Positions 1-64,000 of a DNA stretch of 64,000 bases are shown here, piece by piece. Both the position numbers and the translations under genes were made by a program. The notes under the pieces are model-generated. The model was given only the letters and a program-made list of their open reading frames with translations. It did no database searches and was not told the origin of the DNA. Within the stretch, counting starts at the first letter, position 1. Each line of letters opens with the position of its first letter. The DNA comes from Microvirga sp. (lineage in GTDB: Bacteria; Pseudomonadota; Alphaproteobacteria; Rhizobiales; Beijerinckiaceae): contig NZ_JACXAB010000001.1 of assembly GCF_014699075.1 (NCBI RefSeq), positions 310,001 to 374,000 of the forward strand, in the 5' to 3' direction.

Positions 1-339
1 AGCGTCGTAGGAGATCACCTTCGGATCGAAGACCACCAGCACCACCTCGTTGTGCCCGGTGAGCCCTGAACAGACCTCCTCATAGGTCGGGTTCGGCGTG
101 ATGCCGGCGGCATAGCCCGCGGCGGTGATCCAGATGCCGTCGCCCGTCTGCCAGAACTTGCGCTCCGCGCCCCAGAAGCAGCCCAGACCGAATACGGCCT
201 TCTCCATACCGTCCGGATAGGGCGGCAGCAGCGGACGGCCGTTGATGAAATGCCGCTCCGCGGTCGGGATGGGACTCGACCGCCCCGGCAGGGCCTCGGC
301 GGCTTGCGGCAGGTCGGTGCGTTTGCGGAAGCTGAACAT
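1..339 (-). CDS. msrA: Peptide-methionine (S)-S-oxide reductase MsrA, N-terminal part (gene runs off the window)
   Basis: This is the first 113 codons of an MsrA-type methionine sulfoxide reductase, which reduces the S-epimer of oxidised methionine in proteins using thioredoxin. The frame opens with ATG at 339 (MFSFRKRT) and stays open to the window edge. It carries the family signature GLGCFWGAE, whose Cys is the catalytic residue, followed by GYAAG and the [18 protein letters not shown] stretch typical of MsrA. About 25 residues precede the catalytic core, as in many alphaproteobacterial MsrA proteins. The C-terminal part with possible resolving Cys residues lies outside. It reads the same way as the small membrane-protein gene upstream, but the gap of about 90 bases suggests its own promoter. 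Confidence 0.93.
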
Positions 340-426
340 CGGGGATCCCTCGCGTGACCCCGCTTATATAATCATCGCGCTGTTCTGACGGGAGGGGCTG
401 CTTGCCTCACCTTGCCGTGAAAGGCT

Positions 427-744
427 TCAGCGCTCGGCCAGGTAGCCGATGGGCTCGAGGGGCTTCTGGCCGAGCCACAGCAGGAAGGCTCCGATGATGA
501 ATCCGGTGACCGAGGCAGGCAGCTGGAGGCCATAAGTGGCGATCGGCTCCCACAGCCATGTGGAACTGCGCTGTGCCATTCCCCCCTCCAATCCGGCCAT
601 GCTTCCCGGAAAGAGAATACCCGCCACTTTCCCGATAGGAGCGAACGATACAGCATTGTTGACGATGGAGCGTGTTCCATCGATCACCAACCCGACAAAT
701 CCTGCAGCAATGAGCAGAAGGCCAAGGCTACGCGCTAAGAACTT
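427..744 (-). CDS. Small hypothetical membrane protein, two predicted TM segments
   Basis: A protein of about 105 residues that I do not recognise by function. A hydrophobic helix near the N-terminus (LGLLLIAAGFVGLVI) and a second near the C-terminus (VTGFIIGAFLLWLG) flank a polar middle, so an inner-membrane location is likely. The frame can open at a TTG at 765, which has no Shine-Dalgarno sequence, or at a TTG at 744 with GGAGAGG nine bases upstream; I chose the latter. It lies 87 bases upstream of msrA on the same strand. No catalytic motif is visible. Conserved alphaproteobacterial hypothetical protein is the most that can be said. Confidence 0.6.
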   Translation of the reverse strand, partial: KFLARSLGLLLIAAGFVGLVIDGTRSIVNNAVSFAPIGKVAGILFPGSMAGLEGGMAQRSSTWLWEPIATYGLQLPASVTGFIIGAFLLWLGQKPLEPIGYLAER

Positions 745-951
745 CAAGGGAGGATACCTCTCCAAACAGAGGGGAGATTATCTAGCCCTTTTTGTGGCAA
801 TGGCAAAGGCGATTCCGGATGATTTGTCATAAGTTCGGTCTTGCCTTTTGCCCACATTTAGCGATACACGGGCGCTCCGCAGATGAAGCGGAGAACCTGA
901 ACTGCCTGCCGGATGGTGGGCAAGGGTTCCTGAGCCGAGAAGGCTCACGCT

Positions 952-1041
952 GGAGGGGTGGCCGAGTGGTTGAAGGCGCACGCCTGGAAAGTGTGTATAC
1001 GGGAAACCGTATCGCGGGTTCGAATCCCGCTCCCTCCGCCA
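952..1041 (+). tRNA. tRNA-Ser (anticodon GGA)
   Basis: A 90-base class II tRNA with a 7-bp acceptor stem (GGAGGGG with TCCCTCC, last pair G-U), a D-arm starting GGCCGAGTGG, an anticodon loop CTGGAAA giving anticodon GGA, a long variable arm whose stem pairs TACGG with CCGTA, and a T-arm GCGGG/TTCGAAT/CCCGC. CCA is encoded. The long variable arm and the GGA anticodon identify serine. Confidence 0.97.
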
Positions 1042-1437
1042 TATCCTAAGACTAAAGGTTTGACATGACTGGCAGTTTGCCAATCGAGCCGGGCCCGCCC
1101 CACAATTTGCCCCACTTTTAGTTTGGCTTCAGGTGGCCGCTCTTAGACTACTTCGGACAACGGGTCACTCGCGGGTCGGCGTAGGCATTTGACGATGGCT
1201 AAGCGACAGCCAATTTTGATCCAAACTATAACCTGACCGTGGTGAAACGTTGGCGGTTAGTCCAATGAACAGTCTATCACCATTCTTGCTGGGCCTAAAG
1301 TTGCTGGGGAACCATGCGCCCACTGCCCGCGACATACAGATCCGGTCCGATACCGAGATCCGGAATATCATCGCGGCAGCCCTAAAGATTGACCCGAGCC
1401 GACCATTGCAGATCTTCATCCTTCCGCTGAATTGATC
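1042..1437. other. Intergenic stretch without a recognised gene
   Basis: About 400 bases between tRNA-Ser and the end of the sugar ABC operon. Short open frames exist on both strands (for example 61 codons at 1250-1435, plus), but none has a convincing ribosome binding site or recognisable protein. I see no copy of the tRNA 3' end that would mark an element boundary. Confidence 0.5.
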
Positions 1438-2262
1438 CTAACCGCCCTTAACTGCTCCTGCCGTGAGTCCGGCTACGATCTGTCTCTGTGCAACAATCGT
1501 CAGCACGAGGACCGGCAGGGTCACGATCAGTGCCGACGCCGCCAAGGGACCCCAGCTCAACTGCTCGAAGGACAGCATGTTATAGACCGCGACGGGCAAG
1601 GTTCGGGTTTCCCGACCCGCGAGCACGATACCGAAAACAAAGTTGTTCCAGGAAAAGATCACCGCAAGGATGAAGGCAACGGTAATGCCGGGCTTGGCAA
1701 TAGGCAGCGCGATGTAACGAAAAACATGCCACCGATTAGCACCATCGATGACGGCTGCCTCCTCCAACTCGAGCGGGGTTGTCTCGAAGTAGCCGATCAT
1801 AATCCAGATGACGATCGGAACCGTAATCACGAGGTGGGCGATGATCTGTGGCACCAGAGTGCCCATAAGCCCCAGCCATTGGAACAGCAGGAAGAGCGGG
1901 ATCAGGTACGACAGCCCCGGAGTCATGCGGGCAATGAGCACGACCACGGCAGCTTTGGTCGCCTTCATACGGGCGATACCATAACCCGCAGGCACGCCGA
2001 TCAGGAGGGCAAGGCCAGTTGCAGCCCCAGTCACGATCAGGCTGTTGAGGAAGAAGAGGCCGAAACGGTTTGATTCGAACACGCCCGTATAGTTCTTCCA
2101 GGCGAACCTTTCTGGTATCAGAATAGGCGGGTAAGCGGCGTTATCGACCTCGAATTTTAATGAGAGCGAAGCCATCCAGAGGAAGAACAGAACGGCCGGG
2201 GAAACCAGCACAAGGCCGACAAACAGCAGGCCGAGCGAATTGGCAGCTTTTCGAAAACTCAT
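1438..2262 (-). CDS. Carbohydrate ABC transporter permease, MalG type
   Basis: One of two inner-membrane permease subunits of a CUT1-type sugar importer. The 274-residue protein has an N-terminal TM helix (LGLLFVGLVLVSPAVLFFLW), several further helices, and the cytoplasmic EAA loop (EEAAVIDGANRWHVFRY followed by ALPIAKPG) that docks on the ATPase. ATG at 2262 lies two bases after the stop of the partner permease, preceded by AGGCG; an upstream in-frame ATG at 2286 would overlap the partner and is less likely. Last gene of the operon binding protein - MalF-like - MalG-like. No ABC ATPase gene is present nearby, so the transporter must borrow one encoded elsewhere. Confidence 0.9.
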   Translation of the reverse strand: MSFRKAANSLGLLFVGLVLVSPAVLFFLWMASLSLKFEVDNAAYPPILIPERFAWKNYTGVFESNRFGLFFLNSLIVTGAATGLALLIGVPAGYGIARMKATKAAVVVLIARMTPGLSYLIPLFLLFQWLGLMGTLVPQIIAHLVITVPIVIWIMIGYFETTPLELEEAAVIDGANRWHVFRYIALPIAKPGITVAFILAVIFSWNNFVFGIVLAGRETRTLPVAVYNMLSFEQLSWGPLAASALIVTLPVLVLTIVAQRQIVAGLTAGAVKGG

Positions 2263-2264
2263 GC

Positions 2265-3197
2265 TCACGCCTGAACGTCGGTCCACTTCGTGCGCTGACG
2301 AAGATGGAGCATGAGGAGGGACAGGGCGATGACGATGGCGAAGAACACGACCGCGATGGCTGAACCGTATCCGACATCGTAATAGGCGAAGGCGACGCTG
2401 TAGAGATAGAGATTGATTGTTTCCGATGCGGTGCCTGGTCCACCCTGGGTGATGGCATAAATGATGTCGAAGCTTTTCAGAGCATCGATGGTTCTGATGA
2501 TCACGGCAACCATCAGAAACGGCGCAATCATCGGCAGCGTGATGTAGCGGAAGCGTTGCAGAACGGTTGCTCCGTCGATGGCCGCGCTTTCATAAGGCTC
2601 TGTTGGAATAGCCGCGAGCCCCCCCAGGACTATCAGCATGACAAGCGGCGTCCATTGCCAAGTTTCGACCAAAACCAACGACGGGATCACGGTTGAGGGA
2701 TTGAAGACCCAGGCCTGAGGCCCAATCCCGACCAGTGACAGAAGGTAGTTCAGAACCCCCAGTTGCGGATGAAACATCATTGTCCATACGAGGGCGACTG
2801 CAACGGGCGTGGCCATCATCGGCATGACGAACACGCCGCGCAAAACGCCCCGGAACGGTAGACGCGAGTTGAAAATGAGAGCTGCCAGAGTGCCGAAGAT
2901 CAACGGCAGCACCACGGCGAGGAGGGTATAGACGAGCGTGTGACCTACTGAGGTCAGGAAGCGCTCGTCCGACGCCAGACGCATGTAATTGGACAAACCG
3001 GTGAAGCGCCGAGCTCCACCAACCGTCCATTCATGCATGCTCATCCAAACCGTGAAGACCCACGGGAAAACGATTACTGATCCCACCACAGCCACGGCGG
3101 GAACAACAAAGGGCCAGTAGGCGGTTTTCGGGCGGGCTCCCGTGGCGGAGACTGTCCCTGCCAAAGGAGCGACCTGGCGTTCAGCAATGGTGGCCAT
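2265..3197 (-). CDS. Carbohydrate ABC transporter permease, MalF type
   Basis: Second permease of the CUT1 sugar importer, about 310 residues with six hydrophobic segments and the EAA motif ESAAIDGATVLQRFRY followed by TLPM. ATG at 3197 (MATIAERQ) has GGAG seven bases upstream, better than the in-frame ATG at 3227. It follows the binding-protein gene by 42 bases and is translationally close to the MalG-like gene. The substrate cannot be read from the permeases; the neighbouring DapA-family enzyme and PfkB kinase suggest a sugar or sugar acid. Confidence 0.9.
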   Translation of the reverse strand: MATIAERQVAPLAGTVSATGARPKTAYWPFVVPAVAVVGSVIVFPWVFTVWMSMHEWTVGGARRFTGLSNYMRLASDERFLTSVGHTLVYTLLAVVLPLIFGTLAALIFNSRLPFRGVLRGVFVMPMMATPVAVALVWTMMFHPQLGVLNYLLSLVGIGPQAWVFNPSTVIPSLVLVETWQWTPLVMLIVLGGLAAIPTEPYESAAIDGATVLQRFRYITLPMIAPFLMVAVIIRTIDALKSFDIIYAITQGGPGTASETINLYLYSVAFAYYDVGYGSAIAVVFFAIVIALSLLMLHLRQRTKWTDVQA

Positions 3198-3239
3198 GCA
3201 ACTGCTCCACCATGCTGATCTTCTCACGTCCGGATTGCA

Positions 3240-4574
3240 TCAAGCCTTCTCGCTGCGCTCAAGGACCGGCTTGAACTGTTCAGTCGCCTTTTTCATCTCG
3301 ACAGCCGGATCCCCTCCTCCGAGCAGATTCGTCAGGCCGATGCCGATGATGTCGCGGAACTCCGTCACCGGTTGGATGACAGGAAGGCCGAGTTTGCTAA
3401 TTTTGCCCGATTCCACCACCGCATCGATCCAAGCCGGCGGCATCTTCACGCCTTTACGGGTCTCGGGGTCGTTGAGGATCGATTGGCGGAACGGCACGCC
3501 GCCGCCGGCCTGCAGCAGGCGCGCACCCATCAGCTTCGAGACCGCCCATTGGCAATAGAGATAGGCCGCCTCCTTGTTCTTGCTTGCAGCAGTAACCCCG
3601 ATGCCGTCGCCAAACGTTGCCGAGGCCTGTGCCTTCGGTCCGCGGGGCATGACGCCATAGCCGACCTTGCCGACGACCCGTGACTTCTCCGGATCCTCCA
3701 GCGGAGGTGCAAAGCCGACGCCGTCGAGCCACATGCCGATCTTGCCTTGCAGGAAAGCCGATTGGCATTCGGACCAGTTGAAGCCTGCAACGCCCTGGGG
3801 AGAAGATTTGGTGAGAAGGCGCTGATATAGGCGCGCGGCCTCAATCGCCTCCGGCGAATCGGTCATAAGATTTCCGTTAGCATCGACGGGATCGATGCCC
3901 TGGCCGAGGAGGAAACTCGTCCAGACAGGAACATTGGCATTCTTCAAGCCGCGTGCGACGAAACCGTAAGTCCCCTCCTTCGGATCCGTCAGCGCCTCTG
4001 CTACCTTCACCATCTCGTCGAAGGTCTGCGGATAGGCGAGTCCCTTCTTGGCAAAAAGGTCCTTGTTCCAGTACACCATCCAGTAATCAACCGAGAATGG
4101 CAGAGACAACATCTGACCCTGCGGGTTTTTCGCATAAAGCAGCCCGGCCTGAGAGAAGTCGCTCTCGGTGAGGCTAGCCTCCGTCAACTCGGGGTTTTTC
4201 ATGAACGCGTTCAGGTCCGCGAGCCAGTTGGCCTTCTCGAACTGGCGCTTCTGCACGTGATAGCTGATGTGAACCACGTCGAAGCTCGGGCTTCCCGAGT
4301 TCAACTCGATCACGGCTTTCTGGCGCTGCTGCTGCTCGGGTGTCTGCTCGGACGAAACCTGAATGCCCGTCAGGTCGGTGAATTCCTTTTCGTACTTTTG
4401 CAGAACTTCACCGCGTGGGCTCTTGATGAGGTTCACTCCGATTTTCGTGCCGGCGTACTTCTTCCAGTTCACGTCCGCAAAGGCAGGTGTCACGCCACCG
4501 AGACCGTATGCGGTCGCCGCCGCGGTGCTTGCGAGAAAGGTACGACGCGTAATTGATCCACCTGTTGCAGCCAT
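3240..4574 (-). CDS. Extracellular sugar-binding protein of the ABC importer
   Basis: Periplasmic binding protein of 444 residues (SBP family 1, MalE-like). The N-terminus contains a twin-arginine signal (SITRRTFLAS) followed by a hydrophobic stretch ending PAFA, so export by Tat is likely. Start chosen at ATG 4574, preceded by GGAGG; an upstream in-frame ATG at 4595 lies inside the leader. The mature part shows the family pattern (SPRGEVLQKYEKEFTDLTGI near the start, then QAVIELN-like and WNKDLF segments). First gene of the importer operon; its promoter has TTGACA (complement of 4660-4665) and contains a palindrome in the spacer, consistent with repression by the GntR protein encoded across the divergent operon. 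Confidence 0.9.
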   Translation of the reverse strand: MAATGGSITRRTFLASTAAATAYGLGGVTPAFADVNWKKYAGTKIGVNLIKSPRGEVLQKYEKEFTDLTGIQVSSEQTPEQQQRQKAVIELNSGSPSFDVVHISYHVQKRQFEKANWLADLNAFMKNPELTEASLTESDFSQAGLLYAKNPQGQMLSLPFSVDYWMVYWNKDLFAKKGLAYPQTFDEMVKVAEALTDPKEGTYGFVARGLKNANVPVWTSFLLGQGIDPVDANGNLMTDSPEAIEAARLYQRLLTKSSPQGVAGFNWSECQSAFLQGKIGMWLDGVGFAPPLEDPEKSRVVGKVGYGVMPRGPKAQASATFGDGIGVTAASKNKEAAYLYCQWAVSKLMGARLLQAGGGVPFRQSILNDPETRKGVKMPPAWIDAVVESGKISKLGLPVIQPVTEFRDIIGIGLTNLLGGGDPAVEMKKATEQFKPVLERSEKA

Positions 4575-4635
4575 GGCATGTCCTCCGTGTTTCAACGTAA
4601 CGGTCTCTTTGGACCCTTTTCAGTGCTTGCAACCG

Positions 4636-4665
4636 ATTAAGCACCATGTAACATGTTAGTGTCAA
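4636..4665. promoter_or_regulatory. Divergent control region with perfect palindrome TAACATGTTA
   Basis: On the minus strand TTGACA (complement of 4660-4665) and CTTAAT (complement of 4636-4641) are spaced 18 bases, a plausible sigma-70 promoter for the binding-protein operon. A perfect 10-bp palindrome at 4649-4658 lies in the spacer. On the plus strand TTGCAA (4627-4632) and a TAACAT-like -10 overlapping the same palindrome could drive the aldolase/GntR operon. A repressor bound there would block both. The GntR protein two genes away is the obvious candidate; this is inference. Confidence 0.45.
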
Positions 4666-4712
4666 CACAGCAGTCGCTTGACCTCGTGTCGGAACTGTTC
4701 CTGGAGGCTCCC

Positions 4713-5600
4713 TTGTCGCTCAGCTTCGGTATCAGCCCTGCTCTCGTTACCCCCTTTGTAGATGGAAAAGTGGATGTTCCCCGCTTAGCGGCTCATGCCA
4801 AAGACTGCCTTGCCCGTGGCTGCCGGACAGCGACTCTGTTCGGAACAACCGGCGAAGGCCCTTCCATCGGTATTATTGAGCGCGAGCGCGTCGCCAAGGA
4901 AATGGTAGCCCATGGTGTCCCGGCGGAGAAACTGGTGGAGGGTGTGATCGCCTGCTCGCTGGAGGAGGCTGCTTACAGCACGAGCCAAGCCCTGCGCCGC
5001 GGTGCACATGCAGTTCTGCTGGCACCGCCCTTCTATTTCCGCTCTGTTTCGGACGATGCCGTGCTCGAATGGTACTCGGCTGTGTTCGAGGCTGTTGGCA
5101 GCAATCTGCGGGACATTGTTCTCTACCACATTCCCGGCATGACTGGTGTTCCCCTGTCCCATGCCATCTTATCCCGCTTGAAGGAGCGCTACCCTGCTGC
5201 CATCAGAGGCATCAAAGACAGCGGTTGTGATGCCGAGGCGACGTTCGCGCTGATCAAGGCCTTTCCCGATATCGACATTCTTGTGGGTGATGAAACCTAT
5301 CTCGGCCGAGCGTGTGCTGCGGGTGCCGCGGGATCCATATGCGGTGTGGCCAACATTCTTCCCGAAGCCGTGACCGCCTTGGCGGAAAACGGTCGAGACG
5401 ACCCTCGCATAGTCGAACTAGTAATGGAGATCGGCCGACATCCCATCGTTCCCATGGTGAAGGCTCTCGTGGCTCATGTGCGACAAGACCCGGTCTGGGC
5501 GGTTGCGAGGCCGCCGCTTTCGATATTGGACGGGCAGAGCACGGCACGAGCCATTTCGTTGCTCGAACCCTTCGGGAAAGCGGTCAAGGCCGTGGCATGA
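4713..5600 (+). CDS. Dihydrodipicolinate synthase (DapA) family aldolase/dehydratase
   Basis: Class I aldolase-fold enzyme of the DapA/NAL family. Visible family features: GTTGEG near residue 45 (carboxylate-binding loop), the Tyr of VLYHIPG, and the Schiff-base Lys in GIKDSG. Members act on 2-keto acids (dihydrodipicolinate, 2-keto-3-deoxy acids, N-acetylneuraminate). The sugar importer, PfkB kinase and GntR context point to catabolism, for example a 2-keto-3-deoxy sugar acid, not lysine synthesis. I place the start at TTG 4713 because GGAGG ends five bases before it; an in-frame ATG at 4653 would put translation inside the palindromic operator. About 295 residues, normal for the family. It overlaps the next gene by ATGA. 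Confidence 0.87.
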   Translation: MSLSFGISPALVTPFVDGKVDVPRLAAHAKDCLARGCRTATLFGTTGEGPSIGIIERERVAKEMVAHGVPAEKLVEGVIACSLEEAAYSTSQALRRGAHAVLLAPPFYFRSVSDDAVLEWYSAVFEAVGSNLRDIVLYHIPGMTGVPLSHAILSRLKERYPAAIRGIKDSGCDAEATFALIKAFPDIDILVGDETYLGRACAAGAAGSICGVANILPEAVTALAENGRDDPRIVELVMEIGRHPIVPMVKALVAHVRQDPVWAVARPPLSILDGQSTARAISLLEPFGKAVKAVA

Positions 5601-6271
5601 GCATGGTCCGCTCAGCTCACCGCCCTGAAATCAAGCTGCGTGAGCGGGCCTATGACGTCTTCACCGAACAGTTGCTGCGAAGCGAGATCAAGCCTGGCCA
5701 GTTCGTGACCCAGCGGGAACTGGTGACCCTCACGGGACAACCGCTCGGCGCAATCCGCGAACTGATTCCACGACTGGAAGCGGAAGGCTTGATCGTCACC
5801 GTTCCGCAACGAGGATTGCAGATTCTACCGCTGGACATCGCGTTGATCCGCAATGCATTTCAGTTTCGGCTAATCCTGGAACGGGAGGCAATCGCTTCCT
5901 TCACGCAGACCGCCAGCGATGCTGCAGTCGGACGGATCGAAGCTGCGCATCAATCGATTGTCTCATCGGCTCAAACCGGGTTGACGAAAAAACTCGTCGC
6001 CGATGCTCAGCGGGTCGATCGGGAATTTCACGAAACGATTATCGACGATCTCAACAACGACATCATCTCGAGAGCTTATCGAGTGAACTGGATCAAGGTC
6101 CGCCTCATTCGTCAGAACGAGACGAGCCTTGATGAGGATCTTGTGATTCCGGTGATGCGGGAGCACCTCGCTATCATCGCAGCCATGAAGCGCCGTGACA
6201 GTTTGGCCGCGGTTGAGGCGTCCGTTGCCCACATCATGAATGCTCGGGCGCGAGCGCTCAGGCTCGAGTAA
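5597..6271 (+). CDS. GntR-family (FCD subfamily) transcriptional regulator
   Basis: A 224-residue regulator with an N-terminal winged helix (about residues 10-75; EIKPGQFVTQRELVTLTG and the recognition region GAIRELIPRLEAEGLI) and a C-terminal all-helical FCD ligand domain with the metal-binding pattern DREFHETI and later conserved His residues. ATG at 5597 overlaps the stop of the DapA-family gene (ATGA), so the two are co-transcribed and probably translationally coupled. It probably represses the divergent sugar operons through the palindrome at 4649-4658, with a sugar acid as inducer; only the gene order and the site support this. Confidence 0.88.
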   Translation: MSMVRSAHRPEIKLRERAYDVFTEQLLRSEIKPGQFVTQRELVTLTGQPLGAIRELIPRLEAEGLIVTVPQRGLQILPLDIALIRNAFQFRLILEREAIASFTQTASDAAVGRIEAAHQSIVSSAQTGLTKKLVADAQRVDREFHETIIDDLNNDIISRAYRVNWIKVRLIRQNETSLDEDLVIPVMREHLAIIAAMKRRDSLAAVEASVAHIMNARARALRLE

Positions 6272-6345
6272 CGGCTTCCGGTTCGTTGCACCGAGAGACG
6301 ATACAGGTTGGCTAAACCAGTACTCGATAGCTTTGGATAGGGACG

Positions 6346-7308
6346 ATGAACCAGAAGCCAGTAATCTGCCTCGGATGCGCCTTCTGGGACACCATCTTCA
6401 AGATCGACCGAATACCAGGCCATGGAACCAAGGTTCTGCCCGAAAAGGCCGTTCAGGCGGCCTCAGGCATGGCGACGGCCGCCGCAGCCACCATCGCACG
6501 CCTTGGCGGCAACGTCGAACTCTGGGCGCGCGTCGGCGATGACCCAACCGGCGATAGCTTCCTGCATGACCTGTCTCGGGAAACTGTTCGCAACGACCGG
6601 ATCCGCAGGATCCCAGGTGCTCGGACGGCGTTCTCGACCATTCTCGTCGACAGCTTCGGTGAAAGGCTGGTTGTACCATATACCGATCCGTCACTCGATC
6701 CCAATCCAACTTGGCTTCCGCTCCACGAAGTTGCCGGTGCGGCTGCCGTTCTCGTCGACATGCGGTGGCTTGAAGGGGCAAGGGCGTTGCTTAGCGAAGC
6801 GCGCCGTCACGGCGTACCGACTGTTCTTGACGCCGATGTCTCGTCCCCCGAAGCACTCCGCGAGATGACTGCCCTTGCAGATCATGTGTTGTTCTCCGAG
6901 CCTGCCTTGTTCACCCTCGCAGCCAGCAACTCACCTCGAGAGGCATTGAAGGAGATAGCAGGAGACCTCAATGCCGATGTCGTTGGAGTGACGCTCGGTG
7001 CCGCAGGCGCATTGGTATGGCAACGCGGCGCCTCGGCAGGCTCCCCCGATGAGTTCCCGTCGATTCCTGTTCTGGCAGTGGACACCCTGAATGCCGGCGA
7101 TGTCTGGCACGGCACATATGTCTACGGCCTTGTCAGCGGATGGAGCTTGGCACAGACGGTTCAGAGAGCCAACGTCGCGGCAGCGATGAAGTGCGAGCAT
7201 TTCGGGGGGCGCCTTGGTTCTCCTCGTCTCCCGGAACTGCTGGAAAGATGCCGCATGGCCTTTCCACACCCAATGGCAGCAAACCAAGGTGAGATCGGCG
7301 CCGTGTGA
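6346..7308 (+). CDS. PfkB-family carbohydrate kinase
   Basis: A 320-residue ribokinase/PfkB-family sugar kinase. The N-terminal region has the substrate-lid pattern (PGHGTKVLPEKAVQAASGMATAA) and the C-terminal signature DTLNAGDVWHG, where the Asp is the catalytic base; the canonical form is DTTGAGDxF, so the motif is slightly divergent. It follows the GntR gene by 74 bases on the same strand and is likely the third gene of that operon. Together with a DapA-family enzyme it would fit phosphorylation of a ketose or a 2-keto-3-deoxy acid before or beside aldol cleavage. The exact substrate is not readable. Confidence 0.88.
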   Translation: MNQKPVICLGCAFWDTIFKIDRIPGHGTKVLPEKAVQAASGMATAAAATIARLGGNVELWARVGDDPTGDSFLHDLSRETVRNDRIRRIPGARTAFSTILVDSFGERLVVPYTDPSLDPNPTWLPLHEVAGAAAVLVDMRWLEGARALLSEARRHGVPTVLDADVSSPEALREMTALADHVLFSEPALFTLAASNSPREALKEIAGDLNADVVGVTLGAAGALVWQRGASAGSPDEFPSIPVLAVDTLNAGDVWHGTYVYGLVSGWSLAQTVQRANVAAAMKCEHFGGRLGSPRLPELLERCRMAFPHPMAANQGEIGAV

Positions 7309-7753
7309 GTCGCACGTCCTCAAGCGGCTTCATAAAAGTTGATTCAAGATTCACTGCGTTTCGAAGACTCTTTCAAGCCTAGATTCACTCACCCGACCAT
7401 AACCTATGCCAGCCCCAATGCTACTTAGGCAAACCAACCTATTTAGACCTTGCAGGCTATCAGGCGGATGGGAACAAAGGCGCGGCTGGAATGGCTAAGG
7501 GCATTGGAAGCGAGGTCCTAGCCTCACGCTGCACTTTGCGGCCGAGAGCCTGACGAGAGGAGGTCCGCAACGGGTCAGTCAGCGAACCCGGGAGCAGAGT
7601 TCCAAGGCAACAGCAGGTAACTCAGGAATATGGGCTCAGAATACCTCCTAATTCCTTGCCCGGTAGGCCAACGCGGCTCAAAGGCTCACTCTACGCCATC
7701 TGTCTGCCTTATGCCGGCGCTAGACTCTTTCCCCGCCCAAAGGGAGGATAAAA
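7309..7753. other. Intergenic stretch, no gene seen
   Basis: About 445 bases between the PfkB kinase and the acylase. I find no protein-like open frame with a ribosome binding site and no clear terminator. The last bases hold the GGGAGG ribosome binding site of the acylase gene. Confidence 0.5.
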
Positions 7754-10162
7754 ATGACTTCAATTTTGGCATCCAAGTTGAGTAGCCGGTCAGTCGCCAT
7801 CCTCACAACCCTCTCTACCATTCTGCTTGCCTCATCGGCCTTGGCCGACATGTCAACCGCGGTACGGCAGGGTAGCCATGAGGTCGCTGGCCTGCAGCAG
7901 CCTGCTGAACTCATCATCGACCAATGGGGCATTCCGCACATTTACGCTGGCAGTACCCGCGATGCGATTTTCCTGCAGGGCTACAACGCCGCCCGCGACC
8001 GGCTTTGGCAAATCGACCTCTGGCGCAAGCGCGGCCTCGGCCTGCTCGCGAGAGATTTCGGCCCAACCTATGTTGCGCAAGACCGAGCCACCCGTATGTT
8101 CCTCTACCGGGGAGACATGGACAGGGAATGGGCTGCCTACGGGCCCGATGCGAAGAACTATACCGAGGCCTTCGTGGCGGGGGTCAATGCATTCGTCGAA
8201 GAGGTGCGCAGTGGCCGGAGGCCCATGCCGGTCGAGTTCAGGGTCGCCGGCACAATGCCCGACCGCTGGAGCCCTGAGGACGTCGTGCGGATCCGAAGCC
8301 ACGGCCTCACCCGCAACGTTGAGTCGGAGGTCGCTCGGGCACGGGTCGCCTGCGCGGCCGGCCTTGAGACGGACCGGTTCCGGCGTATCCTAGAGCCACA
8401 GTGGACGAACAGGATCCCTGAGGGGCTCGATCCCTGCTCCATCCCGCGGGAGGTGCTGAGCGACTATAACTTGGCCACTCGCGAAGTCACCTTCGCTCGT
8501 CCAGGCCAGCAGCGCACCTCGCTTGACCGGGTGACAGATGTTGGATCGAACAATTGGACCATTGCGCCAAGCCGCACAGCCACCGGCCGTCCGATCCTAG
8601 CGAATGATCCACACCGTGCACATGGGGTCCCGTCCCTACGCTACATCGTGCACCTCAACGCTCCCGGCCTATCGGTGATCGGAGCCGGTGAACCGGCTCT
8701 TCCTGGCATATCCATCGGTCACAACGGTCATATCGCCTTTGGCCTGACGATCTTTGCTATCGATCAGGAGGATCTCTTCGTCTACGAGACCAATCCGCAG
8801 AACCTAAACCAGTACCGTTACCGCGACGGCTGGGAGGACATGCGAGTCGTTCGCGAGATGATTGAGGTGAAGGGAGAAAGACCGCGTGAAGTTGACCTGC
8901 GGTTCACCCGGCACGGTCCGATCCTCCACGCCGAGCCGGCCCAACGACGGGCCTTTGCTATGCGGACGGTCTGGTTCGAGCCGGGAACTTCAGCCTACTT
9001 CAACTCCGCCGAGTACATGACCGCCAAGGATTGGAACGGCTTCAAGAAGGCGATGGCGAACTGGGGCGCGCCGTCCGAGAACCAAGTCTATGCCGACACG
9101 TCCGGTAACATCGGCTGGATCGTGGGTGGACGCTCGCCCCTGCGCCCGAACTGGGACGGGCTGATGCCTGTTCCTGGGGACGGCCGCTATGAATGGTCTG
9201 GCTTTCTAAAAGGCGAGGAACTGCCTCAGGTCTTCAATCCGGAGTCGGGGTGGTTTGCCACCGCGAACGAGATGAACATCCCTGCCGGATACCCGGTTGC
9301 TGAGCGCAAGGTTGGCTTCGAGTGGTCAGACCCCTCGCGGATCACCCGTATCAAGGAAGTCCTCTCGTCGAAGGAGAAGATCACGTTGGCGGACTCGATG
9401 GACCTCCAGACCGACGATTATTCGGTCAACGGACGGCGACTGATCAGCTTACTTCAGCCACTGAATACCAGTGACGCTGCGGTGGGCGAGGGCCTGAATT
9501 TGCTCCAGGAGTGGAATCATCGCACATCGGCCAACAGCGCTGGCGCTGCTTTGTTCGAGGTGTGGATGACCAAGCATCTGGGGCGGGCGCTCGTGGCAAG
9601 GGCCATTCCCGAGCCGGCGCGGGCAGCCCTTGGTACTCCGGACATCAACGCCGTCATCACCTACCTGGAGAACCCTGACAGCGCACTGGGCCCTGATCCG
9701 AAGGCCACCCGCGACGCCATCCTGCTCGAGAGCCTGAAGGGCGCTGTGGACGAGGTGCGTCAGCTCCTCGGACCGGATGCCTCAAGCTGGGCTTGGGGCA
9801 AGCTCCATCATGCTCAGTTCGAGCATGCGCTCGCCCCTCTCGCGGACGATGCGACCAGGGCACAGATGACGGTTGGCCGGCTTGCCAAAGGCGGGTCTGC
9901 ATTCAGCCCGTTCGCGGCATCGTACCGCCAGTCGGACTTCCGGGTGACGTCCGGTGCCTCTTTCCGCATGGTGCTGGATGTTGGGAATTGGGATCAGAGC
10001 GTGACCGTCAACACTCCCGGCCAATCGGGCGATCCCTTCAGCGCCCATTACCGCGACCTCGCCCCGGTGTGGGCAGCTGGCGAGTACGTCCCGCTCGCCT
10101 ACTCGCGCGAGGCAGTTGAACGTGCAGCTCGCGAGGCAATCAGGCTGACACCGGCGCGATAG
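7754..10162 (+). CDS. Penicillin acylase / acyl-homoserine-lactone acylase family protein, secreted
   Basis: An 802-residue Ntn-hydrolase precursor of the penicillin amidase family. A signal peptide (about residues 1-31, ending SSALA) directs export. The precursor self-cleaves before Ser265 in the motif GSNNW, which becomes the N-terminal nucleophile of the beta chain; the alpha chain precedes it (QWGIPHIYA, GYNAARDRLWQIDLWR are typical). FATANEMN matches the conserved oxyanion-hole Asn region. GGGAGG precedes the ATG. Members hydrolyse beta-lactam side chains, N-acyl-homoserine lactones or other amides; sequence alone does not choose. It is a monocistronic gene with an inverted repeat behind it, so quorum quenching, scavenging of acyl amides or antibiotic degradation are all possible. 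Confidence 0.92.
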   Translation: MTSILASKLSSRSVAILTTLSTILLASSALADMSTAVRQGSHEVAGLQQPAELIIDQWGIPHIYAGSTRDAIFLQGYNAARDRLWQIDLWRKRGLGLLARDFGPTYVAQDRATRMFLYRGDMDREWAAYGPDAKNYTEAFVAGVNAFVEEVRSGRRPMPVEFRVAGTMPDRWSPEDVVRIRSHGLTRNVESEVARARVACAAGLETDRFRRILEPQWTNRIPEGLDPCSIPREVLSDYNLATREVTFARPGQQRTSLDRVTDVGSNNWTIAPSRTATGRPILANDPHRAHGVPSLRYIVHLNAPGLSVIGAGEPALPGISIGHNGHIAFGLTIFAIDQEDLFVYETNPQNLNQYRYRDGWEDMRVVREMIEVKGERPREVDLRFTRHGPILHAEPAQRRAFAMRTVWFEPGTSAYFNSAEYMTAKDWNGFKKAMANWGAPSENQVYADTSGNIGWIVGGRSPLRPNWDGLMPVPGDGRYEWSGFLKGEELPQVFNPESGWFATANEMNIPAGYPVAERKVGFEWSDPSRITRIKEVLSSKEKITLADSMDLQTDDYSVNGRRLISLLQPLNTSDAAVGEGLNLLQEWNHRTSANSAGAALFEVWMTKHLGRALVARAIPEPARAALGTPDINAVITYLENPDSALGPDPKATRDAILLESLKGAVDEVRQLLGPDASSWAWGKLHHAQFEHALAPLADDATRAQMTVGRLAKGGSAFSPFAASYRQSDFRVTSGASFRMVLDVGNWDQSVTVNTPGQSGDPFSAHYRDLAPVWAAGEYVPLAYSREAVERAAREAIRLTPAR

Positions 10163-10168
10163 ACCTGA

Positions 10169-10200
10169 AGCCTGGCTGCCCGGCGCAGGTCAGCCAGGCT
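10169..10200 (+). terminator. Stem-loop behind the acylase gene
   Basis: AGCCTGGCTG (10169-10178) pairs perfectly with CAGCCAGGCT (10191-10200) across a 12-base loop, seven bases after the acylase stop. No T-run follows, so this is a plausible but not classical terminator. Confidence 0.5.
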
Positions 10201-10433
10201 CATCGCATCCTTACGAACGCAATTGTCGGTACGACGAGCCGTCCGAATGACACTGCTGCTTCAGCCCTGCTGTCGGGTCGGAAAGTCCTCTCCGGGTCAA
10301 AGAGTAACGAACAGCAGATGAAATGAAGGTCCGCTCACCGCGACATGAGCAGACCAAAGCGTTTCTTACGGGATGTGGCAGTTGCAGACCTTCTATCTTC
10401 CACCTGCTGAGAGGTGAGATCGAGCCCACTTGC

Positions 10434-11720
10434 TCACGGACCAGCTTCATCGCCCAGGAATGTCTCGAACAAATCCTCGTGGCCCATCTGGCCACCTTTG
10501 AGCATCACAAGCGTCCCATCACGGGATGGGTCGTCGCTCCGCGCTAGGCTGACCGCAACTCCATTGCTGATCTGGCTATGATATTCCAGACCCCAGTAGC
10601 CGAGATGACCGACGATGCGGCTCGATGTATCACCGCCGGCAACAGCCAGCCGCCGAACAGGATGACGTTTAAGAACCTCATCGACCAGGGAGGCGCTCGC
10701 GGTTGCGAGATCGGCCGTTGCGGAATGAGGAACATCGCCTGCCTCAGGAGCCGTCGAGAGCATGACATGTTCACCCTGAGCCAACGCAGCCGCGGCTTCC
10801 TTGATGATCTGTCCTCGAGCCTCAGAACTCGAAAGAAGACTGTCGGGATCCACGGCCAGACGTGTGTAGGATCGCGCGGCCGCCACCTGAACTCTCGTCG
10901 TGGGCGAAAGGCTTCCTACAAAGGCAAGTACAGGCCCATCGATGGACCTCAACGGTGACTCCGCCTGCACTTCGGCCTTCGCGAAGAATGCTTGGGCGAC
11001 GCTGCTCGGTCCCACCGCCAACAGAGAATGCCGCCGACTTTCCGTCTGAAGCAAACGACCAATGGCGTCGACATGCCTTGTATCGAGCGCATCGAGCAGA
11101 ATTGTGGATGCCGACTTTGACAGACGCTGCCATTCGCCGGCGATGATTTCTGGGCTAGCGGCCAGAACAGGCCAGTGAATTGCTGCTATGTCCCGCATGC
11201 CGAGAGTGGCGAGATGTTGCCGTAGATCGGCTTCAGTCATGGGCGTCGCAGGATGCCGGCTCATGGTCGGGTGACGGTCGAGCCGAAAAACGTCTCCCTC
11301 GGCGCCGAATGACGCAAACAGATTGGAGAATGCGCAGTATCGACCGAGGGATGGTTGACCGCCAATGATGGCAGCGGTTTCGTGCGCCACATACTTGTGA
11401 AGGATCGCAGTCGCCACCGCGATGTTTCCACGCGTCGATGCGCTGTCGAAGGTCGAACAGCACTTGTAATGCAGCACGCGGACGCCGAGATCACGGAAGA
11501 AGGCACCGACGGACGCGAGTTCGGCGCGCATCTCATCAGGTGACATCGTGCGAGCCGCACCCGCAATTCCAACGGCGTCAAGGTCTCCGACGCGTGCCAG
11601 CTGCTGCGGCTCCGGAACCCGCAGGAAGAGAAAGGCTCGACGGCCGAGGCGTGCCACTGTCGCGAGCGTATCCGTCGCACCGGTGAAATCGTCCCCATAC
11701 CACCCGTAGGACGGTGTCAT
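10434..11720 (-). CDS. Four-carbon acid sugar kinase family protein (DUF1537; OiaK/OtnK-like)
   Basis: A 428-residue DUF1537 kinase, a family that ATP-phosphorylates tetronates, 3-oxo-tetronates and 3-oxo-isoapionate. The N-terminal domain begins with the family motif WYGDDFTGATDT and has HYKCCSTFDSA; the C-terminal nucleotide-binding domain has LAVAGGDTSSRIV and ALVMLKGGQMG-like sequence near the end. It lies 14 bases behind a RuBisCO-like protein gene. In the described D-apionate route a DUF1537 kinase (OiaK) makes 3-oxo-isoapionate 4-phosphate, which an RLP (OiaX) decarboxylates; the pairing here is the same. The assignment to that substrate is by context, and a neighbouring unusual VOC gene may mean a variant. 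Confidence 0.85.
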   Translation of the reverse strand: MTPSYGWYGDDFTGATDTLATVARLGRRAFLFLRVPEPQQLARVGDLDAVGIAGAARTMSPDEMRAELASVGAFFRDLGVRVLHYKCCSTFDSASTRGNIAVATAILHKYVAHETAAIIGGQPSLGRYCAFSNLFASFGAEGDVFRLDRHPTMSRHPATPMTEADLRQHLATLGMRDIAAIHWPVLAASPEIIAGEWQRLSKSASTILLDALDTRHVDAIGRLLQTESRRHSLLAVGPSSVAQAFFAKAEVQAESPLRSIDGPVLAFVGSLSPTTRVQVAAARSYTRLAVDPDSLLSSSEARGQIIKEAAAALAQGEHVMLSTAPEAGDVPHSATADLATASASLVDEVLKRHPVRRLAVAGGDTSSRIVGHLGYWGLEYHSQISNGVAVSLARSDDPSRDGTLVMLKGGQMGHEDLFETFLGDEAGP

Positions 11721-11734
11721 GGCAACTCCATCAT

Positions 11735-13000
11735 CTAATGCTTTGAGAAGAAGCCGAACGCATCCGCAAGTGCGCGATGCTCGATACGTGCGCTCTCAAC
11801 GCTTTCGCCAGCCTCCACAGCCCGCCAGGCCTCACGTATGCTCGCGACGCCTTCCGCCGGGCCGCCTGGATGAGCCATGACACCACCGCCGGCCATAAAG
11901 AGAAGATCAGACGTGTTCACGGCCCGATAGGTCTGCTCAACCGTTCCCGCCCACTGGCCAGAGGAGAAAGCCGGCATGACTCGATCATCCACCTCACAGA
12001 GTGATGTCAAGCAATCCTTCGCGCTCTCCACCACCTCATCATCGGCTTGCGCGAACTTACCCCCTAGGCCGTGCACATGCATGTGGTCAACGCCGGCGAG
12101 GCGCCAGAGCGTCTGGTAAGATTGAAAGCCGATGCCGAGCGCAGGATGGCGCGAGAATGCGCCGTAGCCGTTGCGATGGCCGTGGATCACCATATCGGTA
12201 CTACGCCGGAGAGTCTCGATGCCTGAGAACCCGCACCAGTTCAGACTGGCCATGACGCAGGTTCCTCCCTCCTGCACCACCAGATCCGCATGTCGTCTCA
12301 TGGCATCCGTCTCGTCGGTGATGTTGAAGGCCACCATGACATGCTTGCCGGTTCGATCCTGGTGGCGACGCACAGCGGCCATGACAGCTGGAATGCGGGT
12401 CGACAGGGGCGCGTGGACTGGATTGGCTGCAATCTCATCATCCTTGATAAAATCGAGTCCGGCGACGCACAGACGCTCCACCAGCGACGCAATCTCCTCG
12501 GAGCGGAGCCCGACATTCGGTTTGATGATTGATCCGATCAGTGCGCCATGCGCGGCACCGGTCAGGCGTCGTGTTCCTGCAACGCCATGCTGCGGCAGAG
12601 AAAATTGTTTCCGATAGTCGCTGGGCAGCTTGAGGGCTTCGAGCCGCAGGCCGGTCACCTCACCGAGATCGAAGAGGTTGCCGGCCACAGTCGCGGCAAG
12701 CGTCGACAAGTTTACTCCGACATTCGCGACCGGGAATCGCACGACCACCTCGCCACGGCGCGAGGGAGCCAATTGGCCTTTGCGGTCAAGCCAGGAGCTG
12801 CGGACGGAGGGCTGTGCGACATCACCCAGATCCCGGATTGCGATGACATGAGCACGGGCCCGCTCGCGCAGTTCGTCGGTCTCGCCCTCGACTCGGGTGA
12901 AGGTTCCGCAGGATTGTTCACCCGCCATCACCTCGGCCACTGCCTCGAGCGGCAGGGGCGTTTCGACGAGATAGGTCGCTTCGTAATGTGCATCCGCCAT
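11735..13000 (-). CDS. RuBisCO-like protein, OiaX-like (probable 3-oxo-acid-phosphate decarboxylase)
   Basis: A 421-residue form IV RuBisCO large-subunit homologue. GLDFIKDDE places the carbamylated Lys at K186 and metal ligands D188 and E189; GSIIKPN gives the first active-site Lys at K160, while the second Lys of true RuBisCO (KPK) is replaced by Asn. H273 in VIHGHR and K315 in the loop-6 region GLGGKF are also kept. So the metal centre and phosphate site are intact but carboxylase activity is not expected. Together with the DUF1537 kinase it resembles OiaX, which decarboxylates 3-oxo-isoapionate 4-phosphate to erythrulose phosphate. No obvious downstream tetrulose-phosphate isomerase is in the window. 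Isomerase or transcarboxylase roles, known for other RLPs, remain possible. Confidence 0.83.
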   Translation of the reverse strand: MADAHYEATYLVETPLPLEAVAEVMAGEQSCGTFTRVEGETDELRERARAHVIAIRDLGDVAQPSVRSSWLDRKGQLAPSRRGEVVVRFPVANVGVNLSTLAATVAGNLFDLGEVTGLRLEALKLPSDYRKQFSLPQHGVAGTRRLTGAAHGALIGSIIKPNVGLRSEEIASLVERLCVAGLDFIKDDEIAANPVHAPLSTRIPAVMAAVRRHQDRTGKHVMVAFNITDETDAMRRHADLVVQEGGTCVMASLNWCGFSGIETLRRSTDMVIHGHRNGYGAFSRHPALGIGFQSYQTLWRLAGVDHMHVHGLGGKFAQADDEVVESAKDCLTSLCEVDDRVMPAFSSGQWAGTVEQTYRAVNTSDLLFMAGGGVMAHPGGPAEGVASIREAWRAVEAGESVESARIEHRALADAFGFFSKH

Positions 13001-13008
13001 GAGTGACC

Positions 13009-13548
13009 TCAGAGCTGGGAAAGGTCAGGGAACGGCCGGACCGGATCGTGTCCGTCCCAACCTTCGGAGGCCTCCCTGATCAGCTGAAACATTTTGCCCT
13101 TCGGCCCGGCGACTTCCGACAGCTCGATGACGGTGCCTGGATGGTACTCCGTGTCGAAATAGACGAAGCGTCCGCGCTCGCCGACTTCACCGCTCATTAC
13201 GGGAGCAAAACCCTGCTTCATCAGCCGCTCCAGATCGGAATCATAACTCTCCGTCCAGTAGGCCACATGCTGCAGGCCTCTGTGACCGGCTTGCTTGAAG
13301 TCGCGGTACATGGATGGCGCATCGTTGCGTGTCTGAATGAGTTCGACCTGGAGCGGACCGGAATTGGCGAGCGCCACGGAATTGTGCGGCCGATAACTCT
13401 CGCCACGGTACATGTAGTTCTCGATCGGAACCTGTTCTTTATAGAAGAACGGTCCTACGCCGAGAACGCGCGACCAATAATCCATGGCGGCCTCGATGTC
13501 GTCGACAACATAGCCGGCCTGCCTGATCTCTCCGAGAAATCGGCTCAT
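13009..13548 (-). CDS. VOC (glyoxalase/epimerase) superfamily protein
   Basis: A 179-residue vicinal-oxygen-chelate protein. Two beta-alpha-beta modules can be seen: the first begins RQAGYVVDDIEAAMDYW, the second has the metal-ligand region QHVAYW and ends with GTVIELSEV, whose Glu is a typical second ligand. The family includes epimerases, glyoxalases and dioxygenases. It is placed between the TRAP binding-protein gene and the RLP gene with short spacers, so it probably acts on the imported acid or an intermediate, for example as an epimerase, isomerase or lyase. It is not among the well-described apionate enzymes, which is why it is worth noting. Confidence 0.82.
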   Translation of the reverse strand: MSRFLGEIRQAGYVVDDIEAAMDYWSRVLGVGPFFYKEQVPIENYMYRGESYRPHNSVALANSGPLQVELIQTRNDAPSMYRDFKQAGHRGLQHVAYWTESYDSDLERLMKQGFAPVMSGEVGERGRFVYFDTEYHPGTVIELSEVAGPKGKMFQLIREASEGWDGHDPVRPFPDLSQL

Positions 13549-13642
13549 ATCTTACCTGCATATCTGATGAGGGCGCGGCTTTCTCATCCGCGCCGAAGGA
13601 AGATGAAGATCCGATGCTTTCCGTCGGATCGCACGGCACTCG

Positions 13643-14659
13643 TCAGGCGAGCGTTCCGACGACGCTCTCAAGATGGCCCCAGGCTTCTGGGCCGAACTTC
13701 TGCTTCCATTCCTTGTAGAAGCCGGCTTCGCGCAGTTTCGCACGGAAGCTTTCCGTGTCGCACTGATTGAACGACAGCCCCTTGCTCTGGAGGTCGGCCT
13801 GCACGGATTCGTTGAGAGTCTTGATGTCTTGCCGCTGCTTCAATCCTGCCTCGTTGATGGCACGGGATACGATCTCCTGCACGTCTCCCGGCATCCCCGC
13901 CCACTGGCGCCCGTTGGCGATGAACCAGTAGCCGTCCCAGATATGGTTGGAGAGCGCGCAGGAGGATTGCACCTCATAGAGCTTCGCCACCTGGATGATC
14001 GGTAGCGGGTTCTCCTGTGCGTCGACCACTTTGGTCTGGAGAGCGGTGTAAACCTCGCTGAACTGCAGGCTGGCCGGCGCAGCGCCGAGACCGGAGAACA
14101 TCGAGATGCTGATCGGGCTCACCGGAACCCGAATCTTTAGCCCCTTCATCGAGTCGGCGCCCTGGATCTGTGCACCGCTCGTGGTCATCTGGCGGAAGCC
14201 GTTGTCCCACATGGTTTCCAACGCGTGCAATCGGGAATCGGCAATCGCCTTGCGTACGAAGGCTCCAACGGGGCCATCCATGGCAGCCCAGACCTGGTTG
14301 TAGTCTTTGAACGCGAAGCCCACAGCGTTGATCGCCGCGACCGGAACAAGGGTCGCGATCACCAGCGCCGAAGGGGTGAAGAAGGTCAGAGCGCCATTGC
14401 GCACCTGGGAGAGCATATCCGTATCGCCGCCAAGCTGGTTAGCCGGGAATATCAGCATCTCGACGCGCCCGTTCGTCTCCTTGGCGATCCGGTCGGCAGC
14501 TTCCTTGGCCCGGATGTTCAGAGGATGGCTGAGCGGCAGGTTGTTGCCATAGCGCAGCGTAATTTCTGCGGCATGAGCATAGCGTGGAATTGAGAAGAGG
14601 CTAACGGCGGCCGGAGCAGCTCCGATGCCTTTGAGAAGCGTCCTTCGGCTGATGGTCAT
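13643..14659 (-). CDS. TRAP transporter substrate-binding protein (DctP family), cluster 1
   Basis: Periplasmic binding protein of about 338 residues for a tripartite ATP-independent importer. The N-terminus has a Tat-like signal (ISRRTLLKGIG) with hydrophobic core and a cleavage region near AHA. The mature protein shows DctP features: YGNNLPLSHPLN near the start and the KGLKIRVPVSP segment that carries the conserved Arg binding a substrate carboxylate. ATG 14659 has GGGAG ten bases before it; an in-frame ATG at 14719 would run through the control region. It is the first gene of the operon DctP - VOC - RLP - kinase; the membrane partner is encoded divergently after lacI-type gene. The ligand is thus an acid, probably a sugar acid. 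Confidence 0.9.
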   Translation of the reverse strand: MTISRRTLLKGIGAAPAAVSLFSIPRYAHAAEITLRYGNNLPLSHPLNIRAKEAADRIAKETNGRVEMLIFPANQLGGDTDMLSQVRNGALTFFTPSALVIATLVPVAAINAVGFAFKDYNQVWAAMDGPVGAFVRKAIADSRLHALETMWDNGFRQMTTSGAQIQGADSMKGLKIRVPVSPISISMFSGLGAAPASLQFSEVYTALQTKVVDAQENPLPIIQVAKLYEVQSSCALSNHIWDGYWFIANGRQWAGMPGDVQEIVSRAINEAGLKQRQDIKTLNESVQADLQSKGLSFNQCDTESFRAKLREAGFYKEWKQKFGPEAWGHLESVVGTLA

Positions 14660-14739
14660 GGCGTCATTTCTCCCGAAAAGATGTTTTGCTCTTTCCGGAT
14701 GAAAAAATCCGTCATACATATGATGTGGTCAAATCATAA

Positions 14740-14758
14740 TTTTGATGTTTTTTGATGT
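14740..14758. promoter_or_regulatory. Tandem direct repeat TTTTGATGT in the LacI/TRAP control region
   Basis: TTTTGATGT occurs at 14740-14748 and again at 14750-14758, ten bases (one helical turn) apart, just upstream of the LacI-type start; TGATGT recurs at 14721. The region between the divergent starts (14660-14764) is clearly A/T-rich compared with its surroundings. This may be a regulator site, but LacI proteins usually prefer palindromes, and I see no long one here. Confidence 0.25.
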
Positions 14759-14764
14759 AACAAC

Positions 14765-15820
14765 ATGAGTGTTCTTGTTGATCTTCCGTCCTTCAGCCGG
14801 CGCGTCACCATCGTGGACATCGCGCGCCTGGCCGATGTGTCCACCGCCACCGTCGACCGGGTTCTGAACGGCCGACAGGGCGTCAAGGCGGCGACTGTCA
14901 AGCGGGTCATGAAAGCCGCCGCTGAACTCGGCTATGTGGACGAGAGCGACGAGCGGATCCGTGACGTGCGGCCGCTCGCGCAGATTTCGTTCATTCTTCC
15001 CCAGGGCACGAACCGTTACATCACCATGCTCGGCCGCATGATCAGCGAGATGGCGCCACAACTGGAGCGCTTCTCGATCAAGCCCACAGTCGAGTATATC
15101 GACAGCTTCAATCCGGACCTGCTCGCGAAGACGCTGCACCGCCATGCCAAGCATGCGGACGGAATAGCCTTCATGGCGATTGAGCATCCGGTGGTGCGTG
15201 AGGCCGTCAATCGCATCACCGCCGCAGGGAAGCCTGTGGTGACTTTGATCTCCGATGTCGCCAGTCCGACGAGAACGGCCTATTTCGGCCTCGACAATCG
15301 GGCTGCAGGGCGCATGGCAGGCTATCTTCTTGCACGCTTCATCGCTAAACGGCCGGCCAAAGTTGCCATGATCGCCGGCAGTCTCAGCTACCGCGCTCAT
15401 GGGGAGCGCGAGATGGGCTTCCTCGACATCCTGCAGGAACTCTATCCTGACATTGAAGTGGTCGGCCTGCGCGAAGGACATGACGACGAGGCGCTCAACT
15501 ACCGGCAGATGCGGGCGCTTCTCTCCCACCATCCTGATCTGGACGGGATCTATAATATCGGTGGTGGCGCTTCCGGCATCGGCCGCGCGCTCAAGGATGC
15601 ACGGCGCGAGAAGGACGTGGTCTTCGTCGGCCACGGGCTGACCAGCGATACGCGCGAGTTCCTGCTCGATGGAACAATGGATGCCGTGATTACCCAAAGC
15701 GCCGAGGACACCATCGCCAAATGCGCTGCCCTGTTCCGCGACCTGCGGGAGGGGCACAAGCCCAGCAAGCAGCCTAACCCGATGCGCGTCGAAGTCGTCT
15801 TCAGGGAGAACCTGCCCTGA
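14765..15820 (+). CDS. LacI-family transcriptional regulator
   Basis: A 351-residue LacI/PurR-type regulator. The N-terminal helix-turn-helix VTIVDIARLADVSTATVDRVLNG is close to consensus (the VD variant of VSRVLN is common in sugar/inositol-type regulators), with hinge helix at about residues 45-60, followed by a periplasmic-binding-protein-like ligand domain (NIGGGASGIGRAL, VFVGHGLT). It resembles the subgroup that has sugar-binding-protein-like domains. The gene is divergent from the DctP-VOC-RLP-kinase operon and precedes DctQM, so it probably controls both with the substrate or a phosphorylated intermediate as ligand. Confidence 0.92.
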   Translation: MSVLVDLPSFSRRVTIVDIARLADVSTATVDRVLNGRQGVKAATVKRVMKAAAELGYVDESDERIRDVRPLAQISFILPQGTNRYITMLGRMISEMAPQLERFSIKPTVEYIDSFNPDLLAKTLHRHAKHADGIAFMAIEHPVVREAVNRITAAGKPVVTLISDVASPTRTAYFGLDNRAAGRMAGYLLARFIAKRPAKVAMIAGSLSYRAHGEREMGFLDILQELYPDIEVVGLREGHDDEALNYRQMRALLSHHPDLDGIYNIGGGASGIGRALKDARREKDVVFVGHGLTSDTREFLLDGTMDAVITQSAEDTIAKCAALFRDLREGHKPSKQPNPMRVEVVFRENLP

Positions 15821-15883
15821 CGGCGAGCACCCACAACGTTGAATAACAATAACCAGATAGAGACAAGAGCGACGGAGGAGACA

Positions 15884-17752
15884 ATGACGATGGCAACAGA
15901 AAGCATCGGCGTCGGTGAAATCGAGGACATGCCGACCGGTCTGAAAAGCGGCTCAGCGCTCCTTAAGCCCATTGAGATGATAGCTTCCGTCATCCTGGTG
16001 GTGATCATCGGCCTCCTCCTGATGGGCGTCACCTCGCGCTATGTCCTTTCGCTCCCCATCGTCTGGATCGATGAGGCGGCCGCTTTCTGCTTCCTCTGGC
16101 TCGCAATGCTTGGTGCAGTCATTGCTATCGATCGCAATGAGCACCTCCGTCTGACCCTCTTCCTTCATATGCTCCCAGAAAAGCTGCGTGGCTTCTTCGG
16201 CGCGCTTGGGCCGCTTCTCGTTGCGGTCTTTCTGATGGGCATGTTGTGGCCTGCCATCGAGTACGTCATCGAGGAATCATACATCACTTCGGCAGCGCTC
16301 AATATTCCCATGAGCTGGCGCGTGGCCGCTCTTCCGGTCGGGATCGGCCTGATGGCGCTCCTGGCACTCAGGGAGACGGTGCGTGCTGCCAAGGCAGTTG
16401 AAATCGCGCTGGCGGCGTCTGTCATCGCAGTTGCAGGCGCTCTGCTATGGCTTGCCTCCCCGTCCCTGCCCTCGCTCGGCTATATCAACATCCTCATCTT
16501 CCTCGTGGGCTTCGTTGCCTTCTTCCTCGCCATTGGTGTGCCGATTGCTTTCTGCTTCGGTCTCGGTGCACTCACCTTTCTGACCTTTACCAGCTCGGTC
16601 CCGACCATGGTGATGATCGGTCGAATTGACGAGGGCATGTCGAGCCTGATTCTGCTGTCGGTGCCGATCTTCGTGCTCCTCGGCTGCATCCTGGACGCCA
16701 CCGGCATGGGCCGGGCTATCGTCGAGTTCCTCGCCTCCCTGCTCGGGCACGTGAAGGCCGGCATGTCCTATGTGCTGCTCGGCTCACTGTTCTTGGTCTC
16801 CGGCATCTCCGGCTCCAAGGTCTCGGACATGGCCACGGTCGCTCCGGCGCTGTTTCCGGAAATGAAGCGGCGCGGGCACAAGCCCAAGGAGATGATCGCG
16901 CTCCTCGCGACCGGTGCGGCCATGGCCGACACGGTGCCGCCTTCGATCGTGCTGATCGTGCTCGGCTCGGTCGCGGGCGTGTCGATCGCCGGACTATTCA
17001 CGAGCGGCTTCGTCATCGCCATGGTGTTGCTCGTGGTGCTCGCCATCCTCGCACGCTGGAAGGCGCGGGGCGAAGTCATGGAAGGGATCCGCCGGGCTCC
17101 CCTTCGGGTGATTGGCAAGGCGCTGGCGGTGGCCGCTCCGGCCTTGGTCCTGCCTTTCCTGATCCGCAGCGCAGTCGGCGGCGGCGTGGCAACGGCCACC
17201 GAAGTCTCAACCATTGCCGTGCTTTACGCTCTCATCATCGGCATGGTCCTCTATGGTGGAATCCGCCCCAGCAAGATCTATGACATGCTGGTCGAGACAG
17301 CAGCTCTCTCGGGCGCCATTCTGATTATCCTGGGCACGGCCTCTGCCATGGCCTGGGCACTGACCCAGACCGGCTTCGCCTTCAAGATGGCCGCACTGGT
17401 CACTGATCTTCCGGGGGGCTGGGTCACCTACATGCTCGTGACGATTGCAGTCTTCATGGTGCTCGGCTGCGTATTGGAGGGGCTGCCGGCCATTGTCTTG
17501 ATGGCACCCATCATGTTCCCGATCGCAAAGACTCTCGGGATCAACGATATCCACTATTCGATGGTGGTAGTGACGGCCATGAATGTCGGCCTGATGGCGC
17601 CGCCCATCGGCATCGGGTTCTATATCGCCTGCAAAATTGGCAACGTCTCGCCGGATGAAGCGATGGGCGCCATCTGGCCCTACATTGGCGCGCTCTTCGT
17701 TGGGCTCCTTGTCATCGCTATGATCCCGGCGCTGTCGACAGCTTACCTTTAA
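15884..17752 (+). CDS. TRAP transporter permease, fused small and large subunits (DctQM), cluster 1
   Basis: About 622 residues, with a DctQ-like four-helix part (about 35-190; IVWIDEAAAFCFLWLAMLG is a typical DctQ motif) fused to a DctM-like domain (about 200-622) with repeated TM helices. ATG 15884 has GGAGGAG three bases before it; the in-frame TTG at 15839 lacks a ribosome binding site. DctM motifs include SGSKVSDMATVAPALFPEM, ADTVPPSIVLIVLG and LMAPPIGIGF. With DctP encoded divergently it forms a sodium-driven acid importer. It is a clear paralogue of the DctQM at 25826-27697, and blocks of the DctM half are almost identical. Confidence 0.93.
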   Translation: MTMATESIGVGEIEDMPTGLKSGSALLKPIEMIASVILVVIIGLLLMGVTSRYVLSLPIVWIDEAAAFCFLWLAMLGAVIAIDRNEHLRLTLFLHMLPEKLRGFFGALGPLLVAVFLMGMLWPAIEYVIEESYITSAALNIPMSWRVAALPVGIGLMALLALRETVRAAKAVEIALAASVIAVAGALLWLASPSLPSLGYINILIFLVGFVAFFLAIGVPIAFCFGLGALTFLTFTSSVPTMVMIGRIDEGMSSLILLSVPIFVLLGCILDATGMGRAIVEFLASLLGHVKAGMSYVLLGSLFLVSGISGSKVSDMATVAPALFPEMKRRGHKPKEMIALLATGAAMADTVPPSIVLIVLGSVAGVSIAGLFTSGFVIAMVLLVVLAILARWKARGEVMEGIRRAPLRVIGKALAVAAPALVLPFLIRSAVGGGVATATEVSTIAVLYALIIGMVLYGGIRPSKIYDMLVETAALSGAILIILGTASAMAWALTQTGFAFKMAALVTDLPGGWVTYMLVTIAVFMVLGCVLEGLPAIVLMAPIMFPIAKTLGINDIHYSMVVVTAMNVGLMAPPIGIGFYIACKIGNVSPDEAMGAIWPYIGALFVGLLVIAMIPALSTAYL

Positions 17753-17770
17753 GGTTCTATGCAAAGGCTG

Positions 17771-17798
17771 CATGCTGCTGCCACATGGCAGCAGCATG
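17771..17798. terminator. Perfect inverted repeat between convergent operons
   Basis: CATGCTGCTGCCA at 17771-17783 is repeated in reverse complement at 17786-17798, giving a strong hairpin 18 bases after the DctQM stop and before the convergent end of the PCC operon. No long T-run; it may work as a terminator for either direction. Confidence 0.55.
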
Positions 17799-17948
17799 TT
17801 AGCGCAGATATCTATGAGAGGTCCGCTCCGGACCGAACTCCGAAGATCTTCGCATATTGAGCAATTCTCGTTGCTCGCATTGCAAGCAAGAGAAGTTGTT
17901 ATTTTCGAGAGTTTACAGAATCGAGGAGTCGAAGCACCAATAGCTGTT

Positions 17949-18806
17949 TCACCGCCCGGTCTCCTCAATCACAAGCTCGAAGGTGATGCATACAGGATTA
18001 TCACCACGAACGATTTCTCCAGAGGCGATCGCTCCGTCCATGTCGACGACATCAAGGTTTAGCCGTGCCTGCCCGTGCCCGTCCTCACTCGTGAAGTGGC
18101 CGTCGCGGATCTGGACCTCGGTGGCATGTGAGTCCACCCGCGTTCCGTCGACGAAGCGCACGCCATTCAAACTACCAATCCCGTAGATATTCGCTCTTGC
18201 TATTCCCTGGCGTATGCAGATCTCTTCGATGGCAAGGCTGATGTCCCGATTGGGACGCACTTTTGCAAGCAGCACTTGCCTGCCTGTCTTCGTGGAGACC
18301 TTTCCAGAATTTTGAACCGGTTCGAAGAGGGTGAAGTTCGTCTCCTTGTCGGACATGGCCTCGAAGGTCGCATCCCTGAACCCGATTCCCTCCACCTTAA
18401 TGGGCTCCGCGACTCTGGACAAGGGAGCAAGCATGTGGCCCATCCGCGGCCCCTCCCTCGTGTCCCAGAGACCGTGGCAATGGAGAAAGGTCTTTCCGTC
18501 CCGTACGCCGACGATCGCGCAGGCGCGCGTCACATTCACAGGCCCGTCCGGTTCGAAGGTCTCACTGTACCAAGCCACATAGCGTGGATCGGATGATGCG
18601 GCAGGCATCACATATCGGAACGGTTCGCAGCGGCCGCCCCGGAATTCCACGAATCCGCCGATGCAGCCACTCCCCCTCATTCCTGCCGCAACTGCCTCGT
18701 CGATTGTCAGACCGGGCTCCAGCACAAAACGGATCGGCACCGCCTCGCCCGTCACGGCGGCAAAACGTTCCGCAGCAACCGGCCCCGGATGATCGATGCG
18801 TCTCAT
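17949..18806 (-). CDS. Two-domain PCC/DUF296-like protein (fused form)
   Basis: A 285-residue protein of unknown function made of two PCC-domain-like halves. The N-terminal half (about 1-165) has HPG near the start and the metal-site-like pattern LHCHG (H109, H111) followed by GHML (H124), matching the HxH...GGH motif of DUF296/PPC domains. The C-terminal half (about 170-285) resembles the separate 130-residue protein encoded at 20589-20981, ending NPVCITFELVIEE where that protein has NPICMTFEVTLEE. The N-half likewise resembles the protein at 20974-21528. So the operon holds the same module once fused and once split. Last gene of the operon, overlapping the hydrolase gene by ATGA. A role in the pathway is certain only by context. 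Confidence 0.8.
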   Translation of the reverse strand: MRRIDHPGPVAAERFAAVTGEAVPIRFVLEPGLTIDEAVAAGMRGSGCIGGFVEFRGGRCEPFRYVMPAASSDPRYVAWYSETFEPDGPVNVTRACAIVGVRDGKTFLHCHGLWDTREGPRMGHMLAPLSRVAEPIKVEGIGFRDATFEAMSDKETNFTLFEPVQNSGKVSTKTGRQVLLAKVRPNRDISLAIEEICIRQGIARANIYGIGSLNGVRFVDGTRVDSHATEVQIRDGHFTSEDGHGQARLNLDVVDMDGAIASGEIVRGDNPVCITFELVIEETGR

Positions 18807-19711
18807 GATCGGCCCTCCTCCCGCAGCCCTGAGTCGGTCCGCATGATCTGGTTCGGGTCGGCTCGCGGGTCCCGCGCTCCCCAGCGCCCCGCCTCCACCC
18901 GTGTGACGAATTCCGTCATAAGTTGGTTGAACAGGGCCGGCTCTTCAAGATTCAGGGTGTGACCGGATTTGGGAAGCATGGCCAGACCGGAACGTGGGAT
19001 CGTCCGCTTCAGGAAGATGCCCGGTTGGATCGAGTGATCGTCCTCGTCGCCGACCACGATGAGTAGCGGCACCTCAAGAGCCGCCAACTCGGCCTCTAGG
19101 TCATAGAGCGACGCCCGCCGCATCTGCACGCCGCGCATGGTATTGGCGGCACCCTTGTCGGAATGCTGCGCCATCCGCTCTACAAAGAGCTGCCAGCCCC
19201 GTGGGTCCTTCTCCTGAAACTGCACCCTCGAGGCGCTCTCCCCGTAGACCGGAGCAAACGCCCGCGCGCCACGCTCTTCGAAGCTTCGCGCCACCTGCTC
19301 GGAATTGCGGCGGAAAAACTCCTGATGCTCCCTCTCCGAGCCATATCCCGCTCCCGCGATGACGGCGGACCGAATGCGATCGGGATAGCGCAGAGCGGCA
19401 TGGAGGCAGGCGAAAGCCCCCATAGAGAGGCCGACGATATGGGCGCTGTCGAGTCCGGCTGCGTTCATGATGTCGATGATGTCATCGGCCGCGCGGGCCT
19501 GGGAGTACTTCTCCACATCCTCGGGAATGCCCGACGGCGGATACCCGCGGGCCGAGAAGGTGACGCAAAGGTGCCTGCGCGAAAAGTAGCCGACCTGAGG
19601 CTCCCAGCTCCAATGATTCCCGCCGAACTCGTGGACGAACACGATGGGTGTGCCCGTTCCGGTAGATTCGTAGAAGAGCCGCACGCCGTCGCTCGTAGTT
19701 GCAAATGCCAT
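18803..19711 (-). CDS. Alpha/beta-fold hydrolase
   Basis: A 302-residue alpha/beta hydrolase. The oxyanion region is FVHEFGGNHWSW, the nucleophile elbow is GLSMG, the acid is probably in VVGDEDDHSI and the catalytic His in KSGHTLNLEEP; all three are in the expected order. Substrates of this fold include esters, lactones, enol-lactones and C-C bonds. The C-terminal 30 residues after the core are polar and unusual (RADPNQIMRTDSG). Position between an SDR and a PCC protein in the IclR/TRAP operon suggests ester, lactone or CoA-thioester cleavage in the same pathway. Confidence 0.88.
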   Translation of the reverse strand: MAFATTSDGVRLFYESTGTGTPIVFVHEFGGNHWSWEPQVGYFSRRHLCVTFSARGYPPSGIPEDVEKYSQARAADDIIDIMNAAGLDSAHIVGLSMGAFACLHAALRYPDRIRSAVIAGAGYGSEREHQEFFRRNSEQVARSFEERGARAFAPVYGESASRVQFQEKDPRGWQLFVERMAQHSDKGAANTMRGVQMRRASLYDLEAELAALEVPLLIVVGDEDDHSIQPGIFLKRTIPRSGLAMLPKSGHTLNLEEPALFNQLMTEFVTRVEAGRWGARDPRADPNQIMRTDSGLREEGRS

Positions 19712-19723
19712 CAGGCTCCTCCG

Positions 19724-20527
19724 TCAACGGAACTCGGAAACGGCGCAACTCTGCCCACCGTCCACAGGCAGGCAGACGCCCGTGATGAACTGCGCCTCAT
19801 CGGAGGCTAGGAACACGGCGGCATTGGCGATGTCCCAGGCGGTTCCCATCCTGCCGACCGGAACGGCCGCGTTGCGTGCCGCCACCATCTCCTCCACAGA
19901 GCCGTATTGCCCGGAGATCTGGCGATAGATCAGCGGCGTGTCGATAAGGCCTGGCATGATGCAGTTGGCGCGGATGCCCTGGCGGGCATATTGCATGGCG
20001 AGTGCCACGGTGGCCTGGTTCACCGCCGCCTTGGTGGCGTAGTAGGCGAAATAGGGATAGCCCGTCCATCGGATCGCCGCGAGGGAGGAGATGTTGACGA
20101 TGGCGCCACCGCCCTGACGCAGCATGTGCGGGATGACGACCTTCGCCGTGCGGTAAATGGGGCCGATGTTCAATTTGAGCGCGGCCTCGAACTGCTCTTC
20201 GCTGAGCTCGACCGGCCCTCCCATATGTGTGACGCCGACGTTGTTGTGCAGGATGCTGATGCCCCCGAGACGCTCGACGACCTGCGCTACCGCGCTCTCA
20301 ACCGAGCCCGTGTCGGTGACGTCGGCCGCAACGGCTACGGCCTCGCCGCCTTCACCTGCAATAATGGATGCGGTTTCCTCTGCGGCCTCCTGCACCAGGT
20401 CGATGCAGGCGACGCGAGCCCCTTCCCGTGCATAGGCGGCAGCAGCAGCCTTACCGTTTCCCCATCCCGGACCCGAGGACCCTGCCCCGAACACGATGGC
20501 AGTCCTGCCCTTCAGACGATCAGCCAT
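19724..20527 (-). CDS. SDR-family oxidoreductase (second of the operon)
   Basis: A short-chain dehydrogenase of about 267 residues. The nucleotide motif is GAGSSGPGWGNGKA, an extended form of TGxxxGxG; NNVG follows at about 90, the catalytic Ser lies in NISSLAA and the YxxxK pair in YYATK. The end VDGGQSCAV is typical of SDR C-termini. I chose ATG 20527 with GGAG four bases upstream over the ATG at 20542. It probably oxidises a secondary alcohol or reduces a ketone with NAD(P). It lies between the PCC pair and the hydrolase. Confidence 0.9.
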   Translation of the reverse strand: MADRLKGRTAIVFGAGSSGPGWGNGKAAAAAYAREGARVACIDLVQEAAEETASIIAGEGGEAVAVAADVTDTGSVESAVAQVVERLGGISILHNNVGVTHMGGPVELSEEQFEAALKLNIGPIYRTAKVVIPHMLRQGGGAIVNISSLAAIRWTGYPYFAYYATKAAVNQATVALAMQYARQGIRANCIMPGLIDTPLIYRQISGQYGSVEEMVAARNAAVPVGRMGTAWDIANAAVFLASDEAQFITGVCLPVDGGQSCAVSEFR

Positions 20528-20588
20528 TGATCTCCGCTCCATTTCCCAAGACCAATGCCGCAGGCGCTACCGCCACGGCGCTAGCCGT

Positions 20589-20981
20589 TCACTTCGCAGG
20601 AAGCCACTCCTCAAGGGTGACCTCAAACGTCATGCAGATCGGGTTCAAGCCAGCGACGAAAGGTCCGCCGTAGACATTCCCCTCAGGGTCCGCCACGACA
20701 CCTGTGAGTGCTGCCCTGAGCGAGCCGTCCTCGCCTAAGCGAACTTCGCCCGCCAGGCTGACAATTTCCACAGCGGGACCCTGAATCTGGAGGTACTTGC
20801 CATCGATCGTACCCATGCAGGCATCCACGAGGCTTCCCAGCGCTCCACGCACGAATGCGTTTCTGAAACCTTCGGCAAGACACAGCTTCTCCACGCCTTG
20901 GACGAGATCCTCGTTGGGAGCGATCCTGGCGTAGGCCACGCGACCCATTGAGCCGTTCTCGACTGCGATCATCTCACCCAT
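20589..20981 (-). CDS. PCC/DUF296-like protein, C-half type (split form)
   Basis: About 130 residues. ATG 20981 overlaps the end of the preceding PCC gene (ATGGGTGA contains both start and stop), which supports this start over an upstream in-frame codon at 21056. The protein resembles the C-terminal half of the fused protein at 17949-18806: RIAPNEDLVQGVEKLCLAEG against VRPNRDISLAIEEICIRQG, and NPICMTFEVTLEEW against NPVCITFELVIEE. The HxH...GGH motif is lacking, so it may be a non-catalytic or differently acting partner of the N-half protein encoded just upstream. Function unknown; coupled translation suggests a complex. Confidence 0.78.
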   Translation of the reverse strand: MGEMIAVENGSMGRVAYARIAPNEDLVQGVEKLCLAEGFRNAFVRGALGSLVDACMGTIDGKYLQIQGPAVEIVSLAGEVRLGEDGSLRAALTGVVADPEGNVYGGPFVAGLNPICMTFEVTLEEWLPAK

Positions 20982-21528
20982 TGATCGTTTCCTTGTATGG
21001 TTGAAGAAGCGGAATGTTCGTCTCGGGATCGTAGGCCTGCCGGAGTTCGAATTCATCGAGTGAGGTGACGAGAACCGGGATCGGATCGCGGCTGACGATG
21101 CAGGTTTCCGTCAGGATGTGACCACCCTTGACCTCACCGGTTTCGGTGCGGATCGCAGCATGGCAATGCACGAGCGGCGAGCCATTGATGCTCTTTCCGA
21201 GCGTCGCATTGCCGAAGATCATATACGTGCGGCCGGCGGGGATCGGCTTGGAATAGGCGATCACGGCTCGCCCCTGCTGATCGGGAGGTGCAACGCAATA
21301 CTGAACTCCCTCGAAATAGCCGCCGAGGATTGTCGTCGAGGCAGACGTGATCCCGATATCCGCCAGTGGCTTCACGAGGCCGTCGAAGAGGCTCACGCCG
21401 GGCAACAGAGCCAGTCGGACATGCCGCCCTTTGGAAGAGTGAAGACTTTGGATGCGGACTGGGTTGAACCGGCCGGGGTGGATCAGGGTACGCGGCCGGG
21501 GCAGTTGCGTCGTGACTACCCGCTTCAT
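20974..21528 (-). CDS. PCC/DUF296-like protein, N-half type (split form)
   Basis: A 184-residue protein with the DUF296/PPC-like pattern VHCHA (H121, H123) and GGHIL (H137), expected to bind a divalent metal in the family fold, and an N-terminal HPGR segment shared with the fused protein at 17949-18806. The ATG at 21528 shares its A with the stop codon of the gamma-carbonic-anhydrase-like gene (TGATG), and its end overlaps the C-half gene, so the three are translationally coupled. PPC domains occur in plant AT-hook proteins and in stand-alone bacterial proteins of unclear activity. Use in a CoA-linked catabolic operon suggests an enzymatic role, which is my inference. Confidence 0.78.
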   Translation of the reverse strand: MKRVVTTQLPRPRTLIHPGRFNPVRIQSLHSSKGRHVRLALLPGVSLFDGLVKPLADIGITSASTTILGGYFEGVQYCVAPPDQQGRAVIAYSKPIPAGRTYMIFGNATLGKSINGSPLVHCHAAIRTETGEVKGGHILTETCIVSRDPIPVLVTSLDEFELRQAYDPETNIPLLQPYKETING

Positions 21529-22070
21529 CAGGAACCTCTCGAGGCAGGTGCGAGCTCGCGCACATACCGGCGCCAGCGCCTGACGTAGAGAGCCGCACCC
21601 TCGGTCAGGTTCTGCACGCCGGCGTCATCGACCTCGCGGACGACACGGCCCGGGACACCCATGACAAGGGAATTGTCGGGAATGACTTTGTTCTCGGTGA
21701 TCAGCGTGTTCGCGCCGATCAGGCAGTTCCGGCCGATCCGCGCTCCGTTGAGGATGGTCGAGTTCATGCCGATCAAGGTGTTTGAGCCGATGGTGCAGCC
21801 ATGCAGCATCACCTTGTGGCCGATCGTGCAGTCCTCACCGATCGTCAGCGGAAATCCGGGATCGACATGGAGTACGCAGTTGTCTTGGACATTGCTGCGT
21901 TCGCCGATCTCGATGATGTCGTCGTCGGCTCGCAACACCGTGCCGAACCAGATGCTGGCCTCGCGCTTGAGGCGAACGTTGCCGACCAGAACGGCACTGG
22001 GGGCAATCCAGTATTCGCCCTCCGGGGGAAGGACAGGTGCCGCTTCAGCAAGCGAGAACAAATGAGTCAC
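21528..22070 (-). CDS. Gamma-carbonic-anhydrase-like hexapeptide-repeat protein (PaaY/CaiE type)
   Basis: A 180-residue left-handed beta-helix protein with hexapeptide repeats ([19 protein letters not shown] onwards). Three His residues that would bind the metal in gamma carbonic anhydrases are present ([15 protein letters not shown]). I start it at GTG 22070 with AGAAGG seven bases before; the open frame continues upstream to 22655 but there overlaps the SDR gene out of frame. Relatives include carbonic anhydrases, CaiE and the thioesterase PaaY of phenylacetate degradation. In an operon with a CoA ligase and thiolase a thioesterase or hydratase role is more likely than CO2 hydration. Confidence 0.85.
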
Positions 22071-22081
22071 GTTTGAGCCTT

Positions 22082-22876
22082 CTATGCCTGGACAGGTGGG
22101 TCGAAAGCGGCGGACGGCTTGCCGATGATGCCCGCGGCCGTAAACCCGCCATCGACGCAGATCGTCTGGCCGGTCACGTAGCTGGACTTGCGATTGTCGA
22201 GGAGAAAAATGGCTGCCCCTGCGATCTCGGTCGGGGATCCATAACGCCGCTGCGGCACGGTTGCCATCCAGGCGTCCCGCACTTCCGGTGTATGGATCTC
22301 CTGCACGAGCGGCGTCTCGATTGGACCGGGCGCGATCGCGTTCACACGAACGCCGACGGAGGCCAACTCGACCGCCATGACCTTGGTCATGGTGATCACG
22401 CCTCCCTTGGAGGCGCCATATGCGACGCGTCCCTTGTTGCCCATGACTCCCGAAACGGACGCGATGTTGACGATTGAGCCTGCGCCGCGCTCGCGCATGT
22501 GCCTGGCCGCCTCCCGCGAGACCACGAAGCTGCCGATCAGGTTGACCTCCAGCATCTTCCGGAAGAGATCGACGCTCGTGTCGAGTGCCGGAACGTCGCG
22601 CCCGATGCCAGCCGAATTGACGACCCCGGTCAGGGGTCCGAACTCCGCCTCGCATCGCGCGATCGCGGACACAACAGCGTCCTCATGCGCGACGTTCATC
22701 TGCTCGTACCGAACGCGGTCGTCAGGTGCCCCGAGCGAAGCGCGGCATCGACCGAGGCTTTCCTGATCCAGGTCCGCGACGACGACGCGCCAACCCTCCG
22801 CGAGGATCGCTTGGACGACCGCAAGGCCGATGCCCGACGCTCCGCCGGTGACCAGTACCGTCTGTTCTTGATTCAT
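22082..22876 (-). CDS. SDR-family oxidoreductase (first of the operon)
   Basis: A 264-residue classical short-chain dehydrogenase: cofactor motif TGGASGIG at about 11-18, NSAG at about 88, catalytic Ser in NIASVSG, YGASKGG for the Tyr/Lys pair, and PGPIETP after it. Together with the acyl-CoA ligase and thiolase it would fit as a 3-hydroxyacyl-type or alcohol dehydrogenase. It is 55 bases behind the ligase gene and 11 bases ahead of the gamma-carbonic-anhydrase-like gene. Confidence 0.92.
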
Positions 22877-22931
22877 GTCCGCCTCTCCCGCAGTAGGGCC
22901 AGTCGTGCTTCAGGAAGTATGCCGTCTCGGC

Positions 22932-24569
22932 TCAGGCCGAGGCCTGAGCGGGTCGGTCGAGAGGCAGGCAGCCGCGCACTTCGAGTTCGGCCCGGACATC
23001 CTTCTTGGTGATCTTGCCGTACGCGGACTTTGGCAGGGCATCCCAGAAGAACACCCGCTTTGGAAGCTTGTAGCGGGCGACCTTACCTTCGAGCCACGCC
23101 AGGAGTTCCGGCTCGTTGAGCGTAGCGTTCGGCCGCAGCACGCAGACCGCTACGCCAACCTCACCCCAGGTCTTGTCCGGCACGCCGAGGATTGCGACCT
23201 CCGCGATGGCCGAGTGCGTCAGGATTTTCTCCTCCGTCTCGCGCGGGTAGACGTTCGAGCCGCCGGAGATGTACATGTCGGAAGCACGTCCGGTGATGTA
23301 GAGAAACCCTTCCTCGTCGAGGTGGCCGAGATCGCCAGTCCGGAACCAACCGTCCCGGAAGGCCTTCGCGTTGGCATCCGGGTTGTCGTAGTAGCCGGCG
23401 AACACGGCCGGACCGCAGACGCAGATCTCCCCAGTCTGGCCTGCCTTGAGTTCGCGGCCTTGGTCGTCCTGGATCGATACCTGCATCCCCGTGCGCTCGT
23501 AGCCGCACGTGCCCACCTTTACGCCGGGCGCATCCTCAGTGTCGTGGAGCGCGGGCGGAAGCACGGTGATGTTCCCGGTGACCTCGCCAAGCCCAAAGTA
23601 TTGGACCAGGACCTTTCCGAGCTTTTTCAGCGCGTGCTTCTGGTCCTCCCGGTACATGGGCGCACCTGCGTAGATTACGTAGCGCAGCGACGAGTGATCG
23701 TGCGCGTCCACCGAAGGATGCTCAGTCAGCATCTTTACGATGGTGGGGACAGTGAACATGTTGGTGATGCGCCAATGCGCGACCAGTCCCCAGGCCTCGT
23801 CGGCATCGAACCGGTCGCTCTTGAGCAGGACAGTCTTGACACCCCGCGCCACTTGCACGAGCTGGTGAATGCCTGCCCCGTGCGAGAGTGGCGCCAGGAC
23901 CAGAGAGGCGTCCCGATGCGTGGTGCCTGGCATCAGGTCGCAGAGATGGTTCGTAATCACGAAGGCCATTTGGCCATGGGTGAGAACGGCGGCCTTGGGA
24001 CGTCCCGTCGTGCCCGACGTGTAGAAGAACCAGCACGGATCGTCGTGCTCGACGGACGCCATCGGTACGGTCTGCCCGGAGTGCTGTGCGACGAGGGCAT
24101 CGTAATCCTCGCCGAATTCTGACATCCCGATGGAGATGACGAAACGAATATTCGGCGCGGCCTCACGCGCGGCGGCGACATGGTCCGGGAAGTCGCAATG
24201 GCAGATCATCGCGGAGGCACCGCTCGACCGGGCAAGATAGGCGACTTCGCCCGGAGTTTGACGGTAGTTCGTTGGCACCCAGACCGCACCAAGCCGGAAG
24301 CTGGCGAACATCGACTCAAACATCTGGTTGCCGTTCTTGGACTGCACCAGGATGCGGTCGCCCTTTTTCACGCCCCGGGCGGCCAGCGCCGCCGCCATGG
24401 CGTCCACACGGCGGTCGAGGTCGGCCCAAGTCCAGGTATCCTCCCCCCGAACGAAGCCGATTTCTCCGCCATACCGCCGTGCCACCTGACGCAGGAAGTG
24501 GGAGAGGTTCATGACACGCTTGGAGACGGGTGCAACGCCGCCGATGGGAGCTTGACCGAGACTCGTCAT
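22932..24569 (-). CDS. Acyl-CoA synthetase / AMP-dependent ligase (ANL family)
   Basis: A 545-residue adenylate-forming enzyme activating a carboxylic acid to its CoA thioester. Motifs in order: the P-loop-like YTSGTTGRPKAA, then LGEVTGN, GEICVCGPAVFAGYY, the hinge GWFRTGDLG and the C-terminal catalytic Lys in YGKITKKD. Length is normal for medium/long-chain or aryl-CoA ligases; the substrate is not readable. Its ATG overlaps the thiolase stop (ATGA), so ligase and thiolase are coupled. It is the entry enzyme if the TRAP-imported acid is degraded as a CoA ester. Confidence 0.93.
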   Translation of the reverse strand: MTSLGQAPIGGVAPVSKRVMNLSHFLRQVARRYGGEIGFVRGEDTWTWADLDRRVDAMAAALAARGVKKGDRILVQSKNGNQMFESMFASFRLGAVWVPTNYRQTPGEVAYLARSSGASAMICHCDFPDHVAAAREAAPNIRFVISIGMSEFGEDYDALVAQHSGQTVPMASVEHDDPCWFFYTSGTTGRPKAAVLTHGQMAFVITNHLCDLMPGTTHRDASLVLAPLSHGAGIHQLVQVARGVKTVLLKSDRFDADEAWGLVAHWRITNMFTVPTIVKMLTEHPSVDAHDHSSLRYVIYAGAPMYREDQKHALKKLGKVLVQYFGLGEVTGNITVLPPALHDTEDAPGVKVGTCGYERTGMQVSIQDDQGRELKAGQTGEICVCGPAVFAGYYDNPDANAKAFRDGWFRTGDLGHLDEEGFLYITGRASDMYISGGSNVYPRETEEKILTHSAIAEVAILGVPDKTWGEVGVAVCVLRPNATLNEPELLAWLEGKVARYKLPKRVFFWDALPKSAYGKITKKDVRAELEVRGCLPLDRPAQASA

Positions 24570-25735
24570 TTGCGCCGTTCCAGGATGGAAACGTAGTTGG
24601 CGACGGCCGCGCCGCCCATGTTGAAGACGCCCGCGAGTTTGGCGTCCGGGATCTGCATGTCGCCAGCCTGATTCATGAGCTGGAGGCAGGCCATGATATG
24701 CATCGACACGCCGGTGGCGCCGATTGGATGGCCCTTCGACTTGAGGCCGCCGGATGGATTGATCGGCAGGCGGCCGTCTTTCTCGGCGATGCCCTCCCGC
24801 ACGATGCGGTAGCCCTCGCCTGGTGCGGCCAATCCCATCGCCTCGTATTCGATGAGCTCGGCGATGGTGAAGCAGTCATGGGTCTCCACGAGATCGAGGT
24901 CGTCCAGTGTCACGCCTGCATGAGCCCGCGCCTTCTCCCATGCCATCCGTGCACCGGCAAAGGCCGTCGGGTCGCGTCGCGATAGGGGCAGAATGTCATT
25001 GACATGCTGGCGGGTGCGGAAGGCAATTGCCTGCTGGAGCCGTTCGGCCGTCTCCTCGTCGGCCACGACGAGCGCAGCTGCTCCATCCGAGATCAGTGAG
25101 CAGTCGGTCCGCCGCAGCGGGGCCGCCACATAGGGGTTCTTGTCGGAGACCGCATTACAGAACTCAAAACCGAAGTCGCGTCGCATCTGCGCATAGGGAT
25201 TTGCGACGCCATTCCTGTGGTTTTTGGCGGAGATGCGAGCAAGTTCCTCGCTTCGGTCGCCATAGCGCTGGAAGTAGTTCTGGGCGATCCGGCCAAACAC
25301 CCCGGCGAAGCCGCCATCGATGTCGGCCTCTTCCTTCCTGTAGGAGGCGCTCAGCAGGATATCGCTGGTTTCAACCACAGACTTGGCAGTCATCTTCTCG
25401 GCTCCGACGACGAGAGCGATGCGCCCGCGTCCGCTCTCGATGAAGTCGAGGGCTGTGTAGATTGCGGCCGACCCGGTCGCGCAGGCATTCTCCAGACGGG
25501 TCGACGGGACGTGGGCGAGAGCCGGCTGATCGAGCGCAACCTGAGCGGCCTCGAATCCCTGTTTCGAGAAGCCGTTGTTCATGACACCGACGTAAATCCC
25601 ATCGACATCCTCAGGTCCAACCCCAGCGTGAGCGAGGGCCTCACCCGAAACTCTGGCCATCAGGCTTTCGACATCGGGATCTTCCAGTTTGCCGAAGGGC
25701 GTATGGGCCCAGCCAACGATGCAAGCACGTGCCAT
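24566..25735 (-). CDS. Thiolase-fold protein, SCP2/acetyl-CoA acetyltransferase-like
   Basis: A 389-residue thiolase-superfamily protein. The nucleophilic Cys is in ENACATGS, the His in THDCFT, and GGLKSKGHPIGATG carries the second His. The C-terminal Cys of classical thiolases (CxGGG) is missing: the protein has FNMGGAAV there. This matches the SCP-x/lipid-transfer-like thiolase group often found in steroid, terpenoid or other degradative operons, whose members may cleave or condense, and sometimes act as aldolases with a DUF35 partner. No DUF35 gene is nearby. It is the first enzyme gene behind the TRAP genes. Confidence 0.9.
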   Translation of the reverse strand: MARACIVGWAHTPFGKLEDPDVESLMARVSGEALAHAGVGPEDVDGIYVGVMNNGFSKQGFEAAQVALDQPALAHVPSTRLENACATGSAAIYTALDFIESGRGRIALVVGAEKMTAKSVVETSDILLSASYRKEEADIDGGFAGVFGRIAQNYFQRYGDRSEELARISAKNHRNGVANPYAQMRRDFGFEFCNAVSDKNPYVAAPLRRTDCSLISDGAAALVVADEETAERLQQAIAFRTRQHVNDILPLSRRDPTAFAGARMAWEKARAHAGVTLDDLDLVETHDCFTIAELIEYEAMGLAAPGEGYRIVREGIAEKDGRLPINPSGGLKSKGHPIGATGVSMHIMACLQLMNQAGDMQIPDAKLAGVFNMGGAAVANYVSILERRK

Positions 25736-25825
25736 ATATGCAATTCCTTCAATCTATGATCGTGTGAAAGCGTTGTCGTAAGTTTCCTGGCCGGGCAGCC
25801 CTGACGGACCGTCCGACGGTGATCA

Positions 25826-27697
25826 TCAGAGGAGTCCGACTGAAACCCACGGCACCGTAGCGATGATGATGAGGCCCACGAGAAGCGCGACGAGGTAGGG
25901 CCAAATCGCGCCGATGGCTTCATCCGGCGGGACGTTGCCGATCTTGCAGGCGAGATAGAAACCTACCCCGATCGGCGGCGCCATGAGGCCGATGTTCATC
26001 GCAGTCACGATGACCATCGCGTAGTGGATGTCGTTGATTCCGAGGTTCTTCGCGATGGGGAACATGAGCGGAGCCATGAGCACGATGGCAGGCAGGCCCT
26101 CGAGCACGCTGCCCAGGATCAGGAAGACCACGATGGTCACGGCCATGAACGAGAGCCAGCCGCCGGGCAGCCCCGTCATGAATGTCGCGAGGCTCTGGGC
26201 AACGCCCGCCTGTGTGATTGCCCACGCCATCGCAAGGGCGGTGCCGAGGATCAGCAGGATCGAACCGGTGAGGGCCGCCGTTTCCACGAGCATGGCGTAG
26301 AACGTGCGCCATCCGATGCCCCCGTAGAGGACGATGCCGACGAACAGTGCATAGATCACCGCAATGGTCGACACCTCGGTAGCCGTCGCCACCCCGCCGG
26401 CCACCGTGCTGCGGATGAGGAACGGCAGAACGAGGGCAGGCGCTGCAACGAGGAGAGTGCGCCCCATCAAAGAGATGGGCGCCCGGCGCACCTTGGACAT
26501 GTCTTCGTGCCGGCTCTTCCAACGAGCCAGGATCGCCAGGACCGCGAGCAGGACCATGGCGACAACGATGCCGCTGGTGAACAGGCCCGCGATGGAAACG
26601 CCCGCGACCGAGCCGAGCACGATCAGCACGATGCTGGGCGGCACGGTGTCGGCCATGGCAGCGCCCGTCGCGAGCAGTGCGATCATCTCCCGCGGGCTGT
26701 GGCCGCGCCGCTTCATCTCCGGGAACAGTGCAGGAGCGACTGTGGCCATATCGGAGACCTTGGAGCCGGAAATGCCGGAGACCACGAAGAGCGAGCCGAG
26801 CAGCACATAGGACATGCCAGCGCGGACATGGCCGAGCAGCGAAGCCAGGAAATCGATGATGGCCTTCCCCATGCCGGTGGCATCGAGGATGCAGCCCAGG
26901 AAGACGAAGATCGGAACCGACAGCAGGATGAGGCCGGACATGCCCTCGTCCATTCGGCCGATCATGACGAAGGTCGGGACCTGCGTCGCGAAGGCAAGGT
27001 AGCTCAGCGTGCCGATTCCGAAGCAGAACGCGATGGGAACGCCGGCGACGAGGCATGCGGCGACGAATACCACGAGGAAGAGAACGATCTTGGCATTGCC
27101 GAGTCTGACGAGGGAGGGCGAGAAGTACCACAGCAAGCCGGCGATCACGGCAATTGCGAGGGCCGAGATGATCAGGTCGCGCCACGTTGAAGTCCGGAGG
27201 GCATACGCGAGAACGATCCCCAGCATGGCTATCATGCCGAAAGGAATGGCGGCCGCGCGGAAGGTATTCGGGATTTCCAGTGCGGCAGTGGTGATATACC
27301 ACTCCTCCATCGCATAGTCGAAGGCCGGTGCGACGAGCGACAGAAGGAAGGAGACGATTACCAGAAGTCCGAAGGTCTCCACGAACCGCTGTACCCGTTC
27401 CGGCATCATGTTGAGGAACAGCGTCAGCCTGAGGTGCTCGTTGCGGTCGAGTGCGATCGCGGACCCGAGCATCGCCAGCCACAGAAAGCACAGCGATGCG
27501 ACTTCATCGATCCACACCACCGGAAGCGAGAATACATACCGGGAGATCACGCCTGCCAGCAGCAGGACAATGATGGCCACGAGCAGCGCCGACGAGATAA
27601 TTTCGAAGGGCCTGAGAAGGCGGGAGCCCTGCCGGACTTCGCCTTCGACGACGGGCAATGATTCCGGCGCGGCGAGTACGTGTGCAGAGGAAGCCAT
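25826..27697 (-). CDS. TRAP transporter permease, fused DctQM, cluster 2
   Basis: About 623 residues, DctQ part first (VWIDEVASLCFLWLAMLGS) then DctM (SGSKVSDMATVAPALFPEM, ADTVPPSIVLIVLG, LMAPPIGVGF). ATG 27697 has AGGAG ten bases before it; in-frame sequence continues upstream to 27850 but is polar and not conserved-looking. The protein is closely related to the DctQM of cluster 1, more so in the DctM half than in the loops, so the two clusters share a transporter ancestor. It follows its own DctP gene, an order opposite to cluster 1 where the two are divergent. Confidence 0.93.
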   Translation of the reverse strand: MASSAHVLAAPESLPVVEGEVRQGSRLLRPFEIISSALLVAIIVLLLAGVISRYVFSLPVVWIDEVASLCFLWLAMLGSAIALDRNEHLRLTLFLNMMPERVQRFVETFGLLVIVSFLLSLVAPAFDYAMEEWYITTAALEIPNTFRAAAIPFGMIAMLGIVLAYALRTSTWRDLIISALAIAVIAGLLWYFSPSLVRLGNAKIVLFLVVFVAACLVAGVPIAFCFGIGTLSYLAFATQVPTFVMIGRMDEGMSGLILLSVPIFVFLGCILDATGMGKAIIDFLASLLGHVRAGMSYVLLGSLFVVSGISGSKVSDMATVAPALFPEMKRRGHSPREMIALLATGAAMADTVPPSIVLIVLGSVAGVSIAGLFTSGIVVAMVLLAVLAILARWKSRHEDMSKVRRAPISLMGRTLLVAAPALVLPFLIRSTVAGGVATATEVSTIAVIYALFVGIVLYGGIGWRTFYAMLVETAALTGSILLILGTALAMAWAITQAGVAQSLATFMTGLPGGWLSFMAVTIVVFLILGSVLEGLPAIVLMAPLMFPIAKNLGINDIHYAMVIVTAMNIGLMAPPIGVGFYLACKIGNVPPDEAIGAIWPYLVALLVGLIIIATVPWVSVGLL

Positions 27698-27810
27698 ATC
27701 CAATGCTCCTTTGGATTTGTCGGGATCCCGTCCGATGGAGGGAGGGTCATCCACGGAGGGGACGACCCTGAGACCTCTAATGCAGCGGCGTGATCGCTGA
27801 CACTGACGCG

Positions 27811-28830
27811 CTACGCCAGGGTGCCGACGGATTTCTCGAGGATTGCCCAAGCCTCGTCACCGTACTTGCCCTTCCATTCGGCATAGAACCCGGCTTGGCG
27901 CAGCTTGTCGCGGAACGGCGCCGGATCGGGCTGGTTGATAACCATGCCCTTCGCGGCAAGCTCCTGCTGGAGGCTTGCATTGAGCTTGGCCACGTCCTCC
28001 CGCTCCTTCTCCGCCGCAGCATTGACATGCTTGGCCACGATAGTGCGGACATCCTGGGGTAGCCGCTCCCATGCGCGCCGATTGCCCAGGAACCAGAAGC
28101 CGTCCCACATGTGGTTGGTCATGGAGAGGTGTTTCTGCACCTCGAACAGCTTCGCCGTCGAGATGATCGCCAGCGGGTTCTCCTGACCGTCGACGACCTT
28201 GGTCTGAAGAGCGGTATAGGTCTCGTTGAAGTTGATCGAGGTGGGCGCAGACTCGAACGCCTTGTACATGGACGTCCAGAGCGGCGAGACCGGCACCCGG
28301 ATCTTGAAGCCCTTCAGGTCGTCGGGCGTGTTGATCGGCTTCGTCGACGACGTGGTCTGGCGGAAGCCGTTGTCCCAGATCTTGTCCATGACAACGAGGT
28401 TCACCTTGGCGATCTGCTGGCGGACATAAGCGCCCAGGTCCCCGTCCATGGCCTTCCAGACTGATGCGTAGTCCGGGAAGGCGAAGCCTACCCCGTTGAT
28501 GGAGGCGGCTGGCACGAGCGTTGACAGGATCAGCCCCGACAGAGTGAAGAACTCGACGCCGCCCGAGCGTACCTGGCTGAGCGTGTCAGTATCGGAGCCG
28601 AGCTGGCTGCTAGGGAAGATTTGCAGATCAAAACGGCCATTGGTCTCAGCCTTGATCGCCGCGGCCATTTCCTGAGCCCGCACGTTCATCGGATGGGTTA
28701 TGGGTAGGTTGTTGGCGTATTTGTACGTGAACTCGGCCTGCTGTGCGCGTGCGATGAACGGCGCCCCTACAACCCCGCCTGCGAATGCGGTTGAGCCGGC
28801 AATGAGCAGACGGCGACGAGAGATAATCAT
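27811..28830 (-). CDS. TRAP transporter substrate-binding protein (DctP family), cluster 2
   Basis: A 339-residue DctP-type periplasmic binding protein. The signal has twin Arg (IISRRRLLIAG) and a hydrophobic core ending IARAQQ. YKYANNLPITHPMN and LKGFKIRVPVSP match the cluster 1 DctP region by region, and the Arg in IRVP is the conserved carboxylate binder. First gene of the 11-gene operon, with a perfect palindrome at 28883-28899 in its leader. The imported compound should be a carboxylic acid, which the CoA ligase downstream then activates. Confidence 0.9.
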   Translation of the reverse strand: MIISRRRLLIAGSTAFAGGVVGAPFIARAQQAEFTYKYANNLPITHPMNVRAQEMAAAIKAETNGRFDLQIFPSSQLGSDTDTLSQVRSGGVEFFTLSGLILSTLVPAASINGVGFAFPDYASVWKAMDGDLGAYVRQQIAKVNLVVMDKIWDNGFRQTTSSTKPINTPDDLKGFKIRVPVSPLWTSMYKAFESAPTSINFNETYTALQTKVVDGQENPLAIISTAKLFEVQKHLSMTNHMWDGFWFLGNRRAWERLPQDVRTIVAKHVNAAAEKEREDVAKLNASLQQELAAKGMVINQPDPAPFRDKLRQAGFYAEWKGKYGDEAWAILEKSVGTLA

Positions 28831-28882
28831 GTAAACCTCCTGGCAGGTCTCACCGGACCTTTGCGTTTCCTTGGATGTTTTG

Positions 28883-28899
28883 GGTCCATCCGATGGACC
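28883..28899. promoter_or_regulatory. Perfect 17-nt palindrome, candidate IclR operator
   Basis: GGTCCATC-C-GATGGACC is a perfect inverted repeat with 8-bp arms around one central base, 53 bases upstream of the DctP start and about 100 upstream of the IclR start. The length and symmetry suit an IclR-family dimer site. Whether it lies in the promoter or the leader is unknown. Confidence 0.5.
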
Positions 28900-28937
28900 T
28901 TCTTATTTTCTCAGGCTAACAAGAACGGTAGATTGTG

Positions 28938-28948
28938 GTTTGTCAAAC
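28938..28948. promoter_or_regulatory. Palindrome GTTTGTCAAAC with embedded TTGACA
   Basis: An 11-base inverted repeat (GTTTG-T-CAAAC). Its complement contains TTGACA, a consensus -35 box reading toward the TRAP operon, but I see no good -10 at 16-18 bases. It could be a second regulator site or a promoter element shared by the divergent genes. Confidence 0.3.
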
Positions 28949-29002
28949 AGTTGTTGTTTCCCCTCTGATCAACACGTCAGGAGCGTCTGAAAGGTCCACA
29001 TA

Positions 29003-29860
29003 ATGGAACACCCAAGGAGCACTTCAGCCAAGAAGGCCGTGCAGGTGATCGGCGATGCTGCTGCCGGTGGCGCTCAAAGCATTGACCGTGCCGCCACCCT
29101 GCTCCTCCTCGTCGGTCGAGCGGGGCCGTTCGGTGCTCGCCTCTCGGAGATTGTAGAGCAATGCGATCTTCCCAAGCCTACTGTCCGGCGGATGCTTCTC
29201 GCTCTCGTAAGAGCAGGCCTTCTCGACCAGGATCCAGAAACACGACGCTACTACATCGGACCTGAGATCTACGTTCTAGGCACCCTCGCAAGCGCTCGTT
29301 TCGGCATACATCCAATCTCTCTCCGTTCTCTCGTGCGGCTGAGCCAGGAGACTGGCGACACAGCCTTCCTGTCGGTCCCTCGAGGCGTCTACTCCATTTG
29401 CGTCCATCGCGAGGAAGGGCCGTACCCAATCCGGGTCCATGCGCTTCACGCCGGCGACCGCCACCCTCTAGGAGTAGGAGCCGGAAGTCTTGCCCTGTTG
29501 TCTGCCTTGCAGGACCATGAGGTGGAGGAAGTCCTGGCCGCGAACGCGGAAGTCTTAGCTGAGAAATATCCCAACCATTCGCCATCCGTACTCCGCACGC
29601 TCGTCCAGGAGACCCGGGCGAAGGGTTACGCGCTCAATCCGGGCCTGATACTCCAGAACTCCTGGGGTGTCGGCGTTCCCATCCGTGGTGTGGATGGCCG
29701 ACCTATCGGTGCGCTCTCCATTGCTGCGATCGAAAGTCGGTTGAGCGAAGCCCGCCAGAGAGAGATCGCTTCGCTTCTCAAGAAGGAAGCAACTTGGATA
29801 GAGATGCGCCTGAGCGAGGTCGGCACTACCGACAAGCCGTCGAGGAAAAAGACCAGATAA
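29003..29860 (+). CDS. IclR-family transcriptional regulator
   Basis: A 285-residue IclR regulator: winged helix at about residues 25-85 (SIDRAATLLLLVG, LSEIVEQCDLPKPTVRRMLLALVRAGLL), then the GAF-like effector domain (about 110-275; GDTAFLSVPRG, PLGVGAGSLALLSAL, GVGVPIRGVDGRPIGALSIAA). It has an unusually polar N-terminal extension of about 25 residues. The gene is divergent from the 11-gene TRAP/CoA operon and very likely controls it in response to an aromatic or other acid or its CoA ester. Confidence 0.92.
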   Translation: MEHPRSTSAKKAVQVIGDAAAGGAQSIDRAATLLLLVGRAGPFGARLSEIVEQCDLPKPTVRRMLLALVRAGLLDQDPETRRYYIGPEIYVLGTLASARFGIHPISLRSLVRLSQETGDTAFLSVPRGVYSICVHREEGPYPIRVHALHAGDRHPLGVGAGSLALLSALQDHEVEEVLAANAEVLAEKYPNHSPSVLRTLVQETRAKGYALNPGLILQNSWGVGVPIRGVDGRPIGALSIAAIESRLSEARQREIASLLKKEATWIEMRLSEVGTTDKPSRKKTR

Positions 29861-30245
29861 GCTTGGACACACCGGCACCCGCTCCACGGCTTCCCTTGCT
29901 CTCGAAACCTCATAGCACCACTGCCTGCGGGTGACTGTGAAGACCGTGCCGGTGTCTGCCTGAGTATCCAAACATTGCGTGGCAGGATGGCGGAGCCAGC
30001 CTGCTGGTGGCGACGAACTGCGCCTCGACCGAGGGTGGCATACGGAGGGGCGATTATGGCCTAGCTGCACCATCCGCCTTGGCTCTCTCACATGGATTGA
30101 GGAAGCAGCTACGACCAGTGGGAGCTGGTGACTCATACTGTGAGCAATGGGGGAGAAACCACCCTGCACTTCGCTGCCATCCTCTATGCGCTGCCGCCGC
30201 GGGTAATCTGGTCCGCCTGTCTCCCAGCTCAAGTTGTGTGGCGCC
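29861..30245. other. Intergenic stretch with a wide inverted repeat, no gene
   Basis: About 385 bases behind the IclR gene. ACACCGGCAC (29869-29878) is repeated in reverse complement at 29946-29955, 67 bases apart. Open frames here lack ribosome binding sites and protein character. This begins the sparse accessory region. Confidence 0.4.
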
Positions 30246-30514
30246 GGGCCCATGGCAGTCCCAAAGCCTCTCGGGCGAGTTCACCAGAGGCAGCAACCAG
30301 CGAGAAGCGTTCAGCAACCCGGCAAATCTGCCCGTCTGGAGATTGGCAATCGCCGAGCAGATGCCGTGATATGTCTTCGATCCTGCGCCCGATTTTTATC
30401 GGCCACTGGCCTCGGATCACATGCAATCACCTCCACGAAAGCTGGCCCGGCTGTACCGTAAATGCGCGCAGCCGTTTCCTTCAGCCGGTTTGCGAAAGCC
30501 GCTGGCTCGGAGAG
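30246..30514 (-). pseudogene. DUF927-like protein, C-terminal fragment with frameshift
   Basis: Two adjacent reading frames together give the C-terminal part typical of DUF927/primase-like proteins of integrative elements: AAFANRLKETAARIYGTAGPAFVEVIA in one frame (from about 30514 to 30395), then DGQICRVAERFSLVAASGEL and AREALGLPWA in another (about 30340 to 30246). A single frameshift near 30395 separates them. The large N-terminal part with the ATPase domain is absent. I read this as the remnant of a mobile-element replication gene, on the same strand as the integrase relic upstream. Confidence 0.6.
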
Positions 30515-30584
30515 GCGTGCGCCGCGCTGGCAAAGCAACATGCTCCAATAGGCGTGGCGCGAAGGCAGTGCCCTCCCCAAGGGC

Positions 30585-30863
30585 TCAAGCTCGATGCAGC
30601 CAAGTGCGGAGGCGGCCGGAATGGGGATCCCACCCAGCAATATCGTTGGCTTGGCCCCAGAGATCGACAATCAGGATCAGAGTGATGCGCTCGAGTTCCA
30701 TCTCAAATCTGAGATGCTCCTCAAAAGTGACGGTCTCTCCATCAGCCCACGCGACGCGGCCTGTGCGCGAAGGAAGTAGCATAAATAGGCTTTTGGACGC
30801 GACGCCGAGGTGGATGAGGATATTGACGTCCTCTACTGGTAGCGATGGATGCGCATAGAACAT
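30585..30863 (-). other. Unrecognised open frame between the two relics
   Basis: A 92-codon frame with protein-like composition (LPVEDVNILIHLGVASKS, FEEHLRFEMELERITLILIVDLWG). I do not recognise it and see no ribosome binding site. It may be part of a third decayed element gene, joined to the integrase relic by a deletion, or chance. Confidence 0.25.
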
Positions 30864-30888
30864 GCCAGAGAGGTACTCGGTGGTAAGA

Positions 30889-31365
30889 CCAGAGCGGCTT
30901 TAGGACCTCCAAGACGTGGTCCGTCGTCACTTGGTCGAAGGGGGCGCTGCGAATGGAGCTACAACGGGTCTGAAGTGTCATGCGCCATTGATCCCGGTGC
31001 TTCGGGTTCCGCCACCCGAGTTCCAGAGAGGCGATAACCTCATCAGCCATCTCACCAAAGGTTGGAATGGCTCGGGCGGCCTTCTTGGACTCAAGCGGGT
31101 TGCGGCCACTCGCGAGGATAGTTCGAGCCGCTGCGGTCAACTCTCGAGCTTGAGGGAGCGTCACTGAGTGAGCACTGCCGAGACCCATCTCCTTGAGTTT
31201 GCCGGGGCCTGCCTGCCCTGGCTCCCTTCATCGAAACAGAAAGACCCACCGGCGGCGTGAACCATCAGGCGAGATAGCGAGGCAAAGCCCCCCATCAGCG
31301 TGGCGGCTAGGTTATTTCAGTGTAGCGGCACTTCTTGCGGATCAGCGATTAACAGACCGCGCCAT
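30889..31365 (-). pseudogene. Tyrosine recombinase (P4/DUF4102-type integrase), decayed N-terminal two fifths
   Basis: Starting at ATG 31365 one frame reads like the N-terminal and core-binding domains of a prophage/island integrase: MARSVNR, then RHADGGLCLAISPDG, RRRWVFLFR, EMGLGSAHSVTLPQAREL, TFGEMADEVI, GWRNPKHRDQWRMTLQT and DQVTTDHVLEVLKPLW. Three in-frame stop codons interrupt it (31342-31344, 31312-31314 and 31228-31230; the last replaces what is usually Trp). Similarity ends at 30889 and the catalytic domain with the R-H-R-Y residues is missing. The gene is therefore inactive; it marks an old integrated element. Confidence 0.8.
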
Positions 31366-31816
31366 GCTCATGCCGGATCAGGCCCCAACATGGCCCTAAC
31401 AGCAGATCTGGATCTTAATGGGAGCAGATAGACGATCTCAAAGGCGTTTCCGGCGCAACGCCCTGCTTATGCATTTCTTTTTATATCTATGTGAATATCT
31501 AGAGACCAGAGTATAACGGACGCTCCCTTCCACCAATATCTGCCCCAAAGCGTTGAACTGCAACCATTTTTGAGCCTTCTCTAGCAGCCAGAGGCATCCG
31601 AGCTGACGCTGCGCTACCGGCAGCTAACCGGATGTACGACGCATCATCCTTCTCCGGCAATTATCACCTATTCGAGTAGGACGGATTCAAACTGAGCGCT
31701 GATTTTTCGCGGAGGCGGAAGTCCGGAAACACTCATACACAGTTCGTGAAGGAATAGGCCGGCAGCCGCGTGCGTTTGCCAACCATGCATTTTCACCCAA
31801 CGCACAGGATAGGCGC
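31366..31816. other. Stretch without recognised gene
   Basis: About 450 bases upstream of the integrase relic. One minus-strand frame (31668-31895) is open but has no ribosome binding site and overlaps a better plus-strand candidate. No tRNA or clear attachment-site repeat is visible. Confidence 0.45.
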
Positions 31817-31960
31817 ATGACCCCGGCTCAAGATTCACAAAACATCCATTCGGAACTGATGGATAGCTCCGCCGGCCCTTCGCTCGGGCGGGCATCGTTC
31901 CTCTTCGTGACCTCCGTCAGCTCTTTCATCGGCGCGAGCCTCTTGCTCGCCAGCATCTGA
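31817..31960 (+). CDS. Possible 47-residue single-TM small protein
   Basis: ATG at 31817 is preceded by AGGATAGG at suitable distance. The frame encodes a polar first half (MTPAQDSQNIHSELMDSSAG) and one hydrophobic C-terminal helix (ASFLFVTSVSSFIGASLLLASI) before TGA. Such N-out or tail-anchored miniproteins are common in Rhizobiales, but there is no known family here. It is 48 bases upstream of the next small gene on the same strand. Confidence 0.4.
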   Translation: MTPAQDSQNIHSELMDSSAGPSLGRASFLFVTSVSSFIGASLLLASI

Positions 31961-32008
31961 CAAGACAGCGCCGGAATATTCCTACCTTCGGGAGCAGGAG
32001 GCCTCATC

Positions 32009-32239
32009 ATGAGCAAAGTCAGAGCCGACCCAACAGTTGAGCTCGTGGCCCGGGCAATCTACGAGGCTGAGCAACACGTGCGCTCATGGGACAACGGGTC
32101 TGCGCACAGCAGAGAGCGCTCCCGGGAGTATGCTCGGAATGCCATCAGACTGCTGAACGACGACATCGGCGTTCTTCTCTTCGCGTTGAACGAGGCTGTC
32201 GCAGAGCACTCTCGGCAAAGTTCGAGAGCGGCAACCTAA
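32009..32239 (+). CDS. Small hypothetical protein
   Basis: A 76-residue hydrophilic, helix-rich protein (VELVARAIYEAEQHVRSW, NAIRLLNDDIGVLLFALNEA). The start has an excellent ribosome binding site, AGGAGG seven bases before ATG 32009. No signal peptide, TM segment or motif is visible. Function unknown. Confidence 0.6.
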   Translation: MSKVRADPTVELVARAIYEAEQHVRSWDNGSAHSRERSREYARNAIRLLNDDIGVLLFALNEAVAEHSRQSSRAAT

Positions 32240-32264
32240 TAAATCCCACGCTGATGGTTGAGAT

Positions 32265-33182
32265 TCAGCGCAGAGCCACGACCGCGCCAGCAGAGTTAAG
32301 CTGGCAAGCAACGCGAGACTGGCGAACCTGGCGGACGGACGCGCGGGCATAGACGACGCGGACCTGGAGAGGAGCCATGAGGCCACCATGCGCCAAACGG
32401 CTCGTCCGCCCAGCCCCTGCCGCGTCCACACGGATTGCACCATAACGAACCGCAGCCGCTGCGATGGACGTGCGGCATAGTTCGATAACCTGGCCTGAGA
32501 CGCCCGCTTGGATCGTACGCACGTCTACCAGGTGGCCCCTCTCGGCCCGCGAGGATTCAAGACGGGGGATCAGCGAAGATGGCAGGCTCACATCACTCAT
32601 GCTCTCCCGAGTTGCGATAGATCCTGTTGCCGCCACATTCCCTGGATTCCGCGCGCTCGGCGCCGCCTGCGAGCCTACACTACGAGTGTCCCGATCTTCG
32701 CGACCTCCGACATTGGCTCTTCCTCCCCCAGGGTTGGCCTGCCCAGCATCCGGGCTGCTGGTTCCTCCAGCAATTCCTCCGCTGGTACTGTTCCCCTGAC
32801 TACCACGCCCCTCGGCACTTCCTCCGCCCTTGCCGCTGCTTCCCCCCTGTCCTCCATGACCGCCTCCGCGGCCGCTCCCACCATCCTGGCCGCTCCGTCC
32901 GCCCTTCTCTCCATCACTATTGCCGTTACTGTTACCGCCACTGCTTCTGCCACTGTCGCTGTTGGCACCACCTCCGCTGTTACCTTTGCCGCCACCATTT
33001 CCATTATCCTGGCCGCCACCATTTCCGTTACCTTGGCCGCCGTCCTTCCCTCCTCCGCCATTGCCGTGACCACCGGAATTGCCACCGCCATTTCCTCCAT
33101 CGTTACCCCCATTCTTGGCAGTCACAGGATGGGCGGCCAGCAATACAGCGATGGCAATTGACGTGAGAGAGATCCGGAGCAT
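32265..33182 (-). CDS. Secreted Gly/Asn/Ser-rich low-complexity protein
   Basis: A 305-residue protein with a signal peptide (MLRISLTSIAIAVLLAAHPVTA, cleavage near residue 22) followed by about 120 residues of repeats built from GGN, GNGGG and GGS units, then a more ordinary C-terminal half (about 165-305) rich in Ala, Arg and Val. AGGAGGAG precedes the ATG. The codon wobble varies among repeat units, so it is a translated low-complexity region, not a recent tandem expansion. Possibly a cell-surface or matrix protein; function unknown. Confidence 0.7.
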   Translation of the reverse strand: MLRISLTSIAIAVLLAAHPVTAKNGGNDGGNGGGNSGGHGNGGGGKDGGQGNGNGGGQDNGNGGGKGNSGGGANSDSGRSSGGNSNGNSDGEKGGRSGQDGGSGRGGGHGGQGGSSGKGGGSAEGRGSQGNSTSGGIAGGTSSPDAGQANPGGGRANVGGREDRDTRSVGSQAAPSARNPGNVAATGSIATRESMSDVSLPSSLIPRLESSRAERGHLVDVRTIQAGVSGQVIELCRTSIAAAAVRYGAIRVDAAGAGRTSRLAHGGLMAPLQVRVVYARASVRQVRQSRVACQLNSAGAVVALR

Positions 33183-33239
33183 GGCTCCTCCTGCTGGTTG
33201 GTATTCCCGCGATCGCTGAGACAGAGAGCTGACAGGAGC

Positions 33240-34430
33240 TCACCAAAGCCTGCTGTCCGGCAGCAGATCACTTGGGAGACTGAGAGCGCCAGGGTCGCGC
33301 CGGTTTTTGGTATCCTGAGCAAGCAATGAGCGCTGTTGACTTGCCCGTTGCTGGGATTTTTCAATGGATCGCGCACTCTGGTTTCTGGGCTCCTGCCGTC
33401 GCGTCAGCCTCGACGTGTCAGGCTCAGGTGCACGAGCCGAAGCCGACACACTCTTGCTGAGCGGTCTGGCCGGCGGTTTGATTTCGATATTCAAAAGGGC
33501 CGGGCGCGGCTTGCCGACTATCGCCCGCTCACTTTTGTCAGATCGAATGCTTCGTTGCGGCGCTTTTTCTTGCTCGATCAATGAGGCCGTGTTCATCCCG
33601 GGAAGCAAAGGAGGCTTGGAGGCCCGCTCTGCTGGGTGGGCATCCCTGAGTTCATCGAGAGGAGGCTGGTCAACCATCCGGTCGTCTTCCGGCCGCACAT
33701 GGCTGTCGGCCGCCGCCCTCTCACTTTGCAGAAGGGCGACGACAGCCAGCTGACGCTGCGCAGCCTCCATCTGCGCAAGAGCAGAAGCAGCTCTTGCCTT
33801 CTCGCTTTCTGCTGTTGTTTTTGCTTTCAGAACCTGCGCACTGAGGCTTGCCAGTTCTTCCTGTAACGCGGTCACTTTCAACAATGCATGTTCCGCAAGC
33901 TTCTTCTGCTCAGTCTCCGCGATCGCAGGTCCGGTTGTTTGCCGTGTATGCGCTTCTGTGTCAGCGAGTTGCTCCCGGAGAACCAACACCTCTTCCTGCT
34001 TTTCCTGCAGGTTAGCCAGTTGTTCCTGAAGAGCGGCAACTTGCAACTGCGCGGCGGCAGCGCTGTTTCGTTCCCTCTCAAAAGCGGCCTGGAGGGTTAG
34101 AAGCTGAACTTCACCACCTGTCGCAACTTCCGCAGAGCTTTGTAAGGCGAGCAAGGGCAGGCTTTTCCACCTCTCCGCTATCGGGGCAAATGGAACAAGC
34201 AAAGCCTCGCCGCTGGCATCCGCATTGTTTGGAGCAGGCTGAACATCGGCCTTCTCCGGCAAGTGCCCTCCGCCTTTATGTCTCCCGTCTGCGAAGCTTG
34301 GCAATAGATATGCCGTGACGCTCACTGCGCAAAAAGCGCCGATTACCGTCCACCACTTCGTGCCCAAGGCTGATGGAGCAAGCCATTCTCCATGGACTGC
34401 TCCAGATCGCCAGAACATTTGCCGGGTCAT
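33240..34430 (-). CDS. Membrane-anchored coiled-coil hypothetical protein
   Basis: A 396-residue protein: short cytoplasmic N-terminus, one TM helix at about 26-48 (WTVIGAFCAVSVTAYLLPSF), then a long region with heptad-like Ala/Leu/Gln/Glu pattern (about 100-235; LQVAALQEQLANLQEKQEEVL, TALQEELASLSAQVLKAK) and a basic, Ser/Arg/Pro-rich tail. AGAGGG lies six bases before ATG 34430. No enzymatic domain is seen. It could be a structural or envelope-spanning protein. It lies upstream of, and on the same strand as, the Gly-rich secreted protein. Confidence 0.65.
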   Translation of the reverse strand: MTRQMFWRSGAVHGEWLAPSALGTKWWTVIGAFCAVSVTAYLLPSFADGRHKGGGHLPEKADVQPAPNNADASGEALLVPFAPIAERWKSLPLLALQSSAEVATGGEVQLLTLQAAFERERNSAAAAQLQVAALQEQLANLQEKQEEVLVLREQLADTEAHTRQTTGPAIAETEQKKLAEHALLKVTALQEELASLSAQVLKAKTTAESEKARAASALAQMEAAQRQLAVVALLQSERAAADSHVRPEDDRMVDQPPLDELRDAHPAERASKPPLLPGMNTASLIEQEKAPQRSIRSDKSERAIVGKPRPALLNIEIKPPARPLSKSVSASARAPEPDTSRLTRRQEPRNQSARSIEKSQQRASQQRSLLAQDTKNRRDPGALSLPSDLLPDSRLW

Positions 34431-34698
34431 TAGCAGCCCTCTGTTCTCTAATCTTCATCGGGCGATGGCTCACACGAAGGGCGCACCGTCATACCAGGAC
34501 GCAGGAATCTCTCGTTTAGATGACCTAGCCCTGTAACGATCTATTACTAGGCCGCATTGTGGCCCCGCCATGTATTTGCATTGGCAATTTAGAACGATGA
34601 TACCTTTGAGGGTATCAGTGCCTATAATGGGTGTCAGGAGCGTACGTCCTCCTTCCGATTTCAGAGGCATCCACATCAACCATCGGGGTGGCGATCTT

Positions 34699-34926
34699 TC
34701 AGGAAGATTCTCCGACATCCGGTGGCGCTGGAGGGGGCATCCAGTGAGTTGCGTCATCCACGTCGATGTAGTCACGCATGTGGCTATCGTAGAAGACGAA
34801 CGCGCCTTGAGGAAATCCAGGACCTTGGTGCCAGAATACATCGATGTAACGGACCCCGTTTTCCGTCCATACATCGAGCCTGGAGCCATCGCGAGGCGCG
34901 GACTTCAACGACCGCCATTCATTCAT
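34699..34926 (-). CDS. Small DUF551-like hypothetical protein
   Basis: About 75 residues. The N-terminus NEWRSLKSAPRDGSRLDVW and the end THWMPPPAPP resemble phage/rhizobial proteins with the pattern WxPIxxAPxDGxxxLVW...HWMPLPxPP (DUF551-like). Start is ATG 34926 or an upstream TTG at 34941; no strong ribosome binding site distinguishes them. Function unknown; relatives occur in mobile DNA and in accessory regions. Confidence 0.5.
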   Translation of the reverse strand: MNEWRSLKSAPRDGSRLDVWTENGVRYIDVFWHQGPGFPQGAFVFYDSHMRDYIDVDDATHWMPPPAPPDVGESS

Positions 34927-35027
34927 TGCGGAGGCCGCCAAAGGAAGAGAGCTTTAGAAGATAAGCTTTGCATGATTTTGTAAACGCAGCCGGTTGTTGA
35001 GGCAGGAACGCGAAAGTGGCCGGCGGG

Positions 35028-35426
35028 TCAGAAGGCGACACCCGAACCCTGATGCCCATGATCGGTCGATGGCGTTCGCCGTATCCGTCCAGAGCGGAAT
35101 ACCTTCTTTTGTGCCGACGACAAAGTTGCAATGAGAACCTCGTTCAGGCTGTGGAGTTCCTCCTGCAGGAGATCAAGGCGCATCAGCAACTCGGCATCCG
35201 ACATTCGGGCAGCAGATCGATGGACGCTCAAGGGATGCTGGTCGCCCGTGGCTTGGCGGATGTTCGCCAGTGCAGTCCGGCCAATTCCCGGAACAGTCAG
35301 CCAGCTTCTATCGCAGATCCGGCTGACCTCCTGAACAGTGGGCCTGCGCCCTTCAAACTCGCGCAGGATGGCGAACTTCACCCGGGGCGGAACGGCTTCT
35401 AATGGAAATAACTCGTTCTCTTGCAT
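35028..35426 (-). CDS. Hypothetical protein with helix-hairpin-helix-like segment
   Basis: About 132 residues from ATG 35426, which has AGGGA seven bases before it. An in-frame codon at 35489 would add 21 residues. A segment VSRICDRSWLTVPGIGRTALANIRQ resembles a helix-hairpin-helix (VPGIG turn), which often binds DNA non-specifically; a Leu-rich helix follows (LLMRLDLLQEELHSLNEVL). I do not know the family. It may be a small DNA-binding protein of the accessory region. Confidence 0.5.
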   Translation of the reverse strand: MQENELFPLEAVPPRVKFAILREFEGRRPTVQEVSRICDRSWLTVPGIGRTALANIRQATGDQHPLSVHRSAARMSDAELLMRLDLLQEELHSLNEVLIATLSSAQKKVFRSGRIRRTPSTDHGHQGSGVAF

Positions 35427-35787
35427 TGCAAAATCCCTGCATATCCCCAACACGCCTGTTACGTCAGAGTTCAAACGAGGCGAAGGCACGACAGGAATGC
35501 GACTGATTTAAGATCGAGCAGGCCCATATACAGAAGAGATCAACCTTTTGCCCTATGCTCCAGCCTCAGGAACTGCATGAACAGGCCCGTAAGACCTGAG
35601 GCTTCCCTTCTTCATGCCAGTCTGATGGGAGCTATTCCGTACTGGATATGCGCCTCTCAAAGGCATCGCACACATTGAATGGCATCGACGGGATCCAAAT
35701 ATCGAGCGGATATTGTCGCACATACACTCCAAAACGTGCTTTCGTGCGTTAGCCTTATGCAGCGGGCCTCGTGCAAAGGAAGCGAAC
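35427..35787. other. Intergenic stretch, no gene seen
   Basis: About 360 bases between divergent genes (hypothetical protein and hemolysin-III family protein). I see no further coding frame with a ribosome binding site. Confidence 0.45.
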
Positions 35788-36432
35788 TTGAAATGGAACT
35801 ACGATAGGCGCGAGATCATCGCCGACGGCATCGTGCATGCGGTTGGAGTGATTCTCGGAACCGTCTCCATCATCGCCCTGCTCGTGCTGGCCGCCCCTAC
35901 CGTCGGAGCATGGGAGTTCACCTCCATTCTGGTCTATGGCGCTGGCCTTCTGACAGTGCTCACCGTCTCGGCTCTCTACAACCTCTGGCCGATCTCCCCG
36001 GTCAAATGGATACTCCGAAGGTTCGACCATTCAGCCATCTACCTCCTGATTGCGGGCACCTACACGCCGTTCATCACCCAGATGAAGACAGGTGCGGAGT
36101 CACTAGTGCTGCTGGTCGGGGTGTGGCTCACATCTGCGGTGGGAATCGCTCTCAAACTCAGCTTCCCCGGCCGGTTCGACCGCCTCTCGATCCTGCTCTA
36201 CCTGCTTCTGAGCTGGAGCGGCGTCATGGCGTACGAAACCGTTTTCGGCGCGCTTCCCGGCTCCACCCTCTGGCTTCTTGGCATCGGGGGCGTTCTCTAC
36301 ACGTCCGGCGTGGTGTTCCACCTTTGGGAGAGCCTGCGCTTTCAGAACGCGATCTGGCACACCTTCGTCCTGGTCGCGGCCGCCTGCCACTACGGTGCCG
36401 TGCTCGACTGCCTGGTGCTTGCACGGGCCTGA
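35788..36432 (+). CDS. Hemolysin-III / PAQR family membrane protein
   Basis: About 214 residues with seven TM segments. Family features: DGIVHAVG in TM1, RFDHSAIYLLIAGTYTP, and the C-terminal FQNAIWHTFVLVAAACHY with two His. The His and Asp residues correspond to the metal site of the PAQR/alkaline-ceramidase superfamily (CREST); the usual SALYH is SALYN here. I start at TTG 35788 with GGAAG five bases before it; an ATG at 35713 would add 25 unrelated residues. The role of bacterial members is uncertain, with a lipid-hydrolase or membrane-homeostasis role proposed. Confidence 0.88.
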   Translation: MKWNYDRREIIADGIVHAVGVILGTVSIIALLVLAAPTVGAWEFTSILVYGAGLLTVLTVSALYNLWPISPVKWILRRFDHSAIYLLIAGTYTPFITQMKTGAESLVLLVGVWLTSAVGIALKLSFPGRFDRLSILLYLLLSWSGVMAYETVFGALPGSTLWLLGIGGVLYTSGVVFHLWESLRFQNAIWHTFVLVAAACHYGAVLDCLVLARA

Positions 36433-36468
36433 CCGACAGAGCACATCTTGGTTGTAGGGGCTATAGGG

Positions 36469-36525
36469 CTTCGTGAACACGAAGGCTGCGCCAAAGAGCA
36501 GTTCGCTGGGCGCCCCTTTCGCCCA
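36469..36525. terminator. Two stem-loops between convergent genes
   Basis: CTTCGTG/CACGAAG (36469-36484) and TGGGCG/CGCCCA (36507-36525) are short perfect inverted repeats between the ends of the hemolysin-III gene and gguB. They probably terminate the two converging transcripts. Confidence 0.4.
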
Positions 36526-36536
36526 ACCCGCGATGA

Positions 36537-37736
36537 CTATTTCTTGCGATTGTAGACGTCCAAGGACACAGCCGCCAGCAGCACAAGACCTTTGATGACC
36601 TGCTGGTAGTCGATACCGATACCTAAGATCGACATGCCGTTGTTCATCACACCCATGACGAAGGCGCCGATGACGGCACCCGTCACTTTACCGACGCCAC
36701 CGGTGGCCGAGGCGCCACCGATGAACACGGCCGCGATCACGTCAAGTTCGAAGCCAAGACCCGCCTTCGGCGTGGCCGTGTTGAGACGTGCCGCGAAGAT
36801 CAGGCCGGCAAGGCCTGCCAGCACGCCCATGTTGACGAAGGTGAGAAAGGTCAGGCGCTCAGTCTTAATACCTGAGAGCTTCGCAGCCTTCTCGTTGCCA
36901 CCCAGGGCATAGACCCGCCGGCCAACGGTCGTGCGGTTGGTCACAAACGCATAAAGCGCGATCAGCACCGCCATGATGACAAGGACGTTCGGCAATCCGC
37001 GATAGGTTGCCATCAGATAGCAGAACGCGACCACGAGCACAGCAAGCAGGCCGTTCTTGAAGAGGAACAGGCCGAAGGGTGCGGTCTCGACGGCATGCTT
37101 GAGCTGGTTGGCGCGGCTGCGGAAGCTGAAATAGATGATGGCTGCAACACTCGCCATCCCTAAGAACAGAGCGGTATAGTTGAAGCCCTGCCCGCCAAAC
37201 ACATCCAGGATGAAACCGGAGCTCAGGCGCTGGAACACTACCGGGAAGGGACCAACCGACATTCCGCCGAGAAGCGCGAGGGTCAGGCCCTTGAAGACAA
37301 GCATGCCGGCGAGCGTCACGATGAAGGACGGAACCTTGAAGTAAGCCACCCAATAACCCTGAGCCGCACCAATCAGGCCGCCGACGATCAGGCAAGCAAT
37401 GGTGGTCGTCACCGGATCGAAGCCCCACCGGACCATCATCATGGCGGCCAGACCGCCGACGAAGCCGACGATGGAGCCGACGGAGAGGTCGATGTGCCCG
37501 GCTACGATGACGAGCAGCATGCCGAGCGCCATGATGACGATATAGCTGTTCTGCAGCACGAGATTGGTGAGGTTCAGAGGCCGCAGCAGGGTGCCGTTCG
37601 TGACCACCTGGAAGAACAGCATGATGACGAGGAGCGACAGCAGCATCCCATAATCGCGGAAATGGGTCTTGATGAACTCCATCCACGAGGCCTTGGACTG
37701 GGAGCCGCGAAGCTCGTCAGCGGTTCTCGTATCCAT
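36537..37736 (-). CDS. gguB: Sugar ABC transporter permease GguB (MmsB/XylH-like)
   Basis: A permease of about 399 residues for a CUT2-type importer, of the multiple-monosaccharide group. It starts at ATG 37736, one base after the GguA stop (TGAGATG); an in-frame codon at 37802 lies inside gguA. Ten or so hydrophobic helices, with GHIDLSVGSIVGFVGGLA, the BPD_transp_2 signature, and GLGFELDVIAAVFIGGASATGGVGKV near the C-terminus. Last gene of chvE-gguA-gguB, the galactose/arabinose/xylose importer known from Agrobacterium and Azospirillum. The long hydrophilic N-terminal segment of about 25 residues is normal for this family. Confidence 0.93.
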   Translation of the reverse strand: MDTRTADELRGSQSKASWMEFIKTHFRDYGMLLSLLVIMLFFQVVTNGTLLRPLNLTNLVLQNSYIVIMALGMLLVIVAGHIDLSVGSIVGFVGGLAAMMMVRWGFDPVTTTIACLIVGGLIGAAQGYWVAYFKVPSFIVTLAGMLVFKGLTLALLGGMSVGPFPVVFQRLSSGFILDVFGGQGFNYTALFLGMASVAAIIYFSFRSRANQLKHAVETAPFGLFLFKNGLLAVLVVAFCYLMATYRGLPNVLVIMAVLIALYAFVTNRTTVGRRVYALGGNEKAAKLSGIKTERLTFLTFVNMGVLAGLAGLIFAARLNTATPKAGLGFELDVIAAVFIGGASATGGVGKVTGAVIGAFVMGVMNNGMSILGIGIDYQQVIKGLVLLAAVSLDVYNRKK

Positions 37737-37737
37737 C

Positions 37738-39267
37738 TCAGCGTCTCCCGGACTTGACGATAGCGTGCATGATTTTCTCCTGGGACGCTTCGGCGATACC
37801 AAACTCGGCGATCAGGGAGCCTTCGTTCATCACATAGATCCTATCGCACATGCCGAGCAGTTCCGGCATCTCGGAGGATATCATGAGAACACCCTTGCCT
37901 GCATCGGCCAGCCTGTTGATGATCGTGTAGATTTCGTACTTCGCGCCGACGTCGATGCCCCGGGTCGGTTCGTCGAGGATAAGAATCTCAGGGTCGGAAA
38001 AGAGCCACTTGCTCAAAACGACCTTCTGCTGGTTGCCGCCCGACAGATTCACCGTCTCCTGGAAGACGCTGGGGCTGCGGATCCGCATTCTGGCGCGATA
38101 ATCGTTGGCGACCGCCAGTTCCTGGATGTCATCGATGACAAACCTCTTGGAGACTCCTTCGAGATTGGCGAGGGTTACGTTCTTACGAACATCCTCGGCC
38201 AGAACCAGACCATAGGTCTTGCGATCCTCGGTCGCGTAGGCGATCCGGTTCGAGACCGCCTTCTCCACTGTACTCACGTCGATCTCCTTGCCGTGGAGCA
38301 CCACGCGGCCGGAGATGTTCTGGCCATAGCTGCGCCCGAACAGGCTCATAGCGAACTCGGTCCGCCCTGCTCCCATCAGCCCGGCGATGCCGACGATCTC
38401 GCCGCGCCGAATGTTCAGGCTGACGTTCTTGACCACCTGCACCTGAGTGTGGATCGGATGGTACGCGGACCAGTTCTCCACTTGGAAAATCGTCTCGCCG
38501 ATCTTTGGATCGCGCTTGGGATAGCGATCCTCCATGGTGCGGCCCACCATGCCGCGGATGATACGATCCTCACTGACGGCTTCTGTCCGGCAGTCCAGTG
38601 TTTCGACCGTGCCGCCGTCCCGGAGAACCGTGATGGCATCCGCAACCTTCGAGATCTCGTTGAGCTTGTGCGAGATCAGGATCGAGGAAATGCCCTGGGC
38701 CTTGAACTGGAGCAGAAGGTTCAAGAGCGCGTCGCTATCCTTTTCGTTCAGGCTGGCGGTCGGCTCATCGAGGATGAGAAGCTTCACCTTTTTCGAGAGC
38801 GCCTTGGCAATCTCCACGAGCTGCTGCTTGCCGACACCGAGATTGGTCACAAGCGTTTCGGGGGATTCATTGAGACCGACGACCTTGAGCAATTCCTTGG
38901 TGCGGGAAAACGCCAGCGACCAGTCGATGACGCCGTATTTCGCCTGTTCGTTGCCGAGAAAGATGTTTTCAGCAATCGAGAGGAGCGGCACCAGCGCCAA
39001 CTCCTGATGGATGATGATGATGCCGAGCGCCTCGCTGTCGGCGATACCCTTGAAGCGGCGTTCCTCACCTTCGTAGACGATGGAGCCGGAATAGGAGCCG
39101 TGCGGGTAGACGCCGCTCAGAACCTTCATCAGCGTGGATTTGCCCGCGCCGTTTTCACCCACCAGCGCATGGATCTCACCGGCCTTGACGGTGATGTTGA
39201 CGTTGTCGAGCGCTTTCACGCCAGGAAACGTCTTGCTGATCCCTCGCATCTCAAGGATTGCGTTCAT
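37738..39267 (-). CDS. gguA: Sugar ABC transporter ATPase GguA (MmsA-like, two nucleotide-binding domains)
   Basis: About 509 residues with two ABC domains. The N-domain has Walker [10 protein letters not shown], signature [15 protein letters not shown] and Walker [11 protein letters not shown]. The C-domain has a degenerate Walker A ([10 protein letters not shown]), LSGGNQQKV and [13 protein letters not shown]. This is the standard CUT2 sugar ATPase. The start is ATG 39267 with GAGG six bases upstream; a GTG just before it is possible. It lies between chvE and gguB. Confidence 0.93.
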
Positions 39268-39317
39268 CACATGACCTCAAGCCGCACCGGACGGGCAAGC
39301 TCTCTTGAAACGAACAA

Positions 39318-39343
39318 GGACCCCGCGCGAACGCGCAGGGTCC
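39318..39343 (-). terminator. Stem-loop between chvE and gguA
   Basis: GGACCC-C-GCGCG pairs with CGCGC-A-GGGTCC around an AA loop, one C-A mismatch. Placed directly behind the binding-protein gene and before the ATPase gene, it probably attenuates transcription or protects the chvE mRNA 3' end so that the binding protein is made in excess. Confidence 0.55.
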
Positions 39344-39359
39344 ATTCGCATTAAGCCGG

Positions 39360-40424
39360 TTACTTGAACTCGGTTTCCTTGTAGTAGCCGCTGCCGACCA
39401 GAACTTCCTTCCAGTTCGACGCATCGACGCTGACCGGCTTCAGCAGGTAGGCCGGCACGGTCTTCACGCCATTCTCATAGGTCTTGGTGTCGTTGACCTC
39501 CGGCTGCTTGCCGGAGAGCACTGCATCGACCATGTTGACCGTCACCTTGGCCAGTTCACGGGTATCCTTGAACACTGTCGAGGTCTGCTCCTTGGCAAGG
39601 ATCGATTTGATCGAAGGCACCTCGGCATCCTGGCCGGTGATGACCGGCATCGGCTGCTTCGGCGTGCCGTAGCCTACGCCTTTGAGCGAGGAGATGATGC
39701 CGATGCTCAGGCCATCGTAAGGCGAGAGAACCGCATCAACCCGCTTGTCGGTGTAATAGGCGGAGAGCAGGTTATCCATCCGGGCTTGGGCGACGGCACC
39801 ATCCCAGCGTAGGGTGGAAACCTTGTCCATGCCGGTCTGGCCGCTTTGAACCTTAAGCTTGCCGCTCTTGATGTATGGGTCGAGAACGGACATCGCGCCG
39901 TTGTAGAAGAAGAAGGCATTGTTGTCGTCCGGCGAACCGCCGAACAGCTCGATATTGAACGGGCCCTTGCCTTCCTTCAGACCGAGCGCCTTCTCGATGT
40001 AGCCGCCCTGGAGCACGCCCACCTGGAAGTTGTCGAAGGTGGCGTAGTAGTCGACATTCTTGGAGTTGCGGATCAGGCGGTCATAGGCAATGATCTTGAT
40101 GCCTTTGTCTGCAGCCTGCTGCAGCGCGTCGGACAAGGTGGTTCCGTCGATCGCCGCAATCACGAGCACCTTGGAGCCCTTGGTGATCATGTTCTCGATC
40201 TGGGAGAGCTGGTTCGGAATATCGTCTTCCGCATATTGAAGATCGACGTTGTAGCCCTTCTCCTTCAGCACCTTGACCATGTTGTTGCCGTCGTCGATCC
40301 AGCGTGCGGATGACTTGGTAGGCATGGCCACCCCAACGGTGCCCTTGTCCTGCGCCTGTGCGGCGCCGAGCAGCCCAAAGGCCCCGAGGGCCACAGCCGC
40401 CAATGTGGTCGTAAACGTCTTCAA
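39360..40424 (-). CDS. chvE: Multiple-monosaccharide-binding periplasmic protein ChvE
   Basis: A 354-residue periplasmic sugar-binding protein with a Sec signal (about residues 1-24, ending AQA) and the type I binding-protein fold. [16 protein letters not shown] at the mature N-terminus and [13 protein letters not shown] are typical of ChvE/MmsE proteins, which bind galactose, arabinose, glucose and xylose and, in Agrobacterium, signal to VirA. First gene of chvE-gguA-gguB; the 250 bases upstream contain its promoter. Whether this strain uses it for signalling cannot be judged. Confidence 0.93.
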
Positions 40425-40676
40425 GGTCGTTCTCCCTCTTGTTCATGCCCAGGCCATCATCATTATGCCTGATGCAATTCGGCACCCTTCGCTCAACAGC
40501 TTCTCGTCAGTTTATGGCCACGGTCCGATCCGAATGGCCGTCTGATCTTGTTCTCGAAGCCGGCAGCACTTCTGCGCAGCCCGGCCTTCTCGCTGCCCAA
40601 TCGAATGTGTTCAGCTCGATCAGGAAAGAATCATACTCTACTGCTCCCCCATGCAACAAGCATCTGCCCTTACAGG

Positions 40677-41453
40677 TCAATCAGCTCCTGAGAAGGCATG
40701 GATCTGAATCTTGGCCAGTGAACTCTCAGCATGCTTGATCTTGACCCTCTCCGCCGCCTGCAGAATGAGCGCAGCCATGGCATCACTTGCGGCGGATGGA
40801 TGTCGTTGCTCGATAGCATCGAACACGGCCTGATGTTGGCGCATCACCTCATTGAAACGAGCGTCACTGGAAACCGGAGAGCTGATGGTAAACGAGGTTG
40901 CCAGCGCGGCTCCGATGACGGAACCGATCGACTGCAGGAAGGGATTGCCGGAAGCTTCCAGTATGGCTTGGTGAAAGGCCAGATCGGCCTTCGTGAACCC
41001 CTGCCTGTTGCTCTCGCACCCATACATACCTTGAAGAGCTTTGTGCATGGCCTTGAGTTGCTCCGGCGTCCGCCGCAGGGCCGCCGTCGCGCAGGCGAGC
41101 GGCTCCAGCATCTGCCTGATCTCGAACAGCCATCCGAGGAAGCGGGCATCGACGCCCATCTCAAGATGCCATTCGAGGATGTCGGCATCGAACATGTTCC
41201 AGTTGTTACGATCGAGAACCTTGGTGCCGACCTTCGTCTTGGATTCGATCAGCCCCTTGGCCGCCAGGGTCTTCAGGGCTTCCCGGAGTGCCGTACGGGA
41301 AACCCCGAAAAGCTCCATCAGCTCCCCATCGCCCGGCAGGATGCTTCCGACAGGGAAGTGCCCCTGCATGATGTTCTGACCGATCCCATGGGTGACGAGA
41401 TCATGGGCCGATCGCGCTCTTGAGGGCCTGTGGATACCGTTCACCAACGCCAT
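40677..41453 (-). CDS. GntR-family (FadR-type, FCD) transcriptional regulator
   Basis: A 258-residue regulator with an N-terminal winged helix (about 15-80; PGDGELMELFGVSRTALREALKTLAAKGLI) and an FCD ligand domain (FLGWLFEIRQMLEPLACATAALR, ADLAFHQAILEASGNPF, then later His) that usually binds a sugar acid through a metal. It is the fifth gene of the ytfQ-ytfR-ytfT-yjfF operon, 12 bases behind yjfF, and lies before chvE. It resembles regulators of galactonate, arabinonate and xylonate use, so it probably controls both importers and the divergent dehydratase genes. Confidence 0.88.
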   Translation of the reverse strand: MALVNGIHRPSRARSAHDLVTHGIGQNIMQGHFPVGSILPGDGELMELFGVSRTALREALKTLAAKGLIESKTKVGTKVLDRNNWNMFDADILEWHLEMGVDARFLGWLFEIRQMLEPLACATAALRRTPEQLKAMHKALQGMYGCESNRQGFTKADLAFHQAILEASGNPFLQSIGSVIGAALATSFTISSPVSSDARFNEVMRQHQAVFDAIEQRHPSAASDAMAALILQAAERVKIKHAESSLAKIQIHAFSGAD

Positions 41454-41465
41454 TGTCCTGTTCTC

Positions 41466-42431
41466 TCACGTTGACCGGGACCGAACAGATGCCGCCGACA
41501 ATCCCCGCTGCAAAACGATGAATGCAAACAGGAGAGCACCGATGGCGATTTTCGTCCACCAGGAACTCAGGGTTCCCTCGAAGGTAATATAGGTCTGGAT
41601 CAACCCCTGGATCAGCACGCCGACAAGCGTACCGATGATCGTTCCGTAGCCCCCCGTCAGCAGCGTGCCGCCGATGACCACAGCCGCGATGGTGTCGAGC
41701 TCGACCCCGGTTGCAGCCAGGGAGTAGCCTGCGGATGTATAGAAGGAAAAGACAATCCCCGCCAGGGCCGCAAGAAGGCTCGACAGCATGTAGATCCGAA
41801 TCGTCGTCTTCCCGACAGGAACGCCCATCAGTTCGGCCGATGTCCTGTTGCCGCCCAGCGCATAGACATTGGCGCCGAACCGCGTGAAATGGGCCAGAAC
41901 AATGCCGGCGGCAAAGGTCATGAGCATGACGATGGCGATGAAGGTCAGCCGCCCTCCGCCTGGCAGGGCAAAAGCAATGTCGGCAATCTGGCCGTAGGCC
42001 GGGGCATTGATCGGAATCGAGTCCGTGGTGAGCACGAAGCAGAGGCCACGGGCCAGGAACATGCCGGCCAACGTCACGATGAAGGCCGGAATCTGGAAGG
42101 CGTGGATCAGGAAGCCCATGCCGGCGCCGAACAGGGCAGCCAAGCCGAGGATGAAGACAAAGGCCAGGTATGGGTTGACACCATACCGCTCGATGGCGAC
42201 CGCCAGAAACACGCCCGTGAAGGCGATCACAGAGCCAACCGACAGATCGATGCCGCCGGACAGGATCACGAAGGTCATGCCGACCGCCACGATGCCGAGA
42301 AAGGCATTATCGGTCAGGAGATTGCCGACCACGCGCGTCGAGGCGAAGCTCGGGAACTGAGCGAGGCAGATCAGGTAGCCGACGATGAAGACGGCGAGCG
42401 TGATGAGAACCGGAAGATGCCGCCGGATCAT
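41466..42431 (-). CDS. yjfF: Sugar ABC transporter permease YjfF (galactofuranose/arabinose type)
   Basis: A 321-residue CUT2 permease. ATGA overlap with the preceding ytfT-like gene. About nine TM helices; the motif ILSGGIDLSVGSVIAFTGVFL and GVELDTIAAVVIGGTLLTGGYG near the C-terminus are those of the YtfT/YjfF pair, which forms the heterodimeric membrane channel. In Escherichia coli this system carries galactofuranose; in alphaproteobacteria homologues serve L-arabinose, galactose or related pentoses. Confidence 0.9.
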   Translation of the reverse strand: MIRRHLPVLITLAVFIVGYLICLAQFPSFASTRVVGNLLTDNAFLGIVAVGMTFVILSGGIDLSVGSVIAFTGVFLAVAIERYGVNPYLAFVFILGLAALFGAGMGFLIHAFQIPAFIVTLAGMFLARGLCFVLTTDSIPINAPAYGQIADIAFALPGGGRLTFIAIVMLMTFAAGIVLAHFTRFGANVYALGGNRTSAELMGVPVGKTTIRIYMLSSLLAALAGIVFSFYTSAGYSLAATGVELDTIAAVVIGGTLLTGGYGTIIGTLVGVLIQGLIQTYITFEGTLSSWWTKIAIGALLFAFIVLQRGLSAASVRSRST

Positions 42432-43432
42432 GCCTTAGCCCTCCAGATCGCGCGAACAGCTGACAGAACGGGGGACTGGGCCAGGAGCACAGCGAGCACG
42501 ACGATGGCCTTCACGATGAGGTTGTATTCGGGAGGGTAGCCGCTCAGCAGGATGCCGGTGTTCATGGCCTGGATGATGAGTGCGCCGACGACCGAGAGGC
42601 CAAGGCTGAAGCGCCCGCCGAACAGGGACGTACCGCCGATCACCACGGCCAGGATGGCGTCGAGCTCGAGCCATAGGCCTGCGTTATTGGCATCCGCCCC
42701 ACGGATGTCGGCAGTGACGATCAGGCCCGCAATGGCCGCGCAGAGGCTGCACCACATGTAGACTGCAATGGTGACGGCCTTGGTGCCGATCCCCGCGTAA
42801 GCGCTGGAGCGGATGTTGGCACCGATGGACTCGATGAAGAGCCCGAGTGCCGTATACCTGACCACCAGATGAGTGATGAGGAGCATCACAAGGGCGATGA
42901 CCACCGGCATCGGCAGCATCAGGAACGATCCTCCGCCGATCACTGCAAAACCTTCGCTGACGAAGGTGATGATCTGGCCCTCCGTGACGAGCTGCGCAAA
43001 GCCACGCCCGGCCACCATCAGGATCAGGGTCGCCACGAAGGGCTGGATTTCCAGCACGGCGACGAGGATGCCATTCCACAGACCACAGAGAAGTCCGACA
43101 CCTGCGGCCGCCATAAGTGCAACAGGAAGCGGATAGCCCTGAGCTGTCAGAGTTGCAGCCACGGCGCCGGCAATCGCCATGACGGCCCCGACGGAGAGAT
43201 CAATGCCTCGGGTTGCGATGACGAGCGTCATGCCCAAGGCAAGAATCGCCACAGGGGCGCCCCTGTTCAGGACGTCGATGAGGCTGCCGAACAGGCGGCC
43301 ATCCTGCAGGCGCAGGGCGAAGAAGTCGCGGAAGACAAGCCAGTTGACGACGAGGACGATCAGAAGCGCCGCAACCTGAGGCAGCCCCCTGGGGAAGGTG
43401 CGTGGAGCAATGGCCTGGATCATGCCGCTCAT
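42428..43432 (-). CDS. ytfT: Sugar ABC transporter permease YtfT
   Basis: A 334-residue CUT2 permease, partner of YjfF. ATG 43432 overlaps the ytfR stop (ATGA) and its own end overlaps yjfF the same way. Motif TRGIDLSVGAVMAIAGAVAATL and LWLELDAILAVVIGGTSLFGG confirm the family. Order ytfQ-ytfR-ytfT-yjfF is the canonical one. Confidence 0.9.
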   Translation of the reverse strand: MSGMIQAIAPRTFPRGLPQVAALLIVLVVNWLVFRDFFALRLQDGRLFGSLIDVLNRGAPVAILALGMTLVIATRGIDLSVGAVMAIAGAVAATLTAQGYPLPVALMAAAGVGLLCGLWNGILVAVLEIQPFVATLILMVAGRGFAQLVTEGQIITFVSEGFAVIGGGSFLMLPMPVVIALVMLLITHLVVRYTALGLFIESIGANIRSSAYAGIGTKAVTIAVYMWCSLCAAIAGLIVTADIRGADANNAGLWLELDAILAVVIGGTSLFGGRFSLGLSVVGALIIQAMNTGILLSGYPPEYNLIVKAIVVLAVLLAQSPVLSAVRAIWRAKA

Positions 43433-44940
43433 GAGTGGCTCGCGATGGTTGTCATGATGGTGTCGGCACTCACTTCATCTCCCGAAAGCTCGCGCACATG
43501 CCTGCGATCACGCAGCACAACCACACGGTCGCTGTAGGAGGCAATCTCTTCGAGTTCCGAGGAGATCACAAGGAGCGCAAGCCCTTCCTCGCATAACCGC
43601 TCGATCAAGCGGATGATCTCGGCATGGGCTCCCACATCGATGCCGCGGGTTGGCTCGTCGAGGATGAGGAAGCGGGGCTCGGTGGCAAGCCAGCGGGCCA
43701 GCAGCGCCTTCTGCTGGTTGCCTCCGGAGAGAAGACCGATCGGTTTTTCCGCATCTGGCGTGCGGATGTCGAGAAGCTTGATGAAGCGGCTTGCAATCTC
43801 ATCCTGCTTGGCTCGCGGGATCTTATGCAGCCAGCCGCGCTGCGCCTGCAAGGCCAGAACGATGTTCTCGCGGACTGACAGCTCCGCGACGATGCCTTCC
43901 GTCTTGCGATCCTCGGGCGTGAAGCCGAAGCGCAATCGGGCAGCATCGCGTGGGGTCGCGAGGCGGACGGGTTTACCATCGACGAAGGCTTGTCCGCTGT
44001 CCGCCCGTTCGATGCCGAAGACTAGCTTCGCGGTCTCGGTTCGCCCGGAGCCGAGGAGCCCCGCAAGCCCCACCACTTCACCGGGTCGCAGAGCCAGATC
44101 GAACGGCTCGATCAGGCGGCTCTTGCCGTAATTTCTGAAAGCAACGAGCGGCTCTCCCACGACGGCAGGACGCTGATTGCGGTGGAGTGCCTCTGCGGCG
44201 AGCTCACGCCCCAGCATCATGGACACGAGTTCGATCCGCGGCAATTCGGCGATGGGGCGGGAGCCCACAAGGCGACCGTTGCGCAGCACAGTGATGCGGT
44301 CGCAGACGGCATAAACCTGATCGAGGAAATGCGTGACGAACACGATGCCGATGCCACGGCTCTTCAATCGTCTTAAAATTTCGAAGAGCGTCTCGACCTC
44401 CTGCGCATCGAGACTTGCCGTTGGCTCATCCAGGATCAGCACCTTGGCCGAGAGATCGACCGCGCGGGCAATCGCAACAATCTGCTGAATGGCGACGGAG
44501 TAACTGCTCAACGGATTGGCGACATCGATGTCGAGGCCATAGCCGGACAACAGTTCAACCGCACGGCGGCGCATTTCGCCGGTGCGCACGAGCCCGAAGC
44601 GATGCGGTTGGCGGCCGATGAAAAGGTTTTCCGCCGCGGAAAGGTTCGGCAGGAGATTGACCTCCTGATAGACGGTGCCGATTCCCAAAGAGAGCGCATC
44701 AGCGGTGTCCCGAGCCGTGACCTCGTGCCCCTCAAGGCGGATGATGCCGGCATCGCGCCGCAACACGCCCGTCAGCACCTTGATCAAGGTCGACTTGCCG
44801 GCGCCGTTCTCTCCGAGCAGACCGTGGATCTCCCCGGCATGGAGAGTGAAATCCACGTGATCGAGGGCCTGCACCCCTGGGAAACCTTTCGTGAGACCGC
44901 GTATCTCAAGGAGTTGAGGCTGCTCTGTCACTGGCTGCAT
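43429..44940 (-). CDS. ytfR: Sugar ABC transporter ATPase YtfR
   Basis: About 503 residues with two ABC domains: N-domain Walker [15 protein letters not shown] and Walker [16 protein letters not shown]-domain degenerate A site GLLGSGRTETAKLVFG, signature [12 protein letters not shown] and [13 protein letters not shown]. Start at ATG 44940, with a GTG codon one codon upstream as an alternative. It lies 96 bases behind ytfQ, with a stem-loop in the gap. Confidence 0.9.
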   Translation of the reverse strand: MQPVTEQPQLLEIRGLTKGFPGVQALDHVDFTLHAGEIHGLLGENGAGKSTLIKVLTGVLRRDAGIIRLEGHEVTARDTADALSLGIGTVYQEVNLLPNLSAAENLFIGRQPHRFGLVRTGEMRRRAVELLSGYGLDIDVANPLSSYSVAIQQIVAIARAVDLSAKVLILDEPTASLDAQEVETLFEILRRLKSRGIGIVFVTHFLDQVYAVCDRITVLRNGRLVGSRPIAELPRIELVSMMLGRELAAEALHRNQRPAVVGEPLVAFRNYGKSRLIEPFDLALRPGEVVGLAGLLGSGRTETAKLVFGIERADSGQAFVDGKPVRLATPRDAARLRFGFTPEDRKTEGIVAELSVRENIVLALQAQRGWLHKIPRAKQDEIASRFIKLLDIRTPDAEKPIGLLSGGNQQKALLARWLATEPRFLILDEPTRGIDVGAHAEIIRLIERLCEEGLALLVISSELEEIASYSDRVVVLRDRRHVRELSGDEVSADTIMTTIASHS

Positions 44941-44989
44941 CACGCTCTCACCCGCCCATGCGCAAAACCGCCGAAGCTTGGCGGGTTCG

Positions 44990-45022
44990 AGTGGCAGCAG
45001 TCAGAACCTGCCCGCTGCCACT
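44990..45022 (-). terminator. Stem-loop between ytfQ and ytfR
   Basis: AGTGGCAGC (44990-44998) pairs with GCTGCCACT (45014-45022), a 9-bp perfect stem with a 15-base loop, directly behind the ytfQ stop. Likely an attenuator or mRNA-stabilising hairpin favouring the binding protein. A smaller hairpin (CCGCC/GGCGG) lies next to it. Confidence 0.5.
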
Positions 45023-45036
45023 TATGCCTTATGATC

Positions 45037-45999
45037 TTAGTAGAGATCCTTGCGCCTGTCGTACTCGGCCTTTGCCGTCTCTGGCGTATAGACCTTGGAC
45101 TCCGTCTGGATCCACTTCGGCGGCTGCTTGCCGTCCTTCTTGAACGCCGCCAAGGCATCGAGGGCCGGACCTGCCATGTTGGGAGTCAGCTCAACGGTCA
45201 CGTTGGCCTCACCATCAGCCATGGCCTTAAAGATGTCCGGAACGGCGTCGATGGAGACGATCTTGATGTCCTTACCGGGCTTCAAACCGGCTTCCTTGAT
45301 GGCCTGGATGGCGCCGATCGCCATGTCGTCGTTGTGCGCATAGACGGCGCAGATATTCTTGCCGCCGCCTTCGGCCTTGATGAAGCTCTCCATGACTTCC
45401 TTGCCCTTGGTGCGGGTGAAGTCGCCAGACTGGGTACGGATGATCTTCATGCCGGGGTTGGCGGCAACGACCTGATCGAATCCCTTCTTGCGGTTGATCG
45501 CCGGGCTCGATCCGACCGTGCCCTGCAGTTCCACCACATTGCACTTGCCGCCCGTCTCCTTGGCCAGCCACTCACCGGCGACCTTACCCTCATAGACCGT
45601 ATCGGAGGTGACGGCCGTCAGATAAAGCGAATCGTCTTTCGTCTCGATGGAACGGTCGAGGAGGACAACTGGGATTTTGGCATCCTTGGCTTCTTTGAGA
45701 ACGGCATCCCAGCCTGTCGACACAACTGGCGCAATGAAGATCCCGTCGACGCCCTGCGCAATGAAGGACCGGACGGCGCGGATCTGATTCTCCTGCTTCT
45801 GCTGCGCGTCAGAGATCTTGAGGTCGACACCGCGCTTGTCGGCTTCGATCTTGGAAACCTTCGTCTCGGCAGCCCGCCAGCCGGATTCCGACCCGACCTG
45901 CGAGAACCCGATGGTCATTTTGGACTGGGCGTATGCGGCACCCGAAGACAGCATCAGTGCAGCCATGCCGATTGTCGTCAGAAGATGACGGGCCTTCAT
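45037..45999 (-). CDS. ytfQ: Sugar ABC transporter substrate-binding protein YtfQ
   Basis: A 320-residue periplasmic binding protein with a Sec signal (about residues 1-24, ending AYAQ). The mature start KMTIGFSQVGSESGWRAAET is the YtfQ signature; VLLDRSIETKDD and VYAHNDDMAIGAIQAIKEAG follow the type I binding-protein pattern. First gene of ytfQRT-yjfF-gntR. It is divergent from the L-arabinonate dehydratase-like gene, which suggests L-arabinose or a related sugar as ligand, although galactofuranose is the E. coli substrate. Confidence 0.92.
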   Translation of the reverse strand: MKARHLLTTIGMAALMLSSGAAYAQSKMTIGFSQVGSESGWRAAETKVSKIEADKRGVDLKISDAQQKQENQIRAVRSFIAQGVDGIFIAPVVSTGWDAVLKEAKDAKIPVVLLDRSIETKDDSLYLTAVTSDTVYEGKVAGEWLAKETGGKCNVVELQGTVGSSPAINRKKGFDQVVAANPGMKIIRTQSGDFTRTKGKEVMESFIKAEGGGKNICAVYAHNDDMAIGAIQAIKEAGLKPGKDIKIVSIDAVPDIFKAMADGEANVTVELTPNMAGPALDALAAFKKDGKQPPKWIQTESKVYTPETAKAEYDRRKDLY

Positions 46000-46156
46000 G
46001 CGTTCTCTCCCTCAATTTGTCGTTGCTCTTCGACTTTAGCAGCCTTAACAGCTGCCTATTAGTAGTATTATATGAATTGAAGAGAGCGCCTATACAACCA
46101 AAGTCGTGGGGTCTTAACCCCCTTCGGATGGCGCGGCAGTGTCAAAGGCGAGCACG

Positions 46157-47890
46157 ATGAGCGAAGACAAGAAGCGTGAACTCCGCAGCCAAGCCTGGTT
46201 TGGGCGCCAGGACAAGATGGGGTTCTATTACCGCTCCTTCCTCAAGAACAGCGGCTTCCCCCAGGACCAGTTCGACGGACGCCCGGTCATCGGCATCTGC
46301 AACACCTGGTCCGAACTCACCCCCTGCAACGCCCATTTCCGCACCATTGCCGAGCACGTGAAGTACGGCGTGCTCGATGCCGGCGGCTTCCCGCTCGAGT
46401 TTCCCGTCTCCTCGCTCGGTGAAGTGACCATGCGCCCCACTGCCATGCTGTTCCGCAACCTCGCCGCCATGGACGTGGAGGAGGCGATTCGTGCCCACCC
46501 GCTCGATGGCGTCGTCCTTCTCATGGGCTGCGACAAGACGACTCCTGCCCTGCTCATGGGCGCGGCCTCCGCAGACTTGCCCACAATCGGCGTCTCGGGC
46601 GGGCCGCAGCTGCGCGGCGTCTATCGGGGCAAATACATTGGATCCGGCACCAACATCATCTCCATGAGCGAGCAACTGCGCGCCGGTGAGGTCACGCTGG
46701 AGGAGTTCCATGAGGCAGAGAGCGGCATGAACCGCTCGGCCGGCCACTGCATGACCATGGGCACGGGCTCCACCATGGCCTCCATGGTCGAGGCGCTCGG
46801 CGTCGGCCTGCCGGAGAATGCCGCCATCCCGGCAAGCGATGCCCGCCGCAATCAGCTTGCCCGCATGGCAGGCCGGCGCATCGTCGAGATGGTGCACGAG
46901 GATCTCGTTCTCTCGAAGGTCATGACCCGCGAGGCTTTCGAGAATGCCATCCGCACCCTGGCGGCTATTGGCGGCTCGACCAATGCGGTGGTGCATCTGC
47001 TGGCGATTGCCGGCCGCGTCGGCATTGATCTCACGCTGGACGACTTCGACCGACTCGGTCGCGACATCCACTGCCTCGTCGACCTCATGCCCTCCGGCCG
47101 GTTCCTGATGGAGGATTTCTACTATGCGGGCGGTCTGCCGGTAGTTCTGCGCACGCTCGGCGAACGCGGCCTGCTGCACAAGGATGCGCTCACCATCAAC
47201 GGCAAGACGATCTGGGACAACGTCAAGGATGCGCCGTGCTGGAACCGGGAGGTGATCACCTCCTTCGAGGAGCCGTTCAAGCCGGAGGCCGGCATTGCGA
47301 TCCTCAAGGGCAATCTGGCGCCGAACGGCGCGGTCATCAAGCCGTCGGCCGCCTCGCCTGAACTGATGCAGCACACGGGCCGCGCGGTGGTGTTCGAGAC
47401 GATCGAGGACCTGCACCACCGGATCGACGACGAGGATCTCGACATCGACGAGACCTGCATCATGGTGCTCAAGAACTGTGGCCCCAAGGGATATCCGGGC
47501 ATGGCAGAGGTGGGCAACATGCCCCTGCCGCAAAAGCTGCTCAAGAAAGGCGTCCGCGACATGATCCGCATCTCGGATGCGCGCATGTCGGGCACCGCCT
47601 ACGGCACCGTGGTGCTGCACGTGGCGCCGGAAGCGGCCGCCGGCGGACCTCTGGCGCTGGTGCAGAACGGTGACCTGATTACCCTTGATGTGCCGGCCCG
47701 CAGCCTGCATCTTCACGTGGAGGCGCAGGAGATGGAGCGACGGCAGGCTGCATGGGTGGTGCCGGAGCCGCATGCCACACGCGGGTGGGCCAAGCTCTAT
47801 GTCGATCATGTTCTGCAGGCTGACAAAGGCGTAGACCTGGACTTCCTGGTGGGCCGCACCGGCTCGCCTGTTCCGCGCGACAACCACTAG
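46157..47890 (+). CDS. IlvD/Edd-family sugar-acid dehydratase, probably L-arabinonate dehydratase
   Basis: A 577-residue iron-sulphur dehydratase. Three Cys that can bind the cluster are in ICNTWSELTPCN, MGCDKTTPA and GHCMTMGTGST; the Mg-binding acid follows in the same segments. The subgroup (YYRSFLKNSGFP, FGxxxxRPVIGICNTWSEL) is that of pentonate dehydratases that form 2-keto-3-deoxy acids; Rhizobium L-arabinonate dehydratase is a close type. ATG 46157 has AAAGGCG before it and is preferred over ATG 46139. With the DapA-family gene next to it, this would be step three of the non-phosphorylative L-arabinose route. D-xylonate or fuconate cannot be excluded. Confidence 0.85.
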   Translation: MSEDKKRELRSQAWFGRQDKMGFYYRSFLKNSGFPQDQFDGRPVIGICNTWSELTPCNAHFRTIAEHVKYGVLDAGGFPLEFPVSSLGEVTMRPTAMLFRNLAAMDVEEAIRAHPLDGVVLLMGCDKTTPALLMGAASADLPTIGVSGGPQLRGVYRGKYIGSGTNIISMSEQLRAGEVTLEEFHEAESGMNRSAGHCMTMGTGSTMASMVEALGVGLPENAAIPASDARRNQLARMAGRRIVEMVHEDLVLSKVMTREAFENAIRTLAAIGGSTNAVVHLLAIAGRVGIDLTLDDFDRLGRDIHCLVDLMPSGRFLMEDFYYAGGLPVVLRTLGERGLLHKDALTINGKTIWDNVKDAPCWNREVITSFEEPFKPEAGIAILKGNLAPNGAVIKPSAASPELMQHTGRAVVFETIEDLHHRIDDEDLDIDETCIMVLKNCGPKGYPGMAEVGNMPLPQKLLKKGVRDMIRISDARMSGTAYGTVVLHVAPEAAAGGPLALVQNGDLITLDVPARSLHLHVEAQEMERRQAAWVVPEPHATRGWAKLYVDHVLQADKGVDLDFLVGRTGSPVPRDNH

Positions 47891-47922
47891 ACGACAACAC
47901 AGCCATCATGAAGGAAAAGACC

Positions 47923-48861
47923 ATGTCCGCAGCCGGCAGCAGTTCCACCCGCCCCTATCGTGGCGTGTTCCCGGTGGCGCCCACCATCTTCGACGACAGC
48001 GGCCGTCTTGATCTCGAAGGTCAGAAGCGCGCCATCGACTTCATGATCGATGCCGGCTCCGACGGACTCTGTATCCTGGCGAACTTCTCCGAGCAGTTTC
48101 TGCTGCGCGACGAGGAGCGCGAAGCCGTCATGACGACGGTGATCGAGCACGTCTCGGGCCGCGTCCCGGTCATCGTCACCACCAGCCATTTCTCGACAGA
48201 AATCTGCGCCGAGCGCAGCAGGCGCGCACAGGACGCTGGTGCCGCCATGGTGATGATCATGCCGCCGTTCTTCGGCGCAACCCTGCGAGTGTCGGAGCCC
48301 GGGATCTACGAATTCTTCCGCCGGGTCTCGGATGCGATCAGCATCCCGATCATGATCCAGGATGCACCGATGGCCGGCACGTCCCTGTCGGCGCCGTTCC
48401 TCGCGCGTATGGCGCAGGAGATCGCCAATGTGTCCTACTTCAAGATCGAGGTAGCCGGCACTGCCGGGAAACTGCGCGACCTGATTGCCCTTGGCGGCAA
48501 CGCCATCGAGGGACCCTGGGACGGCGAGGAAGCCATTACGCTGATGGCCGACCTCGATGCAGGTGCCACGGGTGCGATGACGGGCGGCGCCTATCCGGAC
48601 GGCATCCGCCAGATCATCGACCCGTACTTTGCCGGTGACCGTGAGGCCGCCGCCGCAGCCTACGAGCGCTGGCTGCCGCTGATCAATTATGAGAACCGGC
48701 AATGCGGGCTGTCAGCCGCCAAGGCGCTCATGAAGGAAGGCGGCGTGATCGGCTCTGAGGCCGTGCGCCATCCGCTGCAGCCCCTGCACCCGGAAACGCG
48801 CAAAGGCCTGATCGAAATTGCTAAGCGCTTGGATCCGCTCGTCCTGAAATGGGGACGCTGA
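47923..48861 (+). CDS. DapA-family dehydratase, probably L-2-keto-3-deoxyarabonate dehydratase
   Basis: A protein of about 312 residues of the DapA/NAL fold. Schiff-base Lys in YFKIEVAG. The N-terminal loop reads CILANFSEQFLL instead of GTTGE, as in the L-KDA dehydratase group that forms alpha-ketoglutarate semialdehyde. Start ATG 47923 has AAGGA before it; the ATG at 47908 has none. It is 32 bases behind the arabinonate-dehydratase-like gene, so the two act in sequence. The last step, alpha-ketoglutarate semialdehyde dehydrogenase, could be provided elsewhere in the genome. Confidence 0.85.
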   Translation: MSAAGSSSTRPYRGVFPVAPTIFDDSGRLDLEGQKRAIDFMIDAGSDGLCILANFSEQFLLRDEEREAVMTTVIEHVSGRVPVIVTTSHFSTEICAERSRRAQDAGAAMVMIMPPFFGATLRVSEPGIYEFFRRVSDAISIPIMIQDAPMAGTSLSAPFLARMAQEIANVSYFKIEVAGTAGKLRDLIALGGNAIEGPWDGEEAITLMADLDAGATGAMTGGAYPDGIRQIIDPYFAGDREAAAAAYERWLPLINYENRQCGLSAAKALMKEGGVIGSEAVRHPLQPLHPETRKGLIEIAKRLDPLVLKWGR

Positions 48862-48872
48862 TTACTGTCAGG

Positions 48873-48915
48873 AGCCCAGCCGCCACATGGCATTAGCGTT
48901 TGCGGCGGCTGGGCT
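48873..48915 (+). terminator. Hairpin behind the arabinose-type operon
   Basis: AGCCCAGCCGCC (48873-48884) pairs perfectly with GGCGGCTGGGCT (48904-48915), a 12-bp stem 12 bases after the stop, followed by A/T-rich sequence. A good terminator candidate that separates this operon from the aldehyde dehydrogenase gene. Confidence 0.6.
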
Positions 48916-49251
48916 AATTATGATTCAAAATATTGCATCGCATAGCCCTAGCCACGCGCCTCAGGTATTGTGCCCGCGTTGAGGGTTAGCTGATTTCCAG
49001 GAAGCGACCTGGCCTGGAGCAGCATCACGAGCGCTAGCTCCCCTTTGTCATATTCGCTGCAGACTAAAAGCCTCATTACAGGCGCCGTCTTGCTGACCTG
49101 ACGAACTCCCGCAGGCTGGGCTCGAGAGACCGAGCACCTCTCATCATTGCCATCACACAGTTCTACAACTTTTGATTGTAAAAATGAGGCCGTGAGCCTC
49201 TTCAGGTTACAAAATCCACTATAGGAGATTTTCTCCCTTGCTCAGCTGATT
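48916..49251. other. Intergenic and promoter region of the aldehyde-dehydrogenase/Liv cluster
   Basis: About 340 bases without a plausible coding frame. The last hundred bases are A/T-rich and lead to a perfect palindrome; the promoter is probably here, but I cannot fix the boxes. Confidence 0.4.
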
Positions 49252-49265
49252 TCTACCATGGTAGA
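49252..49265. promoter_or_regulatory. Perfect 14-bp palindrome TCTACCATGGTAGA
   Basis: A perfect inverted repeat 94 bases upstream of the chosen aldehyde dehydrogenase start. It sits after an A/T-rich stretch and is a likely operator; the XRE-cupin regulator at the other end of the cluster is a candidate for binding it. Confidence 0.45.
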
Positions 49266-49358
49266 TACTGCAACATAATAATGAATCATAAGTCGACAGG
49301 GACTTGTTTCGGCATCCTGCCGGAATCCATCCCACCGACACCTGAACGGGAGAGTGTC

Positions 49359-50867
49359 ATGGGATCCTCAATCGTCGGAACATCACCGCTCCAGGACTTC
49401 CGAATGCTGATCGGAGGCGAGTGGTGCGAAGCCTCGTCAGGAACCTGGTTCGAAACGAAGGATCCCTATAGCGGCAAGCCCTGGGCGCGACTGCCGCGCG
49501 GCAATGCGAACGATGTCGATCGCGCCGTCCGGGCCGCCCATGCTGCGTTCACATCTGGCCCATGGTCCAAGATGCTCGCCAGCGATCGCGGGATGCTCCT
49601 GTACCGCCTGGCCGATCTCATTGAGAAGAACGCCCAACGTCTGGCCGAACTCGAGGTGCGGGACAACGGCAAGCTCATGATCGAGATGCTGGGACAGATG
49701 CGCTACATTCCGCGCTGGTTCCAGTACTACGGCGGGCTTGCGGACAAGATCGAAGGCGCGGTGACGCCTATCGATAAAGGGGACATGCTCCACTACATCC
49801 GGTACGAGCCTGTGGGTGTCGTCGGGGCGATCACGCCGTGGAATTCGCCGCTGCTCCTGACCGTGTGGAAGCTCGCGCCCGCGCTTGCGGCCGGCAACAC
49901 TGTCGTCATCAAGCCGTCCGAGCACGCTTCCGTTTCAATGCTGGCGTTCCTCGAGCTTTTCGAGCAGGCGGGCTTCCCACCTGGGGTCGTCAATGTGGTC
50001 ACCGGCTTCGGGCATGAGGCGGGCGCTGCTCTCGCCGAACATCCGCTGGTGGACCGGATCGCCTTCACGGGCTCCGACGTCGGCGGGCGGCTGGTCTCCC
50101 GCGCGGCGGCGGAAAGCTTCAAGCGCGTATCGCTGGAGCTTGGTGGCAAGTCGCCTCACATCATCTTCGAGGATGCCGATCTCGATGCTGCCGTGAAGGG
50201 CGTCATTTCAGGCATCTTCGCGGCCGCGGGGCAGACCTGCATGGCTGGCTCACGCCTCATCGTTCACGAGAGCATTCACGACAGCTTCGTTGAAAAGCTG
50301 GTGGAGCGGATGCGGCAGGCACGCCTTGGCGATCCGCGCAGCGACACAACCGATGTCGGCCCCATCGCGACCGAACCGCAACTGGCGAAGACGCTGGAAT
50401 TCATCGACATCGCCCGCTCGGAGGGAGCGGTCTGCGCGCTGGGCGGCAAGCGGCCCGATTCTGAGGGTTTGAAGGAAGGCTGGTTCGTCGAGCCTACCAT
50501 CTTCACCGGAGTCGATAATACGATGCGCATCGCCCGGGAAGAGGTGTTCGGGCCGGTGCTGTCCGTCCTCAAGTTCCGAACCGATGACGAAGCGGTGGCG
50601 CTTGCCAACGACACGCCTTATGGGCTGGCGGCCGGCATGTGGAGTCAGAGCCTGGAGCGCGCGATCACGATGCCGCGCCGGCTGCGGGCCGGCACCGTCT
50701 GGGTGAATGCCTATCGCGTCGTCAGCTACATGGCACCGTTTGGAGGCTTCAAGTCTTCAGGGATCGGACGCGAGAACGGCAAGGCCGCAATCTACGAATA
50801 CCTTGAGGCGAAGAGCGTCTTCATCAATCCGAAATCGAAAATTTCCAACCCTTTCACCCTGCAATAG
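49359..50867 (+). CDS. NAD(P)-dependent aldehyde dehydrogenase
   Basis: A protein of about 502 residues. Catalytic Cys in GQTCMAGSR, general-base Glu in SLELGGKSPH, and ITPWNSPLLL plus KPSEHAS for the cofactor fold, ending with the FGGFKSSGIGRENG stretch. ATG 49359 has GGGAG at good distance; an in-frame ATG at 49281 is upstream. It resembles betaine/aromatic-aldehyde-type ALDHs. It is followed by a Liv importer, CoA-transferase and lyase, so it probably oxidises an aldehyde of that pathway; an alternative is alpha-ketoglutarate semialdehyde dehydrogenase for the arabinose genes upstream, but a terminator and its own palindrome separate it from them. Confidence 0.9.
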   Translation: MGSSIVGTSPLQDFRMLIGGEWCEASSGTWFETKDPYSGKPWARLPRGNANDVDRAVRAAHAAFTSGPWSKMLASDRGMLLYRLADLIEKNAQRLAELEVRDNGKLMIEMLGQMRYIPRWFQYYGGLADKIEGAVTPIDKGDMLHYIRYEPVGVVGAITPWNSPLLLTVWKLAPALAAGNTVVIKPSEHASVSMLAFLELFEQAGFPPGVVNVVTGFGHEAGAALAEHPLVDRIAFTGSDVGGRLVSRAAAESFKRVSLELGGKSPHIIFEDADLDAAVKGVISGIFAAAGQTCMAGSRLIVHESIHDSFVEKLVERMRQARLGDPRSDTTDVGPIATEPQLAKTLEFIDIARSEGAVCALGGKRPDSEGLKEGWFVEPTIFTGVDNTMRIAREEVFGPVLSVLKFRTDDEAVALANDTPYGLAAGMWSQSLERAITMPRRLRAGTVWVNAYRVVSYMAPFGGFKSSGIGRENGKAAIYEYLEAKSVFINPKSKISNPFTLQ

Positions 50868-50986
50868 AGGCAGCCAATTGCCCAGGGCGGGTTGAGGGTC
50901 GGAAGTTTGGAGGGGCTTGGCAGGCAGTCCCGTCGTCGCGCGGAGAGGACATCCGCAGAACCTGCCGAAACGAGAGGGAGGAAGAC

Positions 50987-52186
50987 ATGAACAACAAGTG
51001 GAAGACACTGCTCGGTGCCGCGCTTTTATCGACTGCCTTGCCCATGGCAGCAGTCGCTCAGGGCGGTCCCCTGAAGATCCTGGTGCTCGACGATATGTCA
51101 GGCATCTTCGCAGCCAATGGCGGCCCCGGCACGCTGCTGGCCGTGCAGATGGCCGTTGAGGACGCAGGCGGCAAGGTGCTGGGACGTCCCATCGAAATCA
51201 TTCAGGCGGACCATCAGAACAAGCCTGACGTAGGATCAGCCCAGGCCCAACGCTACATTCAGGAGCAGGGCGTCCGTGCCATCACCCTCGGTGGATCGAG
51301 CGCAGTCGGACTTGCCGCGCAAGCGCGTGCAGCGGAAGCGAAGGTGTTCACGCTCGCCAGCGGCGCCTATGCGCCCAACTTCTCGGAAGCACAGTGCTCG
51401 CCCTACGGCTTCCAGTTCGCCCCCTCGACCCAGGAGCTGTCGCGCGCCGTGACCTCGCGCATCGTCGGCGAAGGCAAGAAGACCTGGTACCTGATCGCCG
51501 CCGATTACGTCTTTGGTCACACGCTCATCGCTGACGCAAGCAAGTCGATCCAGGCCGCCGGCGGAAAGGTGATCGGGCAGACCCTGCATCCGCTCAACTC
51601 GAACGACATGGCCTCGGCCTTGCTGACGGCTCAAGGGTCGGGTGCCGACGTCATCGGCCTTGCCAATGCGGGCACCGATCTTGAGACCACGGTCAAGCAG
51701 GCCGGGCAGTTCGGCGTCGGCGGCAAGCTCGCCGCCATGATGGTGTACGAGAACAACATCGAAGCGCTGACCCTCGCGGCTTCCAAGGGCATGCGCATGT
51801 CGGTCTCCACCTATTGGGACCTGAACGACAAGACGCGCACGCTCGCCAAGAGAATGATGGCGAAGAATGGCGGCAAGACTCCGACCATGGGTCATATGGG
51901 CGCTTATGGCGCGGTCACGCACTATCTCGAAGCCGTGAAGGCGGTCGGGTCGGACGATCCGGACAAGGTGGCAGCCAAGATGCGGGAACTCCCCATCACC
52001 ACCGGCATCTGGGAGAACCCGCGCATTCAGGCCAATGGCCGCGTGACCTATGACATGCTGCTCGTCGAGGTGAAGACTCCTGCGGAATCGAAAGGTCCCA
52101 ACGACCTCTACAAGATCGTCGCCAAGATCCCGGCCGAAGGCCTGTTCCGCACCGCCAAGGAAAGCGGCTGCCCGCACGTGAAGTGA
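50987..52186 (+). CDS. Branched-chain-amino-acid-type ABC substrate-binding protein (LivK-like)
   Basis: A 399-residue periplasmic binding protein with Sec signal (about residues 1-24, ending AVAQ) and a Peripla_BP_6 fold (LKILVLDDMSGIFAANGGPG; QPDHQNKPDVGSAQAQRYI-like segment). GGGAGG precedes ATG 50987. It lacks amino-acid-specific marks I can rely on; relatives bind aromatic acids, amides and urea as well as leucine. It belongs to the operon with GST-like protein, two ATPases, two permeases, CoA-transferase and lyase. Confidence 0.88.
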   Translation: MNNKWKTLLGAALLSTALPMAAVAQGGPLKILVLDDMSGIFAANGGPGTLLAVQMAVEDAGGKVLGRPIEIIQADHQNKPDVGSAQAQRYIQEQGVRAITLGGSSAVGLAAQARAAEAKVFTLASGAYAPNFSEAQCSPYGFQFAPSTQELSRAVTSRIVGEGKKTWYLIAADYVFGHTLIADASKSIQAAGGKVIGQTLHPLNSNDMASALLTAQGSGADVIGLANAGTDLETTVKQAGQFGVGGKLAAMMVYENNIEALTLAASKGMRMSVSTYWDLNDKTRTLAKRMMAKNGGKTPTMGHMGAYGAVTHYLEAVKAVGSDDPDKVAAKMRELPITTGIWENPRIQANGRVTYDMLLVEVKTPAESKGPNDLYKIVAKIPAEGLFRTAKESGCPHVK

Positions 52187-52230
52187 TCCCGCTGGACGGG
52201 ATCATCCACTCCAGCCTTCTCGAACCGCTT

Positions 52231-52254
52231 GGACCTGCTCGACAGAGCAGGTCC
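52231..52254 (+). terminator. Stem-loop between the binding-protein gene and the GST-like gene
   Basis: GGACCTGCTC and GAGCAGGTCC form a perfect 10-bp stem around GACA, 45 bases after the binding-protein stop. It probably lowers transcription of the downstream genes or stabilises the upstream mRNA. Confidence 0.6.
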
Positions 52255-52273
52255 TCGATAGCGGAGATTTTCC

Positions 52274-52945
52274 ATGAGACTTTATGTCAGCCCGACATCT
52301 CCCTACGCACGTCTGGCGTGCGTCATGTGCCTTGAGGCTCGCCTTGAGGGGCTGGAGATCGTCATCCTGGATCCCTGGCAGAACCCGCCCGATCTGTTGA
52401 GGCATAATCCGGCAGGCCGGGTTCCGGCTCTGGTTTTGGATTCGAGCGATGAAAGTGGCGCGCAAGTGATTACGGAGTCGCTCCTGATCGCGGATTTCGC
52501 AGCGCGCCGTTCGGGCGATGCGGAGCGCCTCTGGTTCCAAACCGATGCTCAGCGCCAGCTCGGCGGCATCTGCTTCGGCATCATCGATGCCGCTGCCGCC
52601 ATCATGGCAGGGCGCATGGTGACTTCGGGATCCGTCAGCGAGACAGCCTTCGATTCCTCCTCTGTGGGCCATCGGAGGCAGGACGCGATCCGCCGCACCC
52701 TGGAAGCGCTGGAGCAATCGATTTCCGAACAGCGCGACGCGTTGCTAACCCGGCCTGGGATTGCGGCCTTTCTTCCGGTGATCGTCGTGGAATACCTGCA
52801 GATGAGGTTTAGCGATGCTTTCGACTCCGCAACGCGTCCGCATCTGCTTGCTTTGGTTTCGGCGCTGAAAGATCGGCCCTCTCTCTCCAGCACAAAGCCA
52901 CTCTTTACCAAGTTCACACCCATTGACGGAGCGGCGGCCCGATGA
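52274..52945 (+). CDS. Glutathione-S-transferase-family protein
   Basis: A 223-residue protein with an N-terminal thioredoxin-fold GST domain (MRLYVSPTSPYARLACVMCLEA; cis-Pro region RVPAL; ITESLLIADF for glutathione) and an all-helical C-terminal domain. The Ser/Tyr near residue 7-10 may activate glutathione. It overlaps livG by ATGA, so it is really part of the operon. A GST inside a Liv operon with a CoA-transferase and lyase is uncommon; maleylacetoacetate-isomerase-like or dehalogenating activity is possible, none proven. Confidence 0.85.
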   Translation: MRLYVSPTSPYARLACVMCLEARLEGLEIVILDPWQNPPDLLRHNPAGRVPALVLDSSDESGAQVITESLLIADFAARRSGDAERLWFQTDAQRQLGGICFGIIDAAAAIMAGRMVTSGSVSETAFDSSSVGHRRQDAIRRTLEALEQSISEQRDALLTRPGIAAFLPVIVVEYLQMRFSDAFDSATRPHLLALVSALKDRPSLSSTKPLFTKFTPIDGAAAR

Positions 52946-53694
52946 GCATCGTTCTCGAAGCCCGGCAAGTCAGCAAGAGCTTTGGCGGCTTCTTCGCCGT
53001 CAAGGGCGTGGATCTCAAGGTACGGGAAGGCAGCATCCATGCCCTAATCGGCCCGAACGGCGCGGGCAAGACCACAATGTTTGGCCTCCTGACACGGTTT
53101 CACTCCACAACATCAGGCAGCATCTTCCTCAAAGGCGAGGATATTACGGGCAAAGGGCCTGCCGACGTTGCGCTGCGCGGGCTTTGCCGCTCTTTTCAGA
53201 TCTCCTCGATCTTCCCAGGCCTGACGCTGCGCGAAAACGTGCGTGTCGCGCTCCAGCGCCGTCATGGCTCCAGCCATCAATTCTGGCAGCCTTCGCGCGT
53301 TCTGCGCCGTTTTGACGACGAAGCCGACCAATTGCTTCATCGCGTCGGGCTGACGCCCCTGGCGGATCGGCTCTGCTCGGAGGTTTCCTACGGACGCAAG
53401 CGTGCTCTCGAGATCGCCACCACCCTGGCCATGGAGCCGAAAGTCCTGCTTCTCGATGAGCCGATTGCCGGCATGGCCGCGGGGGACATCCCGATGATCG
53501 TCGAGCTGATCCGCAGTGTCGCCAAAGACCGCACTGTCGTGATGGTCGAGCATAATCTCTCGGTGGTCGAGAGTCTCTGCGACAGGGTCACCGTCCTGGT
53601 GCGCGGCGAGGTCATGGCGGAAGGCAGCTACAGTGAGATCCGCGACAACGCCGCGGTGCGCCAAGCCTATATCGGAGCCGGCTATGAGGTATGA
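52942..53694 (+). CDS. livG: ABC transporter ATPase LivG
   Basis: A 250-residue ATPase: Walker A GPNGAGKTT, signature VSYGRKRALEIA (in place of LSGGQ, as in LivG proteins), Walker B VLLLDEPIAGM. It overlaps the GST-like gene at its start and livF by 11 bases at its end. Part of a Liv-type importer in the inner membrane. Confidence 0.93.
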   Translation: MSIVLEARQVSKSFGGFFAVKGVDLKVREGSIHALIGPNGAGKTTMFGLLTRFHSTTSGSIFLKGEDITGKGPADVALRGLCRSFQISSIFPGLTLRENVRVALQRRHGSSHQFWQPSRVLRRFDDEADQLLHRVGLTPLADRLCSEVSYGRKRALEIATTLAMEPKVLLLDEPIAGMAAGDIPMIVELIRSVAKDRTVVMVEHNLSVVESLCDRVTVLVRGEVMAEGSYSEIRDNAAVRQAYIGAGYEV

Positions 53695-54391
53695 CCCTCT
53701 CCTTTGGATCGAGAACCTGCAAGGCTGGTATGGCGAAAGCCATATCCTGCATGGGGTCAATCTATCGGTGCCGCGCGGCCAGACCATCGCCATTCTGGGA
53801 AGGAACGGCGTCGGGAAGACCTCCACCCTGCGTGGCATCGTGGGCCTTCTGTCACGCGCCACGGGTTCCATCCGCATGAACGGCGCGGAACTGATCGGCA
53901 TGCCGCGTCACCGCATTGCTTCTACGGGGATCGGCTACGTTCCCGAGGAGCGCGGCATCTACGCGTCGCTCTCGGTTCAGGAGAATCTCGATCTGCTGCC
54001 GAAGATCAGCGATCGCGGGATGAGCCTTGAGCGGATCTTCGATCTTTTCCCGAACCTGAAGGAGCGGCGCCGCGCCGCCGGCGGGACCCTTTCAGGCGGC
54101 GAGCAGCAGATGCTCTCCATCGCGCGCGTGCTGCGGGCCGGCCCCGAGCTTCTTGTGCTCGACGAGCCGACCGAGGGATTGTCGCCCGTCATCGTGCAGC
54201 ACATCGGCCGCGTTCTGAACGCGTTGAAGAAAGACGGTCTGACCATGCTGCTGGTGGAGCAGAACTTCCATTTCGCACGTCATTTGGCGGATCACTTCTA
54301 CCTCATGGAAGAAGGGCGAGTGGTTGACGACTTCCCCGCCCGCGATCTTGACGCGCGTCTTGATAACGTCTCCAGCCTGATCGGAGTATAA
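53684..54391 (+). CDS. livF: ABC transporter ATPase LivF
   Basis: A 235-residue ATPase with Walker A GRNGVGKTS, signature LSGGEQQML and Walker B LLVLDEPTEGL. ATG 53684 has GGAG six bases upstream and overlaps livG; an earlier in-frame ATG is less well placed. The paired ATPase of LivG. Confidence 0.92.
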   Translation: MRYDPLLWIENLQGWYGESHILHGVNLSVPRGQTIAILGRNGVGKTSTLRGIVGLLSRATGSIRMNGAELIGMPRHRIASTGIGYVPEERGIYASLSVQENLDLLPKISDRGMSLERIFDLFPNLKERRRAAGGTLSGGEQQMLSIARVLRAGPELLVLDEPTEGLSPVIVQHIGRVLNALKKDGLTMLLVEQNFHFARHLADHFYLMEEGRVVDDFPARDLDARLDNVSSLIGV

Positions 54392-54394
54392 GCC

Positions 54395-55282
54395 GTGACA
54401 ATGATCTTCGGCGTTCCTCTCGTGGCATTGGCCTCACAGCTTGTGATCGGCCTGTTCAACGGCGCATTCTACGCACTCCTCAGCCTGGGCCTCGGGGTCA
54501 TCTTTGGCCTCCTGCGCGTGGTCAATTTCACCCATGGCGCCTTCTACACCGTGGGAGCCTTCGCGGCTTTCCTTCTGACGAGCTACGCGGGTTTCAGCTT
54601 CTGGGCCTGCCTTCTCATCGCTCCCCTGATCGTCGCCGCGCTCGCAGCCGTGCTGGAGCGGACGCTTCTGAGAAAGCTCTACGGGCTCGATGCACTCTAC
54701 GGACTGCTGCTGACCTTCGGCATCGCGCTGCTCATCGAGGGATTGCTCCAGTTCTACTTCGGCGTGGCCGGCCAGCCGTATCAGGTGCCGGACATTCTCA
54801 GCGGCACGAGCAATCTGGGCTTCATGTTCCTCCCACACTACCGCGCGTTCGCCATTGCAACCTCGCTTCTGCTGTGTCTGCTGACGTGGCTGATCATCGA
54901 GTACACCTCCCTGGGAGCCAAGCTTCGCGCCGCGACGGAGAACAGCCGCCTGCTCGAGGTCTTCGGGGTCAACGTTCCGCTCCTGCTGACATGCACCTAC
55001 GCCTTCGGCGGAGCACTGGCGGGCTTTGCGGGCGTCGTCGCCGCGCCGGTGTTTCAGGTCAGCCCGCTCATGGGCGCCAACCTCATCATCGTCGTCTTTG
55101 CAGTGGTCATCATCGGCGGGCTCGGCTCGATCACGGGCGCCATTGTCAGCGGGCTGATGCTGGGCACGCTTGAGGCGCTGGCGAAAGTCTACTGGCCCCC
55201 TTCCGCTAATCTTGTGCCCTTCCTCATCATGGCCGTGGTGCTCTTCCTGCGCCCGCGCGGACTTTTCGGAAAAGGGGAGTGA
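54395..55282 (+). CDS. livH: ABC transporter permease LivH
   Basis: A 295-residue permease with about eight TM helices; FGLLRVVNFTHGAFYTVGAF is the LivH motif, and GGLGSITGAIVSGLMLG lies near the C-terminus. GTG 54395 has GGAG eight bases before it. Ends RPRGLFGKGE, typical for the family. Adjacent to livM. Confidence 0.92.
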   Translation: MTMIFGVPLVALASQLVIGLFNGAFYALLSLGLGVIFGLLRVVNFTHGAFYTVGAFAAFLLTSYAGFSFWACLLIAPLIVAALAAVLERTLLRKLYGLDALYGLLLTFGIALLIEGLLQFYFGVAGQPYQVPDILSGTSNLGFMFLPHYRAFAIATSLLLCLLTWLIIEYTSLGAKLRAATENSRLLEVFGVNVPLLLTCTYAFGGALAGFAGVVAAPVFQVSPLMGANLIIVVFAVVIIGGLGSITGAIVSGLMLGTLEALAKVYWPPSANLVPFLIMAVVLFLRPRGLFGKGE

Positions 55283-55287
55283 TCACC

Positions 55288-56283
55288 ATGGTCTCCGCAT
55301 CGCTGTCACTTCCCCTGCAACGGCGCAGGAACCTCAACATCATCCTGCTGCTCGCGGGCTTGGCACTCCTCGCCGTAGCGCCCCTGTTTCTTTATCCCGT
55401 CTTCCTGATGAAGCTGCTGTGCTTCGGCCTCTTCGCCTCGGCGTTGAATCTCGTTCTGGGCTATGGCGGCATGGTGGCCTTCGGCCATGCAACCTTCTTC
55501 GGGGGTGCAGCCTATGTCACGGCTCATGCTCTCAAGGAATGGGGCTTCGGAGCAGGGTCCGGGCTCTTGATCGGTGTCGCTTTCGCCCTCGTGACCGGCT
55601 TTCTCATGGGCATCATCGCGATCCGCCGGCAGGGCTTCTACTTCGCGATGACCACGTTGGCGTTGTCGCAGATGGCCTATTTCGCCTTCTTCCAGGCCCC
55701 GTTCACGCATGCCGAAGACGGCATCCAGCGTGTGCCGCGCCCCGACTTCCTCGGGCTCGTATCGCTTGCCGACAACATGTCGCTCTACTACTTCGTCGTG
55801 GCCGTGTTCCTGATCGGCATGGCCGTGATCTGGAGGGTCATTCACTCGCCGTTCGGCGCTTCGCTGACCGCCATCCGCGAGAACGAGCAGCGTGCTTTGT
55901 CGCTTGGCTATCATACCAACCGCTACAAGCTGACGGTGTTCGTCATTTCGGCTGCGCTCTCCGGGCTCGCAGGATCTCTCAAGGTCTTAGTCTTCCCGAT
56001 TGCGACGCTCACGGACGTCGCGTGGCAGATGTCGGGCGAAGTGATCCTCATGACGCTGCTTGGCGGCGTTGGGACATTCCTTGGGCCTGTCATCGGCGCC
56101 GCGCTCGTGCTGACCATCCAGAACTACATGGCCTCGACGGCAGTGCCAGTCACCATCTTCATCGGCTTGGCGTTCATCATCTGCGTCATGCTGTTTCGCA
56201 AGGGAATCGTGGGTGAGATCATTGCGGTTCTTCCCAGCTCTTGGTTGAACGGCTCGGAGCGCCAGAAGGCAGGCCACCAATGA
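55288..56283 (+). CDS. livM: ABC transporter permease LivM
   Basis: About 331 residues, LivM-type permease with about eight to ten helices; YGGMVAFGHATFFGGAAYV is the typical motif, and GGVGTFLGPVIGAALVL lies near the end. I prefer ATG 55288 with GGGGAG eight bases upstream; a GTG at 55279 overlapping the livH stop is possible. Overlaps the CoA-transferase gene by ATGA. Confidence 0.9.
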   Translation: MVSASLSLPLQRRRNLNIILLLAGLALLAVAPLFLYPVFLMKLLCFGLFASALNLVLGYGGMVAFGHATFFGGAAYVTAHALKEWGFGAGSGLLIGVAFALVTGFLMGIIAIRRQGFYFAMTTLALSQMAYFAFFQAPFTHAEDGIQRVPRPDFLGLVSLADNMSLYYFVVAVFLIGMAVIWRVIHSPFGASLTAIRENEQRALSLGYHTNRYKLTVFVISAALSGLAGSLKVLVFPIATLTDVAWQMSGEVILMTLLGGVGTFLGPVIGAALVLTIQNYMASTAVPVTIFIGLAFIICVMLFRKGIVGEIIAVLPSSWLNGSERQKAGHQ

Positions 56284-57503
56284 CCGCAGCTCAACCGATT
56301 GCATCCGAGAGCCTGCCGCTGGAAGGCTTGAGGGTTCTGGAGATCGGTCACTATATCGCGGCTCCCTTTGCAACCCGGCTGCTGGCCGATTTGGGCGCCG
56401 AGGTGATCAAGATCGAGCCTCCGGTTTCCGGCGACCCGGTGCGGAAATGGGGAGCAGCCCGGGACGGCCATAGCTATTGGTGGTCGGTGCATGGCCGGAA
56501 CAAGAAATGCGTCACGCTCGACCTCAAGTCGGAAGAAGGCCGCGCGCTTCTGAAGGAGTTGGTGGCCAAATCGGACGCTCTGGTGGAGAACCTGCGGCCC
56601 GGGCAACTGGCGCGGCTCGGCTTCGATGACACGCGGCTGCACGAGATCCGTTCGGATTTGGTCATCTGCCATGTCTCCGGCTATGGGTTGACGGGTCCAT
56701 TGGGCGGCCGGGCCTGTTTCGGCGCCATCGGTGAAGCGTTGGGCGGACTGCGCCATCTGTCGAACCATACGCCGGGCACGACCGACCTGCCTCCGGTACG
56801 CGTGGGCATCAGCATCGGCGACTCACTCGCTGGCCTTTATGCCGCGATCGCTGTTCTGGCTGGTCTCTGGTCCAAGGCGCCCACCGGCAGAGTGGCGGAT
56901 GTGGCTCTGACTGAATCTGTCTTAAGCGTCATGGAGGGCGTGCTGCCGGAATATGGCGCCACGGGCGTCGTGCGCGAGCCGTCGGGCGGCCGCATCAGCA
57001 CCGCTGCACCGACGAATGCGTTCCCGACTGCCGACGGCGGCTGGGTCTTGATCGCAGCCAACTCGGATGCGCTCTTTCGAAGCCTATGCGACGTGATGGA
57101 TTGTCCGGATCTGGCGGAGGATCCCCGCTATATTGACAACCCTGCGCGCTGCCGGAACGTCGATGATCTCGAGGCTGAGATTGCCGCGTGGACTCGCCGG
57201 CACGATGCGAGATCCCTTGAGCAACGACTGGCTGAGGCCGACATCCCATCCAGCCGCGTCTATACGGCCGCCGACATCGCGGAGGATGCCCAGTACAACG
57301 CTCGCAGGATGGTGCAATGGGTGGAGGATCCGAAGCTCGGCAAGGTGCTGCATCCCGGAACCGTGCCAATGTTTGGCTCTTCCTCGCGTGACGTGCGCTG
57401 GACCGGCCCTGAGGTCGGAGCGCACAACCGGGATGTCTACTGCGGCCTCTTGAGCATGGATGAGGCTCAACTGGACCGTCTATCGCAAGACGGGACGATC
57501 TGA
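56280..57503 (+). CDS. CaiB/BaiF-family (class III) CoA-transferase
   Basis: A 407-residue enzyme. Family marks: the N-terminal LEIGHYIAAPFATRLLADLGAEVIKIE, LKSEEGRALLKEL and VENLRPGQLARLGF; the catalytic Asp (usually near residue 170) should lie in the GISIGDSLAG region. These enzymes move CoA from a donor thioester to a carboxylate. It overlaps livM by ATGA and precedes a lyase by three bases, so transport, activation and cleavage are encoded together. Substrate is unknown; succinyl-CoA would be a usual donor. Confidence 0.9.
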   Translation: MTAAQPIASESLPLEGLRVLEIGHYIAAPFATRLLADLGAEVIKIEPPVSGDPVRKWGAARDGHSYWWSVHGRNKKCVTLDLKSEEGRALLKELVAKSDALVENLRPGQLARLGFDDTRLHEIRSDLVICHVSGYGLTGPLGGRACFGAIGEALGGLRHLSNHTPGTTDLPPVRVGISIGDSLAGLYAAIAVLAGLWSKAPTGRVADVALTESVLSVMEGVLPEYGATGVVREPSGGRISTAAPTNAFPTADGGWVLIAANSDALFRSLCDVMDCPDLAEDPRYIDNPARCRNVDDLEAEIAAWTRRHDARSLEQRLAEADIPSSRVYTAADIAEDAQYNARRMVQWVEDPKLGKVLHPGTVPMFGSSSRDVRWTGPEVGAHNRDVYCGLLSMDEAQLDRLSQDGTI

Positions 57504-57506
57504 GCC

Positions 57507-58430
57507 GTGGCCCGCTTCCCCGATCGCGTGTCAATCACCGAAGTGGGCCTGCGCGACGGCCTGCAGATCGAGAAGCGCATTCTGTCAACGGACGAGAAGC
57601 TGGCATTTGCTCGTGCGCTGATCGATGCTGGCCATACGTCTCTGGAGGTGACGTCCTTTGTCTCTCCCGCACGTGTACCGCAGCTTGCGGATGCTGCAGA
57701 ACTCCTCGCCGCGCTACGCTCTACGCAGAATGTAGAACTCAAAGCGCTGGTTCCCAATATCCGCGGTGCCGAACGCGCCATCGCAGCGGAAGCTGATGTG
57801 CTGGTGTTCGTTCTCTCAGCCACGGACACCCACGGGGCACGCAATCTCAATCGAAGCTCTCATGAGTCCCTGGCAGAGTTGCACGACATCATCAAGATGG
57901 CGCCCGCTGCCGGAGCTCGGATCGACGTTTCGCTCTCGGTCGCGTTCGGCTGCCCCTTCGAAGGCGATGTGCCGGTCGAAAAGGTGATCGGAATTGCAGA
58001 CAGAATTCAGCAACTCGGCATCTCGCGAGTGAGCTTCTGCGACACAACCGGGATGGGCACGCCGCGACAGGTTAAGGCGCTCGCCGGAGCTCTAAGGGAC
58101 AAGCTGCCCAAGATCGATCCGGCATTTCATTTCCACAACACGCGAGGACTGGGATTGGTGGGGGTCCTGGTTGCGTTGCAGGAAGGAATTGTGCGTTTCG
58201 AAAGCAGCGTGGGCGGGCTTGGCGGTTGCCCGTTTGCGCCCAATGCCGCCGGCAACGTCTGCACGGAGGATATGGTCCATATGCTTCATGAAATGGGCAT
58301 CGAGACGGGGCTGGATCTGATCCGTCTGATCGACGCGGCACGATTGGCCGAGCAACTGGTGGGACGTACGCTCGACGGACAGGTGATGAAGGCTGGCCCC
58401 CGCTCAAGCCTTCATGACTGCGATGGTTGA
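57507..58430 (+). CDS. HMG-CoA-lyase-like (HMGL/DRE-TIM) lyase
   Basis: A 307-residue HMGL-type TIM-barrel protein. EVGLRDGLQIEK gives the metal-binding Asp and Arg, FHNTRGLGLVG the His region, and GLGGCPFAPNAAGNVCTED the Cys loop of HMG-CoA lyases. GTG start at 57507. The family cleaves 3-hydroxy-3-methylglutaryl-CoA to acetyl-CoA and acetoacetate; related members cleave other 3-hydroxy-3-methyl or citramalyl-type CoA esters. With the CoA-transferase before it, the pathway probably goes through such a tertiary-alcohol acyl-CoA. Confidence 0.9.
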   Translation: MARFPDRVSITEVGLRDGLQIEKRILSTDEKLAFARALIDAGHTSLEVTSFVSPARVPQLADAAELLAALRSTQNVELKALVPNIRGAERAIAAEADVLVFVLSATDTHGARNLNRSSHESLAELHDIIKMAPAAGARIDVSLSVAFGCPFEGDVPVEKVIGIADRIQQLGISRVSFCDTTGMGTPRQVKALAGALRDKLPKIDPAFHFHNTRGLGLVGVLVALQEGIVRFESSVGGLGGCPFAPNAAGNVCTEDMVHMLHEMGIETGLDLIRLIDAARLAEQLVGRTLDGQVMKAGPRSSLHDCDG

Positions 58431-58457
58431 GGACGATGGGCAGCAGACATCTTCAGG

Positions 58458-58494
58458 CGCTTCCCGAGCAAGTAAACAAGCGCTGTCGGGAGCG
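58458..58494 (+). terminator. Hairpin behind the lyase gene
   Basis: CGCTTCCCGA and TCGGGAGCG pair with one bulged T across an 18-base loop, 28 bases after the lyase stop. Likely end of the Liv/CoA operon. Confidence 0.4.
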
Positions 58495-58591
58495 ACCCTC
58501 TACGGCGGTGTCTTGCGATGCGCCGGCAGGTGTGCAAGTGGACATCGTGTAAGGCCGCTCACTTCATGTTACCTCGATCAGGCTTGATTTC

Positions 58592-59227
58592 ATGACTACA
58601 ACTCCTCCCATGATCAGAGAGAATGAGGGTGGCGGCGAGGCCGCTGACGAGCTGTTGTCGACCCTCGGCCTGCGTCTCCGGGAGCTTCGCCGAACACAGT
58701 CCCTGACCTTGGAGATGCTGGCCCAACGTGCTCAAGTCAGCCGAGCCATGATCTCGAAGATCGAGCGCGGCGAGAAGATGCCGACCGTGGGGATCCTGGT
58801 ACGCATTGCGACCGGTCTCAATGTAAGCCTTTCCGCATTGCTGGGCGAACAGGCTCAATCCGCTTCTATTCAGTTGCAGCGCGCCAATCGTCGGAGCCGC
58901 TTTCGCGATCCCTCGACAGGTCTCGAACGGGAGGCTGTCTTCTCCCCTGCGGAGGGTGATGACATCGAAGTTGTACGGCACGTTCTGCCCGGATTGCGAT
59001 CGACAGGCCTGCTCTCCCCCTATCCGGTACCGACGCGCAAGCTCGTCTTTTCGCCCAGCGGCCCGCTCGTGGTCAAAATCGGCGAGGAGACATTCTTGAT
59101 GGAAGCCGGTGATGCGTTGCGCTTCGATGTGACATCAAGTTACAGCTTCTCCAACCCGGAGGCGGCACCTGTCAGCTACTACCTGTTTATGTCCCGGCAG
59201 AGGAGCGCCGTCATATCGGCCACCTAG
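58592..59227 (+). CDS. XRE-family regulator with cupin domain
   Basis: A 211-residue protein: an N-terminal helix-turn-helix of HTH_3 type (about 25-80; LRLRELRRTQSLTLEMLAQRAQVSRAMISKIERGEKMPTVG is the pattern) followed by a cupin-like beta-barrel (about 115-205; PLVVKIGEETFLMEAGDALRFDV). Such regulators bind a small molecule or metal in the cupin and control catabolic or amino-acid genes. It is the last plus-strand gene of the aldehyde dehydrogenase/Liv cluster and may control it through the palindrome at 49252-49265. Confidence 0.9.
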   Translation: MTTTPPMIRENEGGGEAADELLSTLGLRLRELRRTQSLTLEMLAQRAQVSRAMISKIERGEKMPTVGILVRIATGLNVSLSALLGEQAQSASIQLQRANRRSRFRDPSTGLEREAVFSPAEGDDIEVVRHVLPGLRSTGLLSPYPVPTRKLVFSPSGPLVVKIGEETFLMEAGDALRFDVTSSYSFSNPEAAPVSYYLFMSRQRSAVISAT

Positions 59228-59329
59228 ATGCTCTTCTATCAGTATAGGATCACGTCTTCGGCTTAGATGCTCCGTGGAGTACGATTTCGTCTTGCGTCGC
59301 CATGTCTTTGGCTTACACAGCCGCAGGTC

Positions 59330-59359
59330 GGAAGCCCGAAGCGATCGCTCCAGGCTTCC
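59330..59359 (-). terminator. Hairpin between convergent genes
   Basis: GGAAGCC and GGCTTCC form an outer 7-bp stem that encloses the palindrome AGCGATCGCT. It lies just past the end of the MetE-like gene on the minus strand and 100 bases past the XRE gene. Confidence 0.4.
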
Positions 59360-59369
59360 GCTTTGACGG

Positions 59370-60503
59370 TCAGGCTGCCTTTCTGGCGCCGGAGCCGGGG
59401 CTGCCCCAGACCTCCTCGGCGATTTCGACGATCATGCGCAGCTTCGCCCATTGCTCCTCTTCGGCCAGGGTGTTGCCCTCCTCCGTGGAGGCAAAGCCGC
59501 ATTGCGGCGAGAGGCAGAGCTGGTCGAGGTCGACGTACTTGGCAGCTTCGTCGATGCGGCGCTTGATGTCGTCCTTGTTCTCGAGAATGCCGGTCTTGGA
59601 GGTCACGAGCCCCAGAATGACGGACTTGCCCTTCGGCAGGAAGCGCAGCGGCTCGAAGCCCCCGGCGCGGTCCGTGTCCCATTCCATGAAGTAGCCGTCG
59701 ACCGGCATGCGGTTGAAGAGCACTTCGGCCACGGGCTCATAGCCGCCAGAGGCGATGAAGGTGGAGCGGAAATTGCCGCGGCAGAGGTGCATCGTGATCG
59801 TCAGGTCGTCCGGCTTGTCCTTGAGCGCCTCGCGCACCATGCCGGCATAGATTTCAGGCTGCTTCTCCGGATCGTCGCCGCGTTGACGCAGCATCTCGCG
59901 CTGGTCCGGATCGCAGAGATAGGCAAAGGAGATGTCGTCGAGCTGAAGATAGCGGCAGCCTGCATCGTAGAAGGCGTGCACTGCCTTGTTGTAGGCTTGG
60001 CCGACATCGGCATAGAAGTCGTCCATGTTCGGATAGACGCCCATGTTCATCATCTTCCGACCGCCGCGATAATGCAGCATGCTCGGGCCGGGGATCGTCA
60101 TCTTCGCCACCCGGTCCGTGTTGTCCTTCACGAAGCGGAAATGATCGATCATCGGGTGCTGTCCCGAGAAGCCGACTTTTCCGGTCACGCGCAGAGCCTT
60201 CGCAATGCCGACGCCGCCCTTGAAGTTCATGCCGGAATCAGCCTCGACTGACGTGACGCCGTCGAGGTGCTCCAGGAAGTCGAAATGCCAGTAGGCGCGG
60301 CGGAACTCGCCATCGGTCACAGCCTGCAGGCCGATCTCCTCCTGGCGCTTGATGAGAGCCCGGATCTCACGATCCTCGACCTCTTTCAGAGCCTCGTCCG
60401 AGATCTGCCCGTCATGGTGCTTGTGACGGGCCTCCTTGAGGGCTGCCGTGCGCAGAAGGCTGCCGACCATGTCGGCGCGGAAAGGCGGCTTGGTGCGTTG
60501 CAT
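59370..60503 (-). CDS. Cobalamin-independent methionine-synthase-like (MetE C-domain) protein
   Basis: A 377-residue single-domain protein of the MetE/epoxyalkane:CoM-transferase/uroporphyrinogen-decarboxylase fold. Zinc-ligand candidates are H239 and C241 in TMHLCRGNF, E274 in FMEWD and C335 in LSPQCGF. It lacks the N-terminal domain of true MetE, so it is not a complete methionine synthase; short homologues are widespread in proteobacteria and their reactions are mostly unknown. It is the last gene of the second Liv operon, 24 bases behind livF, which suggests the imported compound is its methyl donor or thiol substrate. This is inference from position. Confidence 0.86.
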   Translation of the reverse strand: MQRTKPPFRADMVGSLLRTAALKEARHKHHDGQISDEALKEVEDREIRALIKRQEEIGLQAVTDGEFRRAYWHFDFLEHLDGVTSVEADSGMNFKGGVGIAKALRVTGKVGFSGQHPMIDHFRFVKDNTDRVAKMTIPGPSMLHYRGGRKMMNMGVYPNMDDFYADVGQAYNKAVHAFYDAGCRYLQLDDISFAYLCDPDQREMLRQRGDDPEKQPEIYAGMVREALKDKPDDLTITMHLCRGNFRSTFIASGGYEPVAEVLFNRMPVDGYFMEWDTDRAGGFEPLRFLPKGKSVILGLVTSKTGILENKDDIKRRIDEAAKYVDLDQLCLSPQCGFASTEEGNTLAEEEQWAKLRMIVEIAEEVWGSPGSGARKAA

Positions 60504-60527
60504 GGGTCGATACTCCGGTTCTTCAGG

Positions 60528-61262
60528 CTAATGGGATACGGCGCGCATCGGCTTCTTCTTTGCCGTCACGCCGAGGTGCTGTTCGAGAGCAGCCGGGTCA
60601 TCAATGAGAGCCCGGCTTGAGCTTGCATGAACGATGGTGCCGCGATCGAGGATGAGCGCGTTGTCGGTCACGCCAAGGATCTTTTGCGCATGCTGCTCCA
60701 CCACGATGGCCGACATGCCCTCCCGGCGGATGATCCGGGTTAGTGCTGCAAGCAGTTCCTCGATGATGATAGGCGCAAGCCCTTCCGTCGGCTCGTCCAG
60801 CAGCAGGAGCTTTGGATTGAGCACCAGCGCACGGGCCACCGCCAGCATCTGCTGCTCGCCGCCGGAGAGCTGGTTGCCCATATTGGTCCGGCGTTCCTTG
60901 AGGCGCGGGAACATGTCGTACACTCGGTTCACGTTCCAGGGCCCTGGACGGGACACCGCCGTGAGATTCTCCTCCACGGTCAGCGACTTGAAGATGTTGC
61001 GCTCCTGCGGAACCCAGCCGATGCCCGCATGCGCACGCTTGTCGGACCGCATCGCTGTCAGGTTTTGACCATCAAGCATGATCGAGCCGCCACGATGACG
61101 GGTGACCCCGATGATGGTGTTCAGAAGCGTCGTCTTGCCCGTGCCGTTGCGGCCGAGCACCGCCAGGGACTCGCCCGGCTTGAGGTGCAGGTCGATGTTC
61201 GAGATGACAACGGCGTCACCGTAACCTGCTGAGACTTTCTGCAGGGTAAGAAGATCACTCAT
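60528..61262 (-). CDS. livF: ABC transporter ATPase LivF (second system)
   Basis: About 244 residues: Walker A GRNGTGKTT, signature LSGGEQQML, Walker B LLLLDEPTEGL. ATG 61262 overlaps the livG stop (ATGAGTGA region); upstream in-frame codon 61319 lies deeper inside livG. The tail KKKPMRAVSH extends past the usual end. Paired with the LivG encoded before it. Confidence 0.9.
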   Translation of the reverse strand: MSDLLTLQKVSAGYGDAVVISNIDLHLKPGESLAVLGRNGTGKTTLLNTIIGVTRHRGGSIMLDGQNLTAMRSDKRAHAGIGWVPQERNIFKSLTVEENLTAVSRPGPWNVNRVYDMFPRLKERRTNMGNQLSGGEQQMLAVARALVLNPKLLLLDEPTEGLAPIIIEELLAALTRIIRREGMSAIVVEQHAQKILGVTDNALILDRGTIVHASSSRALIDDPAALEQHLGVTAKKKPMRAVSH

Positions 61263-62007
61263 CGACGCTCTCCCCGAGATAGACAGCCCTAACCTTCGGG
61301 TCGGTCGAGACCTGTTCAACCGTGCCTTCCGTGAACAGCGCGCCGTTCACCATAACCGAGATCCGGTCGGCGAAGCTGAAGACCAGATCCATGTCATGCT
61401 CGATCAGGAGAACGGAAACGTCCCGCGGGAGCGCCGCTACCGTCGCAAGCAGTTCGTGCCGCTCCGCCTCCGGCACGCCGGCGGCCGGCTCGTCCAGCAG
61501 GAGCACGCGGGGTTTGCAGGCAAAGGCTACCGCAATCTCCAGGAGGCGCTGCTTGCCGTAGGCCAGATTGGAGGTTCGCTCGTCGAGCACATCGGTGAGG
61601 CGGAAGCGTTGCGCAATCTCGACGATCTCGTCGATGATCTCTCTCTTGCTCCCCGTCACGCGCCACCAATCGTGCCCGCCGCCCGTGCGCTCGGACACCG
61701 CAAGACCGATGGTCTCAAGCGGGGTCATGGCCGGGAAGAGTTGGTTGATCTGGAAAGTGCGGGCGAGACCGCGCTGCACCCGCAACTCGGGGCGCAATCC
61801 TGTGATCTCCTGACCTTCCAGGAAGATCTGTCCAGCCGTCGGTTTGATCACCCCGGTGAGCAGGTTGATGAATGTCGTCTTGCCGGCGCCGTTTGGGCCG
61901 ATCAGCGCATGGCGCGCGCCCTGCTCCAGCTTGAACGACACGTTGTCTGTCGCGACGAGGCCGCCGAAGCGCTTGACGAGGCCTTTCGTTTCGAGAGCGA
62001 TGGTCAC
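61255..62007 (-). CDS. livG: ABC transporter ATPase LivG (second system)
   Basis: A 250-residue LivG ATPase with GPNGAGKTT (Walker A), LAYGKQRLLEIA (signature as in LivG) and VLLLDEPAAGV (Walker B). Starts one base after the LivM stop. The protein differs clearly from the LivG of the first cluster, so the two Liv systems are not a recent duplication. Confidence 0.92.
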   Translation of the reverse strand: MTIALETKGLVKRFGGLVATDNVSFKLEQGARHALIGPNGAGKTTFINLLTGVIKPTAGQIFLEGQEITGLRPELRVQRGLARTFQINQLFPAMTPLETIGLAVSERTGGGHDWWRVTGSKREIIDEIVEIAQRFRLTDVLDERTSNLAYGKQRLLEIAVAFACKPRVLLLDEPAAGVPEAERHELLATVAALPRDVSVLLIEHDMDLVFSFADRISVMVNGALFTEGTVEQVSTDPKVRAVYLGESVDE

Positions 62008-62008
62008 G

Positions 62009-63043
62009 TCATACCTCCCGGGCGGATGTTTTCGGCAGCGTCTCAGGGCTCTTGGCCGTGCGGCCGGCCACGCCCTTCCAGAGCACCCTCACCCGCTCGG
62101 TCAGGCGCTCACGACCGGCGAGCACGATGATGACCAGGATAAGGCCGATCCAGAACTGCCAGTATTGCGGCGTCCAGGCCGAGATCACGTCCTGTAAAAC
62201 CTTGAAGACGATGGCGCCGATGAGTCCGCCATACAGATAGCCGACGCCGCCGATCACCAGCACCAGCATCACGTCGGCGGAGCGATGGAAGGCGAGGACG
62301 TCGAGCGACACGAACTGAGTGGTCTGGGCCAGCAACGCACCCGCTATACCGGCATAAGCCGCCGCAAGCGTATAAACCGCCACGAGGCGACGATTGACTG
62401 GTATACCGACGGCGCGAGCCTTCAGAGGATTGTCGCGGATAGAACGCAGCGAGAGGCCATAGGGCGAGACCACGATCCTGCGTGCCAGGATGAAGAGCAG
62501 GAAGGTCACGGTGAGGCTGTACCCGTAAGCCGTGGTGCCGAAGATGTCGAACTCGAACAAGCCGAGGATCGGGCCCATGGCGATTCCCTGGAGACCGTCC
62601 GCGCCGCCCGTGAGCCAGGAGGCCTGGTTGGCGATCTCGCCGAGAACGAGCGCCACGCCCAGTGTTACCATCAGCTTGGTGAGGTCGGACCCACGCAGCA
62701 CGAGGAAGCTTGTCACGAAACCCAATAGCGCTGCGGCGATGGCGGCGGCTCCCAATCCCAGCAAAGGGTCTGCGATACCATCTCTCGCCAGAATTCCAGC
62801 CGTGTACGCTCCCAGCCCGAAGAAGGCTGCATGGCCGAGCGACACGATGCCGGCATAGCCCAGGATAAGATCGAGGGAGAGAGCGAACAGACCGATGATC
62901 ACAATCTCGTTCAGGATCAGATGCCGCTCAGGCAAGAAGTACAGGGTCGCGGCTGCGATCAGCCAGAAGAGGATTTCGCCAATGCCCCATCGCCCTCTGC
63001 GGACCAAGGTGGCTCTGACGTGATCGGCGATGTTCGTCGACAT
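62009..63043 (-). CDS. livM: ABC transporter permease LivM (second system)
   Basis: About 344 residues with many TM helices; YAGIVSLGHAAFFGLGAY and GGVGYLYGGLIGAIVFK are typical of LivM. ATG 63043 has AGGA nine bases upstream; an in-frame ATG at 63079 would overlap livH by 17 bases. Forms the channel with LivH. Confidence 0.9.
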   Translation of the reverse strand: MSTNIADHVRATLVRRGRWGIGEILFWLIAAATLYFLPERHLILNEIVIIGLFALSLDLILGYAGIVSLGHAAFFGLGAYTAGILARDGIADPLLGLGAAAIAAALLGFVTSFLVLRGSDLTKLMVTLGVALVLGEIANQASWLTGGADGLQGIAMGPILGLFEFDIFGTTAYGYSLTVTFLLFILARRIVVSPYGLSLRSIRDNPLKARAVGIPVNRRLVAVYTLAAAYAGIAGALLAQTTQFVSLDVLAFHRSADVMLVLVIGGVGYLYGGLIGAIVFKVLQDVISAWTPQYWQFWIGLILVIIVLAGRERLTERVRVLWKGVAGRTAKSPETLPKTSAREV

Positions 63044-63062
63044 GGGTTCAGGTCCTGTTGGA

Positions 63063-63917
63063 TCAGCGCGCACGTTCAAAAAGTCCCTGCGGGCGCAGAA
63101 CGAGAACGACGATCATCAGCGTGTAGATGACGAAGGCGCCGACGCTCGGCACATAGTACTTGCCCGCCACATCGGCGATGCCGAGCAGCAGCGAGGCCAG
63201 AAAGGGTCCGGTGATGCTGGTGGTGCCGCCAACAGTGACGACGATTAGGAAGTAGATCATGAACTTGAGCGGGAAGGTTGGATCGAGGCCGAGGATTTCT
63301 GCGCCGAGCGCACCGCCTAATCCCGCAAGACCGGAACCGAACGCGAAGGTCGTTGCGAAGATCAGGCTCACATTGATGCCGAGCCCGCGCGCAACCCGTG
63401 GGTCGTCCACCGCAGCCCTCAGCCGGCTGCCGAAGCGGGTCTTGGTCAAGATCAGCTGCAGGGCAACGACGAGCGCGCCACAGATAACGATGATGAAGCT
63501 GCGGTAGAGGCCAACCTGAACGCCCAGAATGTCGATGCGGCCCTGGAGCCATGTCGGCAACTGGATCAGTTGCTGCTGCGAGCCGAAGCTGTAGTCGACG
63601 GCGGCTACCGCCATGAAGACGAGGCCGATGGAGAACAGCACCTGATCGAGATGGCTGCGGGAGTAGAGGCGCTTGTAGAGCGTTCTCTCAAGCACCAGCC
63701 CAAGGATGGCCGGAACGATGAAGGCGAGCGGCAGGGTCGCCAGGAAGGGAACGCCGATCCGGTTCATCAGCACGGCCGTGACATAACCGCCCGCCATGGC
63801 GAAGGCGCCATGGGCGAGATTGACGAAATTCATCAGGCCGAGCGTGACGGCCAAGCCGCAGGCCAGCACGAACAGCAACATGCCGTAGGCAATGCCGTCG
63901 AAGAGAATGGTGAGCAC
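63063..63917 (-). CDS. livH: ABC transporter permease LivH (second system)
   Basis: A 284-residue permease. LGLMNFVNLAHGAFAMAGGYV is the LivH motif, GGTTSITGPFLASLLLG and RPQGLFERAR lie at the C-terminal end. It follows a stem-loop and the binding-protein gene that enters at the right edge of the window. Confidence 0.92.
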   Translation of the reverse strand: MLTILFDGIAYGMLLFVLACGLAVTLGLMNFVNLAHGAFAMAGGYVTAVLMNRIGVPFLATLPLAFIVPAILGLVLERTLYKRLYSRSHLDQVLFSIGLVFMAVAAVDYSFGSQQQLIQLPTWLQGRIDILGVQVGLYRSFIIVICGALVVALQLILTKTRFGSRLRAAVDDPRVARGLGINVSLIFATTFAFGSGLAGLGGALGAEILGLDPTFPLKFMIYFLIVVTVGGTTSITGPFLASLLLGIADVAGKYYVPSVGAFVIYTLMIVVLVLRPQGLFERAR

Positions 63918-63942
63918 CGCGTTCTCCGGAAAAACTTGATCA

Positions 63943-63970
63943 GAAGCGCCACGCGTCAGCGTGGCGCTTC
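63943..63970 (-). terminator. Strong hairpin between the binding-protein gene and livH
   Basis: GAAGCGCCACGC (63943-63954) is the reverse complement of GCGTGGCGCTTC (63959-63970), a perfect 12-bp stem with a 4-base loop. On the minus strand a T-containing tail (AAGTTTTTCC) follows about 10 bases later. A typical attenuator behind the binding-protein gene. Confidence 0.65.
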
Positions 63971-63983
63971 CTAGTTGTTGTGA

Positions 63984-64000
63984 TCAGTTGGCCTTGGTGG
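63984..64000 (-). CDS. C-terminal end of the Liv substrate-binding protein (partial)
   Basis: The last codons read Thr-Lys-Ala-Asn-stop on the minus strand, with TGA at 63986-63984. The gene lies upstream of livH and its position is that of the LivK-type binding protein. Only 17 bases are in the window, so identity rests on gene order. Confidence 0.4.

Follow-up and report, generated by a model that had tools for sequence, protein, structure and literature searches.

Paired PCC/DUF296 proteins as a candidate metalloenzyme in a probable CoA-dependent acid degradation operon of Microvirga sp.

In Microvirga sp., two adjacent genes of an 11-gene operon encode PCC/DUF296 proteins, PCC1 and PCC2, which may form a heteromeric metalloenzyme. 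Its substrate would be the CoA ester made by the acyl-CoA ligase of the same operon, with hydratase or dehydratase as the likeliest activity. The operon would serve to import and degrade a short branched acid, which is the favoured substrate. We give this reading a probability of about one in three; it draws on gene linkage, domain architecture, motif conservation, a predicted fold and the near absence of known hydratase and acyl-CoA dehydrogenase genes from the loci. In line with the earlier note on this DNA, which knew of no described pathway with this set of genes, our literature searches gave no pathway matching the operon among the matches listed, and we regard the operon as a candidate for an as yet undescribed form of CoA-dependent acid catabolism.

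Operon layout and gene neighbourhood

The operon lies in a stretch of 64,000 nt, here called the window, and extends on the minus strand from position 28830 down to 17949. All 11 reading frames are present and belong to the expected families, as does the gene of an IclR-family regulator (29003..29860, plus strand), which is divergent from the operon and separated from it by a 172-base gap, so the layout described previously is confirmed. The regulator has matches of the BhcR/PcaR type in NCBIfam, which are below cut-off. The first two genes encode a TRAP transporter with DctP, DctQ and DctM domains all present, namely the solute-binding protein DctP (27811..28830, PF03480) and the fused permease DctQM (25826..27697, PF04290 and PF06808), for which an alternative TTG start is possible at 27850. 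The following gene product (24566..25735) carries the features by which SCP2-type thiolases are recognised, a catalytic Cys, HDCF and GHPxGAT (here C85, HDCF and GHPIGAT), and scores 675.7 bits against NCBIfam PRK07516 (cut-off 412). The AMP-forming acyl-CoA ligase (22932..24569) reaches 996.8 bits against PRK07470 (cut-off 774), a family whose name gives no substrate. Next are the short-chain dehydrogenase SDR1 (22082..22876; GGASGIG and YGASK) and a hexapeptide protein resembling gamma-carbonic anhydrase and PaaY (gamma-CA, 21528..22070), which is below the respective NCBIfam cut-offs (159.9 bits against 250, and 114.4 against 319.6). PCC1 (20974..21528) and PCC2 (20589..20981) precede a second short-chain dehydrogenase, SDR2 (19724..20527), an alpha/beta hydrolase with a GLSMG elbow (18803..19711) and PCC3 (17949..18806). 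Corrected starts are used for PCC2 (20981 instead of 21056), gamma-CA (GTG, 22070) and SDR2 (ATG, 20527).

Four of the ten junctions overlap (thiolase/ligase by 4 bases, gamma-CA/PCC1 by 1, PCC1/PCC2 by 8 and hydrolase/PCC3 by 4) and two, SDR1/gamma-CA and SDR2/hydrolase, measure 11-12 bases. Wider gaps separate ligase and SDR1 (55 bases), PCC2 and SDR2 (61) and DctQM and thiolase (90). The distance between DctP and DctQM depends on the start codon of DctQM: approximately 113 bases with the ATG near 27697, or an overlap of 40 bases with the upstream TTG. These lengths justify the earlier description of most junctions as overlapping or almost overlapping.

Relatives of PCC1 were found in 74 loci by two short peptide patterns, which yield a sample and not a full census. 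Both the thiolase and the ligase are present in 60 of these loci, in varying gene orders, and this ligase is also nearby in all 16 further loci with a PCC pair or fusion. Thus, the PCC genes are retained together with ligase and thiolase, the point on which the earlier note had staked its proposal. Near relatives (Achromobacter, Polaromonas, Agrobacterium) are abundant among the 74 loci, so these counts do not represent independent events. Genes in the loci were called with a codon-based script and the counts were rechecked in six frames. From 16 genomes with matches we left out the own genome, G054 and G237 (weak, E 7e-4), and from the weak hits of further searches G178 and G133 were omitted. 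As a control, generic DUF296 loci were inspected, and ligase linkage was found in none of the nine, a small set in which one locus (L197) ends at a contig end (10.9 kb). Since another one (L222, 36% G+C) is poorly gene-called, all six frames were used for this control. Together, the neighbourhood counts and the control indicate that the linkage between PCC genes and ligase is more than chance, and on the result for the nine generic loci we rejected the idea that it is a general DUF296 trait.

A relative of SDR1 with at least 150 bits is present in 58/74 loci, making it a core member. Gamma-CA (12 of 74), SDR2 (12), the hydrolase (5) and PCC3 (17) are accessory, and therefore the sequence of reactions proposed before, in which the CoA ester is oxidised twice and finally hydrolysed, is not part of the conserved logic. 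The TRAP/IclR part is variable among the loci (window-type DctP in 46/74, IclR relative in 49/74). The PCC module recurs in Proteobacteria, partly on plasmids, and to judge from their names the hosts are of soil, plant, marine and clinical origin. In seven of the 13 loci L109-L121 an amidohydrolase gene is also present, dihydroorotase-like in the three cases checked; it seems to reflect a local arrangement of genes common to a small number of families, and we made no use of it.

PCC domains, predicted metal site and the hydratase gap

PCC2 and PCC3 match PF03479 with 57.9 and 35.1 bits, above the Pfam cut-off of 25, and PCC1 alone is just below it (23.4 bits). The N-terminal half of PCC3 matches PCC1 and its C-terminal half PCC2. 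Since the split pair and the tandem fusion carry the same two domains, the operon contains two copies of one unit and not three different PCC proteins. In PCC1 a predicted metal site is formed by the motif H-C-H...G-G-H (H121, C122, H123 and H137; 21118..21168, minus strand), and the corresponding residues of the PCC3 N-half are H109, C110, H111 and H124. The pattern H-C-H...G-H is nearly invariant in PCC1 and the PCC3 N-half and is absent from PCC2. Among the database hits of PCC1, P0127 and P0193, which appear truncated or frameshifted and were kept in the count, are devoid of the motif, and five type-B hits have H-G-H instead of H-C-H. According to the structure models (pLDDT 84 for PCC1, 92 for PCC3), PCC1 and the PCC3 N-half appear to resemble acetolactate decarboxylase (ALDC) in their predicted fold. 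At the sequence level, a PDB search with the PCC1 profile gave a best E of 0.06, and neither this nor a profile comparison of PCC3 with ALDC led further.

PCC/DUF296 proteins occur in bacteria, archaea and plants. The unit differs from the DUF296 proteins AF0104, PH0802 and VCA0587 in having two diverged domains as an adjacent pair or fusion, a Cys between the two His, and the linkage to a CoA ligase. In line with the view that PCC proteins have no assigned catabolic reaction, no paper among the matches listed in our literature searches gave a bacterial PCC/DUF296 protein a reaction, but motif, fold and neighbours now point to a catalytic metal site.

Operons for CoA-dependent beta-oxidation of short or aromatic acids comprise transporter, ligase, SDR and thiolase genes, and the window operon is similar in all four. 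In contrast to them, it has PCC1/PCC2 in place of acyl-CoA dehydrogenase, crotonase and MaoC genes, for which the seed profiles gave no match between positions 16001 and 31000 of the window; the hydratase proposal therefore concerns function only. Such genes are also nearly absent from the other loci. The seeds were taken from the own genome, and strongly diverged relatives may have escaped them. We rejected the reading as a simple operon for fatty-acid beta-oxidation, since no acyl-CoA dehydrogenase or hydratase gene was found in it. A gene for an AcuI-type acrylyl-CoA reductase directly follows PCC2 in 10 of the 12 distant pair loci, and one of these has the two fused in a single open frame. 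AcuI acts in the 3-hydroxypropionate, acrylate and DMSP pathways, which share this type of gene with the distant pair loci, in contrast to the 74 window-type loci, in which no AcuI-type gene of at least 50 bits was found (best 42 bits).

Proposed pathway and alternative readings

We propose that the acid would be imported by the TRAP transporter and activated to its CoA ester by the ligase. PCC1/PCC2 would then add or remove water, with a metal bound at the H-C-H...G-H site of PCC1 and PCC2 completing the active site; the resulting 3-hydroxyacyl-CoA would be oxidised by SDR1, and the 3-oxoacyl-CoA cleaved by the thiolase. In the variant with the acrylyl-CoA-reductase-like gene, an enoyl-CoA may be reduced instead. 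SDR2, the hydrolase, gamma-CA and PCC3 may have substrate-specific side functions in Microvirga.

A possible likeness to ALDC (PF03306), in predicted fold and in the motif HxH...GGHVL, makes it conceivable, though unlikely, that PCC1/PCC2 decarboxylates or isomerises a branched 2-hydroxy-3-oxo acid, and that the operon degrades acetolactate, 2,3-dihydroxy-2-methylbutanoate or apionate-like sugar acids. DctP has its best PDB match in 4oan_A (562 bits) and shares 76% identity, across 339 aa, with the G446 protein that matches 4oan_A at 100%; the ligand modelled in 4OAN is presumably (S)-2-acetolactate, a small C5 acid. No paper naming 4OAN was found among the matches listed in our literature search. 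In a review (PMC5812351), 2-acetolactate is given as a TRAP ligand found in the EFI screen. Also consistent with such a reaction, L071 and L044 harbour PCC1/PCC2 together with TRAP, dehydrogenase and E1/E2 genes, and the neighbouring cluster (10434-17752) encodes a paralogue of DctP with 54% identity as well as a RuBisCO-like protein and a DUF1537 kinase. The latter two have OiaX/OiaK as their nearest relatives, although the OiaX/OiaK cut-offs are not reached there. Unlike ALDC, the PCC unit has CoA ligase and thiolase neighbours, and a PF03306 match was found neither in the PCC proteins (only PF03479, at E 0.001) nor in the own genome. After decarboxylation the ligase would lack a carboxylate to activate, except in the case of a diacid, and the AcuI-type partner would be unexplained. 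Furthermore, 20 of the 205 genomes with matches were examined (G446 and 19 others); in all 20 the close DctP occurs without a PCC gene within the stretch covered, and in 19 of them it adjoins a ligase less similar to that of the window (142-172 bits; family checked in L154 only). The ligand of 4OAN was set aside as proof of the substrate, because no PCC gene adjoins that DctP in its genome. One of the 20 genomes, G315, possesses a PCC3-ligase unit approximately 160 kb from its DctP.

Ferulate beta-oxidation is an established pathway, and the steps from ligase to thiolase would all fit it. That the operon degrades an aromatic acid side chain of the hydroxycinnamate type by CoA-dependent beta-oxidation, with PCC1/PCC2 replacing the usual hydratase, is nevertheless quite improbable. 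The second-best PDB chain of the ligase is feruloyl-CoA synthetase, but the match is moderate (274.8 bits), and the presumed ligand of 4OAN is a small C5 acid. A LigM-type vanillate/3-O-methylgallate O-demethylase adjoins the pair in L040 (628 bits, cut-off 580) and a clustered relative does so in L038; such a neighbour was seen only in these two loci, both of which are without the window-type ligase and thiolase. Vanilloyl-acetate degradation of the VceA/VceB type was also considered as a reading; VceB is a thioesterase according to PMC11837543. For the PCC unit, a metal-dependent thioesterase, lyase or isomerase activity on the CoA ester would leave the pathway logic otherwise unchanged; we consider this a minor possibility, since alone it explains neither the AcuI-type partner nor the missing hydratase. 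Least of all do we expect PCC1/PCC2 to regulate the pathway by binding DNA or sensing a ligand, a role suggested by the name they bear in databases, "DNA-binding protein with PD1-like motif", and by plant AHL proteins, which share the domain and act on transcription according to published abstracts. Against it, the metal-type motif is conserved in PCC1 only, the clusters have their own IclR, LysR or Lrp genes, and a PCC2-AcuI open frame exists naturally. The core of the AT-hook is RGRP, and a string search of PCC1, PCC2 and PCC3 did not find it. The name "DNA-binding" is probably misleading for these proteins.

In a wider sense, it is tempting to see here the first catabolic role of PCC/DUF296 proteins, as an acyl-CoA hydratase (or enolate-forming lyase) of two subunits that depends on a metal and has an ALDC fold. 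This enzyme would replace crotonase and MaoC hydratases in a proteobacterial pathway that is widespread but undescribed and acts on short acids, branched or unsaturated; this broader proposal is tentative, and we hold it to be doubtful as yet. A PCC subfamily can be tied by tight, repeated linkage to CoA ligase, SDR and thiolase, and with a clear candidate metal site and a clear pathway gap the function of an uncharacterised domain can be narrowed to a few assays on a two-gene construct. Since the module recurs in Proteobacteria of several kinds of habitat, knowing its substrate would account for a nutritional trait that many of them share.

Gene order and the twofold PCC unit

On the minus strand of the window, eleven genes extend from position 28830 down to 17949 in the order DctP, fused DctQM, thiolase, acyl-CoA ligase, SDR1, a gamma-carbonic-anhydrase/PaaY-like gene, PCC1, PCC2, SDR2, alpha/beta hydrolase and PCC3, where SDR denotes short-chain dehydrogenases and PCC the PCC/DUF296 proteins. 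Four junctions overlap, two measure 11-12 bases, and the remainder 55 to about 113 bases. The IclR gene (29003-29860) is divergent from the operon. The thiolase contains the motifs C85, HDCF and GHPIGAT, and the usual catalytic motifs were found in SDR1, SDR2 and the hydrolase. Elsewhere in the source genome (6.62 Mb, 101 contigs) there is a second SCP2-type thiolase (G000:C79:128997-130157), which is 60% identical to that of the operon.

In a genome search with PCC3, its two halves (about residues 1-175 and 170-282) matched separate neighbouring genes, among them the window's own PCC1 and PCC2. At the level of sequence, these matches identify PCC3 as two PCC domains fused in tandem, the first PCC1-like and the second PCC2-like; its nearest named relatives are from Microvirga. 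The PCC genes of the operon are one unit present twice, as the PCC1-PCC2 pair and as the PCC3 fusion. PCC1 is directly followed by PCC2 in 73 of the 74 loci found through PCC1 (in the other, PCC1 is the last gene before the contig end), and in 4 of 16 other loci (L109, L110, L111 and L195) a fusion adjoining the ligase stands in place of the pair. This pattern of fission and fusion speaks for a joint function of the two domains.

Other features were seen in the surroundings. An integrase fragment (30742-31188), with the Pfam central domain above and the arm-binding domain just below the cut-off, lies upstream of the IclR gene, and 32265-33182 encodes a glycine/asparagine-rich, secreted-looking protein without Pfam match. 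The adjoining cluster (10434-17752) encodes a DUF1537-type kinase (nearest to OiaK, 257 of 700 bits), a RuBisCO-like protein (nearest to OiaX, 412 of 700 bits), a LacI regulator, a fused DctQM and a paralogous DctP, 54% identical to that of the operon. It is likely a separate acid-sugar pathway, whose RuBisCO-like protein is unassigned. Similar sets of genes are found next to the operon (L033, L034) and in the vicinity of the PCC pair (L092). The 802-aa product of 7754-10162 looks like a penicillin/acyl-homoserine-lactone acylase.

Conserved partners of the PCC pair

The 74 loci, obtained by scanning genome contigs with the PCC1 alignment, belong to Alpha-, Beta- and Gammaproteobacteria and two 'Deltaproteobacteria' metagenome bins. 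According to score thresholds, the thiolase and the ligase are each present in 61 loci (re-counted in six frames), SDR1 in 58, IclR in 49, DctP in 46 and DctQM in 39, while gamma-CA and SDR2 (12 each) and the hydrolase (5) are rarer. The earlier note had proposed searching for co-occurrence of all three PCC genes with ligase and thiolase: this was borne out for PCC1 and PCC2, with both partners in 60 loci, but not for PCC3, which is present in 17 only. Neither ligase nor thiolase was detected in 12 of the 74 loci, three of them on short contigs (L061, L084, L087).

Counting truncated ones, 21 different layouts of the core genes were seen: Achromobacter, for instance, has the order thiolase-ligase-SDR1-PCC1-PCC2, Variovorax has PCC1-PCC2-SDR1-thiolase-ligase, and in Agrobacterium the genes are convergent and include PCC3. 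PCC1 relatives are also present in 31 plasmid records. Among three plasmids inspected, those of Bartonella and Variovorax carry the PCC pair with ligase, a thiolase-type gene, SDR and TRAP genes, and that of Phyllobacterium a fused PCC gene with ligase and IclR. At several loci, including L095, L098 and L105, a LysR gene is divergent from PCC1; its nearest NCBIfam model is the acetoin regulator AlsR (245.9 of 430 bits in L095). At others a Lrp/AsnC-type gene takes its place. Divergent to the PCC operon in L095 (1559-8691) are genes that resemble those for 3-hydroxyanthranilate meta-cleavage.

As a control for chance linkage, 16 pair or fusion loci in whole genomes of the same class were compared with nine generic DUF296 genes. 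A ligase of the operon type (638 bits or more) was found within about 10 kb of all 16 loci and a thiolase near 12, whereas neither was found around the nine generic genes. Since a single ligase in the source genome exceeds 250 bits and just two thiolases exceed 500 bits, we estimate the probability of chance proximity within 10 kb to be below one per cent.

Possible function and substrate

Using seed profiles from the source genome, we found crotonase in two, MaoC in one and acyl-CoA dehydrogenase in one of 90 loci, and none of them in the window operon. Thus, ligase, dehydrogenase and thiolase are present, yet no known enzyme for water addition or double-bond introduction. In 10 of 12 distant pair loci (L112-L121, not L194 and L196), whose named relatives include Rhodospirillales, Kiloniellales and Rhodovibrionaceae, PCC2 is followed by a gene of the acrylyl-CoA reductase family AcuI. 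The NCBIfam cut-off for AcuI (440 bits) was reached by three of six separate proteins scored (L114, L115, L121), the others being below it (L112, 438.6; L116, 430.9; L119, 419.3). In L120 (7859-9262; genome 70% complete), PCC2 and the reductase form one open frame of 467 aa, which passes the cut-off with 454.4 bits.

We propose that the imported acid would be converted by the ligase to a CoA ester, that PCC1/PCC2, with a metal in PCC1, may interconvert enoyl-CoA and 3-hydroxyacyl-CoA, and that SDR1 and the SCP2-type thiolase would complete the cleavage. In loci with AcuI, the enoyl-CoA would instead undergo reduction, as acryloyl-CoA does. A single hydratase-type role would explain why a hydratase is missing and why ligase, AcuI, SDR and thiolase genes accompany the pair. 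However, it leaves unexplained the decarboxylase-like fold predicted for PCC1, as well as the function of the PCC pair in L071 and L044. These two loci (gene families checked in L071, assigned by clustering in L044) combine PCC1-PCC2 and TRAP genes with a threonine-dehydrogenase-like MDR, an SDR and pyruvate/acetoin-dehydrogenase-like E1alpha, E1beta and E2, without ligase or thiolase. L071 also harbours a sigma-54 DhaR-like regulator.

SCP2-type thiolases are known for 2-methyl-branched 3-oxoacyl-CoA, with which a short acid carrying a branch (tiglate or 3-hydroxy-2-methylbutyrate, for instance) would agree as substrate. Another lead is 2-acetolactate. Genome G446 encodes a protein to which the DctP of the operon is 76% identical and which itself matches PDB chain 4oan_A at 100%; 4OAN, from Rhodopseudomonas palustris, was reportedly modelled with (S)-2-acetolactate. 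A review names 2-acetolactate among the TRAP ligands that emerged from the EFI screen (PMC5812351). A direct link is opposed by the 20 genomes that were fetched out of 205 with such a DctP: none has a PCC gene in the fetched stretch, and in 19 of the 20 the TRAP genes have a ligase-like neighbour (PRK08162 family in G446, locus L154, the one checked). DctP-DctQM with a ligase-like gene but no PCC genes, as in L154-L173 (family of G315), represents a second, simpler uptake-and-activation unit. Aromatic acids are an alternative lead, to which a LigM-type O-demethylase adjoining the PCC pair in L040 and feruloyl-CoA synthetase as second-best PDB match of the operon ligase both point.

Among the matches listed, the PCC-domain literature consists mainly of plant AHL papers, as far as titles and abstract openings tell, and in none of those listed is a bacterial PCC enzyme or such an operon described, many subscription papers being outside this scope. 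Two bacterial omics papers among the matches mention a PCC-domain protein once each (PMC10434189, PMC4968806). The operon is a real, conserved and as yet unassigned catabolic module, which falls within CoA-dependent acid catabolism as a presumably new variant rather than being a new kind of system. A new enzymatic function of its PCC domain is a candidate that lends itself to testing.
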